This document shows, piece after piece, positions 1 to 64,000 of a DNA stretch of 64,000 nucleotides. Position 1 is the stretch's first letter, and the number at the start of each line of letters is the position of its first letter. The translations under genes were made by a program, and so were the position numbers. The notes beneath the pieces are model-generated. The model was not told the origin of the DNA. It made no database searches and saw only the letters and a list, made by a program, of their open reading frames with translations. Where the stretch lies: the NCBI GenBank assembly GCA_026874595.1, contig CM049309.1, forward strand, positions 92,092,723 to 92,156,722, written 5' to 3'. The DNA is from Sipunculus nudus (lineage: Eukaryota > Annelida > Sipuncula > Golfingiida > Sipunculidae).

Positions 1-347
1 GAATTGGAAACGTACAATTAAAAAGCTTTATGTGGAAGCTAAGTTTAATCGGTTTATATATTAAAAGCACATAGCTTGTGACGGAGTTGTTACAGTTTAT
101 CACCCACATGTTACTCTTATGAATCAGACTTAGCAAGCACACACTCTGGATATGTGTATATAAGCTTGAAGCGCTTGCTTGTGCAGGCAATGACCACTGG
201 GTAAGGTTGATGTAAATGACCTCCGAGCATGTAGAGGAAATTGATTTTTGATGTAGCGTTGGAATGTTCATGGGAACTGTCCCCTATGATAATGTACCCT
301 CTGGGTGATGCTGCGTAGATTAATGCCGGTTCCTTGATCTCTTGCAG

Positions 348-524
348 TAATCCGCTGTGCCCCTCTGCTCAATCCAGAGTCAGGCTTGGTCAAGTGCAAC
401 GCCGCGAATTTGTATGGCTCCACCTGCCATTCTAGCTGCGACACCGGCTTTGCTATCATGGGACAGCGGACAGTGCAATGTCAACGAAATGGACAGTGGT
501 CATCAGAAATCCCTTACTGCAGAG
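348..524 (+). CDS. Exon 1 in window: CCP/sushi module
   Basis: The acceptor is cttgcag (341-347) and the donor is gtaggc at 525. The exon is 177 nt, phase 1 to 1. It starts as xIRCAPLLNPESG and contains six cysteines (IRC, VKC, STC, SSC, VQC, YC). That is the six-cysteine CCP variant seen in selectins and SVEP1, with the conserved C-x-x-G-F and G-x-W elements (CDTGF, GQW). The first codon is completed from an exon upstream of the window. Confidence 0.9.
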
Positions 525-3500
525 GTAGGCATACTCACGCACGGACACACACTGTTTTTGGCTTTTTCGTTCATTTGTTCATTATACTAATGCATCTACA
601 AGCACGTCTACTGGTGGAGTAACCGCTACTCTTTCAAATCAATAATGATTCAAATTAAAAAATTAAATTTAATATTTCAGTTTGCCGCTTTTAGACATCG
701 CAGTTTTTACTTTTAGTAGTAGATGTTCGTTTTCTTATCATGCTTTAATGGTCCTTATGATTCATCACTTTATCATCACTATTACAGTTATCACTTGCTC
801 AGACCCGGGAACTCCGTTTCACGGCAGTCGGTACTGTCACACAGTTCACACTTACGGCAGTCAGTGCGCATTCAAGTGTGATGATGGCTACAAACTGGAC
901 GGGGCCGCCCAGCTCCTGTGCACGTCAAGCGGAGATCGGCCCAGATGGAGCGCTCCTACCCCGAGCTGCAGAAGTACGTCACTTCTACTCCAGAAACAGG
1001 ACGGAACAAAGTCCCCTGATCTCCATAGGTCAAGCAACCGACAGACCAAAGTCCCCTAATCTCCATAGGTCAAGCAACCTACAGGCCAAAGTCCCCTAAT
1101 CTCCATAGGTCAAGCAACCGACAGACCAAAGTCCCCTGATCTCCATAGGTCAAGCAACCGACAGGCCAAAGTCCCCTAATCTCCATAGGTCAAGCAACCG
1201 ACAGACCAAAGTCCCCTGATCTCCATAGGTCAAGCAACCGACAGAACAAAGTCCCCTAATCTCCATAGGTCAAGCAAACGACAGGCCAAAGTCCCCTGAT
1301 CTCCATAGGTCAAGCAACCGACAGGCCAAAGTACCCTAATCTCCATAGGTCAAGCAACCGACAGACCAAAGTCCCCTGATCTCCATAGGTCAAGCAACCG
1401 ACAGGCCAAAGTCCCCTAATCTCCATAGGTCAAGCAACCGACAGACCAAAGTCCCCTGATCTCCATAGGTCAAGCAACCGACAGGCCAAAGTCCCCTGAT
1501 CTCCATAGGTCAAGCAACCGACAGACCAAAGTCCCCTAATCTCCATAGGTCAAGCAAACGACAGGCCAAAGTCCCCTGATCTCCATAGGTCAAGCAAACG
1601 ACAGGCCAAAGTCCCCTAATCTCCATAGGTCAAGCAACCGACAGGCCAAAGTCCCCTGATCTCCAAGGGTCAAGCAACCGACAGGCCAAAGTCCCCTAAT
1701 CTCCATAGGTCAAGCAACCGACAGACCAAAGTCCCCTGATCTCCATAGGTCAAGCAAACGACAGACCAAAGTCCCCTAATCTCCATAGGTCAAGCAACCG
1801 ACAGACCAAAGTCCCCTGATCTCCATAGGTCAAGCAAACGACATGCCAGAGTCCCTTGATCGCCATAGATCAAGCAATCGACAGACCAAAGTCCCCTGAT
1901 CTCCATAGGCCAAGTTAACGTATTTTAGGTCCTTTTATCACAGACCACGGATGGATACACATTTATTTCCATCAAATAAACCACTTATGGTGGAAGAAAT
2001 TTTGTTCTACATGTGTCCCGCATGTACATGAAATATTTTCGCTTCACTATTACCTATGTTTATCAAGTCGTTTTACGCGGTAGATCTGCCAAATCATATA
2101 ATCCCCTTGGAACAAATAAAGATTTACTACACGTGCTTTTCCTTGCTCAGTGTATTAATAATCAAGGACCATGATTTAACAGCCGGCAATGCGTGTACTA
2201 TTTCTTTACCGTTTTGACCAATGAAGTCTTCATTTTCTGGTTTTACCAAACTTCTTTTTGTGTTTCTCTTGCAGAAATTATCCCGCCCTCGCTGGAATTA
2301 TGTCCGGGGGACCAAGAGGTGCGAACGAGTCAGTCCCTTACGGCGGTGCCACGCCCCCGAGTGATATTCCGTACTTCCACGGGCAAAATAGCTCCGTACA
2401 CCTGCTCGCCGTTTGGTATGAAAGACCGTCATAACTTTACCATTGGTACACACAAGGTCACGTGCGAGGCCTACGATCCCTTATTTGGGCCTGGCGCTGT
2501 GACAACCTGCTCTTTTACCCTCACAGTTAAAGGTAAGTCCCGGGCCTTTGGATGCTCACAGGAATATGTAGTCCGCAGTGATTCAGTTAATGTGTTCGAT
2601 GTATAAAGTAGGTCAGTGTGTTCAGTTTTAGGAATGCGCAGTGCAAAATCGGTCAGATAGGCATACATTTGGATACTGATTTAATGTGAATTTGAACTGA
2701 ATTTGTGACCAAATGGTTATCACAATATTTTTGTACCAGTAGTATTAGTTGAAGATATAAGGTAAACACTTATGGAAAGCACATTACATATGTATGTCAT
2801 ATACATAAACAAACGTTGGCATTTTTCTTCTTGCATCGTACAACACAATTAATTGTCGCTTTTAAGAAGCTATATCTAATAAATTCATTTCATTCAGCAA
2901 ACCCATGCAGACCGTTAACTAAACCCAAGAATGGCTTCCTGCTGTGTTCCCGAGCGGATGGCGGGGGCGTCCGTCTACACGACACTCAGTGTAAACTGTT
3001 CTGCAGGAGGGGATACGCCCTGCCTAGGACGGACAACTTCATGCAACGGGATCATTTATATAAATGCAATAAAAGTGGCCATTGGTGGCCAACTGATATA
3101 ATACCTGGATGCGTAGGTAGGGATAATTCTTTGTATATTTTTAATCGACACAGGTATATATATCCATTCCACCATAAGGAATACTTTTATACTCGTTGTA
3201 AATATTCTCCTGTATGAAATAATTAAGTTGACGAGGTAATAATTAAATGCAGAAAATCTCCTATTTAATCTCTTCTTCAGTTATTAATAATGATTGATAT
3301 ACTGCTCATTAACTCGATGTTGTTTATGTGGAGTAAAGTCAGAATCCTGAAACCCTCGATTTAAACGTCATTTCTCTGTTGGCAGCGTAATTTGAAATGA
3401 ATTAAATAATAGTTTTAGTCCATGCACGTAAAAACACGTAGCTCTGAGAATGTCTAACGTAGAAAAGAATTTAAAGATTTAGTGGTGAGCACGCCTCATA

Positions 3501-6500
3501 GAAAGTAAACGAAAACATTAAAATTAGTTTCCGATTAAATCGGTGATTTCGTTTCTAGATATGATCTTATTGTTTGCAGTACCAAAGAGACCAAAAGAAC
3601 TGCAGTTACGAACAGAAATCCACTTTGAATCGTCAGACTGCAAGGGACGCGGAAAGTTCCTACCTGCATTTCAAAAATGTTTAGAACCGCACGCCCATCA
3701 TTTGAAAAGTAAATGTCAAACGTCTGGGCAACACTGCGTCTTAGAAATGCCAAGAATAGAAATATTGGACCAAGAATTGCGTCCAAGAAGACACTTACGT
3801 CATAAAAGGCGGTCACGTCACAAGCGTCGCTCACGCAATAGACATCGCACACATAGGGGGCGCTCTAGACCGAGAAGAAATAGTAAAGAGTGTATTGTTT
3901 CTTTCAAGTTAACGTTTAGCACAGAAGTGAGTGGCCACGGTGAGTGGCCGGACGAGTACCATACTGCTAAAAGTCGCTTGTATGATATGTTTGATTACTT
4001 TGAGGGGCGCCTCAGTGAAGTGGAGAGCGTCCTCAAAATGGAGTTAAGAAATGTTCATATACAAATGAAAAGAAATAGTCTCACATTTGCTCCACCAAGC
4101 AACAGGTGCCCGTTCCGGTACACCTTCAACAGGGACACGCTCATGTGTGGTGAGTAGGACTTCTGTTATCATTATACCTTAAAACTGTATGCTTACTTCC
4201 AGCGCAGCACAGCGTTTCAGACCTCTGAGGGGAAAGAGTTAAACCGTATCTTGGAGCCTTAAAGGTTCGCTATCATATCTCGTATAGGCTCCTATACCTC
4301 GACGTTTGGATAATTCGTAATTAATAATGTTACAGTAACATATATCATGTGTTTCTTCTTCTAGTTGATATTGAAAGAAATAAGCAAAGGCCAAAATGGC
4401 AAGATAATTAAAAGAAAATAAATTCTTAATTTATTGAACGTACACTTATAACAGTTTAGGAAAGAGAAAAGAATCAGTTTATAATTGAACCATTTTATGT
4501 TTTTAAGGTAGCTACGTTTAAAGGCAACGTGGTGCAATAAACACACTGGGAGATGCAAATGCTTTAATGATATTTGAGTTCTTTAATTATAATCAAATAG
4601 GAGATCTGGTCGACATTTTGTCGTTATTCACGTGAGACAACATGGCAAGGAAAAATACCTGAACGTTAACAAATAAAAAAAGACAAAGTATTTTGCATCT
4701 ACAGTCGCCAGTTGTCTGGACCGTACAAGATGTGGTGATTTCCTGAAAAGAATTCTGTGGTTTCTAAAAGAAGCGGAAGTAGTTTATTTGGTTGCTCCTT
4801 TGACCAGTGCGGTTGGCAGGTGCTTGCCGAAGGAAACCTATCATTATATGTGTGTTAGCAGGCATGGTCATAGAACAGAGGAAATGGGCATTGTTTTGAG
4901 CCATGTGATCCGTGCTTCAACCATTGCCACAGAGTAAACCGCGGGTCACGTGGTTACTTGTGGGACTTGAAAGACAAGCCCGTTGATTCGTCAGATGTTA
5001 TACCAGTCTGTGAACTATGTCACCGTTTTTCGTGCTTTATGTGCACAGCGTGTTACTAGGGCTAGTTTTTAGCTCGTACAAAGGCTATGAAAACAGACCG
5101 ACTGTGAGAAGCAGTCATCATATTTGGTATATCATTCATGTTATTTAAGTGGACCTTTTTTTAAACTCTTCGCAAAATACGGATGATTTGTAAGCAATTG
5201 ACGAGCGAGACGGGTTGCTGATGGGCTCTGATTAACTGGGAACTGTAACTTGTGCACTTCATGAACTTTTTCATTTGTTTCAGGGTCACTGCCCGGGTAA
5301 ATTAGGCAATTATTTCAGTTGCTATAAGGAAACGTTCACTTTGAAGTTAAATTTGTCTGAATCACTGGCACAGATGTGTTCAATTCCGGCACAATCCCTT
5401 GCTTTCTATTCGATCACCATATAATGAAAAAGAAACTATTTTGGAGTTTAGACGGATATATGTAATTTTTCTGTGTCAGAGATAATCCATTCTATCAACA
5501 GTCCATCCTGCTACAAGGCACGTATGGGCTTTGATAGTATTGTTATTTTTTATTTTAAAAAAATCGCCTGCCATAGGTCCACTTATAAAAGAAATCCAGA
5601 TTAATATGCACTCTCATAATATCATAACAATCATATAATAATGTGTATCTGATACATGCTGTGTTTGGTAATCCGAGTGTTTTTGTGTGTGTGTTGTCGG
5701 GGCAGTCACGTGCGGGGCGGGGACCTGGTTCAATCAGACGATTGACACGTGCGTGCCGTGTCCAGTTGGTCAGTACCAGGACGAGGAGGGACAGTACTCG
5801 TGTAAGCCCTGTCCAGCAGGAACCGCGTCCATCGAGCCGGGGGCGTCCGCCATCGAGCATTGTGTAGGTAAGATTTCGTCACCTTTACACAGTGACTTTT
5901 TATCCTGTTGTACCTTTATATCAGTAGCTACCCACGACGTGAGTAGGCGTTTTACAGATCAATGTAATACAGAGAGACGGATTATCGATGGCTTTGTCCT
6001 TTTTTCTATTTGTATTGCCGGGAACCGTGTCCATAAAGCTTGTAATAGTACATTAAGTCTTGTTAGGCACAAATGGTGCAAGTTGAACTATCTGGCATTG
6101 CTGCTGGTTTTATCCTTTGTTATTTAACCTCCACGACCGCCATTAAAACGGAATAATCTTGCAACAATAAGGAAATTGATGCGAATATTTCAATATATGA
6201 TAACCGTTTCGCTTGCCATAAAAGGTTAGATATATTACCCATAATCGTACGCCGACCAAGGGCATATATGACGAGAAGTCCTGTAAAATGTCCATGGCCA
6301 CTTGAGTCTGATATGAATGATGAGGCTGATTGTTTGTAAGTTATGAATCATTTATTGTGACGTATTCGGCTAAATACCTTTGTCACTGTCACGGAGTATA
6401 TTTTTGTTTTTCTGAATAAGATGTAAAGTATACAGTGAAATGTTAAAAAGAACCCTGAGACAATCCTTCATTCTCTTGTCGGCCTTTATCTTCGTTGACT

Positions 6501-9500
6501 GAATGTTTTCCGAGCCATTGCGCTCAATCTTTTAATACTAATAAGTGTTTCTGCAAGAATGTATAAGCTTTTTAACCCTTGGCGTTCATTGGTTCAAATT
6601 TGCCCCCCTTTTTTATATTTTTGATTGTTTGATTGTTTGCACGTATTTCTCCAACAAATTTGCAACTGGTGCTGGCATCTGGTGGAGATAATATTAGACA
6701 GGTTGATTTTGAGGAAAGGTATATATGATTTAATAAACGCAATTTAATTTGTTGAATTTTCGTCATTTAAAATAATTCAAAGGTTAAATTAATAAAAATC
6801 CGGCGTTTGGTGTCCAACCTCGCAGTACCGTCTCTTATTGCAACTGCTCATGAATAACAGCAATTAATAAAATTAAATATGCATTTGTATAGCAGAAAGA
6901 GCGGTATTATGTAGGAAGATATCTGTTTCATGTAACGATTTAGTAATCTGGACTTGGAATGCGGGACTGAATCTGGTGGTATTATTGTATATTGAGGATA
7001 ACTGTCTGTAGATCAACACATTATCTTCACAATAATTGTTTTACTTGATGTTTATAAATGGCCTGTTGTATAAAATAACGCTCCTTTGCCGTGTCCAGCA
7101 CCAAAAAAATTTTCATATCCAGGCACGTTTGAGGAATACTGGATAGACTAGCATATAAATATTTAAGGTTGTAACTGCAGTTACACAATCATTTTGCCCA
7201 CGAATTGCGTTAATGAACCTCTGATAGGAAACCTACTTCAAGAAAAGATACACCTGGTCCCAATCCTCTGAAAGTAAAATTTCCCAGGCCCCTTTATTCT
7301 CAAATTTGAAAGTCAGATCAGCGTCTGACGAGTAAGTACCGCTGCCGGCGCTTTGACCAATTCGGGAGCCTGCATGTGGTCAAGTCAGGTCGGGAATTGA
7401 ATCATTTTGGTAACTTATACGGATGTATAAAATCTATGAATAATTTTGATTGCTGCTTCAAGGGATAGATCAAGAACAAGCAGCCATGAATATCTACAGG
7501 GTAGGAACAATACCGCATAGACAGAGGGTACTGACGGACTCATAAACACACGTGACCCAGTGATTATTTCAACCTTCTGTCCAAGTTGGACGAAGAGCAT
7601 ATTTTTAAGTCCCCTCCCACCGGTACAGAGGGCTGATAACCGGGTTATGATTTTACTACATGGGTCTTTTATTGACTACAAACCATCGACAAGAATTGTT
7701 CCTTAGTTTCAATATTGTCTGCGCTTGATCTCCATAACGGCCGATACTCTTCCATCGCTGTTTGCGTTAAATCTCCATTACGGCTGATACTCCTCCGTCA
7801 CTGTTTGCGTTTGATCTCCATTACGGCTGATATTCTTCTGTTGCTGTTTGCATTAGATCTCCATTTCGGCTGATATTCTTCCGTTGAAGTTTGCGTTTGA
7901 TCTCAATTATGGCTGATAATCTTCCATCGCTGATTGTGTTTGATCTCTATTACGGCTGATACCTTTCCGTTGCTGTTTGCGTTGATCTCCATTACGGCTG
8001 ATATTCTTCCGTTGCTGTTTATGTTTGATCTCTTTTACGGCTGATATTCTTCCATCGCTGTTTGTATTTGATCTCGATACGGCTGATACCTTTCCGTTGC
8101 TGTTTGCGTTGATCTCCATTACGGCTGATATTCTTCCGTTGCTGTTTATGTTTGATCTCCTTTACGGCTGATATTCTTCCATCGCTGTTTGTATTTGATC
8201 TCGATACGGCTGATACCTTTCCGTTGCTGTTTGCGTTGATCTCCATTACGGCTGATATTCTTCCGTTGCTGTTTATGTTTGATCTCCTTTACGGCTGATA
8301 TTCTTCCATCGCTGTTTGTATTTGATCTCCATACGGCTAATACCTTTCCGTTGATCTCCATTACGGCTGATACTCTTCGGTTGCTGTTTACATTTGATCA
8401 CCTTTACGGCTGATATTCTTCCATCGCTGTTTGTATTTGATCTCCATACGGCTAATACCTTTCCGTTGATCTCCATTACGGCTGATACTCTTCGGTTGCT
8501 GTTTACATTTGATCACCTTTACGGCTGATATTCTTCCATCGCTGTTTGTATTTGATCTCCATACGGCTAATACCTTTCCGTTGATCTCCATTACGGCTGA
8601 TACTCTTCGGTTGCTGTTTACATTTGATCACCTTTACGGCTGATATTCTTCCATCGCTGTTTGTATTTGATCTCCATACGGCTAATACCTTTCCGTTGAT
8701 CTCCATTACGGCTGATACTCTTCGGTTGCTGTTTACATTTGATCTCCTTTACGGCTGATATTCTTCCATCGCTGTTTGTATTTGATCTCCATACGGCTGA
8801 TACCTTTCCGTTGCTGTTTGCGTTGATCTCCATTACGGCTGATACTCTTCCGTTGCTGTTTGCGTTGATCTCCATTACGGCTGATACTCTTCCGTTACTG
8901 TTTACGTTTGATCTCCTTTACCGCTGATATTCTTTCATCGCTGTTTGTATTTGATCTCCATTACGGCTGATACTCTTCCGTTGCTGTTTGCGTTGATTCC
9001 ATTACGGCTGATACTCTTCCGTTGCTGTTTACGTTTGATCTCCTTTACGGCTGATATTCTTTCATCGCTGTTTGTATTTGATCTCCATTACGGCTGATAC
9101 TCTTCCGTTGCTGTTTGCGTTGATTCCATTACGGCTGATACTCTTCCGTTGCTGTTTACGTTTGATCTCCTTTACGGCTGATATTCTTTCATCGCTGTTT
9201 GCGTTTGATCTCCATTACCGCTGATATTCATCCATCCCTGTTTGCATTGGATCTCACTCACGGCTGATACCCTTCCATCAATGTTTGTGCTAGATCTCCA
9301 TTATGGCTGATATTCTTACATCGATGTTTGCGCCGAACATCCCCTACAACTGATTTTCCAAGAGTGACTTCGGTCAGAGTAACAGTCACGGTTGCCTTGA
9401 GAAACATCATTTTATATCACATGATGCATTTAGGATCAGCGGTTAAGGTAATACAGCCTCACTAAATTCAAAAATGAATGGATGAATGGACCTGCCTGTA

Positions 9501-12500
9501 GTTGTGGGAGTTCTCGTGCGATCACCTTGTCATCACAGAATTCTTCCTGTCTGTCTGCCTGGTTTCTTAGTTTTTAGCTGAGCTGACTGTAAGATATCTG
9601 AGCTAAAGCAATCACACTTTGTCCGTCGTCCGTCCGGTTATCCGGCTGTTAACAGGGCAAAAATCGTAACCGTTAAATCTAGAAACTTCTAACTGTACAT
9701 CCAAGGTGGTCCTAAAGAAATCTCCTTGGAAACTTTAAATTAGGTCATGGTGACGCATATTTTGTGACCTACGGGCTGAATACATGATTTTGGGAACCCA
9801 TACAGTCAGATTTGGCACAATTTGTATCCATTTGGCCTGGAATCCTCTAACGCAATATGAAGGGAGGTCCTATGCAAACGTCCTTGGAAACATGAAATAA
9901 GTTCATTGTGGCCTATATTCTTCGACCTACAGGAAATAGATGTCATATGAGCATCCTGAATGTCAGATGGGCCCAAATTTATCTGTCAGGCCTAGAATAT
10001 TCTAACTCAATATCAAGAGAGGTTCTAGACAAATCTCCTTTGAAATCTAAAATTGGGTCATGGTGACCTATAATCTGCGTCCTACGAGCCGAAAACATCA
10101 TTTCAAACAACCCAGACAGTCATATGGGCAACATATTGATGCTGTTAGGCCTGAAATCATCTAAGGTAATCTGAGGTCATGGGCAGATGTATGTGGAAAC
10201 ATTAAATTAGGTCACTGTGATCTATAATCTGTGAGCTATAGGAAAAAGGCATCATTTAAGCACCTTGAATATCAGATGGGCACAAATTAAATTGTATCCA
10301 TTAGGCCTAGAATCTTCCAACGCAACATCCAGGGAGGTTCTAGGCACATCTCTTTGGAAACCTGAAATAAGGTCATGGAGACCTAAAAGGTTATATACTG
10401 CGGGCTATGAACCAAGTATATTGATTTGAGCACCAAGATAGCAGTGTACAAATCTGTTTTCCTTGAAACCTTCTGTTGCAAAATACAGGGAGGTCCTTGG
10501 CAAATCTCATTCGAATCCTGAAAATTAGGTCAGTTAATTCTTATAATACATGTCGAAAACAAAATACAAAATTTTATTTTCCGTCCGTTTTACAACATAG
10601 TAACATTAGCCATATAGGCTATTCTGACAGATGATATAAAACATTAATGAAAGAAATGAGCACAAAGTCATATTCAGCTGAGCGTCATGGCCCATGGGCC
10701 ACTACGCCCACTCGTTTTAACTTTTCAGAAAACAAGTTTTGTTTAAGAATTACCTATAATACTCTCATTTTATATATATATATATATGAAGAAAAACAAC
10801 TGTAAATTCACTACAGACTGTTTCACGGGATGCGACCTGATCCTCATGTGAATGTTGTATATGTATATATATATATATGTGATTTAAAGTTTGTCCCTAC
10901 TTATCTTGGTGCAGAATCATTTCTGTTTGAACATGAAAAGTCCTGCCCATGAGATGAGAAAATAAGAATGGTTTACCAGTCTGGGTGGTTGTCTTCTACT
11001 CAGAGAATCTGGTGAAGGTACAATAGCGCTTTATAAAGCATGTATAATCCGCTGTTTTCACGGCCCAAATGGTCTTGATTACATATTTAGATCAAAGAGA
11101 GCTTTTTCCAAAGTATATCAACCTTGTTTGTATTGTAATTTATAAATAGTGCATAAGTACAGGCCCAGCCGTGCGAGGGTGTCATTTACATGGAGGTACA
11201 TTATACATACGCACTTGCAGCCTTTTTTATATCATTCTATTACCGTCTATACTGGGATTCGTTTTCCCCTTTTTACACCAGTGTATTGACATGGTTTGTG
11301 ACTCTTGGTGAATAACCGCATAACAGTATTCTATCCAACAAAAAGCAGGGATTCTTAAGCGGTATTCTACAGGATCTAAAGTCATTCTTTGCGGTTTGGG
11401 ATCAAGTAATCTAATGAAGGAAAATAATACGGCCCGGCGTTTTATTAAAAGCACAGTTACACTGGGTCACCTGTTCTTTTATTTTGATGTGTTAAACGTA
11501 TTGCACCCTAGAACCCATAACATGTAGTATTACCGCCAAGACTCTGCTCAGTCTTTGAGGGAACTATGTGAAGAACATTTGGATTCAATGGAGGGCATAT
11601 TTTCTCATACTGATCCTATAAATAAAGCAGGAGCGTGCCATTCTGTGGCAGTTGACAGGGGTCAACAAGTACAACTGACACCAAAGATTTCCTTACACCT
11701 GGTTGCTATAGGGCTGTCATTCAGCTGGTTTCATCTGCTGCTCCAGCTCCAGACAGCCCTGGCTTGGCGTCAGTTATAAAGTATTCGGCAAGTGAAGGCT
11801 GAACTGAGACTGTGTAGATAACTTCACAACCATGTGCAAAGAGCAAAGTATCCTGTGCTGTTATGTCCGCCCATTCATGATTTACTCATTTTGAAAATGT
11901 CTATGGAAGACACGAGAGACCTGTGTGATAAAATGGTTGTGTCTGATATGCTATATCATGATAATCTGAATGAACCGGAAGCCTTAACATCGTAAATTTG
12001 GAAACTCATAGTCCTTTTTGTTTAATTAACAGAATCTCTGTAAAGACTGAAGAGCCTTTACTTACTACTTATCATGTTAACGTTTATTATCCTTTCTGAC
12101 TCGGCGTTACTGATTTGTATAAATTTAGTTTTATTTTACATTTCATTTTGAACCCAATAGATCTAAGCAAGTCCCTAAGTAACGAGAGCGGTGGATCCGT
12201 ATGGGTTCTCTTTCTCAGCAAATATTTTAATAACTTCTCTGTAAACCGAAGAACATGGTGTCATGTTCTTAACGTTAAGGACGTGTAATTGAAAAATCCG
12301 GTCTTGTACTATGGCCCTTCCCTAAATTTTCACCATTTCATAATAAACAATTTAAAGAGTCTTGTGAGATTAATAAAATGCATTTTGGTAAAATGTAACA
12401 AGGATCAGTCGGAAATTTTCTGATAGAAATAACTGCGTAAAAAGAAGTTTATGAAATTTCCATGTGTCAAGAAAACTATATCCACATGTTATCAGAACCG

Positions 12501-15422
12501 AGCTCTCTAGGACAGACTGCGCTGAAAACTTCATATCTTTTCAATACTCTTTTACAAATATAGAAAAAAAAAATCAATATTATGAAATTAACAGTTTTAA
12601 CATATATAATTATTTAAATAAACGTGAGTACAATCCCAGGTATTCCCGGCATGAGAATGTACCAGGTATTTCGGTCTTTCTGTCTCCGATTTGTGTTAAA
12701 GCAGATGTTTATGGTCCGGGGAAGAGTAACGCCACCATTGACATGGCACCGAGTCACCAAGGTAACCCCTTCTGTTTTTCTGATACCTTCACAAATACGC
12801 AACAAAGCAGAACAGGTCACACGCTGGTTCATGCCCATCCATAACGGCGGCATCGGGTTTCAGGCTGGATTGAATAAATGGTTTTGTTTTAACTTGTAGA
12901 CTTACTGCTCATTATTATTTAAAGAATGCACCTGTCATTATAAACATGTTTTCCAATATTTCAAGATCAAACCGTTTTTAAGAGTAAGATAAATACCCAT
13001 CCTCTCCAGAAAACGAATGAAAAACTCCTGCCCTGCTAGCCGCCTGCAGCGACGAAACGTCTTGCACCGTTAACGGACGACTGTTTCGTCGCCTCCCCAT
13101 ATATAGGGATAAGTGGTATTTGACCACGATACGATCGTATTTTCCGAAAAAGACCGTTTTATTTTCAGTTTCACGGATGGGGTGACATTAAAACTTCTTC
13201 ACTATGACAAAAGTATCTTATTTTCAATTCAACTGCAAAATATTAGCAACTGTAAGTGTATTTTACTTTAGTTATTGTGTATTTTGGTCTAAGAAGACAC
13301 GGGTCGTTCTGCCCATAACCGCCATGACAGAAGCAGTTAGAATGTATATGTAGCGGTGACAATGTTATGTGTACTGGTCCAGTTTTGTACGAGTTAAAGA
13401 CTTAATTAAGCAGGGTATTTATGCAATTAGCTTTCCATAACAGAATGTTGTCTTTAAAAAATGAGATTCTCGAGTTACTGAGGGGTTTTCTCCCTTTATA
13501 GACCAAGATCATACACAGGTTAGAACCCTACCCAAGTGCATACATGGGGTGGTAACTATAAAATGTACTCTCAGATATATCTAACATTTTATAGTCACCC
13601 TTGGTGGCTACTGCCCTGCATGCTCAGCGTTTAAACAGGACGAAGTAAGGTACAGACGATACTGAGCCAAACTCTCAAAAGGTGCTGGTAATTCTGAATA
13701 ATTAAAGCCTTGGACGAAGGCCCTATCTATAAGCTATTAATATATTTTACATGTATATTCTATTAAACAGAACTAAGGAGAGTAAAGCATAGGTCTTTAT
13801 AACGTTTGCTGTTTGAGAGTTCAAAAAATGAAAAAAATAGTTAGTACCACATTGTTGTATTATCATCTGGCAGCAAAACTGCTGCGGGCGTTTTGGATTT
13901 TCATAAGCTTTCTTTGATGGCCGTACAAGTTTTTATTTCTTGCTGGGGGGCTTAATCGTTCCTACCTCGTTATATTTTATATGTAAAACTTGGGCAGGAT
14001 GTGGCGGTCAGAAAAGAGCGGACTGTTGGCTCCGGACGGTGGGTCTTTGATGTAGAGCTGTGGGTTAGACATTCCCATCACATAACACATCGAATATTCC
14101 GTTAACCTCCGCCAGACCCCACCCCGCGTTGTTCTGTTTTCCCTGATACAGCCGCGGACCCACACTGTATTACACACCAGCATGGCCCAATGAAATCCGG
14201 TTATTACATTTTATATGTACCTGGCCCCACCCGAGATGACTTGGGAGGTATGCCTGCATCTCTAAAGATAGCGCCATGTTGCCGCAAGATGGATGGCAGC
14301 TTTTGCCTTGAACCGGCGGGCTCGTCTCACGCTGGTACGTGAGAAGTTCGGCCCGAGTAACCACTTGTTTAGATCAAGTTGTAATCAGCACTAAATACAA
14401 CATGTTTCGTCTTAATCCCGCCGAGAGCTGTTACGGGTCCCTCGTGGGCTAGTCATTATTTAAAGCGACAGGTGTTGATTTGGTTGCTAGGTTGGCAGTG
14501 TCAGCCGGTTTAACTGAGCAAACCAACTCACAAGAATAGAATTTGTTTTTGTTTCTCTGCCTCACTCGGTGCCCAGGAGCTGACATATATCACATTGTCT
14601 TTTGTAGTACCCTCTAGATCATATTAAATTTATTTTCCAAAGTTTTCTCTGAGAGACGTTAGATAAACCGATATGATTAATAATTTCATAAACCAAAGTC
14701 AAAATTTTTGTGACTCGTGTGACTTAAAGCGGTATAGTTTGGCATGCACGAACGTGGGAGGAAGAAGAAGAATTATAAGAAAGGAAGCCAAGGGCGCCCA
14801 GTTCAAGAAATCCCTGAAGAATGGGGACTTGCTTGTTAATTATAACAGATAACGTGTTTATGATAACGATAACGTGATTAATTCATGTTAATATTGATTA
14901 TTTAGACAAATTAATTACACAGTATCACAGACAATGGGCGAGGAATCGCACGTCCTTAGAAATACCCTCCATGAATGTTTCACAAGAATTTGCTTGATAT
15001 ATAAAGCCATCGATCCTCCAAACGTGCTTGTGCCCTCTTAGATATGGATTGGTTAACATTAAGTGCATCTCTCTACGTCTGAACCAAAATTAAAGCCCCA
15101 ATATTTACAGGGCGTAGCCAGGGGGTGTCGCAGCCCCCCCCCCCTTTCCGAATTTATCATAAATAAATTATAAACACAACTTGTGTAATGACCCCGCGCA
15201 TACATCCTAAATATATTTAATTAATAACTGACATATTATTTACACATTTTCACCCATGCTGTGCAAACTATTTCTATCGTTTTACGTATAAACATTGTTA
15301 CAAGAATATTGATGTTCCAGGCTCCTTCTGGGCAGAATATAAAATTTTCTTGGATTTCTATCTCGACCGACTCTTTCTCCTTCTTTCTGTCCGACTCTGT
15401 CTCTCTGCCTGTCTCTCTTTCC

Positions 15423-15468
<46 letters not shown>

Positions 15469-18400
15469 GCGGATATATCTTCAGTCAAACCTATATTCAA
15501 CCCCCGACGCTCAACCCCCATTCCGTAAATCCGACCCCCTCCCCCCCCCCCCCTGATATTTAGGAATATCACCTCCTGAACTCATTCAACTAGTTCTTGC
15601 CTCGTGTCACACCTGTTGCAGTCTTGTCTAGTACCATCGGAGATTTTTTAACATCGGAAGTCCAACGGATGGTCCACAATAACCTCTCAGATTCAGTTTT
15701 AATTTCAACGGGGATTTGTGGGGGTCACTGGGTCCTGACTCCCAAATCAACGACACTGAGCATTTAAAATACCTTGTCATATTTATATTCATCTCCCCAA
15801 TTCAGCTAATATTGTTGAACGGTTTGTGTAAATAATACGTGGTATCAACAACACATTGCAACAATTATGTGTATGCAGTGAGGTGACATATGAAGTTGGG
15901 CCACTCTTTATGGCAGATATAAAATGACAAGAAAAATGTCAGCCTGGGTAAGATAGCATTATTTTTGTCCCCGCCATTGGATCATGTAGGTGCGACCAAC
16001 TTTTGTATAAACTTCTCCTGAACGCCTCAGTGAAAATTAAAGACGCCCAGTTTAAGAGTGCTTGGGTGTTTTCTTGACTATTTCTCAATCCACTTCTTTA
16101 TGTAATTGAAATACACTTGTCGACAAGGCATTCTGCACAATACATAAAACGGGTTTAGGCCCCCAGAGGTATTTAGCATAAAAACAGGTAATTGTCTTGC
16201 TTTTAAGCTTTCAGGATTAATTTAATAGTCGATAAATTCGTTGAGACCTCCGCACAATTGCCTCTAGAAGTTCTTTCATCTTCAAAGCGCCGTGTCAAAC
16301 AAATAAATCAAAAGTGTCTATTTGATTATCTGAATCTGTTGCATTATTTTATGTAAGGTGGACCCCTATGTTATTCCCACTCTCCGTAAGTGCCTGGACA
16401 AAATGAGCTAAAGATCGTTACGGTGACGTAAAATGAGACCCGAGAGATGGCAGATGACAAAACAAATATATATGCCAGTTAGAAGAAAATAATACAATGC
16501 AGTCCCCTTTTAATTTAGATGTACATGTATGTGAGTGTGCGGGCGTTTTTTGTTTTTTTTAAAGTTGGGAGTGGGGTGTGAATGGTAAATACGCCACCGA
16601 GAATTTTCAAAGAAGTTTGCGCAAATTTCTGATTGGTCCCAGCCGGGCAAAGACGTCCGTTAAGGGTAGAGTACAACGTGTACTACGGTTCTACCTTAGT
16701 GCCAGTAGTTGAATCACTCTCCTTGACCTCCGGGTCAAAACGATCTTTTTTGTTGTACTACTTGAGTTCCTTATCAGCATCAGGTTTTCGTATTTGTAAA
16801 AACTGTTGGCGTCAATGTGCCGAGCTAATCAAACATCCAGTTAAAGGTTAAATATATAGTGATAAAGCTTGTTAAAGTAATCACTGTTCAAACTGTTTGG
16901 TGTAAGACGGCCTTCCCAATCCCGGTCATGTTGTGTGTTTTACGTCATACAGTAACAGCAGCCATCAATCCCGGTCATTTTGTGTGTGTTACGTCATACA
17001 GTAACAACAGCCATCAATCCCGGTCATGTTGTGTATGTTACGTCATACAGTAACAACAGCCACCAATCCCGGTCATGTTGAGTGTGTTACGTCATACAGT
17101 AACAACAGCCACCAATGCCGGTCATGTTCTGTGTGTTACGTCATACAGTAACAACAGCCACCAAGCCCGCTCATGTTGTGTGTGTTACGTCATACAGTAA
17201 CAACAGCCACCAATCCCGGACATGTTGAGTGTGTTACGTCATACAGTAACAGCAGCCACCAATCCCTGTCATGTTGTGTGTGTTACGTCATATAGTAACA
17301 ACAGCCACCAATCCCGGTCATGTTGTGTGTGTTACGTCATAACAGTAACAAAAGCCACCAATCCCGGTCATGTTGTGTGTGTTACGTCATATAGTAACAA
17401 CAGCCACCAATCCCGGTCATGTTGTGTGTGTTACGTCATACAGTAACAACAGCCACCAAGCCCCCTCATGTAGTGTGTGTTACGTCATACAGTAACAACA
17501 GCCACTAAGCCCGCTCCTGTTGTGTGTGTTACGTCATACAGTAACAGCAGCCACCTGATGTCGGTGAGGGATGTGCGTTTAATATTAGCCATCATGGGTA
17601 ACACTTGGCCCAGTGCGGGTTGTAATTTATATGAGTGTCAGCTCAGAACGGATTATGTTGCCAGAGACATTAATATATGTAAGGTTATTAATAAAGTTAT
17701 GTATGAGTTTTTCTTTCAGGAACAGCAGCTGTCTTATACATGGAACCGCCCGAGGACACCTGTATTATATGAACACCTCTATCATGAGGACACCTGTATT
17801 ATATGAACACCTGTATTATATGAACACCTGTATTATATGAACACCTGACACAGGGCAGCTGAATTCTTTACCTTTCCCCCAGCTTACGTTATATATAACA
17901 TTCCCCTGGACAGCTGTATTATATGTAGAGTTTCTGTCAGGACAGCACTATTATTTATATAACACCCCAAAACAGCTTTGTTATTACAATGACACATAAC
18001 ATCTCTCTGAGAGCAATCTGTATAATAAGTACAGCATAACGTACGCTTTCATTGTAAAGGCAATTTGATTCTTTTATATGTGTTATAATTCTTCTTCATG
18101 CGTGACCTGTATTACGTTACAAGTTTCTCTTGATATTTTTGCTCTTTTCTAAATGCATCAGATAAATTATATCTTTCTAAAAAATATGAAATAGCAAGTT
18201 ATCATCCATTTTCTACCTGGACGTAAACTGAAGATTCCCGTGAATTCCTAAAAGCACATGTCTTATTTATACCTAATTATTTTTAGGCCTTTCGCTTCGG
18301 TCATATCCATTACTGAAAGAAGATGTACATTTATAAAAATGCTTACAGATCATCAAAGTATTTTTATTATTTCATTTACTGGGTTGCAGGAATCGTTTGG

Positions 18401-19291
18401 GAGTTAATTGTTAAACTTGTCACGGTTGTTTTTGCTATATATAAGAACAGATTAATCACGTGACCGGAAAGGACCCAGTTTGAGGCTGAAAACGTACAGA
18501 CACGCGCCTCCTTCGGAGGAAAACATGTTGCAAGTGATATGTGTGCCTGGTTATCACATCTTGTAACTCTCCCTCACATTACGGCGAGGACCGCTTTACT
18601 TGGTTTAATGGTAGGACAAAAAGAGGTAGAGAAGTAGGAGTTGCCGGAAAGTTTTCATCGGTTTATTTCCCACGGGCGTTTCAAGGGTGAACGCTTTATT
18701 CCACACACGTAATTTATCAAAACAGATATCTGTAAACAAGTACCAGAGGCTTTGTGACTGACACCAGAATTAAGCGCTAATAATTATTTGTTTGTTTATT
18801 TTGGCAGATATAGATGAGTGCTTGTCGTCGCCATGTCAGAACGGAGGACGCTGTGAGAACGGTCGGGCCCGTTTCGTCTGTCATTGCCTGCCAGGGTCTA
18901 TAGGTGAGATCTTTGTCATATCGTCTGTATAAAACATCTACCTCATTCAACATGCACCGTAAATAGCAGTAGTTGTACATTTATCTGTTGACTAAACATG
19001 GGATATATTTACTTGAAGAGTGACAAAGTGATGATCTTTGACGATCAAAGAGCCGCTTGTACGTGTTGTCCAGTGGCGGATCCATAGGGGGCGCCCGCGG
19101 CGTTGAGCTCTAAAAGATCTCATTTGATCTATTTCTTTTCCTATTTAATCGTGATTAATTTTCACTTTCATATTTCTTTTCTGTTTGATCATTAAGTTAT
19201 CCACAGTTTATTACTTTCTTATTCTTAATGAACGGCAGTGTGATTAAGACAACTATTTTTATAATTAGAGAGGGAGCCTTTTCCTGATTAC

Positions 19292-19337
<46 letters not shown>

Positions 19338-19714
19338 ATAAATATATATATATATATATATAATTTATATATATATATATATATATATTATAAACAAATT
19401 AAATGCATTATTTAAGAACTTAGTTTTCCCATCAACCGCCAACCAAGTATTAGCGCCCCCCCCCCCCCCTCTCGGTTCTTAAATTTCTGGATCCGCCACT
19501 GCTGTCTTTGGACTTTGCTGTCACGGGTAAACCGATCATGGTGACTCCATGTTCCCTCATCACAAGACACACTGATCATGGATTGACAGCTGTCCAAACT
19601 AGATATGCAAAATTGCATTCTATTTTAGTAAAACACAGAGGTTAAGCTTCAAATTTTGAATTTTTGTCATTGAAAGAAAGAATTTTAATTTTATTCAGTC
19701 GAAGCACTTCAATA

Positions 19715-19783
<69 letters not shown>

Positions 19784-22700
19784 ATAACCCACACCCACAT
19801 GCATAATATGTTAACCTGTTCACAATGACAACAGAAAAAGGAAGGGTATTTTCATTTTATTTTTAGGCTGGGCCTTAATGAAGTTTTTCTCGTATTCCCA
19901 CATATAGATATAATTATGTGTATAAAAGTATTTAGTGGCTTTCAGTTTAATCGTTGTCTCAGAATATTGCTGTCCAGGATGCCTACATTGGTGTTTGATT
20001 TGTATACAAGTTGTCATGTGATGGTGTCTTTTTCAATCCTTACTTGATATCTTGATCAACGGAATATAGAGGAGAAAAAACAACATAGGTCTGGATCCAT
20101 ATTATATGTGCTCCCATGATGATGTGCTATAGTTTATATACGGGTTGAATACACGAGGGCGCTGCATGCTAACAGCTTGAACTGAGCGCTTCTTTTATTG
20201 AGTGTATGGTATCTCACAATGTCCGATTGAGTTAAGGTATGATAGGCCGTGCGTGAATGTTAGGTCAAAACCACGATTGAGTCATGCACTTCAGATCAAT
20301 GTCATTAGCCAGGTCTGCTCGCTGCTCTCCGTATACAGGCAATAAACCAATAAAATAGAATGGCTTACACAGTTATATGTAATACACGATGTTATGTTCT
20401 CATCGCTGGGGATTAAACCTTGGAATTATGGAGAAAGGTGTTCTACACAGTAAACCAAAAGTAATAGGGGTCCAAACCACAAACCTGATATTTCAATAAA
20501 ATTAAGACTACGAGTTAACATAATTTTGTGAAAGGTGCAAGGCTAAGCTACTTCCTACATCCTGAGAGGTATATTTTTATAATCTGAAATTAAACAGGGA
20601 TGTACTGCAATATGTTTAACCCACCGATCCGTGTCGGAAGCTCAGTTGCGGCATAATATCCATTGATCTTCCAAAAAAAAAGAGGAAAGTTTGCAAATTG
20701 TTTTTGAAAAGAGAAACATTCGGCTGCAAAAAGAATTTAGGAACTGTCTTAGAATTAGTTGGAAATACACTGGACTATAAAGTGATTCATAGCAAAGGGA
20801 ATTTACATAACCTGACCCAACAGCAAAACCCTGCTATCAGTAACATTACGCCTACGTACAGCTACAAGACCACCAGCAAATATAAAAGTCACTTTTCCAG
20901 ACAGGTTTTCGTCTGGTATCTGTACCTGCCTGGACTGTGGCTGCCACTGCAGAGCTGTTAAGAGTTTTCTTTTCAACGTTTAACAGGGTGGCTATTTCTT
21001 GTTATTGCTGTTATAGGGAGTAGCCGTGAATGACAGGCACTTCAAACGGTTAGCTTGTGTTACAGGGCAAAGAAAACAAAAATCATGTTTTGACAACGGG
21101 AAAAGTAATCTCATATTTCGTAATGCAGACAGTAACAAGATCATTCTGTTGTCTTTAACAGGCTAACATTTGAAAAGCCGATCCCGTGTAGTTTAAAACA
21201 AATTGCCTGCGGATAACAAAATAGGTAAAACAGTATCTACCTTAGCTTGAAAAACTTAACCAAAAATTCACCATGAAATCGAAAAAAGTTGTACTATTAG
21301 TGATAAAACTTTTGTATTAATGTTACAGTAACTGGGTGGCGCCGGTTGATGCAGGATTAGTCACGGGTGTATCATGCCCGGTAATCCCCAGAAGTTGAGG
21401 GGTGAGAGGTGTTATATTGGCGGCCACTTCTTCTGGGTCTTTGTGGTGAAACCCCAGCCAGACAGGTTGGAGATAAACCTGTTGATAGCGGCCCGGTGCT
21501 TTAGTCCTGGCCATAGGTTGAGGAGTGTGATACTTGTGAGATTTTTTTTCTGGGTCTGAGACGAGACTGGTACATAGATTACAGGAAATCACAAGTCCGT
21601 GGCAGAAAAAGGTCCCGCCGCCCGGAGCCGCCATATTTCAGCTTCTCGGAAAGCTCAGGGCCGCATGCCAAGAACACTTGACTGGCTGTGGCCGCCTGGT
21701 GGGTGTGCGTGTTTTTTGTGTGTCTGTGCCAGGAAGCTCATCTCCCTCTGTCTGCTCTCCTTCAGGTGCTCACTGCGAGCAATCAGTCTACGACTGCAGC
21801 ATGCATTCATGTCAGAACGGGGGGACATGTATCCCGGCAGGCAAACACAACTATACCTGCAGATGTCCAGAAAAGTTCTCTGGCTTCCGCTGCCATCTTC
21901 CGTCAGGTAGGTGAACTAAATGAACTATTGTTTGAATGCTTGCTTTCAACTGGACAGTTGACAGGCTATGAAATGTTAGTAAGTGCTTCCTGATTTACTT
22001 TTCTTGAATTAATTTAAAATACTCTAATAACAAAGGCGTCCTTCAGGTCAAATAACCATGCCTCAAGGACTTATCTTTAGGGGATTTAGCGTATCATTTA
22101 CCCGTTGTTTCAATCAAAACAATGGTTAATTCATCATCGAATGTGAAGTATTTTTGTCTGACTGGTAATGTTCTATGGTATAGACATAATGGTTTAGTTG
22201 CAGATAACTTAGTGCTTAACCGGTTATTTCCTACATAACTATTTTATGTTTTTCTTCTCGTATAAACAGTTGATGGGGGATGGAGTCAGTGGAGCGAATG
22301 GACCACGTGCACCAAGTCATGCGCAGTGGGCGTCCGTCAGCGGAACCGGACGTGTGATCACCCAGCGCCCTCTTACGGCGGCCAGGATTGCAGTGGCGAG
22401 CCCAGGCAGATTGAAACGTGCAACATCCAGCCTTGCCCAAGTAGGTCTCTAAGTTAACTCGCTGTGCCAGGCTGTTCTTATGGGTTTTTGTTAAAAACAC
22501 CCTTGCTTGAAAAGGCTAGAATGGACACGACAATGTCTTCTTTATTTTCTTAAAATTAACTGTCAGTTTGCAAACACACCTAAAATAAATGTATGCCAAA
22601 ACGTTTCTTTGACTCAACTCCTTCACACTGTAATAGAATCAGCGGTTCTGGATATTAAAAATAGAAGTGTATTTCTTAGCTTGAGGCAATCTGAATACTC

Positions 22701-25700
22701 GTGACGATTTAACAGTTCTATCATATTTCTTCGAAAACGCTGATATTTTACTACCAGCAGTTGAACATATACTATTATTACATACAGTGGCATCATTCTT
22801 CTGAAGCATAAAACGAGTTTTATGGACTTGTGGGGGAGTGAATAAATTTATCTGATACAGAGATGGGAGATGCTGACTCGTATGGAAGATTTGGGTAGTA
22901 TCAAATTTAAACTGCAGAATAGGTTTTGCGATAGTTGCAGACACGTGGCTGACTAGTGGTAGAGTTCCCAGGTATAGATCAATATGATGACTTATCTTGT
23001 CGATATGTGTGTGATATGTGTGTGTTCATGTGTATATGTCTCCTGCATATGCAAGGGAGACAGAAAGAGGTACATATGTTAAGAGGGTAAACTTTGTTAA
23101 TGTTCATGAATACCAATGTCGTAAGGACAAACCTGTATGTAAGTGGTCAGGTGGTGAAGAGTTACTCATTTTTCTCTGTTCTTTGTATATTGTTATTATA
23201 TGTTGCCTTTTGAGCCAACACTATTATACTTTTGATTGTAACCCTTCAGTACAGGAGTAATAAAGATCATCAATCAATCATACCTAAAGAAGTGTTTGAT
23301 GGATTGCTTTGTGCGATCGTTCAGTTATACTAACCACGTGTTCCTTGGGATGGTGTATGCGATCGTTCAGTCATACTAACCACGTGTTCCTTGGGATGGT
23401 GTGTGCGATCGTTCAGTCATACTAACCGCGTGTTTCTTGGGATGGTGTGTGCGGTCGTTCAGCCATACCAACCACGTATTCTATGGGATGGTCCGTGCGA
23501 TCCTTCAGTCATACATACCACGTGTTCCTTGAGATGGTGTGTGCGATCGTTCAGTTATACTAACCACGTGTTCCTTGGGATGGTGTGTGCGATCGTTCAG
23601 TCATACTAACCACGTGTTCCTTGGGATGGTTTGTGCCATCGTTCAGTTATACTAACCACGTGTTCCTTGGGATGGTGTGTGCGATCGTTCAGTCATACTA
23701 ACCACGTGTTCCTTAGGATGGTTTGTGCCATCGTTCAGTTATACTAACCACGTGTTCCTTGGGATGGTTTGTGCGATCGTTTAGTCATACTAACCGCGTG
23801 TTCCTTGGGATTGTTTGTGCGATCGTTTAGTCATACTAACCAGGTGTTCCTTCGGATGGTTTGTGCGATCGTTCAGTTATACTAACCACGTGTTCCTTTG
23901 GATGGTTTGTGCAAGGCTTTACATTTTTCTGTGGTTTCAGAGTGTAAGACTCTGAGACGTCCGTACCAGGGGAGGATGGAGTGTCGCTATGACGACAAGG
24001 AGGAACTCAATAAATGCACCATAAGCTGTCCGGACGGCTACGGCTTCACGGGGCCCGTATTGGAGGAGTACACGTGTGGACCTAACACATCCTACCTGTG
24101 GCCACACGAATCTCCAGATAACCCAAGATGTACACTCCCTGCTTGCATGCGTGAGTATTACCTGTATACTCGCATTATATAATGTCATAAGCATAAATAG
24201 TGTAAAAATGTGTGTTTTATTTACCACTGTGTGCTGCAGTTGACTACAATTGACTGGATGATAAGTTTATAATAAAGCATAGGGTGTCATTTTGAACTGT
24301 TTTTAGGTATTTCTTCTAACTCGTGAGGGTGTGTGTGAGTGTCAAACACCGATTTGTATACAATAAAAGTATAGAATGTTCATCATATGGACTCAAGATG
24401 ACACAAATATCGTTGTGCCTGAAACATATTTTTTACTCATGATGTTACATTAAAGAATTGCTTAACATAGGAGATTCAGCTATCCCCCGGCATTTGCATC
24501 TTTTTTTTACAATTACATTTAACCGATATAATTCGTTCTTCTCATATTTTATTTCACTTTCTCATACCTTGTTTATTATTGTTATATTTTTTGAATTCAT
24601 CAACAGGGCTAGGCGATGCGTCCGAATCCCAGTACACCTTTACGACCAATTTCTCTGTTCCGTGCAATACCGGTGACCTCGAGTCTCACATACGTCATCA
24701 GGTCCGCAAGCGGGCGACGGAAATGACGCGACACCTCCACTGCCTTCGGCGAGGCACGTGCGAACTCAAGACTCCACTTGTGATTGGCTGCAGCAATCGA
24801 CGCAAACGCTCCATACACGCAAACAGTACTATGACTGAAAATGTTGGTGTACAAGTATCTCTGGTGTACCACAGGAATTACAACCGGGGATCGGGTGAGT
24901 GTTATATAGTTTAATAATAGTGGTCACCATGTGATTCGCGAAAAGTGAAAACTGCTTATGTCTGGGGACAGGCAGTTTGGGTATTCAATTTTAAAATTGA
25001 TAATAAAACTATAAGCATCATATCAATTCCTAGTTTAATGAAGGAACCATATAAAGATGAGGCACCCCGCTGGCAAAAGTCCCAGATAAGGGACATTTTG
25101 TAATGTCATACTACTGGACTAAAGCCGAACAGCATACCTAAATATAATTTTTACAAATATGACGTCATGATGATTACCATAGTGCCACAGATGCCCTGAG
25201 TAACCCACATGACTTGTGTCACCCCATTGCAACATAGTCCATATTAACTTGAGACTGGTGTCAAATCATGTAAGTATCTTATGGTTTACTACCTGTGCAT
25301 AGTATATTGTGGCCAAGCAGCTTATGGTCTTTCTAAGTTTCCATTTAATCAGAGCTTATCCTCTAAATGGCAGTTACATGTCTCGCCATGCCCTGGAACC
25401 CGCGTATGATCAAGAGCAGTCAGATGGTATGGTAGCGCCGCCTACTTCTTCGTGAAAACCTGATTTCACAGACTGATACGACTTGTTACGTTGAACGCAG
25501 TAACATTTTCTTTGTGGTAACGCTATCGTAATTATAATCATGTATTATGGACAATCTAACACGCAGTGCATTATAGGTTTTTATGACATTTGCAGCGTCA
25601 ACCCGTGAGGTGAAGGCCACTTCCCATGAAATCTCCCGCCTCGGCCAAGCCCTCATGGCCAGAGTGTCTTCTGGCGACATCTACCTCATTCTGGGCAATA

Positions 25701-28700
25701 AAAAGGTGGTCGTCGAGCGCAACAGGACAGACGCCAAGAGCGAGATTCTTTGTCCCAAGGGCATGAAGCAGGCATACAACAAGGAGTTCTGCGGTAGGTG
25801 TACACAGCACAAAGGGCTTGGTTCTGCACCCGGTTGTAGGTACATGGGACGTTTTGTCACACTGAGCTTCACTATAGAACCCATAGCAAATAAAATGACA
25901 GACGACCCGTAATGTGGTGAAATAGTTGTTTTGACGGTGGTACCTTAATGACTCATCAGCGCCGTCTGGTATTCATTTGTTGAAACAAAATAAAACCTCC
26001 CAGATAATTCCCAAGAAATCCCTTACAAAAACAGATGGTGAAATTTGATCAGTGATAAACTTAAAACTGATACCAGCATACATTATAATTAATGTGAACA
26101 TGGACATTTTATTGCAGAACTGTTTCATGCATGAAAACGAGATGGTGTTGATGAGCAGTTCGGGTACCTCTGTAAATAAATATTATTACTGTTTAAAAGT
26201 AGCACAGTATAGTAATCGTATTTGAATTCCAGCCTAGTAGTGATAATTAGAATAAATATTTTAGAGATATTTTAGAGGCTTTTGGTCTACATTTCGATGT
26301 TGAATCTGTTGAAGGTTATTCAGATAAAAAGGAAATAGTTATGATGGTTAGCATTGTATCATTTACCTTTGCTGCGTTTGCATTGATTGTTAATAGTTTT
26401 GATCACGTTTGTAAACTTAATATACCAAGAGCCTTAATGAAATCATTAAATCAAGTCTCCAAAACAGTCACTTAGTGTGACTTTATTCAGGATTCTTGTT
26501 CTTTATTCCCGATTTACACTTGATTACTGATGATTGAAGGGCAGTAAATTTTAGAAATTTATTTAATAATTATAATATTTAATATATTTAATGTCAGCTC
26601 TAAATGCTACATTTAATAACCGTTGATTTTAAAGCAGTATCACTAGGTCCTTCTTATACATGTTGATTATCTGGAGGTTTTGTATTTAGTAATATGTTGG
26701 GAGCACGTAGATAGTCGAGTCATTAGAGTAACATTCAGGCGGGACTAGCACTTGGTGCCACGTAACGTTTACATCAGCCTTTCCCGTACTCATCACTTGC
26801 TTCCCGATGTACCACGCATGCTTACACCCGGATCGCAGTGCGTGTGCACGCTTTATACGTGGGTCTGGTTTCTTGCAGTGGCCTGCAGCCCGGGTACGAA
26901 GTTCGAAAACCGGCTACGAGACTGCAGTCTGTGCGAGGTGGGTAGCTTCCAGCCCGAAACCGGACAGTTGTCATGTGTGCCCTGTCCTCCCGGTCACACC
27001 ACGCTGGGCAGGGGCGCCACCTCGCGACAGGATTGTTGTAAGTCACGCGGCACGGTCATGCGCGGTGTTGGTGGCGTTGGCTGGACCTTGTGAGCTTACT
27101 TTGTTGCGGGTGGCGCTAAACTGGATTCGACCTTTCAGTGTTGTTCCCAGGTGGCGCTGTGTACAAAGCTTTTGGCCTCCAAACATTTCTTCCTGTGTAA
27201 CACGTCAGCTATGTTTCTTCAGATCTTTGCAAGTCCTTTGCTTCAAGTCTACTGACACTTAACATATTGTCCTACGTTCTGACATTGTCCACGCCCTGAC
27301 AGCTGGCTTGGGTGTAGTGTTGTACCACGGACAGGCTTTATTCAAAGTCTTCTGTCTAATCGGAATTCATTCTTTTGCTTGGAGTGTAGCTGCTCTTCAT
27401 ACTTTCTTTGCGTTCAGTGTCGTTGTTCAGACGCTCCTATCACCCAGAACACATGTCGCTTTTTGCTCTAACATAATGCACCCATTTGCCTGTCTAACGC
27501 TGAATCGGTGTCAATGCACGATTTTATATATTCACTGTGACTGAAAGATGATTATAAATGAAATCCCAAGTTGTATGGATTTTTCAAACGCCAGGCCGCC
27601 CAGTAAGAACGGAGTTGACTTGAGCATGTTTTTGGAAGTAATCTAATGAACTCTGCCATCTGCCGTGTCGTGTTATGTATATACCTGCTGCCTCTACTGT
27701 CCATAATTACCCGACGAAGATACATAAAGCTTCATCTGCTTGAGTAACTTCCTGAATCCTTCCAGACCACTCTGACTACCATTAAATTCTAATTAAGCTA
27801 AAAAAAATCCTTTGATGTTAGATTGATTGACATCCCTTAAAGAGAAACATGACTTTCACTATTAGTGTTGCATATTGTTTCTTTTGTGTAATTGCAGATT
27901 ATGCCGGAACGCTGCCTCCCGTGATATCTACGCAATTCTATGTTAATACAGGTATGTTTGTGTATTTATTTTAAGAAGCTACAGTCGGCTTAGCCTAAAC
28001 AGATACTGAATATTCGATCGTATTCTAGTATCGTGGCTTATTGTACAAAGCACTAATTAGCTGTAGCTAACGTAATCCCGGAGAGGTTACCAGCATGCGT
28101 GAAAGAAAGCCGCATCTCCATAGCATCGACTTAGACCCCATCTCATACATAATGCATCGGGTAAGCTGGCCAGCCAGCCATAGGTTTCTCTCGGGATGTT
28201 GGGAATAACAGTTGTAAGGAACCACAGCAAGAATATATGATGTTAGCAACAAGACAACCGAATGTGAAATAAAGAAAGCTATCAGAGGACTCTCCCCGAA
28301 TCCTGTTATGGTGACTCACCTTGTAACAGGTAATGAATCCGTCCATGTAGCTGACCTTGTAACAGGTAATGAACCCGGCAATGATACTCACTCGATCCAT
28401 GATAGTACGGAATTCCGCATCCAGATGTTAGCACCAGAGGCTACTCATTTTGATAAAATAAAAAAAAATATAGTCCCTATCTGTATCAGAATAAAATCTA
28501 TGCCTCAGTTCTTTCCACAAACTTGTATGGGGTTTACTTGAGAAAGAATGTGCATGCATGTGCACAGATAAATAGACTGACTTGAATACAAAACATCTTG
28601 TCTGAACTGTAATAACTTGGACTGAAGAACTATATATACTATGTAGTACTTTCAGTTTTCAATTTAAAGTGGTTAGATGCATTGACAGTTTTTGTCAGCT

Positions 28701-30183
28701 TTATCATGACCAAACCATCTAAGGCAATATTTTCAACATTTGGCACAATGCGTCATGAGTGTAATCTTGAGTAACAGAATGTTTGTAATTAAACCGTCCT
28801 TTAACTGTAAACAGCATGATATCGATTTTTACTTGATGTGCTTAGTTCTCTGGGAAGTGTCATTAACTGCCGGCTACTGATTGTCACTTGATGTGTAAAT
28901 ACACGGTAAAACTAACACACAGGTCACGTTGCTGAGACTTGTGAAATGTAACTCACGAAATTAGCCTGCTGGCTCTTAGGGGCTAAGCTGCTTTTGAACA
29001 AATTACGCAACATTGGGAATAGGGCCAGGACATGTCATCAAAATCCGTTGCTCAGTTGATCATGCCTTTCAGTCCATGTAACGTATACTTAACATGTATC
29101 TAAGCCAGAATGAAGAGGAAGGGTGGACAGTTTACAAACACCACCAAAAATATCTGTACCCTTCTAGATATAAACCACTGTGTGTTTATGGAAGAGCTAC
29201 AAGCAATCACAGTTGATGAGCGTGCACTCATTTTGCAGATGATATACCGGTGCATTTAGTTGTCCCAATTGTGATGGGCTTGTGGCTGGTCCTTGTAGTC
29301 GTTGTGTTAGCCGCCGTCTGCTTCCGCTGTAGATCCAGGTGAGCCGCGCAATTATTTCTCTCTCCTGCATGTCCTTCCGCGGCCCCACTTCCGGAAAAGC
29401 TTTACAATTGTGAGTTTTGAGCAAAAAATTTTAATAGTAAAATGTTCTTTTGCAATCCCGCAACCTTATAACAATAAAAAGGATTTTAAAATTTGCAATA
29501 CATATTTATCAAGGCTCATTATGTTTCTTTAAATGCCAATGCCAGACCGGAAGTGGATCTTTTGTCGTAAATATATAATATTCCAGCAGATATCACCTTT
29601 GCTTACTTTTCCCACGCTTCCCCAAGTCTGTACATAAATAGTGGCGTTTGCTTTCCTGATATTGTATATAAAGTTAACCATCTCCATTTACACTTCTCAG
29701 TGTGTATTGCCAGCACATGCAAATCATTCAAGCAATGTCAACTGAACACGCTGTACAGTTTCCAACCCTGAAGCCAATTTGACCCATCGGAGCACATTTT
29801 GCTGTTTCAAACTACTTTGGCTGTTTGAATATAGCTTTTGGACTTCCTTTTTTTAAGAAAATTTACGCAAACACGTATTAGAATATTAATTGAATGAAAA
29901 ATATTTGATAATTCCTCTAATATTAAAGGGACATAGCGGTCATAACAAACTATGTGATCGCCTCCCCTAATTAATGAAAATATGATATTAATAAAGCATT
30001 TGACTGTGCGGTTTCCCCAGAGAGAAAAACAAATAAGAAAATATCTGTCCATTAAGCTGTTCGAATTGATGGCTGGTTCCAGTTTTTATTCAGTTTTTCA
30101 ATAGAAAAGAGCGCAAGAGAGAAAGGTCATTTAGGAAGTCATCAATATCTAAATATATGAGAAAGCTAAGTGTATATCTGTGA
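348..30183 (+). CDS. Mosaic CCP/HYR/GCC2/EGF/TSP1 single-pass membrane protein, 3' part (gene-level entry; exons listed separately)
   Basis: Fifteen exons join in frame into about 995 residues: CCP-CCP-HYR-CCP-spacer-GCC2-EGF-EGF-TSP1-CCP-spacer-GCC2-stalk-TM. Every internal exon from 348 to 27951 is a multiple of three and starts and ends in phase 1, the classic arrangement of shuffled extracellular modules. Borders are GT-AG. The first visible exon starts inside a codon, so the N-terminus lies upstream of the window. The hydrophobic exon 29239-29338 followed by RCRSR indicates a type I membrane protein with a short cytoplasmic tail. The content resembles SVEP1 (CCP, HYR, EGF, GCC2) and SCUBE (basic spacer plus GCC2/GCC3) families, which act at the cell surface or in matrix; a ligand cannot be inferred. 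Both spacers carry dibasic furin-type sites, so the mature protein may be cleaved. The 12.9-kb intron 5868-18807 could hide further symmetric exons, but I found none. The last exon is uncertain. Confidence 0.85.
788..973 (+). CDS. Exon 2: CCP/sushi module
   Basis: The acceptor is attacag (781-787) and the donor is gtacgt at 974. The exon is 186 nt, phase 1 to 1. The module reads VITCSDPGTPFHG, YGSQCAFKCDDGYKLDG and ends PSC, with six cysteines. YGSxCxFxCxxGYxLxG is a near-textbook CCP core. A 40-bp minisatellite starts only 38 bases after the exon. Confidence 0.93.
1011..1914 (+). repeat. 40-bp minisatellite in intron, about 22.6 units
   Basis: Unit core is ctccataggtcaagcaaccg followed by acagaccaaagtcccctaat; the period is exactly 40 bp over about 900 bases. 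Many neighbouring units alternate between cccctgat and cccctaat, and between acagacc and acaggcc, so the array partly behaves as an 80-bp dimer. Units decay at the right end (1850-1914). It lies in the intron between exons 2 and 3. Confidence 0.97.
2275..2532 (+). CDS. Exon 3: HYR (hyalin repeat) domain
   Basis: The acceptor is cttgcag (ending 2274) and the donor is gtaagt at 2533. The exon is 258 nt (86 codons), phase 1 to 1. It opens with IIPPSLELCPGDQEV, the usual HYR start, and has the diagnostic NFTIGTHKVTCEAYD near the end, matching the family pattern of IGxxxVxxxAxD. It closes with CSFTLTVK. HYR is an Ig-like beta-sandwich usually next to CCP modules, as here. NFT is a potential N-glycosylation site. 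Confidence 0.9.
2898..3116 (+). CDS. Exon 4: CCP/sushi module
   Basis: The acceptor is cattcag (ending 2897) and the donor is gtaggg at 3117. The exon is 219 nt, phase 1 to 1. It reads ANPCRPLTKPKNGF at the start, CKLFCRRGYALPRT in the middle and SGHWW...PGC at the end; six cysteines are present. The loop between cysteines 2 and 3 is long. It directly precedes the basic spacer, an order repeated later in the gene by exon 10. Confidence 0.9.
3580..4149 (+). CDS. Exon 5: SCUBE-like basic spacer with furin-type sites
   Basis: The acceptor is tttgcag (ending 3579) and the donor is gtgagt at 4150. The exon is 570 nt (190 codons), phase 1 to 1, the longest exon seen. It shows a three-cysteine N-terminal part (DCKGRG, SKC, QHC), then a highly basic stretch at 3780-3890 with a tandem RHKRRS-RHKRRS duplication. 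Next come a beta-like CIVSFKLTF, a predicted amphipathic helix (YHTAKSRLYDMFDYFEGRL) and a closing NRCPFRYTF...MCG. The layout of a cleavable basic stretch, helix and terminal cysteines before GCC2/GCC3 recalls the spacer of SCUBE proteins. That is a resemblance from memory and not a tested homology. The same layout recurs in exons 11-12. Confidence 0.82.
5706..5867 (+). CDS. Exon 6: GCC2/GCC3 (ephrin-receptor-like) cysteine-rich module
   Basis: The acceptor is gggcag (ending 5705) and the donor is gtaaga at 5868. The exon is 162 nt, phase 1 to 1. VPCPVGQYQDEEGQYSC followed by KPCPAGT is a very clear GCC2_GCC3 signature (CxxCPxGxYQxxxGQxxCxxCPxG), as in SCUBE and SVEP1. NQT is a potential N-glycosylation site. 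Confidence 0.95.
   Translation, partial: SRAGRGPGSIRRLTRACRVQLVSTRTRRDSTRVSPVQQEPRPSSRGRPPSSIV
7728..9340 (+). repeat. 42-43-bp minisatellite with 127-bp and 115-bp higher-order units
   Basis: The basic unit is about 42 bp, built on tacggctgatattcttcc and gctgtttgcgtttgatctcc. In the centre, units are grouped: first as 127-bp trimers (starting near 8019, 8146, 8273), then as 115-bp trimers (near 8388, 8503, 8618). The 115-bp form lacks 12 bases (ctgtttgcgttg) in one subunit. Flanking units are more diverged. Open frames on the minus strand are a by-product of the repeat; neither period is a multiple of three. Confidence 0.95.
9576..10714 (+). mobile_element. Diverged copy of the AGCTCAGCTGAC repeat family
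   Basis: The left end agctgagctgactgtaag, followed by ctttgtccgtcgtccgtccg, matches the starts of the copies at 31010 and 52321. The right end (cagctgagcgtcatggcccatg, 10676 onward) matches their ends. The interior repeats a block of about 150-165 bp containing ctccttggaaac and gaaattaggtca. No coding sequence is visible. It is the most diverged copy in the window. Confidence 0.7.
13049..13092. other. Stem-loop (inverted repeat)
   Basis: gcgacgaaac (13049-13058) is exactly complementary to gtttcgtcgc (13083-13092). The pairing can extend by gtc/gac with one bulged base, leaving a loop of about 17 bases containing a gttaac palindrome. It lies inside the long intron and no function is apparent. 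Confidence 0.7.
13551..13599. other. Stem-loop (inverted repeat)
   Basis: actataaaatgt (13555-13566) pairs perfectly with acattttatagt (13584-13595) around a 17-base loop. With one mismatch it extends to ggt/acc outside. It could be a remnant of a short foldback element in the intron. Confidence 0.7.
15424..15468. repeat. (TA)n microsatellite
   Basis: About 45 bases of uninterrupted ta dinucleotides, preceded by a pyrimidine-rich tctctctgcctgtctctc stretch and followed within 100 bases by a C-rich tract (15538-15553). Confidence 0.97.
16915..17555 (+). repeat. 49-bp minisatellite, about 13 units, each with a TTACGTCA motif
   Basis: The period is 49 bp (ccggtcat at 16922, 16971, 17020). Each unit contains gtgtgttacgtcatacagta and acaacagccaccaatcccgg. 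Nearly every unit keeps the ATF/CREB-type octamer TTACGTCA. The array lies about 1.2 kb before the EGF exon 7. Confidence 0.95.
17750..17850 (+). repeat. Short AT-rich tandem repeat
   Basis: A unit of about 17 bases (tgaacacctgtattata) is repeated, with a longer related block (gaggacacctgtattatatg) on the left. Degenerate related pieces continue to about 17940. Confidence 0.85.
18808..18903 (+). CDS. Exon 7: calcium-binding EGF module (first part)
   Basis: The acceptor is ttggcag (ending 18807) and the donor is gtgaga at 18904. The exon is 96 nt, phase 1 to 1. DIDECLSSPCQNGGRC is the classic start of a cbEGF domain. CENGRARFVC fits the C-x-[DN]-x4-[FY]-x-C hydroxylation consensus linked to calcium binding. 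The domain is completed in exon 8 (GAHCE). Confidence 0.95.
19071..19501. mobile_element. Non-autonomous DNA transposon (hAT-like MITE) with a nested AT microsatellite
   Basis: The left end cagtggcggatcca (19071-19084) is the exact reverse complement of tggatccgccactg (19488-19501). Just inside, gggggcgc on the left faces gcgccccc on the right. The 431-bp interior has no coding capacity and contains long (TA)n at about 19297-19390. CAGTGGCGGATCC ends are common in invertebrate hAT-type elements (recalled, not searched). Flanking bases (gttgtcc and gctgtct) are similar but not identical, so the target duplication is either degraded or absent. Confidence 0.75.
19719..19782. repeat. (TA)n microsatellite
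   Basis: About 64 bases of ta dinucleotides in the intron between exons 7 and 8. The rest of that intron (19783-21765) is unique sequence in which I see no exon. Confidence 0.97.
21766..21906 (+). CDS. Exon 8: end of EGF 1 plus EGF 2
   Basis: The acceptor is ccttcag (ending 21765) and the donor is gtaggt at 21907. The exon is 141 nt, phase 1 to 1. GAHCE supplies the last cysteine of the EGF begun in exon 7. The second EGF is CSMHSCQNGGTC...YTCRCPEKFSGFRC. CQNGGTC fits the O-fucosylation consensus C-x4-[ST]-C. Splitting an EGF across two phase 1 exons is unusual and helps confirm both splice calls. Confidence 0.95.
22270..22440 (+). CDS. Exon 9: thrombospondin type 1 repeat
   Basis: The acceptor is taaacag (ending 22269) and the donor is gtaggt at 22441. 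The exon is 171 nt, phase 1 to 1. It encodes GGWSQWSEWTTCTKSC...GVRQRNRTC...YGGQDCSG...CNIQPCP, a complete TSP1 domain with six cysteines. WSQWSEW fits the C-mannosylation W-x-x-W motif, and CTKSCAVG fits the TSP1 O-fucose consensus. NRT is a potential N-glycosylation site. Confidence 0.97.
23296..23918 (+). repeat. 46-bp minisatellite, about 13 units, ending 22 bases before exon 10
   Basis: The period is 46 bp. Units contain gtgcgatcgttcagtcatac followed by taaccacgtgttccttggga. Most carry CACGTG, a CGATCG palindrome and tactaac. The last unit stops at about 23918 and the exon 10 acceptor is at 23940, so the array forms the 3' end of this intron apart from the polypyrimidine tract. Confidence 0.95.
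23941..24150 (+). CDS. Exon 10: CCP/sushi-like module
   Basis: The acceptor is gtttcag (ending 23940) and the donor is gtgagt at 24151. The exon is 210 nt, phase 1 to 1. It runs KCKTLRRPYQGRMEC, KCTISCPDGYGFTGP, YTC, and ends PACM. CxISCxxGYxFxG is a CCP core. Seven cysteines are present, one more than in the other CCPs here, and the last loop is long, so this is a diverged CCP. It precedes the second spacer just as exon 4 precedes the first. Confidence 0.85.
24607..24894 (+). CDS. Exon 11: second spacer, N-terminal half with furin-type site
   Basis: The acceptor is tcaacag (ending 24606) and the donor is gtgagt at 24895. The exon is 288 nt, phase 1 to 1. It contains VPCNTGDL, HCLRRGTCELK and then NRRKRS at 24795-24812, a strong R-x-[KR]-R furin-type site. 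A beta-like VGVQVSLVYH follows. Cysteine order and the position of the basic site parallel exon 5. Also seen: QVRKRATE, another dibasic stretch, and an NST glycosylation site. Confidence 0.85.
25596..25793 (+). CDS. Exon 12: second spacer, C-terminal half
   Basis: The acceptor is tttgcag (ending 25595) and the donor is gtaggt at 25794. The exon is 198 nt, phase 1 to 1. It encodes a predicted helix (VKATSHEISRLGQALMARV), a beta segment (DIYLILGNKKVVVE) and a closing CPKGMKQAYNKEFCG. The closing part resembles the CPFRYTF...MCG ending of exon 5. Exon 5 holds both halves in one exon, so one module has lost or gained an intron since duplication. Confidence 0.85.
25794..26878 (+). other. Intron, unique AT-rich sequence
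   Basis: I see no exon, RNA gene or repeat array here. It is AT-rich up to about 26740 and then becomes more GC-balanced before the exon 13 acceptor. Confidence 0.7.
26879..27037 (+). CDS. Exon 13: second GCC2/GCC3 module
   Basis: The acceptor is cttgcag (ending 26878) and the donor is gtaagt at 27038. The exon is 159 nt, phase 1 to 1. CEVGSFQPETGQLSC followed by VPCPPGHTT is a GCC2_GCC3 signature. It is similar in length and cysteine spacing to exon 6 (162 nt), completing the duplicated CCP-spacer-GCC2 block. Confidence 0.95.
27898..27951 (+). CDS. Exon 14: juxtamembrane stalk
   Basis: The acceptor is attgcag (ending 27897) and the donor is gtatgt at 27952. The exon is 54 nt (18 codons), phase 1 to 1, reading YAGTLPPVISTQFYVNT. 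It has no cysteine and is too short for a domain. It is accepted because frame and phase fit exactly between the GCC2 exon and the transmembrane exon. Confidence 0.75.
27952..29238 (+). other. Intron before the transmembrane exon
   Basis: No exon recognised. There is a short direct repeat of ccttgtaacaggtaatgaa (28319-28337 and 28353-28371), otherwise unique sequence. Confidence 0.65.
29239..29338 (+). CDS. Exon 15: transmembrane helix
   Basis: The acceptor is ttttgcag (ending 29238) and the donor is gtgagc at 29339. The exon is 100 nt, entering in phase 1 and leaving in phase 2. It encodes DDIPVH, then about 24 hydrophobic residues (LVVPIVMGLWLVLVVVVLAA) and a stop-transfer CFRCRSR. This anchors the protein as type I, with the modules outside. 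SCUBE and SVEP1 proteins are mostly secreted, so an anchor is a notable difference. Confidence 0.9.
30105..30183 (+). CDS. Candidate terminal exon: short basic cytoplasmic tail
   Basis: A pyrimidine-rich tract (agtttttattcagtttttca) ends in an AG at 30103-30104. Joined to exon 15 in phase 2, the frame reads RKERKRERSFRKSSISKYMR and then KLSVYL before a stop at 30181-30183. Lys/Arg/Ser-rich sequence is what one expects just inside a membrane. An AATAAA lies 330 bases downstream. Twenty-six open codons alone are weak evidence. RNA reads spanning 29338-30105 would confirm it. Confidence 0.45.
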
Positions 30184-30510
30184 TCAGCTGAAATGACCAC
30201 GTGAAGTGTCGAGTACCCCGTCGCACCATGTCTTATGGTAGTCTATAAGACACGGCCAGGGCAATCAGTAATCACCCCGGTCAATACAACGTCATAGCCA
30301 TATCTGATATGATATCCCTTGATGTTATATTTCATAAATCTTTCAGTCAAACTTTCATACCATTTTAATTGCCCTGAAATTTCGGGTACTGGTCCACGTG
30401 TGTTCGTCAGACTGTTTCTTCGTGTAGAAACCCTGTGTACAGGCGCTTAGTATGTTTATGGTAAAAACAGTAGTCCAGGCACGTTATGAGCTTGGTATAT
30501 TAACGGTAAC

Positions 30511-30516
30511 AATAAA
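30511..30516 (+). terminator. Possible polyadenylation signal
   Basis: AATAAA about 330 bases after the candidate stop at 30181. The motif is common by chance in AT-rich DNA, so support comes only from its position. Confidence 0.3.
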
Positions 30517-31009
30517 AACCCGCACACGATATGACAGTCTTCTTAGCGATGTTTGGAAATGGCAAGATTATTATCTGCGAAACTGGAAGCAAAGTTTTCC
30601 AAAACAGCAAAAAAACATGTAATCGTTCTAACATGCACTCTTAATTAGATGCATGAATATCACATGACCAACTACAAGATACCTGATAGGGCGCGGTATT
30701 CTTTATGTAATAGATCGCATTTCGCAGATGAATCAGCCTTTTGTAGAATTATGTAACAATTGTTGATTGTCAAACTAGCTGTGTTTGGTATTAGCGTTTG
30801 TAAAAAGATATCGCATTTCGTTACTGAATCGGGCTACTGTAAATGTAACAATAATTGTTTAGCATAACCACTGCATGAAACGTGAAAACAATCTGTTAAA
30901 TCCGAAGTTATGCAAGGTATTCGAGATTCAGATATTTTCCTTGCAATTTAATAAGCCTTTCTGTCACCCGTGGGCAGAAAGTGGGGGTCTTTACTTGCGC
31001 TGTTTTTTT

Positions 31010-32760
31010 AGCTCAGCTGACTGTAAGTCAACTGAGGTATGGGGATGGCGCTTTGTCCGTTGTCCGTCCGGCCGTCCGGGCGCCCGGCCGTCCGTTAGCA
31101 GGGCACAAATCATAACTGCTGGTCCTAGAAACTTATAAGTCAAAATCCAGGGAGGTAAATAAAAAAGCTTCTTGGAAACCTGAAATTAGGTCACTGCGAC
31201 CTATATTATTCGAGCTAAGGGGCTTGAAAGTTCCCCACCAGAATAATAAAAAAAATTGATACAAAACCTCCAATATCTTGATAATTAATGCATGGATTGT
31301 CATGAATCTTGACTGGAATATAGACCATGACTAGTTTTGTCAGTTCCCGAAAAGTGTTGACGCCACCCGTATTTATTTTAACGAATATTTTTGTATTTTT
31401 TTAACTATAAAATGACAACAATCATGTCAGTTTCTCAGCTGTGATTACAACTGGTGTTCCAAAACTTGTCCGTCTGTCTGTTTGTCTGTCTGTCTGTCCA
31501 TCCGTCCATCCACACAAATTTGTTTCCAGATGCTAACTCGAGGTTGGATTGACATATGGATTTCAAACTTGACTTACATATGGCCCACCACTAAAGCAAG
31601 AACATATATAATTTGGGGGTCACGAGGTCAAAGGTCAAGGTCACAGGACTCACTTAATTAAAAAAATTATGGCTGCATTTTAATCCAAGCTTTTCATCTC
31701 AAACTTTCAATCTTGCGCATTTAGCTGACTGCATCAATTAATTTGGGGTCACAAGGTCAAAGGTCAAGGTCACAGGGGCCTACTGTTCACGAATTACTTT
31801 CCAGATGATAACTCCAGTTTAGTTTGACATATAGGTTTCAAACTTAACTTATATATGGCTCACCACTAAAGTAAGAACCGTGTCAATTTTGGGGTCCAAC
31901 GGTCAAAGGTCAAGGTCACAGCACTCATTTCTTTCAAAAGAATGCATATGCAACTGAAGCCAAACTTTTCATCGCAAACCTTCCATCTTCAAGATGTTGC
32001 TAATCTGCCAATAGGGAAAGATTCTATTCAATTTTGGGGTCATGAGGTCACCGTACCCAGTTATTTAGAAAGATTGTGGATGCATTTTAAGCCAAACTTT
32101 TCATCCCAAACCTTCCATCTTGCACATATAGCTGAGCTGCCAATAGGGGAAGAAGCTGATTGATTTGGGGGTTACAAAATCAAAGGTCATGGTCAAAGGG
32201 GCCCATCTGTCCACATATATTATTCTGGATGATAAATCCAGTTTGGATTGACACATTGATTTCAATTTTGACTTATATATGACCCACCAATAATGTAAGA
32301 ACCCTTTTGATTTTTGGATCATAAGGCCAAAGGTCAAGGTCACAGGACCCACTTCTTTAAAAAATTTGTTTATGTATTTTTATCCAAACTTTCTGTCCCA
32401 AACCTTCCATCTTCCAGGTGTTGCTCTTGGGTCATGAGATCAAAGGTCTAGGTCATAGGACCCACTACTTTAGAAAGATTGTGGATGCATTATAAGCCAA
32501 ACTTTTCATCTCAATCCTTCCATCATTGACATGTGGTGCATCTGTCAATAGGGGAAGGTTCCTTTTGATAATGGGGTCACTAGCTCAAAGGTTAAGTTCA
32601 CAGGGCCCATCAATTCACAAATTATTTTATGGATAATAACTCCAGTTAGGGTAGACAGGTTGGCTTCAAACTGATCACAGGACCAATATTTTGGTAAACC
32701 TCATAAACATATATCCTTATAGACAAATGCAGCTGAGCGTCGAGACCCACGGGTCCCTAG
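31010..32760 (+). mobile_element. AGCTCAGCTGAC...GGGTCCCTAG element, copy A (1.75 kb)
   Basis: The left end is agctcagctgactgtaagtc after a T run. The right end is gctgagcgtcgagacccac followed by gggtccctag and a T run. The interior holds no ORF of note but repeats a block of roughly 130-150 bp with ggtcaaaggtcaaggtcaca, cccaaaccttccatctt and ccagatgataactccag. It aligns by eye along almost all its length with the copy at 52321-56110. The gaccc/gggtc foldback just before a terminal CTAG followed by T recalls a Helitron 3' end, but the expected 5' TC is not obvious, so the class is left open. Confidence 0.85.
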
Positions 32761-33063
32761 TTTTTTTTTATTTTATTTTTTTTTATTTTTACTTTAATTC
32801 ATCAAAGGTCGCTCCGATACACAACCTTCATAGGCTACATTTCCTGGACTCTTTCCAAAATTTCAATGCCAGTCTTTCTAGCTTACACATAAAGGACACC
32901 TGCCAACAGGGACACATTTCTATCAAGGTTCATATCTTAGGTTCACAAGTTCAAAAGTCAAGGTCATAGGAGCGGTCTGTCCACAAATTCATTTCCAGGT
33001 GATAACTCCAGTTTGGATTCACAAACGATTTCAAACTTGACTTTTACGGGACCCAATATTAAA
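32761..33063 (+). mobile_element. Internal fragment of the same element family
   Basis: After a T-rich run, 32810-33063 contains diverged pieces of the copy A interior (caaaagtcaaggtcatagg, ccaggtgataactccagtttgg) without the terminal sequences. It is probably an older truncated copy lying between copy A and the next left end. Confidence 0.6.
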
Positions 33064-33076
33064 ACAAACATTTTTT

Positions 33077-33770
33077 AGCTCAGCTGACTTTCAGTCATGC
33101 TGGGCTTGAGTGATGGGTAATTGTCCGTCGTCCTTCTGTCCGGGCCCTCTAGCCGTCCGTCCATCTGGCTGTCCAGGGCACAAAACGTAACCGCTGGACT
33201 TAGAATCTTCTTTCTTGACATCAAGGGAGGTCCATGCAAAATCTCTTTGGAAACCTGAAATTAGGTCTTTGTTACCCATATCCTCCGAGCTATGGGGCTC
33301 AGAAGAACCCCCAAGATAAATTGAAAATTTGAAACAAAAGCTCCAGGTTCAGAAAAACTAATGCATTGATCACCGTGATTGTTTGCATGTTTATTGATCA
33401 TGGAGAGTTTCATCAGTTCCTGTAGAATAGTGGCGATACCTGGATTTTTTTTTCGAATTTTATCACATTTTTTCTCCCTTTTTGATACCTTTGAAGATGC
33501 GGTCGTCCTTTAACAGGTCACAGATCGTAACCGTTCGACTTCTAATCTTCTAACTTGACATCCTGGGGGTCCATGAAAAGTTCTCTTTAGAAACCAGAAA
33601 TTAGGTCTTTGTTACCCATATTTCCCGAGCTAAATACTGTTTTTGGTCAGTTTCCACTGTCTCTGCATGTAATCAGGTCTTTTATTTTATTTTTCCAAGC
33701 TTCACTCAGCCTACACAAGAAGTCTATGGGCCTCTAGCGGAGCCCTTCTTGACCTGTCAGTATTCATTAA
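33077..33770 (+). mobile_element. 5' part of the same element family, truncated
   Basis: It starts agctcagctgactttcagtc and carries ttgtccgtcgtccttctgtc, ctctttggaaacctgaaatt and ttacccatatcctccgagc. The block of cgtaaccg...gaaattaggtctttgttaccc is repeated once (33187-33290 and 33527-33635). The AGGTCA-rich half and the CTAG end are missing. The right boundary is approximate. Confidence 0.6.
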
Positions 33771-34399
33771 GTTAAGTATCTCTGTGCCTTATATTTTATC
33801 CGTGTGTATAAAATATAAGGATTTAAGCACACGTGCTCGACTCTGGTGGCTCCATTAAGCTGGTGATATATTTCATCATAATTATGCCACCAAGTACTGC
33901 CATCATGCAAACAACGTCTACAAAACATTTTTTTCCTTGACCCTGTCGCTTCAGTCAACATGTGGTGACAAAAACAGAGAGTCTGTTAATTGTTCATCGC
34001 GAGGTATGGTGTTGGTTTTCTTCTAAATAATTGTTTGAGCACCTGGGTCAGTCACTGAAAGGTGACCTTTCAAAATAAACGGATGGTGTAAATAAATATC
34101 TCCAAAAACCTTGGTGAATAGGCCTACGTGTGGAATTTTTATACATTCTTCGAATATTTAGACTTCATTTGAGACAAAACTGTCTAATTCAATGAGTAAG
34201 CATATTGTGTTTTGGAGTCAAGTCAAGATGGTTCATTCTGCATGATTAAAATATATTTTATACAGAAATAGCCATTCTTTTTAGAGACGTCATCTCTGAG
34301 GACGATTTACCTGGATAAAGATATATTAATTGTGACAGTAACAATCTTCAAGTGGATAGAAACAACGTTCTTAAGACATTGTTTGATTTTTCTTCTTTT

Positions 34400-35520
34400 A
34401 GTTCAGCTGACTAAAAGTCAACTGAGGTATAGTGATGGCGCTTTGTCTGTCGTCTGTCCGACCGTCCCGTTAGCAGGTCAGAAATCGTATGTGTAAGGGC
34501 TATGAACATGACACCGTGTAATCAGAGATTCTAAAAAGATCTACTAGAAAAGCTGAAATGTGGGCACTGTAACCTATTTTCTTTTAGTTACAGGGCGTGT
34601 TTAAGTACCCAAGAAATAATATAAAGTACATGCAAATAACCGGATATCTCAAGTTAGGTTTGATCAATTGATCTTTAAATCAGGATACATCTTAGATAGC
34701 TTTTTCTTGTATGTTTTTTGTGCCGTTTTATACCTCCATAAATTAGTGTGAGTTAAAATCTAAAAAAAATAAAATCTAATCAGCAGGTTCCCTTTATATT
34801 GTGTACATGAACTGATATGAATTATAGGATTAAGCCTATTCGAATTGGGGTTATGACGTTCACAATATTCATATTTAGTGAAAAACTGATAAAAAATATA
34901 TTTCTGCAGAATGGATGGATTGATTAGTAAGAAAATCAGAATGCTGTAAGTACAAGGATGGTAAGTTCTCAGATTTGAAACCTTGAGCGTCAATGTCAAA
35001 CTGCCGTCAATTAAGGATAGTTACTTTTAATTTAAAATTAATTTCTTATTTCTTAATTAATAAGTACTTTTAACGCCACACTTTCTTCTCAGAAACTTCT
35101 TACTAGGAAATAAAGGGATAAAACCGGGAGATTTTTTCTTTTACAAGGTCAAAGGTTAAGGTTACAGTGTCCACTTCTATAGAAACATACTTTATCATTT
35201 AATGCCAAACTTTGCATTCCAGACCTTCCATCGTTCACGTATGTACCGTAAATGCCAACAAGGGAAGATTGCTATTTAATTTGAGGCCACAATATTAAAG
35301 GTCAAGATCATAGAATATCTTATTTTATAAACTTCTGGGTACATTTTAAGCCAACCTTTTATCCAAAATCTTCAATCTTTCTATTTGGCTCAGTAGGAGA
35401 AGAATCCTAAGAATTTTCACAACATCAAAAGTCAAGTTCACATGACTCACTTTAAGAAAAAGCTCATAAAATGTACTTATAGAAAAATCGAGCCGACCAT
35501 CGAAACCCATTGGTCCCTTG
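34400..35520 (+). mobile_element. Diverged copy of the same element family
   Basis: The left end is agttcagctgactaaaagtc with ggcgctttgtctgtcgtctg. The right end is gagccgaccatcgaaaccca, closing ttggtcccttg before a T run. A single diverged ggtcaaaggttaaggttaca block lies at about 35148. It is shorter than copies A and B. Confidence 0.65.
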
Positions 35521-36472
35521 TTTTTCAAATTTGCTATTTTGTCGTTTTCTGCTCTTTATGTGACTGCTTGAGGTCACCTCGTGATATAATATCATGACTG
35601 AAATCCCTGAATAACATCATATTTAAAATCGATTGGTGGCTTCGCTTGATTACGAAGGACAAACATGTAGTGGTTAAATACTGTTGGGTCACATTCGGTG
35701 CAGGTAAACCGCTGCTTTTCAGTGTGTCAGAATTACGTTTGGTTTCTTTGAGCGACGTCCTAGGTAAAATATAAAATCTCTGCAGTCCCGTTTATTGTAG
35801 GGTGTGAATTGGTCAACACGTTATCAAACATCGGTGGCAGCATTGTGTGCACAATAAAATAATGATTCACGTATAGTGTAGTCAATACTTTCAGATACAA
35901 CATGCAAAGTATTCCTTTGAAAAGATTTCCAGAAAAAAGTGATCTTGTCAAATCGTGTGGGGATGTGAGGTCTTTGAACGCCTTACCAAAGATATGCAAA
36001 CTTCTCGGTCACGCTCCTGTACATCCCCCCTTCCATCCACCTCCCGCCTTGCTTGTTCCTCTTCCACGGTGATGGTGTCCTTTTTTAAGCGTCAGGCAGT
36101 TTCTGTGTTTGCATCTTCCGAATTCCGTAACATTACATCCCCATCATTAAATATTTCGTTAAATATGTGCAGTGTTTAGATATTTTTGTCGTGCATGTTT
36201 TCACTGCCTCTTTCTTTGGGAGAAATAGGTAGAATGGAAGGTTTTCATGTGATAAAGTACTGAATGCGGTCCATTAACATAAATCACCACTAGTATTTTT
36301 AAGTCATTGAATATACTTACATTAGAAATAAGTACATTCTGCTATCACTTGGATTATGAGTAGTCACAGTAATGATGTTGGTCACAGTGGTAGCAGTAGA
36401 GGTGGGAAGTGTTTTTTTTAAGTTTCAGCTATTGTTGGAATTTCACTCATGCTATGACGTCATCATTTACAG

Positions 36473-36531
36473 GAACAGAAAACGATAAAGACGTCTCGTG
36501 CGAAGATAAGAACAAAGGCGAGGATCCATAA
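36473..36531 (+). CDS. Alternative terminal exon of the mosaic gene (weak)
   Basis: catcatttacag (ending 36472) could be an acceptor. Joined directly to exon 15 it gives only NRKR before a stop at 36486. In the frame entered from phase 1 it reads TENDKDVSCEDKNKGEDP, then stops at 36529-36531; that needs an unseen intermediate exon of length 2 modulo 3. A 26-base block (ccataaaaacacatcacagt then cctgac) is tandemly duplicated just after. This is an alternative to 30105-30183, not an addition. Confidence 0.2.
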
Positions 36532-37506
36532 AAACACATCACAGTCCTGACCATAAAAACACATCACAGTCCTGACATATATACTGAGGAAAAACGAGGA
36601 CCCTGGATTACACATGGACCACGAGTCACCAATACTAGATTCTTAGATGTTTATTTCTGTGTCTGTGATCATACGCTTCATTGGTAGAGAGGATTTTTAG
36701 CTACAATGCAATCAAGAAATGCGAATGCAACCCGCTTTACACTAGTCGCATTAGCAGACAAAGACGGTAAATGAAATGCCCGCGGTTTATCTGTGGCATG
36801 CATCGTGTTGAGTTTATCAGAATGATGATAGGCGGCGCTGCTGTAAACGAAATAGTTCCACAACTAAATAGGGCATTGCAAGTGCAAACGGAAACAACAA
36901 TAACTTCCGTTATAAAGAAAGGCAACCATAGTCATATGGTTTTTAATTTAACATTTTGGCTTAGCCGTGATAAGTATATGCATGCGCACTATGTGAAAGT
37001 GAGATTTAAAATATCCGAGGGTCAGGAATGTGCAAGCAGCTTTCATGCATTCATCGTTGAAGTACATAATATACATGTAAATTATGAGGACCACATCAAG
37101 CCCGAAATCATCAGATACTCGTGGAGCCACGACGCTAGATGCTTCTGTTTCATTTGGTATAAGTCACTGGTATATTAACCATGTGAAAGGAACAACCCGC
37201 ACAGCCAATCTCAACTCGTAAGCTGCCAGTCTATAATGTTCATTGCTGTATATACTTCTTTGCTGTATTTATTACATATGTAAATAGTTTTCAGTACTTC
37301 AGCTGCCGATGTATCACTGGCAGATATTTTATAACGATGCACGCCTTTCTGCGCCTGCACACGGAATAATTTAAGTAATCTACTGGTGATATCGCAGCAC
37401 AATATTATACCTCAATGTCAGTGTGCTACATACATGCCTGTTATTGTGAATGGAAAGTTTTATGAACTCTATGAGTGAGTACTTAAAGTATATATATAAA
37501 ATTTCA

Positions 37507-37540
<34 letters not shown>

Positions 37541-38340
37541 ATATATTATATTATATTGAAATATATATGATAATTTGTACCTATGAATTTTTTATTGTTA
37601 TTTAAGATAATGATATGCACGACTGACACGTGACACATGCAAATTAAGGTTAATGATGGGACAACAGGCATGAGCTTATTTGTGGGGTAAGGGGCCGGGC
37701 ACGCTAAGAGACATCGGGGTCAGTGATGGGGCAGCATGCATAAGCTTACTGGACGGGTAGGCTGGGGTTTAAATATACTATAACCTTCTCTTGCCGAAGT
37801 CGAATATTTATGAATGTGATTGAATGTATACTTGTTTTGTGAATAAATGTATAGGTTTTATCAGTCCTGTGTTTTTATGTCCAAATACTGTATGACTGAA
37901 ATATTTTAATATTGTGCGGAAATCTATTTGTTAATATATTCTGTGAATAAAAAAAAATATCTGCTGATTGAACATGCAAATTAAATGTGAGAACAACGGG
38001 TCCTTAACAGTATGCCATACTCGGAATATACCAAATAAATAAATGACAATGATCCACTAATTGGTCACGTACGTATGTATGTGAATTTTGCTCAACAAAG
38101 TAAAGCCTACAATTAACCCTCCAATTTAATAAATATACAGCCACGCTGGATTTAACTGACGTCCCAAGTGTGAAATTTATGCTGCCCATTATTTTGCTGC
38201 TTTATTTTTAAGGGTTTGTAGAACGGCTATATTTAGCTCAATAGACTCAAAGTAGATATAGGCTATAGTAGAAATGGATGACCCTATTGCCATCGTTCAT
38301 CTAGCTGTCCGTTTGTAGAGCACAATCCGTAACCAACTGA
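36532..38340 (+). other. Intergenic or 3' flank, AT-rich
   Basis: No supported gene. A 135-codon open frame at 36771-37178 has no recognisable domain and I do not accept it. (TA)n tracts lie at 37508-37560. AATAAA at 37842-37847 could serve a + strand transcript. Confidence 0.5.
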
Positions 38341-38347
38341 TACAGAA

Positions 38348-38918
38348 ACCTCACACGAGGTGAATGTGACATGTCCAATGTCATTGTTGATAACTTTCAC
38401 CAGAAAATGTGACATGTCCAATGTCATTGTAGATAATTTTAATCTGTGAATGTGACATGTCCAGTTCATTGTAGATAACTTTCATCGGTGAATCTGACAT
38501 GTCCAGTGTAAGTGAAGATAACTTTAATCAGTGAATGTGACAATGTCTAATGTCATTGTAGATAACTTTAATCTGTGAATGTGACATGTCCAATGTCATT
38601 GTAGATAACTTTCACCAGAGAATGTGACATGTCCAATGTCATTGTAAATAACTTTCATCAGTGAATGTGACATGTCCAATTTCATTGTAGATAACTTTCA
38701 TCGGTGAATCTGACATGTCCAGTGTAAGTGAAGATAACTTTAATCAGTGAACGTGACATGTCCAAAGTCATTGTAGATAACCTTCATCAGTGAATGTGAC
38801 AAGTCCAATGTCTTTATAGATAACTTTAATCAGTGAATGTGATATGTCCAATGTCATTGTAGATAACTTTAATCAGTGAATGTGATATGTCCAATGTCAT
38901 TGTAGATAACTTTCATCA
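38348..38918 (+). repeat. About 43-bp minisatellite, about 13 units
   Basis: Units read gtgaatgtgacatgtccaat followed by gtcattgtagataactttca and tca. Two variants (tttcatc and tttaatc) are mixed along the array. The unit contains the palindrome gacatgtc. A single unrelated stretch (38919-39070) separates it from a long (TA)n tract. Confidence 0.95.
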
Positions 38919-39078
38919 TACAAACTCATGAAGTATGTTTTTAGACTATCTCATCAACTTAAAATCATGAAGTGCCCGCCAGGTTCAAGATGTCGATTAG
39001 AGGACGGGACCAGCCCTAATTCTGAAATAAAATCTCTTGAGAAAAAATATATTATATATACATATAATATATATAGGA

Positions 39079-39083
<5 letters not shown>

Positions 39084-39156
<73 letters not shown>
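39084..39156. repeat. (TA)n microsatellite
   Basis: About 73 bases of ta dinucleotides. Confidence 0.97.
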
Positions 39157-39158
<2 letters not shown>

Positions 39159-39290
39159 TCCTAAGTAGATTCCTTTGCCCGTAGTATAGTGCTCGATACA
39201 GCTTAGGTAGATCAGATTAACTAACGGTATCGGCAGCGGCGTGAAACTCCAGTTATAACACGATGCTCCAGCGGGCTTAACGTTTAATGT

Positions 39291-39300
39291 TATATATATA

Positions 39301-39353
<53 letters not shown>
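39291..39353. repeat. (TA)n microsatellite
   Basis: About 60 bases of ta dinucleotides with one tatctata interruption near the left end. Confidence 0.97.
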
Positions 39354-39356
<3 letters not shown>

Positions 39357-41030
39357 CTTACTACTATAAAAAAGGAGACTTCTCAGACGATCTTAAAAAA
39401 TGAAAGTGTCAATTAAAATACTTACGATTGTTATTGGCATATTTCAAGGATAAATATCGTTACTTATATATTAGTGCCGTAACAGATAATGATAAAATTG
39501 CCTACATTAGACAACAACAACAAAATTAAACACAGAACGATATCACATTGCAATTACACCTCTACTGTATAAGTATGTGATTTTAAATGGTAGCTTTTGA
39601 AAACATTAAAAGGAGATGGAACTAAGGGACTGTGTTCTGATCATATCATCCATGGTTCTCGTTAATTATTCGTTTTATTATCACTTTTATTCAATGCCTT
39701 TACATGGATTTACGGCTAATGGTCTACTTGAATCTGTTATCAATACCAAAGAATTCCATGGTAACTTTATCAAACAGTGAAAATTATGAAGGTGTCTATT
39801 TGTGCAGTAGCTTTTGTCAACTCTGAGAATTAATCCTTAAACAATGCCGTAATCAACTTCAGACATCATATGTCCAGATTGCATTTAAAACGCAACACTC
39901 CATTATAGTGTTTATGTCTGCACACTAAATGACCCATGGTTCCAAGGTATACTGTTGTTTAACAGGCGGTGAAGTGTAGGTCGATCTGTGATCATCATTG
40001 GCTTGTTGTTTGAGACAGAGAGTACGCGTGAGACAGAGAAGCAAACTGGCGGATTTCTGACGGATTATGACAAGGCGGTATATTATCCCCGTTGCTCTTT
40101 AGTGTTTACATGCGTGTGTTAGTGGGAAGATAAGGTGAGAGGCTGATATGCTGTTATATATGCGGTTAGTCTTTTGTCCATTCCGGAGTAGGTTACAAGA
40201 AAATTATTGGTCAGGAATAAAAAGTTACATATAATCCCTATAGCACCACTTGTATAATGATCCGAACTTGAGTTTATAATTTAAAATTTAATTGAAATAT
40301 GACTTGTCTGATTACGTAGATTATAATGAGAAACATAGGTGATTTTGTCTTTACTTTTAATTAATAGCTGATTTGGCACTTTGGAATATTTTCACCTGTT
40401 TTTGAATGTACTTTTTTCCCAATTTAGCTGTCCTTTCTACGGGAGGACTCACGGGTGCATGTGTTTGATTCCTTTTACATAATATCCATGGAGATCTCGA
40501 GAAACTCACTTTGGAGCATTGGCTTAGATCCGTTATTATTCTGTTATTATTCAAATCTATTTGCCTAATGGCCGAGTATTTTGCAAGAATGTCTGCAAAT
40601 ATATTTGCAAATATAAAAAAAATATAACTTTGTTAATCAAGCATGGAAAGGCAAATATTCATATTTTTATTATTTAATTTTTTTTGGTAGAGGTAATTGC
40701 CTCCATTTTGTAATGCTTGCTTAACTATTACTATGTACATCTGCAGACTTCCATTTCGGTTCCGGACTACGTGACAGGAGCTTTCACCCGGTTATCCTGG
40801 TGTCAACCAGGGTCGGTGTACCACTCCTGCGGGTCCAGGGTGTGTCATCCCCATTGCTGGGTCATAACACCGAGGAACCCCCGAAAGGCGCACTCGTTTC
40901 TGAGTGAAACATGAACCTTATATAAAAAAATCACGTAAGCGTGATGAACACTAATTTTGTAATGGAGATAAAAAAAAATTCAGACACTATGCAGCGTGAA
41001 ATGTCTAGGGGAATGAATAAAGAAGTCAGT
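39354..41030. other. No supported feature
   Basis: AT-rich sequence with a more GC-balanced island at 40740-40910. Short open frames there show no recognisable domain. Confidence 0.5.
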
Positions 41031-41031
41031 G

Positions 41032-41675
41032 GTTTTTTTGTCAACAAATAACTATAATTTATTCTTAAAACAACCCTAACATTACAATACACTAAATCAA
41101 TACAATTATACAGTAAAACAGCGGTATAACAACAAATCAATACAATCACACAGAAAAATAATCAATGTGCACAGTACCTGGATACCAACACCGTCACAAC
41201 GATAAGTTCCTTATGCTCTCGGAGAATGACAGTTCATTGTAAAACTCTTGTATCAATCCAGAAAGTAAACTGAAGTCCAAATGCACAAAATCCAGGAGAA
41301 ACTCTGAAGAAAATCTATAATTGCCGCACACGTCGGATAAGGTTCCAGAAACTGACACACGCTTCTGCGTCCGCTGGAAAACTTCTCTGCTCTCTGCCCT
41401 TTCTCTAAAACACAGCCCCTTTATATACTCTTCATCCCAAGCCGAGAATTTTCTACTTCTAGAACAGTCTATAAGAACTTACACAACACAGTAAACACGC
41501 GCAGAGACACACCATGTTTACACGTGACTCACGACCAGGCGAGAAAGCCCAAGGCCAGCATGGCAACGAGAGTTCAACAAGTACGGATTAAACATAGAAT
41601 GCAACAAACGGCCCGGCGAGGGTGTCACAACACGAGTTACGCCCGTGTCACACAACAAAAAGAGCACCTGTAACA
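41032..41675 (-). mobile_element. Possible solo LTR or retroposed transcription unit (TATA box to poly(A) signal)
   Basis: On the minus strand a strong TATA box (gagtatataaagg, 41419-41431) is followed about 360 bases later by AATAAA (plus-strand tttatt, 41058-41063) and then a run of seven A (41033-41039). The right end gives tgttacagg on the minus strand and the left end tgtcaaca on the plus strand, which would fit TG...CA termini. No clear target duplication, no primer-binding site and no coding sequence were seen, so the class is open. Confidence 0.35.
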
Positions 41676-41752
41676 CTGTTTGGCAAAGTCTCACCATTAA
41701 GTATGTAGAGCGCTCATCCTGGTTGGGAGTCGACCATGACAATCTTACCGCC

Positions 41753-41823
41753 TCGGCTGAGATTCGAACTCACGATCTCTCGGCTTTGAGTCCCGCGCTC
41801 TAAGCCTGCAACAGAAGCCGTTC
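41753..41823 (-). mobile_element. tRNA-derived SINE head
   Basis: On the minus strand the sequence reads ggcttagagcgcgggactca, then aagccgagagatcgtgagtt, then cgaatctcagccgaggcgg. gagttcgaatc is a B box and aggcttagagcg a decayed A box. The anticodon region (ctcaaag) recalls a Leu-CAA tRNA. Stem pairing is incomplete and there is no proper acceptor stem, so this is a SINE head or tRNA pseudogene, not a working tRNA. The neighbouring 41675-41752 may be its body. Confidence 0.6.
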
Positions 41824-43304
41824 TGTTTACCTGAATATTTCTGACTATTAAAATTATTTATTTGATGTGCTTTGTCGCAACCTTCAGTATCTCAAAGCGT
41901 TGAAAACAACAATAAGATGAGTAAACATCAAGTTGTAGTAGATGCCAGGTTACCCAGGATCAATGTTTTGATCTTCATCTTTGCAAGCATTGCTGAGAAA
42001 TGTTAAGTATGAATTTTCAGATAAACGTATACAGATTTATAGGTAATTGAGAATTTATTTATCCGTGACACGTCAAATTTTTATTCAATGGGAAGTAACT
42101 ATTTGCCTAACATGATGGCAGCTGTAGGTGCCACTAGTATTTGGTAACCAACATATGACTGATCAGTAAGCCCATCAACTTTCAGGATTGCTGAGAAATA
42201 TTAGTTTTTGTGTGAATTTTCACTGTTAATTGGCGTATAATGTCAGTATGTCGCAAATTAAGAAATTGCGGGGCTATCATTCCTCCTGACAACAACACAT
42301 GTTTGAATGAACATTACTCTTGTATTACCTTTTCAGTTAAAACATTTATTTGATAAAACAGTTGGGGGAAAAATAAAGGTGGCATAATCAGTGTTGTGAA
42401 CCTGCTGAGGATATTCTACGAATAACATAAGTTTCATGGCGATCAGTATGGCTATATTACGAAATATGAATTTCTTCATGAAATGAACTAATAATGACAA
42501 TTAACAGGTCCTTGGCATGTTGCTCTTAATGAACTCTCAGTAGGAAGTGACTGGATCTGAAGTCAAAATTTTCGAAGTTTAATGTTGTGAAATGTGCCCG
42601 TGTAACACCCCGACTACACGATAAAGGAAACAGCCATCGTTATTGCTAAGCATTTCTGAAACAGAGCTCAGTAAACAAAAGTCAAAATCCAAAAAAAAAT
42701 CACTACCAATCATATAATTATCAAAGCCAATGTTTCCGTGTGTTTGTAATCATATATGGAAATCGTTAATTATCCTACATATATGTCAAATTTAATGGTA
42801 ATTCGTATGTCCATTTAATCAAAATTTCACTAAAAGTATTCATCAAATTGCACTAATTAACTTTGAAAAAAACTTCAAGCTTCTGAGGGGGGCACATCCA
42901 CCCCCCTGTTCGAGCTAGCGCGAATATTGCCGCTTTCGCGCCAAACTTTTCTACGCCACTACTTTGGAGGCCTCAAAACAGCTAGACTATGATTACCCAT
43001 ATACTGTGGTTTAATTAAAGACTTTGAGCACCCTGGAATTATAAGATTTATAGTGTACAATACAATGTCTGTTCGTTCATATAATTTGCAAAGGCGAACA
43101 TAATTGTACTTATATTCTCAATTCAAAGAGGCACATGAAGGCACATAAAGATATACAAGTTTGATCAGCTAAGATCAGTTAAAATATGTACATATGTATA
43201 CATTTTTAACATTAATGTATATATATATTAACTGTTGATTAAGAATTTTATTTTATTTATGCATGTTATCTTTATATTTTTTAATGACAGTAACATGTAA
43301 CTAT

Positions 43305-44042
43305 CAGTTTAGTGCAGTAGAAACTGCAAAACGTGTATTAATGATCAAATTCGTACAGCAGAAACTGCGTCATGTGCAACGACCCATTTAGAACAAAAGA
43401 AACTGCGAAAAGGGATGTTTCCATGAGTGCGCATACGCGGGAAAAATCGCTCATATCTGATTTTTCAACTGGGGTGTAATGGGTCCGTCAGCGTATAGGC
43501 CTATGCGTATGTGCGCATATGTGTGAAAATCCCCACAGGAGCGTTTTCCACGTATACGGTCTGCGTGAATTCAGGGATTCAGGGTAAAATGACGTCATCT
43601 CACCATCTTTTTGTGGAAGGCCTGCTCGATCCACTATACAAATATATTAGTCTGCAAGTTCACGCATATACGCATATACGCGCACATGAAAACACAATTA
43701 TTCTTTCACGTATATATGCACATACGCATATACGTGCACATGGAAACATACCTTACGTATAATGATAAATTTAGTTCAGCATAATCTGCATAGCGTGTAA
43801 TGATCAATTTAGTACAGCATAAAATGCGTAACGTGTAATGCTCCATTAAGTATAGCATAAACAGCGAAACTTTAAATGCTCCATTTAGTACAGCATAAAC
43901 TGCATACGTGCAATGGCCCATTTAGTACAGGAGAAACAGCGAAACGTGTAAGGATCCATTTAGTACAGCAGAAACTGCGTAACGTTTAATGATGCATTTG
44001 ATCTCAGCATAAACTGTAATGATCCATTTAGTACAGCAGATA
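43305..44042 (+). repeat. Short tandem array (about 36 bp) split by an insertion
   Basis: Units of about 36 bp share aatgatccatttagtacagc and ataaactgcgtaacgtgt. They occupy 43305-43412 and resume at 43763-44042, with the same phase and consensus on both sides. The block between is described separately as a MITE-like insertion. Confidence 0.85.
43413..43755. mobile_element. MITE-like insertion inside the 36-bp array
   Basis: The left end ggatgtttccatgagtgcgc and the right end (reverse complement ggtatgtttccatgtgcacg) form an imperfect inverted repeat of about 28 bases. The 343-bp interior is rich in cgcatatacgc-type alternating sequence and has no coding potential. The target duplication is not clear. 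Confidence 0.65.
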
Positions 44043-44462
44043 TTTGAGGTCAACAAGTATGGTTACTTGGGATTAATGTCAAACCTGAAATCAGGATGGC
44101 AGGCCCTACATCAGACAACCCACAGAAAAACTGAATTTTCATATAAAAATATCCTTTGAGAATGAAAATAAAACACAAGAAAACAACATGATTCTTCGTT
44201 TTCCGCAAGATTCATTTAATTCCTGTGATACAAAAAAGCGAAAAAAGGATGTATATCTTAGTCTTTGACCTTCTCAGCAATACATTATTTTATGAATGGT
44301 TGGTCAAACGTTTTGTAACGCAAGACGCATAAAATACATACAGTACGGAATATATTATCATTAAATCAAGATATTCATAAAATTATTAGACAATTGTAAG
44401 CATGTTGTACCGAGGGAAAGAAAATAAAGGTAAACCCATGGAGAGGTATGGAGATTCTGGAA

Positions 44463-45500
44463 TCAGCACTGCGTGGTCCATATGAGGCTCGATCGACTGG
44501 TGCTGACATCTGCCGAACCATTCATGTACGAATGGGCGTAGACGTCTTGTCGTTTTATTTTCCTCTGCCCAAAACTGAATATCGTTTTCCGCCATTCCTT
44601 GCTGACCAGGAGTCCAAGGTAAAATTTTCCAGCATAATTTAACGTCAATAAGAATTCTGTTACTATTTTTGCTATTTTGAATGCTTCTGTGTTCACCGGC
44701 AGGGAAGGCATGAAGTAAAGTAATATGTCCACCGTGGCAACCCCAACATGGGGTAAAACTGTTAGAATAAACATGGATGTGATCGCTGTAACCAGAGGGT
44801 GCTGATCTGCGGCCTTTCTCTCAGAATTCTTCGAGTATGCTCTCTGAGAGTGTGAATTAATGTTGTCAGTGGTCAATGCGGTAGTATTTGTGCATAATTT
44901 ATGCGAGATGAGAACAAGGCAAGTGATACTCATGAGACTTGGGATGAGATAAAATGTGATGATATCAAGAATGACGTCGACATACAACTTGAAAAACATT
45001 TGATACCTGGAGGAGCAGCCGCCAAATTGTCTGTCTGTTGTGGCTATAACTAGGACGGGGAAGCATCCGGCGAATGATATGAACAGAACAGACAGATTGA
45101 CCACCATGGCTCGCCCACGGGTACAGATGTCCGGTTTCCGGTCCGGTTTACACACAACGATGTAACACTCCACGATAAGTGCAAGAACAATCCATGAAGA
45201 CATAAGCCGGCTGAAACATTCCAGGAAAACACCGATTCTACAGCTCCAATCATGGCCGCCATACAAGGCCACGTGATCTGGATAGAAAAGTATCCCACGC
45301 GAGATAGATCGGAGCACCTCGAATATCAACACGAGGGTATCCGAGATCGCCAGGACAGCTATGAACACCGAGATCGAGGCTGTTTTGTTCGTCGTCCACG
45401 TGACCAACCGAAGCATGACGAGATTTCCTGCGAGACCTAGCGCCGAGATAACGAGAGTTGTGTAGGTGAACGCTGCCGCTGTCTTATTGTAGGCCACCAT
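44463..45500 (-). CDS. Rhodopsin-class G protein-coupled receptor, single coding exon
   Basis: An intact 345-residue protein with seven hydrophobic segments. Landmarks: GLAGNLVMLRLV (TM1, conserved GN), LAISDTLV (TM2, in place of LAxxD), WSCRIGVFLEC (TM3 cysteine) and ECYIVVCKP at the end of TM3 (variant of DRY). TM5 carries FYLIPSLMS and TM6 has the P of LTVLPHVG. TM7 carries NYAGKFYLGLLVSKEWRK (variant of NPxxY, then helix 8). N-terminal NKT is a glycosylation site. The start ATG has an A at -3 and G at +4, and an in-frame TGA lies 45 bases upstream. It looks like one of the expanded peptide-type GPCRs of lophotrochozoans (FMRFamide/TRH-receptor-like region of class A). The ligand cannot be told. 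It is oriented opposite to the mosaic gene. Confidence 0.93.
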   Translation of the reverse strand: MVAYNKTAAAFTYTTLVISALGLAGNLVMLRLVTWTTNKTASISVFIAVLAISDTLVLIFEVLRSISRGILFYPDHVALYGGHDWSCRIGVFLECFSRLMSSWIVLALIVECYIVVCKPDRKPDICTRGRAMVVNLSVLFISFAGCFPVLVIATTDRQFGGCSSRYQMFFKLYVDVILDIITFYLIPSLMSITCLVLISHKLCTNTTALTTDNINSHSQRAYSKNSERKAADQHPLVTAITSMFILTVLPHVGVATVDILLYFMPSLPVNTEAFKIAKIVTEFLLTLNYAGKFYLGLLVSKEWRKTIFSFGQRKIKRQDVYAHSYMNGSADVSTSRSSLIWTTQC

Positions 45501-45555
45501 CGTCGTTCGGTGGTCATTAGCAACATCACTTCTCGCGTGCCATCAGGATTTAGTC
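45501..45555 (-). other. 5'UTR segment and splice acceptor of the GPCR gene
   Basis: On the minus strand ctgttttttttgcag ends at 45556, directly before 55 bases that lead to the start codon. This is a strong acceptor with a T8 tract and suggests an upstream non-coding exon beyond 45.6 kb, as is common for single-coding-exon GPCRs. The upstream exon itself was not identified. Confidence 0.55.
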
Positions 45556-48044
45556 CTGCAAAAAAAACAGATACATTAAAATACAAGCTTTGTCTTCCAT
45601 TACTTCGTTTATTTGGATTTTTATATGTAATTAGGCCAGCAACTTAGGCTGGTCGTTATAACTGTCCATATATTTCCACATTTTTCACAGAGCTTTGCTG
45701 TTTGAAGATGACAGGACATTTTTAAATTACAAGAGAGCAAGATTACCAAATATCGAGAAAAGTTTGAAAAGTAAATGTTCATCCTCTGCAAGCGAAATGC
45801 AAAATTAATGTAAAGTAAACACTTTATTGTTTATAATAATAATAATACTAATAATGATAATAATAATAATAATTAAATAACCATATACATTATTATTATT
45901 AGTAGTAGTAGTTATAGTAGTATTAGTATTATTATCATTACGAATGAAATAATTGTACTCTTTTCTTCTTCGGTAATATTCAGAAGGTAAAATGTACGGT
46001 AAAGCATAGATCGAGATGGCCGGTCTGAAAAAAAATGTACCTGAAATGGAGAAAATTGAAACGCGCTTCACTTGTGAATCTAATCGAATGGTAAAGAAAT
46101 GTAGAACACAGAGTGAAAAGTCTGTGCAGAATTCAGATCATTCACTATGAATAGTGACACAATTGCTGATTAATATTTATTTACATTTTTGGTCCCCCTC
46201 TTTTCCACTGCCAATATGAAGTGCCAAGATTTTTTATTTTTGGTGGTAGTAATAAGCAATAAACTGTTGTTCTTTCTATCGAGTGGTTCACAGTAAAGCC
46301 ACACAAAGTGACCATGTGTCGCTTTACTTGTTTTACCAATCAGGCATTGCAACAATATATTTTGTTTGAAATTTCCCAAAAATAATTCTTCACATCTAGT
46401 ATATCCACTGACTGGATGTAGTTTTCATCGTCAGCACTTTGGCATGACGGCCTTTTTTCCCTGATGAGGATACCTGAACGAGGGGGCGAGTCTAGACTAG
46501 CTGACTTATTGATTTCCTTATGTCACGTATACCATGTTCTAGGTGTGTACATGCAGAATGCGGTGTGTATATACAGTGTAACCTGGTGAAGCAATATTAG
46601 AATATCTTACAGCTATAGCAGTGTATGTGAATTAATTTGAGATGGCTACTCAGTGTTAATCATATGTTCCTTACTCCACTCAGCAGGAAATGATAGCTCA
46701 CTCTCTTTAGTTGGAGAGAAAACCTGCTGTTAAACGGTACCCGTGTTTAGAGAACACCTAACAGTCTTGTCTGACAGGTAATACCGCTGTATCAAACTTT
46801 ACTAAGTATAACATTACACCGTCTTGAGCAGGGGCGAGTAGGCTTACAACTACAGTCTGATGCGTCACTGCCTTCCTGAGAAGAAAATGAGGGCTTGACT
46901 ATCCCTTCACTGTCACTTCCACTATGTGACAACCAATCACTTGTACACAATGGTCTTAAAATGTTTGACCAAGTCTAAATATTTGACCTGATATCATGTC
47001 ACACGTATACAGCAATCAGACGGTGACAGTGATGTTACGGCGCAGGGCAGACAAGTCCAACTCGGCTGTGTGGCCATCTCATTAATATTCATCGAACTCT
47101 GTTACCTGACAACGGTGGTCTCACGGTGAATGACATGTCATTTCATAAAATGCCAGAAGCCATGTTTTAGAGTGTTCAAAAGGTGGCCAGAGGACGGGAG
47201 ACCGTGTATCATTGAGCATAACATGTCGCCCTGTACGCCTTCATTTGAATCCTATTCCATCTTGGAAATCCTCGACATCCAGAAGCTCTTGTTTGCATAC
47301 CATGCAGACGAAAACATCTTTAAATCAGAACATATATTTTTTCTGGGGAAAAGCCTCGGGCCCAGAGTTTCAACAAGAACAGTACATCAGTATTTTTCAG
47401 TTATATGAAGGAACGTCAAATAAAAATTAAAAAAAAAAGAAATAATAAATAAACATATATTTAATCGGTAAAATAAGGAACGCATAAATATTTAGTAATC
47501 CAAAACTATTCGCTGTAATCTGCTATAATTACTATAACGCACAGTATCAGCATATAAAATGTAACATGTCGATATCATCACAATCACCATGGCAATATTT
47601 CTGTAAAAATAGCTTCTTAGAGTATCATTTATGAAAGGTGTTCCCTCAGACAAAGTTACCGAGGTCCCTACATTTCAAAGTCTACTAAGCAGTATCTACA
47701 TGGCGTCTATATTCGGTACAATTATGAAAAAAATGGCTCATCCTATGTAATGTTATAACTGGTTTTTAGCGATATATCCCCAATTGTATAATGTATATCA
47801 CATATGTTCCACCAGAGTCCTTAACAAGAAACAATTCTTCTATTTAAAAACCCTATGACATTTCAGGATGCAACTTGTTGACATGTATTTTCTTTAAACG
47901 ATTTACACAGGACTTAAGGAAAAAACTTAAAACTAAGCCCCACATTTTAAAAGTTCTTACATATTATTTCAAAATGTGTTGTCCGGCTCATCGGCACTAA
48001 AACGGCGAAACTCTGGTTGTGGTAACGACATGTGTTGATTCACA
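45556..48044. other. Intergenic or GPCR 5' intron, no supported gene
   Basis: Contains an (AAT)n/(AGT)n-rich patch at 45835-45945. Otherwise unique AT-rich sequence in which no exon or promoter was recognised. Confidence 0.55.
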
Positions 48045-50515
48045 GCACTGTCTGTACGATAGGTTATGACCAGTGTTTCAGTGGAGAAATGGTGAAATCA
48101 CGATACAAACTCAGAGATTCGTTCTCCTGTCTTAACGATAGGTTATGACCAGTGCCTCAATGGAGAAATGGCAAAATCTCGATTCAAACACATAGATTCG
48201 TTCTTTTGTCTGTACGATAGGTTATGACCAGTGTTTCAGTGATGAAATGGTGAAATCACGATACAAACTCAGAGATTCCTTCTACTGTCTTAACGATAGG
48301 TTATGACCAGTGCCTCAATGGAATAATGGCAAAATCTCGATTCAAACTCATAGATTCGTTCTTTTGTCTGTACGATAGGTTATGACCAGTGTTTCAGTGG
48401 AGAAATGGTGAAATCACGATACAAACTCAGAGATTCGTTCTACTGTCTTAACGATAGGTTATGACCAGTGCCTCAATGGAGAAATGGCAAAATCTCGGTT
48501 CAAACTCATAGATTCGTTCTTTTGTCTGTACGATAGGTTATGACCAGTGTTTCAGTGGAGAAATGGTGAAATCACGATACAAACTCAGGGATTCGTTCTA
48601 CTGTCTTAACGATAGGTTATGACCAGTGCCTCAATGGAGAAATGGCAAAATCTCGATTCAAACTCATAGATTCGTTCTTTTGTCGGTACGATAGGTTATG
48701 ACCAGTGTTTCAGTGGAGAAATGGTGAACTCACGATACAAACTCAGAGATTCGTTCTACTGTCTTAACGATAGGTTATGAACAGTGCCTCAATAGAGAAA
48801 TGGCAAAATCTCGATTCAAACTCATAGATTCGTTCTTTTGTCTGTACGATAGGGCATTACCAGTGTTTCAGTGGAGAAATGGTGAAATCATGATACAAAC
48901 TCAGAGATTCGTTCTACTGTCTTAACGATAGGTTATGACCAGTGCCTCAATGGAGAACTGGCAAAATCTCGATTCAAACTCATAGATTCGTTCTTTTGTC
49001 TGTACGATAGGTCATGCCAGTGTTTCAGTGGAGAAATGGTGAAATCACGATACAAACTCAGAGATTCGTTCTACTGTCTTAACGATAGGTTATGACCAGT
49101 GCCTCAATGGAGAAATGGCAAAATCTCGATTCAAACTCATAGATTCGTTATTTTGTCTGTACGATAGGTTATGACCAGTGTTTCAGTGGAGAAATGGTGA
49201 AATCACGATACAAACTCAGATATTCGTTCTACTGTCTTAATTATAGGTTATGACCAGTGCCTCAATGGAGAAATGGCAAAATCTCGATTCAAACTCATAG
49301 ATTCGTTCTTTTGTATGTACGATAGGTCATGACCAGTGTTTCAGTGGAGAAATGGTGAAATCACGATACAAACTCAGAGATTCGTTCTTTTGTCTGTACG
49401 ATAGGTCATGACCAGTGTTTCAGTGGAGAAATGGTGAAATCACGATACAAACTTAGAGATTCGTTCTACTGTCTTAACGATAGGTTATGACCAGTGCCTC
49501 AATGGAGAAATGGCAAAATCTCGATTCAAACTCATAGATTCGTTCTTTTGTCTGTACGATAGGTTATGACCAGTGTTTCAGTGGAGAAATGGTGAAATCA
49601 CGAAACAAACTCAGAGATTCGTTCTACTGTCTTAACGATAGGTTACGACCAGTGCCTCAATGGAGAACTGGCAAAATCTCGATTCAAACTAATAGATTCG
49701 TTCTTTTGTCTGTACGATAGGTTATGACCAGTGTTTCAGTGGAGAAATGGTGAAATCACGATACAAACTCAGGGATTCGTTCTACTGTCTCAACGATATG
49801 TTATGACCAGTGCCTTAATGACGAAATGGGGAGATTTCGATACAAATTCAGAGATTCCTTCTACTGTCTTACTTATAGGTCATGAACAATGTTTCAATGG
49901 AGAAATAGTGAAATCATGATACAAACTCAGAGATTCGTTCTACTGTCTTAACGATAGGTTATGACCAGTGCCTCAATGGAGAAATGGCAAAATCTCGATT
50001 CAAACTAACGGATTCGTTCTTTTGTCTGTACGATAGGTTATGACCAGTGTTTCAGTGGAGAAATGGTGAAATCACGATACAAACTCAGAGATTCGTTCTA
50101 CTGTCTTAACGATATGTTATGACCAGTGCCTTAAGATTTCGTTAAAAATTCAGAGATTCCTTCTACTGTCTTACTTATAGGTCATGACCAGTGTTTCAAT
50201 GGAGAAATAGTGAAATCACGATACAAACTCAGAGATTCGCTCTACTGTCTTAACGATAGGTTATGACCAGTGCCTCAATGGAGAAATGGCAAAATCTCGA
50301 TTCAAACTCATAGATTCGTTCTTTTGTCTGTACGATAGGTTATGACCAGTGTTTCAGTGGAGAAATGGTGAAATCACGATACAAACTCAGAGATTCGTTC
50401 TACTGTCTTAACGATATGTTATGACCAGTGCCTCAATGGAGAAATGGGGAAATCTCGATACAAACTCAGAGATTCGTTTTACTGTTTTAACGATAGGTTA
50501 CGACCAGTTGATTAA
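48045..50515 (+). repeat. 158-bp dimeric satellite (2 x 79 bp), about 2.5 kb
   Basis: The marker tgtacgataggttatgacca recurs at 48053, 48211 and 48369, giving a 158-bp period. Each unit has two 79-bp halves: one with gtgtttcagtggagaaatgg and gaaatcacgatacaaactca, the other with gtgcctcaatggagaaatgg and caaaatctcgattcaaactc. Rare departures include a doubled A-half near 49320-49400 and diverged monomers near 49800-49920 and 50110-50230. There is no coding capacity. Confidence 0.97.
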
Positions 50516-52320
50516 TCCTGGTCTTGTACATATATAGTTGAATGACATCATTTCTTATCTAATATAGACACCTTCAATACAGTTCAACTGAGATTTTTTT
50601 TTAATCCCTGGCTATGCATACTTCATGCAGGTCATGATGGCAATTAATATTGATGCAACCTTTCACCTAAGTCCAGCTTTGTTATTGCGGAAGTTAGCTA
50701 GAGGCGAGTGTTCTACTTTATACAAGACGAATAGACTAAACCCAATGCGTATTTAATATAAGCGCACCAAAATATACAGAGTCGTTTTACCGCAGGCCTA
50801 AGTTCAGGTATGTACATCATTAGGACGATGACAGACAGCGGGCGTTAAATATGGATACTAAGGATATTCCCACAATCAATAAATAACGTACCAGGTGATG
50901 AGATAAATTCTTGAATAACACAAACGTTGTTGTTACAACAGTAAACTTAACGTTTATTATGGATGTATGTGCGTTAGCATGAATTTAGAACACTGGAATA
51001 CCGATGGCATATTTTTCCGTGTAATTGAGACATTGTTTGCTTTCATGTCGTCTAAACCTGGTCAACACCATGTAAACTTTGGTGGTCAAGCCAGGCTGGT
51101 GAGATATGTCCGAACATAACATATTATATAATACTAAACCCCCGTTGTCAAGTCCAGTTACAGTTATTTCATCTGATGACATTATAACATCATGAAAACA
51201 GTCATGAAAACCATGTGATACTCTTAGAACCATTCACTGAGGATTCATGCAGTGCATTCATAGGGATCACGTGATATTGCAATATCTCTCAGGTAACGTT
51301 GACGAATATTGCAGTTATAAATAGGATAAAGTCTCTCGACAAAATGAACTTTTATATTTAGAGCAATGTGTTTTCTTATCCAGTCTATGATCCGAGCATG
51401 ATTAAAAAAAATCATTCTTTTTTAAAAGGGGCGACCTTTACATTGCATTATGGATCCTTGAAGATATTTTTTTTATCGCGTGATGACTTGTAATTGATAA
51501 CTGTACATTCTTAGCAGATCTCTTTCACAAAATTATGGATATTATTTTCTCACCAAGACCATGTATAGGTTAATTATTTTACACGCTCTCCCAAATTCAT
51601 ATTTTTAATAATTTCTTTAATGAGGTAAACACCATGTAAATTATGCATCTTTAAGAAATTGAAATAAAAAAACCCAAAGACGGGTTTCAAAGTGGTAAAA
51701 CTTTGACTAAGTCACTTCAGTGTTAATTGAAAACAATGAATGTGACACATGTCCTGAATGCAGCTTATGTAAACAGTGCCTGATTATATCTCGTTCTCCC
51801 GTATTAGCAGTTTTAGTTGAGGAATTGATCGAGCCGGTTGTTATTGGGCCCAGGGCAACGAGAGAAAGCTAACCCAGGAAATGTCCGTGAAGTCAATACA
51901 TCAGAACATGGATTTAGGTGATTTACGAGGCGCCAACATGCAAAAACCACATCGGATTGCATAGACACTTCAAAGAACACAAATGTATTGCCTCTCCCTG
52001 TGAGATTACAACGAGGATACTGTGTACTGCATCAGGTCGTTGAATTATTTCTGTCTCCTAAAAATCAACCATATATGAATTAGACACTTTATAGTTTCAC
52101 GGCTTTCATGTGATATTGTACCACTCGTTCTGTTATTTGGTGTTTAATTTTTCATCATTTACATATAATAAATAGACTTTACTGTATAAAATTAATTGGT
52201 ATCCCACAGTATAACCGTGTGACCTACAATCCCATGATCTCACTTTTTGATAATTTAGAATAAACAATGAAAGTATTAACCGATCACTCTCTGTCCGAAA
52301 CTCTCAAAATTTCATTTTTT
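50516..52320. other. No supported feature
   Basis: Unique AT-rich sequence between the satellite and element copy B. No exon, RNA gene or repeat was recognised. Confidence 0.6.
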
Positions 52321-52767
52321 AGCTCAGCTGACTGTAAGTCAACTGAGGTATAGGAATGGCGCTTTGTCCGTCGTCCGTCCGGCCGTCCGGCCATCCGTTA
52401 GCAGGGCACAAATCGTAACTGCTGGTCCAAGAAACTTCTTAGTGAACATTCAAGGAAGTCAATAAAAAACTCCTTGGAAACCTGAAATTAGGGCTGTGTG
52501 TAAAACCCGGACGCCGGACGCCGGACGTCGGACGCCGATTTTACAAACTTTTATATCGACATATTTTAATAACTACTCATCAAATACCTATAAAATTTCA
52601 CATGGCCATTGTCCGTATATGGATCTTTGATCATACAGAGTAACGTGAATAAATAAGGTACATATTTGGTATATGCTTCATGTCAGTACTTGACATGGTT
52701 AACTGGAGCAGACAAATCCTGCTCAGTTGTGCATGTCGCCAGAAAAACCCAATCTATGAAATTTCAT

Positions 52768-52968
52768 TGAGAGAGAGAGAGAGGGAGAGAGAGACAGACA
52801 GAGAGAATGAGAAAATGAGAGAAAGAGAAAGTGAAAGAAGAGTAAGACACACATTTTAACCTATTATTAAAAATATTATCACATAAATTATAATAAAATT
52901 ATTGTTATTATTTTTATAACAAATAACAAAATAAACTCAAAAAATAAAACATGTAATAAAAGTTATAC

Positions 52969-53032
<64 letters not shown>

Positions 53033-53270
53033 GGGTGACACGGTTTTCCAGCCACTTAGAATAATCTTGTAATTTTTATATTAAATATTTCTGAGAGAGA
53101 GAGGGAGTGAGAGAGAGAGACAGGCAGGCAGAGAGAAAAAGTGAGAAAAGAGGAAGACCCACTTTACCTGATGATAATAATATAATCACATAAGTAATAA
53201 TTACTTTAATGATTATAAATAACAAAATAAACTTGAACAAGAAAACATGTAATGAAAGTGATACTCCCTA
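52768..53270 (+). repeat. Internal direct duplication within the Mutator-like element
   Basis: A GA-rich block followed by ataacaaataacaaaataaa and acatgtaat occurs at about 52768-52972 and again, diverged, at about 53093-53263. The first copy ends in a (TA)n tract (52974-53030). Confidence 0.75.
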
Positions 53271-53626
53271 TAAATAAGACGGAGTAGTGCGGGATGGTGT
53301 GCATCTGACACGAGACAGCAACAGAAGATTATGGCAGAATATAGGGGAGGCTGTATTTTATTAGTTCTGTTTTTAGCCATTATTATATTTCTGTGTATAT
53401 ATTTCAGGGATATTTCTGATGTTTTCATTCGTAACAGTATACACTTTGTCTTTTTATATACCTTTTCATGTATATATTTGATCTGTATGTTAATAAAGGT
53501 TTTCTTGAACAGGTTCCAGCCTTCTTTTCTTCTTATTTTATATTCCGAAAAAAAATTGAGCTTGAAACATTCAATAAATAAATAAATTAATATTCAATAT
53601 TAAATATTTACGTCTCCCAGTTCTCC

Positions 53627-53641
53627 CTATATATATATATA

Positions 53642-53689
<48 letters not shown>

Positions 53690-53710
53690 TATATATATCA
53701 TATATATATT
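53627..53710. repeat. (TA)n microsatellite, interrupted
   Basis: About 80 bases of mostly ta dinucleotides inside the nested element. Confidence 0.95.
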
Positions 53711-54604
53711 CAATAAAAAATTTTCCTTGCAAATGAGAGTAAAAAATGGGAATAAATTTCAAATGGCACTGAGACCTAGAGTTAAAAAAGTGCGCATTGA
53801 AAATGCACGAGCGCCCTCTGGGGTCAGACAGGTGTGACAGAAAGGGTGTCCTATTTTGTGGAACAGCTCTTGATAAACCCCCTACGGCATCCGAGTGTTA
53901 CAAAATAAGTGATAACTAAATTAATATGGGGAATTTAAGCCTAGGATTGGCTGTGCTTGAGTTTTTATTCCAAAACTATATATCTTAGTACTTTTGCACA
54001 GATAAATTTTACCATAATTGCAAATTACTTGCATTTCAGTTGACGTCCGGCCGACGTCCGACTCACGTCCGGGATGAATGACGGTTAATAAAATTATTAT
54101 TAGTCCATATTTATTCACGTTACTCTGTGTGATCAAAAATCTATTTACGGACAATGGCCAGGTGAAATTTTATAGGTATTTGATGAGTAGTTATTAAAAT
54201 ATGTCAATTTTTGTAAAATCTGCGTCCGACGTCCGGCGTCCGGCGACCGGGTTTTACACACAGCCTGAAATTAGGTCACTGTGACCTATATCCGCCGAGC
54301 TATGGGGCTTGAAAGTACCCCCCCCCCCCCCCCCAGAATAATCAAAAATATAATACAAAACCTCCAATATCTCGATAATTAATGCATGGATTGTCATGAA
54401 TCTTGCCTTGAATATTGACCATGACTAGTTTTGTCAGTCCCCGAAAAGTGGTGGCGCCACCTGTATTTTTTTGTTATTTTAACGAATATTTTTCTATTTT
54501 TTTTTACAATAAAAGACAACAATTATGTCAGTTTCTCAGCTGTAATTACCTCTAGTGTCCCAAAATTTGGATTGATCACAAGTGGATGATATATAGTAAT
54601 CACA

Positions 54605-54645
<41 letters not shown>

Positions 54646-56110
54646 CATCTGTCCATCCACACAAACTTCTTTCCAGATGATAACTCCAGGTTGTATTGAC
54701 ACATGGATTTCAAACTTGACTAACGTATGGCCCACTACTAAAGCAAGAACATATATGATTTTGGGGTCAGGAGGTCAAAGGTCAAGGTCACAGGATCTCT
54801 TATTTAAAAATATTATAGCTGCATTTTAAGCCAAGCTTTTCATCCCAAACTTTCCATTTTGCTCATTTAGCTGACTTGCGAGTATGGGGAGAGCATACAT
54901 GAATTTGGGGTCACATGGTCAAAGGTCAAGGTCACAGGGGCCATCTGTTCACAAATTAGTTTCCAGATGATAACTCCAGTTTAGTTTGACATATTGGTTT
55001 CAAACTTAACTTATATATGACTCGCCACTCAAGTATGAACCGTGTTGATATTGGGGTCCAACGGTCAAAGGTCAAGGTCACAGGACTCATTTCTTTAAAA
55101 AGAATGCATATGCATTTGAAGCCAAACTTTTCATCGCAAACCTTCCATCTTCAAGATATTGCCAACCTGCCAATAGGGGATGATTCTGTTCAATTTTCGG
55201 GTCATGAGGTCAAAGGTCAAGGTCACATTACCCAGTTATTTAGAAAGATTGTGGATGCATTTTAAGCCAAACTTTTCATCCCAAACCTTCCATCTTGCAC
55301 ATATAGCTGAGCTGCCAATAGGGGAAGAACCTTATTGATTTGGGGGTCACAAGGTCAAAGGTCATGGTCACAGGGGCCCATCTGTCCACATATTTGTTTC
55401 TGGATGATAAATCAAGTTTGGATGGACATATTGGTTTCAAGTTTGACTTATATATGACCCACCAATAATGTAAGAACCCTTTTGATTTTGGGGTCATAAG
55501 GCCAAAGTCAAGGTCACAGGACCCACTTCTTTACAAAAATTGTTGATGTATTTTTAGCCAAACTTTCTGTTCCTAACCTTCTATCTTCCAGATATTGCCC
55601 ACCTGCCAAGAGTGGAAGTATCTTATGGATTTTTGGGTCACAAGATCAAAGGTTAAGGTCATGGGGGCCATCTATCCACATATAAGTTTCCAGATGAAAA
55701 CACCAGTTTGGTTTGAAATATTGGTTTCAAACTTGACTTATATATGGCCCACCACTAAAGTAAGAACTGTTGATTCTGGGGTCATGAGATCAAAGGTCAA
55801 AGTCACAGGACCCACTACTTTAGAAAGATTGTGGATGCATTTTAAGCCAAACTTTTCATTTCAATCCTTCCATCATCGACAAGTGGTGCACCTGCCAATG
55901 GGGGAAGTTTGCTTTTGATTTTGGGATCACTAGGTCAAAGGTTAAGGTCACAGGGTCCATCCATTCACAAATTAGTTATTGGATGATAACTCCAGTTTGG
56001 GTAGACAGGTTGGCTTCAAACTGATCACAGGACCAATATTTTGGAAAACCTCATAAACATATATCCTTATAGACAAATGCAGCTGAGCGTCGAGACCCAT
56101 GGGTCCCTAG

Positions 56111-58117
56111 TTTTTATATTTGTATTACACTGTTGTTCCTACCATATATACTTAAAATATACTCTCCGATAGGTGCTGTTTGATTGTCTGATCTGTAGAT
56201 GTAATATATGCATTTATCCTCCACAGCGGCATGAAATATTTCTGTAGCCAGCAAACAAAGCAAAACTGACCAATATATTCTAAAGTGTGTCCTTCTATTG
56301 CTCTAAAATGGTATTATATGGAATTCATATAACTGACGTATTCTTCTATCAAGGGTGTCGCAATTCAGCAGTTAGCATTCTGCTGACACCTGACAACATG
56401 GCTGGACGGGCCGGGTTAATGCTTCATCCGTGAGAACCTCCGTGCGTCTGACTAGTATCGGGCATGAATGGACGGAAGGAGAAAATCCTTAAAGTATCTA
56501 CCCAGTTTCAGGTTAGCCATATTACGATCCACGGTGTTCTGCGATCGTTATAGCACAGCTGACGTGTACTCTGTTTAGGATATTTTTAAATATTCTCCTG
56601 TGCTAGCTTCGTTTGATGAAACAAGGTACATGTATCAACCCAAACATCAATATACAGAAGGCAAAACTACGTATTTTTCAGTCACTGCAAGTCCATGATG
56701 TAGCCAGGTACAGCAAAACAAATTAATAATTAACGACAATGTGGATATGGCCAGTGTTATGATTGTGTCATTACATCACTCTGGCTGCTGCAGTATTTAT
56801 CCTCGTTCAAATGCAGCTGCTCATTTTCATATAATCTGTCCCGCCACCACGCTAGGTTGGTGTCGTTTTAATATTTAATGTCTATATCCAAGTATGACAA
56901 AGGATCCATACACCTTCGGCTGTATATAGGCTTGTCTTTTTGTTGTTCAGATCCCCTGCATGCCGATCCCTCCTGAATTATTATAATTAAATGTTGTACA
57001 CACGCATGTACAAATGAATAATGTTAACAATACTCCTACCATGACGTCAAGAAATTTGCATGTATCAACCACATCATAAGTAAGCAAGAGGCAGTTGCCT
57101 GTTCCGGTATATTTATGGGAACATCCGATTGTTTAGAGGCAGTTGTGGAATCAAATGACAGAAATTTTTTCTTTATGTTTCAGCATCACTAGACAGGTAT
57201 GCTGAGGAAACATTATTTAAGCCCAGTTTTATTTTAAAAAGACTTATTAAATGAGTCAAACACTATTTGTTTATTTTTATTTGTAATTATGCTATTATTG
57301 ACTATGTAATAACGTACTCTTTTCAGTCAAAATTTTCAAGTGAGTTCTCTATACTGTTATATAAGTTAATATTTATAAAAACAAAACGTCACATCCTACA
57401 GCTCCCTTTTTAATCGGAATTGTCAATTCAAGGGTTATTTTGAAATGTCGAGATGTCAAAATTACTCGCTTTTGTCGAATAAACTCATTAATTGAATTAA
57501 TTGAGAAAATCATATACGTCAGTGTCTCAGGAACAAGTATGGATATCATGGCGATTTCTGAATGGACGGGCATAGAGCATCCAATTTAGGTCAGGAGACA
57601 TTTAAATCTTCACAGTGTATCGTGCCTAATATTTACTTTATTTCCTAGACTTGATACAGTACTCGGTACTAAACAAACCGCATCAGTGGTTGGTGATGTT
57701 AGTATCCTGTCATCCTGTATGGATCTAATTGGGAAAATGACCGATCAAACCTCAAAGTATTATACATGATTCATGCTTATACCGGAAAACGCAATTTATA
57801 CTAAAATGTTAATGATGAATTTTAAACAGGCTAAATAAATATATTTGTCCCAATGTAAAGGCTTGTACCACTGAGTCCTCGGTGTTACGTCTTTTAATCA
57901 ACAATATGTACGTCACCAATGACGTCATAAACACATTGTAAGAGAACCTGATTAACCTCAAAGTCCCTGCAAGTGCCGAGAGTCTAAAATTCACAATCAT
58001 AATGATTATACATACGAAAAAGGTGGTAAAAGGTTAAGCATGTAGAAGTTTTAAAAGTAGTACTTCCAAAAATGTAACACTTTATATGGTGCATGAACAG
58101 CTGACCAATAAACTCTC

Positions 58118-58161
<44 letters not shown>

Positions 58162-58790
58162 CGAACGATCGATAGACCAAGGCTTGATCGGCGTGGCTAT
58201 ATGAGAGTGGTTGCATTGTCCGTCCAAAGCCTATGGTTTTCTTCGGTTGCTTTGGGTTCCTCCGCCCCGAACGCCACTGTCTGAGCCAAGGAGAGTGCCG
58301 CGATAAATTATAATAACTATTCGTATAATCCATGTAAAACAAGTTTATTTTAAAGGTATTGGTAGTACTGCGATCAACAATTTTTTTCTGATCTTGATCA
58401 TGATTCGGTAGAAATTTGTAAATGATTATGTAATGAATAACATTTCGATTATATGTCACATTCACTTAGCCGAAATTGATCGTTTGTGGGAGACCCACCC
58501 TTTTAGTTTATGATTCATCACTGATTCATCACTTCACTGGTTTACTACATAATTGGGGTGGGGTGTGAACATCATCACGATCTCTGACTTTATTGTTGGG
58601 TAAAATATATTAATATTGATGTGTTTCATTGTTTGATTGTAATCTCTGTGTCATATTTATATTCTATGTTACAGTTAAACAAAAGTTTTCCCCCTTGTTT
58701 CCAAAGTGATTTTGGTCCACAGAATTAAGTACCCTTCCTGGTAGCTCTAATTATGGATGTTAACTACGTAAATGATCTTGGCCGTACTCT
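56111..58790. other. No supported gene; (TC)n tract
   Basis: Unique AT-rich sequence. A (TC)n microsatellite lies at 58119-58158, followed by a gatcgaacgatcgat palindrome. Short open frames on the minus strand (57373-58465) show no domain. Confidence 0.55.
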
Positions 58791-58794
58791 GCTG

Positions 58795-61700
58795 GTACGT
58801 AAGGCGGACATGGACCTCGGATCAGAGACAGTGTAAAGCGGGCATGGACCTCGGATCAGAGACTGTGTAAGGCGGGCATGGACCTCGGATGAGAGACGGT
58901 GGTAAACGGGCATAGACCTCGGATCAGAGACTATGTAAGGCGGGCATAGACCTCGGATCAGAGACTGTGTAAGGCGACATGGACCTCGGATCAGAGACTG
59001 TGTAAGGCGGGCATGAACCTCGGATCAGAAACTGTGTAAGGCGACATGGACCTCGGATCAGAGACTGTGTAAGGTGACATGGACCTCGGATCAGAGATTG
59101 TGTAAGGTGACATGGACCTCGGATCAGAGATTGTGTAAGGCGGGCATGAACCTTGGATCAGAGATTGTGTAAGGCGGGCATGAACCTCGGATCAGAAACT
59201 GTGTAAGGCGACATGGACCTCGGATCAGAGACTGTGTAAGGCGGGAATGAATCTCGGATCAGAGATTGTGTAAGGCGGGCATGAACCTCGGATCAGAGAT
59301 TGTGTAAGGCGGGCATGAACCTCGGATCAGATTGTGTAAGGCGGGCATGGACCTCGGATCAGAGACTGTGTAAGGCGGGCATGAACCTCGGATCAGAAAC
59401 TGTGTAAGGCGACATGGACCTCGGATCAGAGACTGTGTAAGGCGACATGGACCTCGGATCAGAGATTGTGTAAGGCGGGCATGATCCTCGGATCAGAGAT
59501 TGTGTAAGGCGGACATGAACCTTGGATCAGAGGATGTGTAAGGCGTCATGGACCTCGGATCAGAGACTGTGTAAGGCGAGCATTGGCCTCGGATCAGAGA
59601 TTGTGTAAGGAGGGCATGAACCTCGGAGCAGAGACTGTGTAAGGCGGGCATGAACCTCGGATCAGAAACGGTGTACGGCGGGCATTAACCTCGGATAAGA
59701 GACTGTGTAAGGCGGGCATTGGCCTCGGATCAGAGATTATGTAAGGCGGGCATGAACCTCGGATCAGATTGTGTATGGCATGCATGGACCTCGGATCAGA
59801 GATTAGGCAAGTCGGGCATGAACATCGGATCAGAGACTGTGTAAGGCGACATGGACCTCGGATCAGAGACTGTGTAAGGCGGGAATGAATCTCGGATCAG
59901 AGATTGTGTAAGGCGGGCATGAACCTCAGATCAGATATTGTGTAAGGCGGGCATGAACCTCGGATCAGAGAATGTGTAAGGTGGGCATGGACCTGGGATC
60001 AGAGACTGTGTAAGGCGGGCATGAACCTCGGATCAGAGATTGTGTAAGGCGGGCATGAACCTCGGATCAGAGACGGTGTACGGCGGGCATGAACCTCGGA
60101 TCAGAGATTGTGTAAGGCGGACATGAACCTTGGATCAGAGGATGTGTAAGGCGTCATGGACCTCGGATCAGAGACTGTGTAAGGCGAGCATTGGCCTCGG
60201 ATCAGAGATTGTGTAAGGAGGGCATGAACCTCGGAGCAGAGACTGTGTAAGGCGGGCATGAACCTCGGATCAGAAACGGTGTACGGCGGGCATTAACCTC
60301 GGATAAGAGACTGTGTAAGGCGGGCATTGGCCTCGGATCAGAGATTATGTAAGGCGGGCATGAACCTCGGATCAGATTGTGTATGGCATGCATGGACCTC
60401 GGATCAGAGATTAGGCAAGTCGGGCATGAACATCGGATCAGAGACTGTGTAAGGCGACATGGACCTCGGATCAGAGACTGTGTAAGGCGGGAATGAATCT
60501 CGGATCAGAGATTGTGTAAGGCGGGCATGAACCTCAGATCAGATATTGTGTAAGGCGGGCATGAACCTCGGATCAGAGAATGTGTAAGGTGGGCATGGAC
60601 CTGGGATCAGAGACTGTGTAAGGCGGGCATGAACCTCGGATCAGAGATTGTGTAAGGCGGGCATGAACCTCGGATCAGAGACGGTGTACGGCGGGCATGA
60701 ACCTCGGATCAGAGACTGTGTAAGGCGGGCATTAGCCTCGGATCAGAGATTATGTAAGGCGGGCATGAACCTCGGATCAGAGTGTGTAAGGCGTGCATGG
60801 ACCTCGGATCAGAGATTTGGCAAGGCGGGCATGAACCTCGGATCAGAGACTGTATAAGGCGACATGGACCTCTGATCAGAGACAGCGTAAGGCGGGCATG
60901 AATCTCGGAGCAGAGACTGTGTAAGGCGGGCATGGATCTCGGAGCAGAGACTGTGTAAGGCGGGCATGAACCTCGGATCAATGACGGTGTACGGCGGGCA
61001 TTAACCTCGGATCAGAGACTGTGTAAGGCGGGCATTGGCCTCGGATCAGAGATTATGTAAGGCGGGCATGAACCTCGGATCAGATTGTGTAAGGCGTGCA
61101 TGGACCTCGGATCAGAGATAAGGCAAGGCGGGCATGAACCTCGGATCAGAGACTGTGCAAGGCGACATGGACCTCGGATCAGAGATTGTGTAAGGCGGGC
61201 ATGAACCTCAGATCAGATATTGTGTAAGGCGGGCAGGGACCTCGGATCAGAGATTGTGTAAGGCGGGCATGAACCTCGGATCAATGACGGTGTACGGCGG
61301 GCATGAACCTCGGATCAGATTGTGTAAGGCGTGCATGGACCTCGGATCAGAGATAAGGCAAGGCGGGCAGGAACCTCGGATCAGAGACTGTGCAAGGCGA
61401 CATGGACCTCGGATCAGAGACTGTGTAAGGCGGGAATGAATCTTGGATCAGAGATTGTGTAAGGTGGGCATGAACCTCATTTCAGATATTGTGTTAGGCG
61501 GGCATGAACCTCGGATCAGAGAATGTGTAAGGCGGGCATTGACCTCGGATCAAAGACTGTGTAAGGCGGGCATGAACCTCGGATCAGAGATTGTGTAAGG
61601 CGGGCACGAACCTCGGATCAGAGACGGTCTACGGCGGGCATTAACCTCGGATCAGAGACTGTGTAAGGCGAGCATTGGTCTAGGATCAGAGATTATGTAA

Positions 61701-62140
61701 GGCGGGCGTGAACCTCTGATCAGATTGTGTAAGGCGGGCATGGACCTCGGATCAGAGATTAGGCAAGCTGGGCATGAACCTTGGATCAGAGATTGTGTAA
61801 GGCGGGCATGGACCTCGGATCAGAGATTGTGTGGGGCGGGCATGAACCTCGGATCAGAGATTGTTTTAAGGCGGGCATGAACCTCGGATCAGGGACTGTG
61901 TAAGGCTGGCATGAATCTCGGATCAGAGACTGTGTAAGGCGGGCATGAACCTCGGATCAGAGACTGTGTAAGGCGGGAATGAATCTCGGATCAGAGATTG
62001 TGTAAGGCGGGCATGAACCTCGGATCAGAGATTGTGTAAGGCGGGCATGAACCTCGGATCAGAGATTGTGTAAGGCGGGTATGAACCTCGGATCAGAGAC
62101 TGTGTAAGGCGGGCATGGACCTCGGATCAGAGACTGTGAA
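58795..62140 (+). repeat. About 34-bp satellite array, roughly 98 units, with recent 608-bp duplication
   Basis: The unit is ggcgggcatgaacctcggat followed by cagagactgtgtaa, with frequent variants ggcgacatggacc, gagattgtgtaa and a shorter ggatcagattgtg. The block 59488-60095 is repeated at 60096-60705 with no difference I could see by eye at an offset of 608. Short open frames inside are by-products of the repeat. Confidence 0.97.
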
Positions 62141-62736
62141 AACATTTCCAGTAGTCGATAATCGATTACTCTCAATAGACCAATATACATGCTCGAAAGT
62201 TTTTTTTTTTTTTTGCTAGATCGATAGATATATGCGTGATACCAATAATATGGCTCTGGTACCTATATCGCCCGTGCTGGGTGCATAATGCGATACAATG
62301 CTCTGATTGGTGTGATTTCCTTCTCAGCCCTGGGGGTGTAACCAAGAATATCTTACTATGCAAAGCAGGAGATATGGAAGTGTAAAATCGCTGGGTGAGG
62401 AGCGTTGTACACATATAAACCAGCTCCCTGGAGACATGGTTAATAATAGAGGAAGGAGGGAATGTGTGCCAAGGTGATAAGAAATGAATTAAACAAACTG
62501 CTAAAGTTATGCTGTTATGGATTCTTTGGGTACTGACATTTTTTACCATATTTTATTACATAAACAAAATTGCATTGACAATAACATGCATAGGCGTCAC
62601 ATTCACTAAAGGCATGAACATTCGGATAAATCTGGTGATCACACAGTTACAATTTAACACTGACAACTAGTATACATATTGTACAGCTAATATAGTAAAC
62701 ATTTGAAATCATGTATTTTAAAGGTTTTTTTTTCAG
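62141..62736. other. Flank between satellite and candidate exon
   Basis: Unique AT-rich sequence. A 125-codon open frame on the minus strand (62172-62549) has no recognisable domain and I do not accept it as a gene. Confidence 0.5.
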
Positions 62737-63109
62737 TTATCACGACAACAGTTCGGTTACGAGGATGAGCTTCTTTAAGCCTGGATACCCATGTTATTAT
62801 TATCTAATGCAGTATAACACAGCTCTGGAACACAAAGTCTACACTGGCAATTGCTCCCCTTCTTCAAACTCTTTTCTTCTCAATACTCAACTAACCCAAT
62901 CGACAGGGTCCGAATACACTATCGATCAAATTCAAACGAAATTGCCATTAACATCAAGCCCTCAGAGGCACCAGAAGGACACAAGAACGAGTCCATGTTT
63001 ACAACGATATCGATTTAAGGGTCCAGGCCGCCCGGTCAAACAAGCTGACAGGGGTCACTTGGTGCGGGTGTCTAATAATGTCAAAGAAAGCAAACAATTA
63101 ATCAACTAA
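62737..63109 (+). CDS. Candidate terminal coding exon of an unrecognised gene
   Basis: A strong acceptor-like tract (aaggtttttttttcag, ending 62736) opens a frame that runs to TAA at 63107-63109. An AATAAA follows at 63168-63173. The frame encodes 123 residues (YHDNSSVTRMSFFKPGYPCY at the start, KESKQLIN at the end), polar and rich in S, T, Q and K, with no recognisable domain, signal or membrane segment. Acceptor, open frame, stop and nearby poly(A) signal together are suggestive, but upstream exons would have to lie beyond the satellite array. It could also be a chance open frame. Confidence 0.33.
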
Positions 63110-63167
63110 CAGCTTTACACAGGTAAACTAAGAAAATATACTTCACGCAGATTTTGAAACAATTAAA

Positions 63168-63173
63168 AATAAA
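63168..63173 (+). terminator. Possible polyadenylation signal
   Basis: AATAAA 59 bases after the stop of the candidate exon at 62737-63109. Confidence 0.3.
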
Positions 63174-64000
63174 TAACTGTATATTTTAATATAAACTGTT
63201 ATGATTTATAATAAAATCATAGGGCTTGGATTGATTTAATTTTCGAATTTAGAAAGAGAAGTAAAAAGTATACCATGTATGTCACGACGTCATGACTTTT
63301 TTTTTATCAAGCATGACTGCTTCAAAAAACTTGTATTACCTTCTAGTTCACTCAGTGCGACTCGTCCGTCCGTCGTTCGCGGTGCACCAAATATCTCAAC
63401 GCGTCTCAACGTGTTGCCAAGTATCACAATAGCTGTCTACATAATACTTTACAGACGTGTGTATCATGTAATAAATATTCAAATTAAGGTTTTGTGGCGC
63501 CATAAATGATAACCTAGTTTCTGCAAGCCAAAATGGTTTTCTCCAAAATAGTATGTCAGTAAGTATTGACAGTTAACGATTCCTAAGAGAAATGGGATTT
63601 CATAAAATGAGTAGGAAGTGAGTTTTTTAAATGGTGTCCCCTAGGAACATTTGCAACATTTGATAAAATGATTTGTTAGCATGCATGATGTAATGTCTTT
63701 TACCAAATATCTCAAGAACGCTTGCAACCATGATCACCAAATTTCGGAGTTTTATTTATCACGTGATTGCTTTGTGATTGTCAGGTGCAAGTGGCGCAAA
63801 CTGTTATGACCTACTTTCCGCAGCTGAAATAATATTGCGACCCGTTTAGTTTGGACTAAGCTATAAATATATAAAACTTTCCAGTGTCTGTTTTCACGAG
63901 AGAAAAAAATATTAAAATCCTTGCAACTTTTGATGTCAGGTAATAACTGCAGGTGTTGAACATTCAAAACTTCTTTTTTATTTCACACACTCAGTCAGAC
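63174..64000. other. No supported feature
   Basis: Unique AT-rich sequence to the window end. Short open frames on both strands show no domain. Confidence 0.5.

Follow-up and report, generated by a model that had tools for sequence, protein, structure and literature searches.

The region at which Polydom/SVEP1 is cut is flanked by a CCP and the GCC2 repeats. In the passages of the literature searched, cleavage of secreted Polydom yields an N-terminal piece of 115 kD and a C-terminal one of 270 kD (PMC10281526), a putative cleavage site is drawn in a figure (PMC9932102), and the protein is linked to lymphatic development and vascular disease. The polydom-like proteins of Nematostella, as passages of PMC12549020 describe them, have EGF, Sushi, HYR, and TKE (GCC2-type) domains in common, some of them with TSP1 repeats in addition, and are without vWFA and pentraxin. 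SRPX2 is described with three Sushi domains and one HYR domain only, in the order Sushi 1, Sushi 2, HYR, Sushi 3 by the residue ranges given in a figure legend of PMC9352485. The SEA domain, according to passages of PMC6954182, has a ferredoxin-like fold in which the cut falls between the second and third strands, and in Notch2 and human GPR126 the protease is furin; in GPR126, a previously unassigned furin-cut region proved to be a SEA domain with this fold, and the human cut site lies in the strand 2-3 loop, as in Notch2, with the pieces resisting separation. Passages of PMC6586460 present SEA-like domains as proteolytic switches and describe the SEA-like domain of Notch as being without an autoproteolytic site.

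The locus studied here lies in a window of 64,000 nt (the whole stretch of DNA that was analysed), and we read it, with a probability somewhat under one half (about 0.47), as part of one gene, whose polydom-like product is a single-pass membrane protein with a CCP-spacer-GCC2 core doubled by an old duplication and with spacers that are furin-cut split domains. Candidate exons were obtained from reading frames and splice sites and were accepted only if they had AG/GT borders and could start and end in phase 1; 13 exons on the + strand between 348 and 27037 have these properties. Spliced together with a probable membrane-anchor exon, they form one uninterrupted reading frame of 977 residues that is open on either side, with the domain order CCP-CCP-HYR-CCP-spacer1-GCC2-EGF-EGF-TSP1-CCP-spacer2-GCC2-TM; the 5' part of the gene, where the N-terminal vWFA domain of canonical Polydom/SVEP1 would be encoded, falls outside the window. 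The features are as follows.

348 to 524, + strand: exon of CCP/Sushi a, six cysteines; Pfam Sushi 39.4 bits; phase 1-1.
788 to 973, + strand: exon of CCP/Sushi b; Pfam Sushi 35.2 bits; phase 1-1.
2275 to 2532, + strand: exon of an HYR-like domain; Pfam HYR about 16.0 bits (16.0-16.2), under the cut-off of 21.7; phase 1-1.
2898 to 3116, + strand: exon of CCP c, first part of block 1; Sushi 13.3 bits, under the cut-off; six cysteines; phase 1-1.
3580 to 4149, + strand: spacer 1 exon; phase 1-1; predicted strand-helix-strand, a loop rich in Arg that holds four R-X-[KR]-R sites, strand-helix-strand, Cys tail.
3780 to 3878, + strand: stretch of spacer 1 from the first to the last R-X-[KR]-R motif, with motif codons beginning at 3780, 3798, 3816, and 3867.
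5706 to 5867, + strand: exon of GCC2/GCC3 (Ephrin_rec_like) 1; 54.8 bits; phase 1-1.
18808 to 18903, + strand: exon of the first part of EGF 1, with a DIDEC start; phase 1-1.
21766 to 21906, + strand: exon of the end of EGF 1 and of EGF 2; Pfam EGF 48.2 bits for the two EGFs jointly, two stretches; phase 1-1.
22270 to 22440, + strand: exon of the TSP1 repeat; Pfam TSP_1 55.8 bits; phase 1-1.
23941 to 24150, + strand: exon of CCP d, which opens block 2 and has seven cysteines; Sushi 13.7 bits, under the cut-off; phase 1-1.
24607 to 24894, + strand: exon of the first part of spacer 2; phase 1-1; predicted strand-helix-strand, RRKRS loop, strand.
24798 to 24812, + strand: furin-type site RRKRS of spacer 2 (motif).
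25596 to 25793, + strand: exon of the second part of spacer 2; phase 1-1; helix, strand, and Cys tail from crude propensity only.
26879 to 27037, + strand: exon of GCC2/GCC3 (Ephrin_rec_like) 2; 58.0 bits; phase 1-1.
29239 to 29338, + strand: probable membrane-anchor exon; phase 1 start and phase 2 end; TTTTGCAG acceptor and CAG/GTGAGC donor; encodes VVPIVMGLWLVLVVVVLAAVCFRCRS.

In the exact 977-residue product, four families exceed their Pfam cut-offs, namely Ephrin_rec_like (86.1 bits, two stretches), Sushi (56.0 bits, two stretches), TSP_1 (48.5 bits), and EGF (29.7 bits, two stretches). The Sushi domains of a polydom-like core are present, since CCP a and CCP b lie well over the Sushi cut-off of 20.7 bits, and so is its TKE (Ephrin_rec_like, GCC2/GCC3) domain, which occurs twice, each copy alone exceeding the cut-off of 23.1 bits. 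The HYR domain, CCP c, and CCP d were assigned from their sub-threshold scores together with cysteine pattern and position. We also found that GCC2-1 matches PDB sequences of thyroglobulin, a mastigoneme protein, and ELAPOR1 (7 distinct sequences, E<=0.01), which fits the STT2R name used for the polydom repeats. The cysteine count is odd in both spacer 1 and CCP d, with seven in each.

The nearest described family is polydom/SVEP1, which likewise has Sushi, HYR (here an HYR-like domain under the cut-off), EGF, and GCC2/STT2R-type domains together in one extracellular protein, whereas the present protein has the core twice and a probable transmembrane segment after it, with no pentraxin or long Sushi tail before the anchor in the model. 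Pfam lists 13 families for the 977-residue product, and pentraxin is not one of them; as to a long C-terminal Sushi array, only two Sushi stretches pass Pfam and the anchor exon follows GCC2-2 in the model. The original prediction knew of no described family with this layout, which was too strong a statement, because the Nematostella proteins in the passages of PMC12549020 have a similar domain set, EGF-Sushi-HYR-TKE with TSP1 in some. However, EGF is listed there before Sushi, whereas here it comes after the first GCC2, and those passages do not mention a membrane anchor or any doubling of the core. The order Sushi-Sushi-HYR-Sushi of SRPX2 is the order that opens block 1, but the passage of PMC9352485 mentions no spacer, GCC2, or membrane anchor. 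A doubled core with a membrane anchor is not described in the parts of the polydom literature searched, and our preferred reading of the protein is a polydom-like variant that is anchored in the membrane and has a duplicated core.

That this is a membrane protein had been predicted from exons ending at 27037, and the prediction gains support from the probable anchor exon beyond that point, although its coding score is low (3.6). The product VVPIVMGLWLVLVVVVLAAVCFRCRS is a hydrophobic run with a basic end, and among the phase-1 candidates kept from three stretches (100, 103, and 82), a positive coding score coincided with a hydrophobic 19-mer above 1.7 at this locus alone; the donor position was set by eye. 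Judged from the genomic sequence, the protein is thus probably membrane-anchored through this exon, and it would then not share the secreted status of canonical Polydom/SVEP1. No further extracellular modules were evident after 27037 among the matches listed in scans of cysteine-rich frames and phase-matched exons, and none of the candidates scanned downstream of the anchor was convincing as a cytoplasmic exon. A candidate exon at 41539-41803 (score 21.9) was set aside by eye as repeat-like.

The window also contains minisatellite arrays at 1000-1914, 7716-9332, 16916-17555, 23310-23912, 38360-38918, 48047-50508, and 58799-62138, several of which sit within introns of the polydom-like gene. 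The largest has a 34-bp unit in 99 copies, and in the 7716-9332 array, one 22-base stretch was counted 12 times. Tandem units of 145-436 bp occur at about 54700-56000, and this region and about 31900-33000 seem to have a dispersed repeat in common, with similar translated reading frames. An intronless reading frame for a rhodopsin-type GPCR lies on the - strand at 44463-45542 (Pfam 7tm_1, E 5e-16).

The order CCP-spacer-GCC2 occurs in two places, 2898-5867 and 23941-27037, as had been predicted; all 13 exons have a solution in phase 1-1, the criterion by which they were chosen, and the joined frame is open; EGF, EGF, and TSP1 are placed between the two blocks, spacer 1 is one exon, and spacer 2 is interrupted by one intron. 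The predicted duplication of the whole block fared unevenly. Global alignments were made with the exact spliced letters and 2000 shuffles, and GCC2 1 and GCC2 2 were identical at 22 of 53 positions with a z of 15.8, for which the baseline is shuffled sequences. Among the CCPs, CCP d is nearest to CCP c (z 6.1 vs 4.7 for CCP a and 4.5 for CCP b), but CCP c resembles CCP a (z 9.4) more than it resembles CCP d; z was 12.2 between CCP a and CCP b and 3.9 between CCP b and CCP c. Both the CCP and the spacer comparisons came out weaker once the exact spliced letters were used. A blastn comparison of the DNA of the two blocks gave only two short matches of 20 and 26 bases (E 0.03 and 0.36); therefore the duplication, if real, is old. 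The exon phases are compatible with the duplication of symmetric exons. Thus, duplication is well supported for GCC2 and moderately for the CCPs, and a common origin of the spacers is without support from sequence; for them, duplication is supported only by their place, their furin-type sites, and the predicted element order in low-confidence models. BLASTP of the whole blocks, also with exact spliced letters, aligned 92 columns at 34% identity (E 3.7e-14) from the late spacer through GCC2, and this was rejected as evidence of spacer homology because GCC2 carries the match. A longer version that reached the basic stretches was likewise rejected, since it did not keep to the structural register that was expected.

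The product has five furin-type sites of the form R-X-[KR]-R, and all are in the spacers, four in spacer 1 and one, RRKRS, in spacer 2, which bears out the predicted basic site in each. Two details of the original prediction needed correction. Instead of three N-terminal cysteines, four precede each basic site, at residues 20, 33, 45, and 52 in spacer 1 and at 19, 45, 51, and 61 in spacer 2, with different spacing; and the G of the predicted CP...CG ending is absent from the spliced product (...LMC-VTCG... and ...EFC-VACS...), because it comes from read-through into the donor site. One cysteine of spacer 1 lies in the predicted first helix and one just past the basic loop, and these could bridge the cut. 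The spacers, predicted to differ strongly in sequence, show no significant similarity: shuffled alignments gave z -0.7 for the N halves and 0.4 for the C halves, and neither an anchored test nor MAFFT gave anything significant. Of the comparisons that the original prediction had proposed, the profile search found no Pfam family for either spacer up to E 10 in four queries covering both, with filters that drop most weak matches, and the structural one gave the same predicted element order in both spacers, in models of low confidence. These single-sequence AlphaFold2 models have strand-helix-strand, basic loop, and strand in that order, with the basic sites in or at the edge of the predicted strand2-strand3 loop. 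The model of spacer 1 (mean pLDDT 52.5) completes the ferredoxin-like order strand-helix-strand, strand-helix-strand, and that of spacer 2 extends to the third strand only. Crude secondary-structure propensity placed spacer 2 in the expected order, with one extra helix in its second half, and made the first half of spacer 1 all helix; since strand-helix-strand also appeared in 592/3000 and 970/3000 shuffles for the two halves of spacer 2, this carries little weight.

The low confidence of these models is what would be expected if the protein were a plain polydom-like one with a duplicated CCP-GCC2 layout, whose spacers are linkers that are for the most part disordered, sensitive to proteases, and without a special fold, and furin merely separated the pieces. 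The basic, low-complexity loop of spacer 1 (42 K/R in 190 residues) fits this as well, as does the empty Pfam search, next to which stand only chance-level rows (Pfam E 0.87 for the spacer 1 reading frame and one NCBIfam match at E 0.081). Nevertheless, the helices and strands of both models are long and regular and follow one order, with a break at the basic site, and each spacer has four cysteines in its first half, and we regard linkers of this kind as a tenable but doubtful explanation. The lack of significant similarity between the spacers, their different exon structures and cysteine positions, and the greater closeness of CCP c to CCP a would agree with spacers of separate origin, placed between CCP and GCC2 by independent exon shuffling. 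This we consider unlikely, as both spacers occupy the same place between related domains and have the same predicted element order with the basic site at the same point.

The unity of the gene has also to be considered, as the model was drawn from genomic sequence and a gap of 12.9 kb separates 5867 from 18808. Two adjacent genes may have been read as one, the first ending after GCC2-1 and the second starting before the EGF exon at 18808, and the best phase-1 candidate within the gap is indeed a terminal-type exon (14116-14342, score 16.0 vs 12.3 for the EGF exon). However, phase 1-1 is maintained on both sides of the gap and the exons read through as a single open frame, and this makes a pair of genes quite improbable in our estimation.

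In the favored reading of a single gene with furin-cut split spacers, an old duplication of symmetric phase 1-1 exons would have produced the core twice, and each spacer would be a small split domain of two strand-helix-strand halves joined by a basic furin-type loop. Furin-type convertases may cut both loops during secretion, and the halves would remain attached after the cut by a sheet to which both contribute, as happens in cleaved SEA domains. The mature ectodomain would then be a chain of non-covalently held pieces, which ligand or force could release. We hypothesize from the models that the spacers are SEA-like split domains, as the basic sites of both lie at the point of the predicted order that matches the cut site in SEA and SEA-like domains (Notch HD, GPR126, mucins). 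Unlike these, the spacers are two copies far from the membrane instead of one near it, and they have no Pfam match and no GSVVV motif: the Pfam SEA model was matched by neither spacer, and the autoproteolytic GSVVV motif is absent from the 977-residue product. By analogy, the situation of the polydom spacers may parallel the discovery of the SEA domain in GPR126.

A wider proposal, speculative and probably too far-reaching in its full form, is that the unassigned CCP-to-GCC2 region of polydom/SVEP1-type proteins is itself an unrecognised furin-cut SEA-like domain, that polydoms are heterodimers separable by force or ligand, like Notch, and that the gene described here encodes a membrane-anchored version carrying two switches of this kind one after the other. 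The mechanism of polydom cleavage is unexplained in the passages of the literature searched; if the cut region is SEA-like, the two pieces may stay joined until they are pulled or bound. If this is true, a membrane-anchored form with two SEA-like domains would join the receptors that are thought to act as proteolytic switches.
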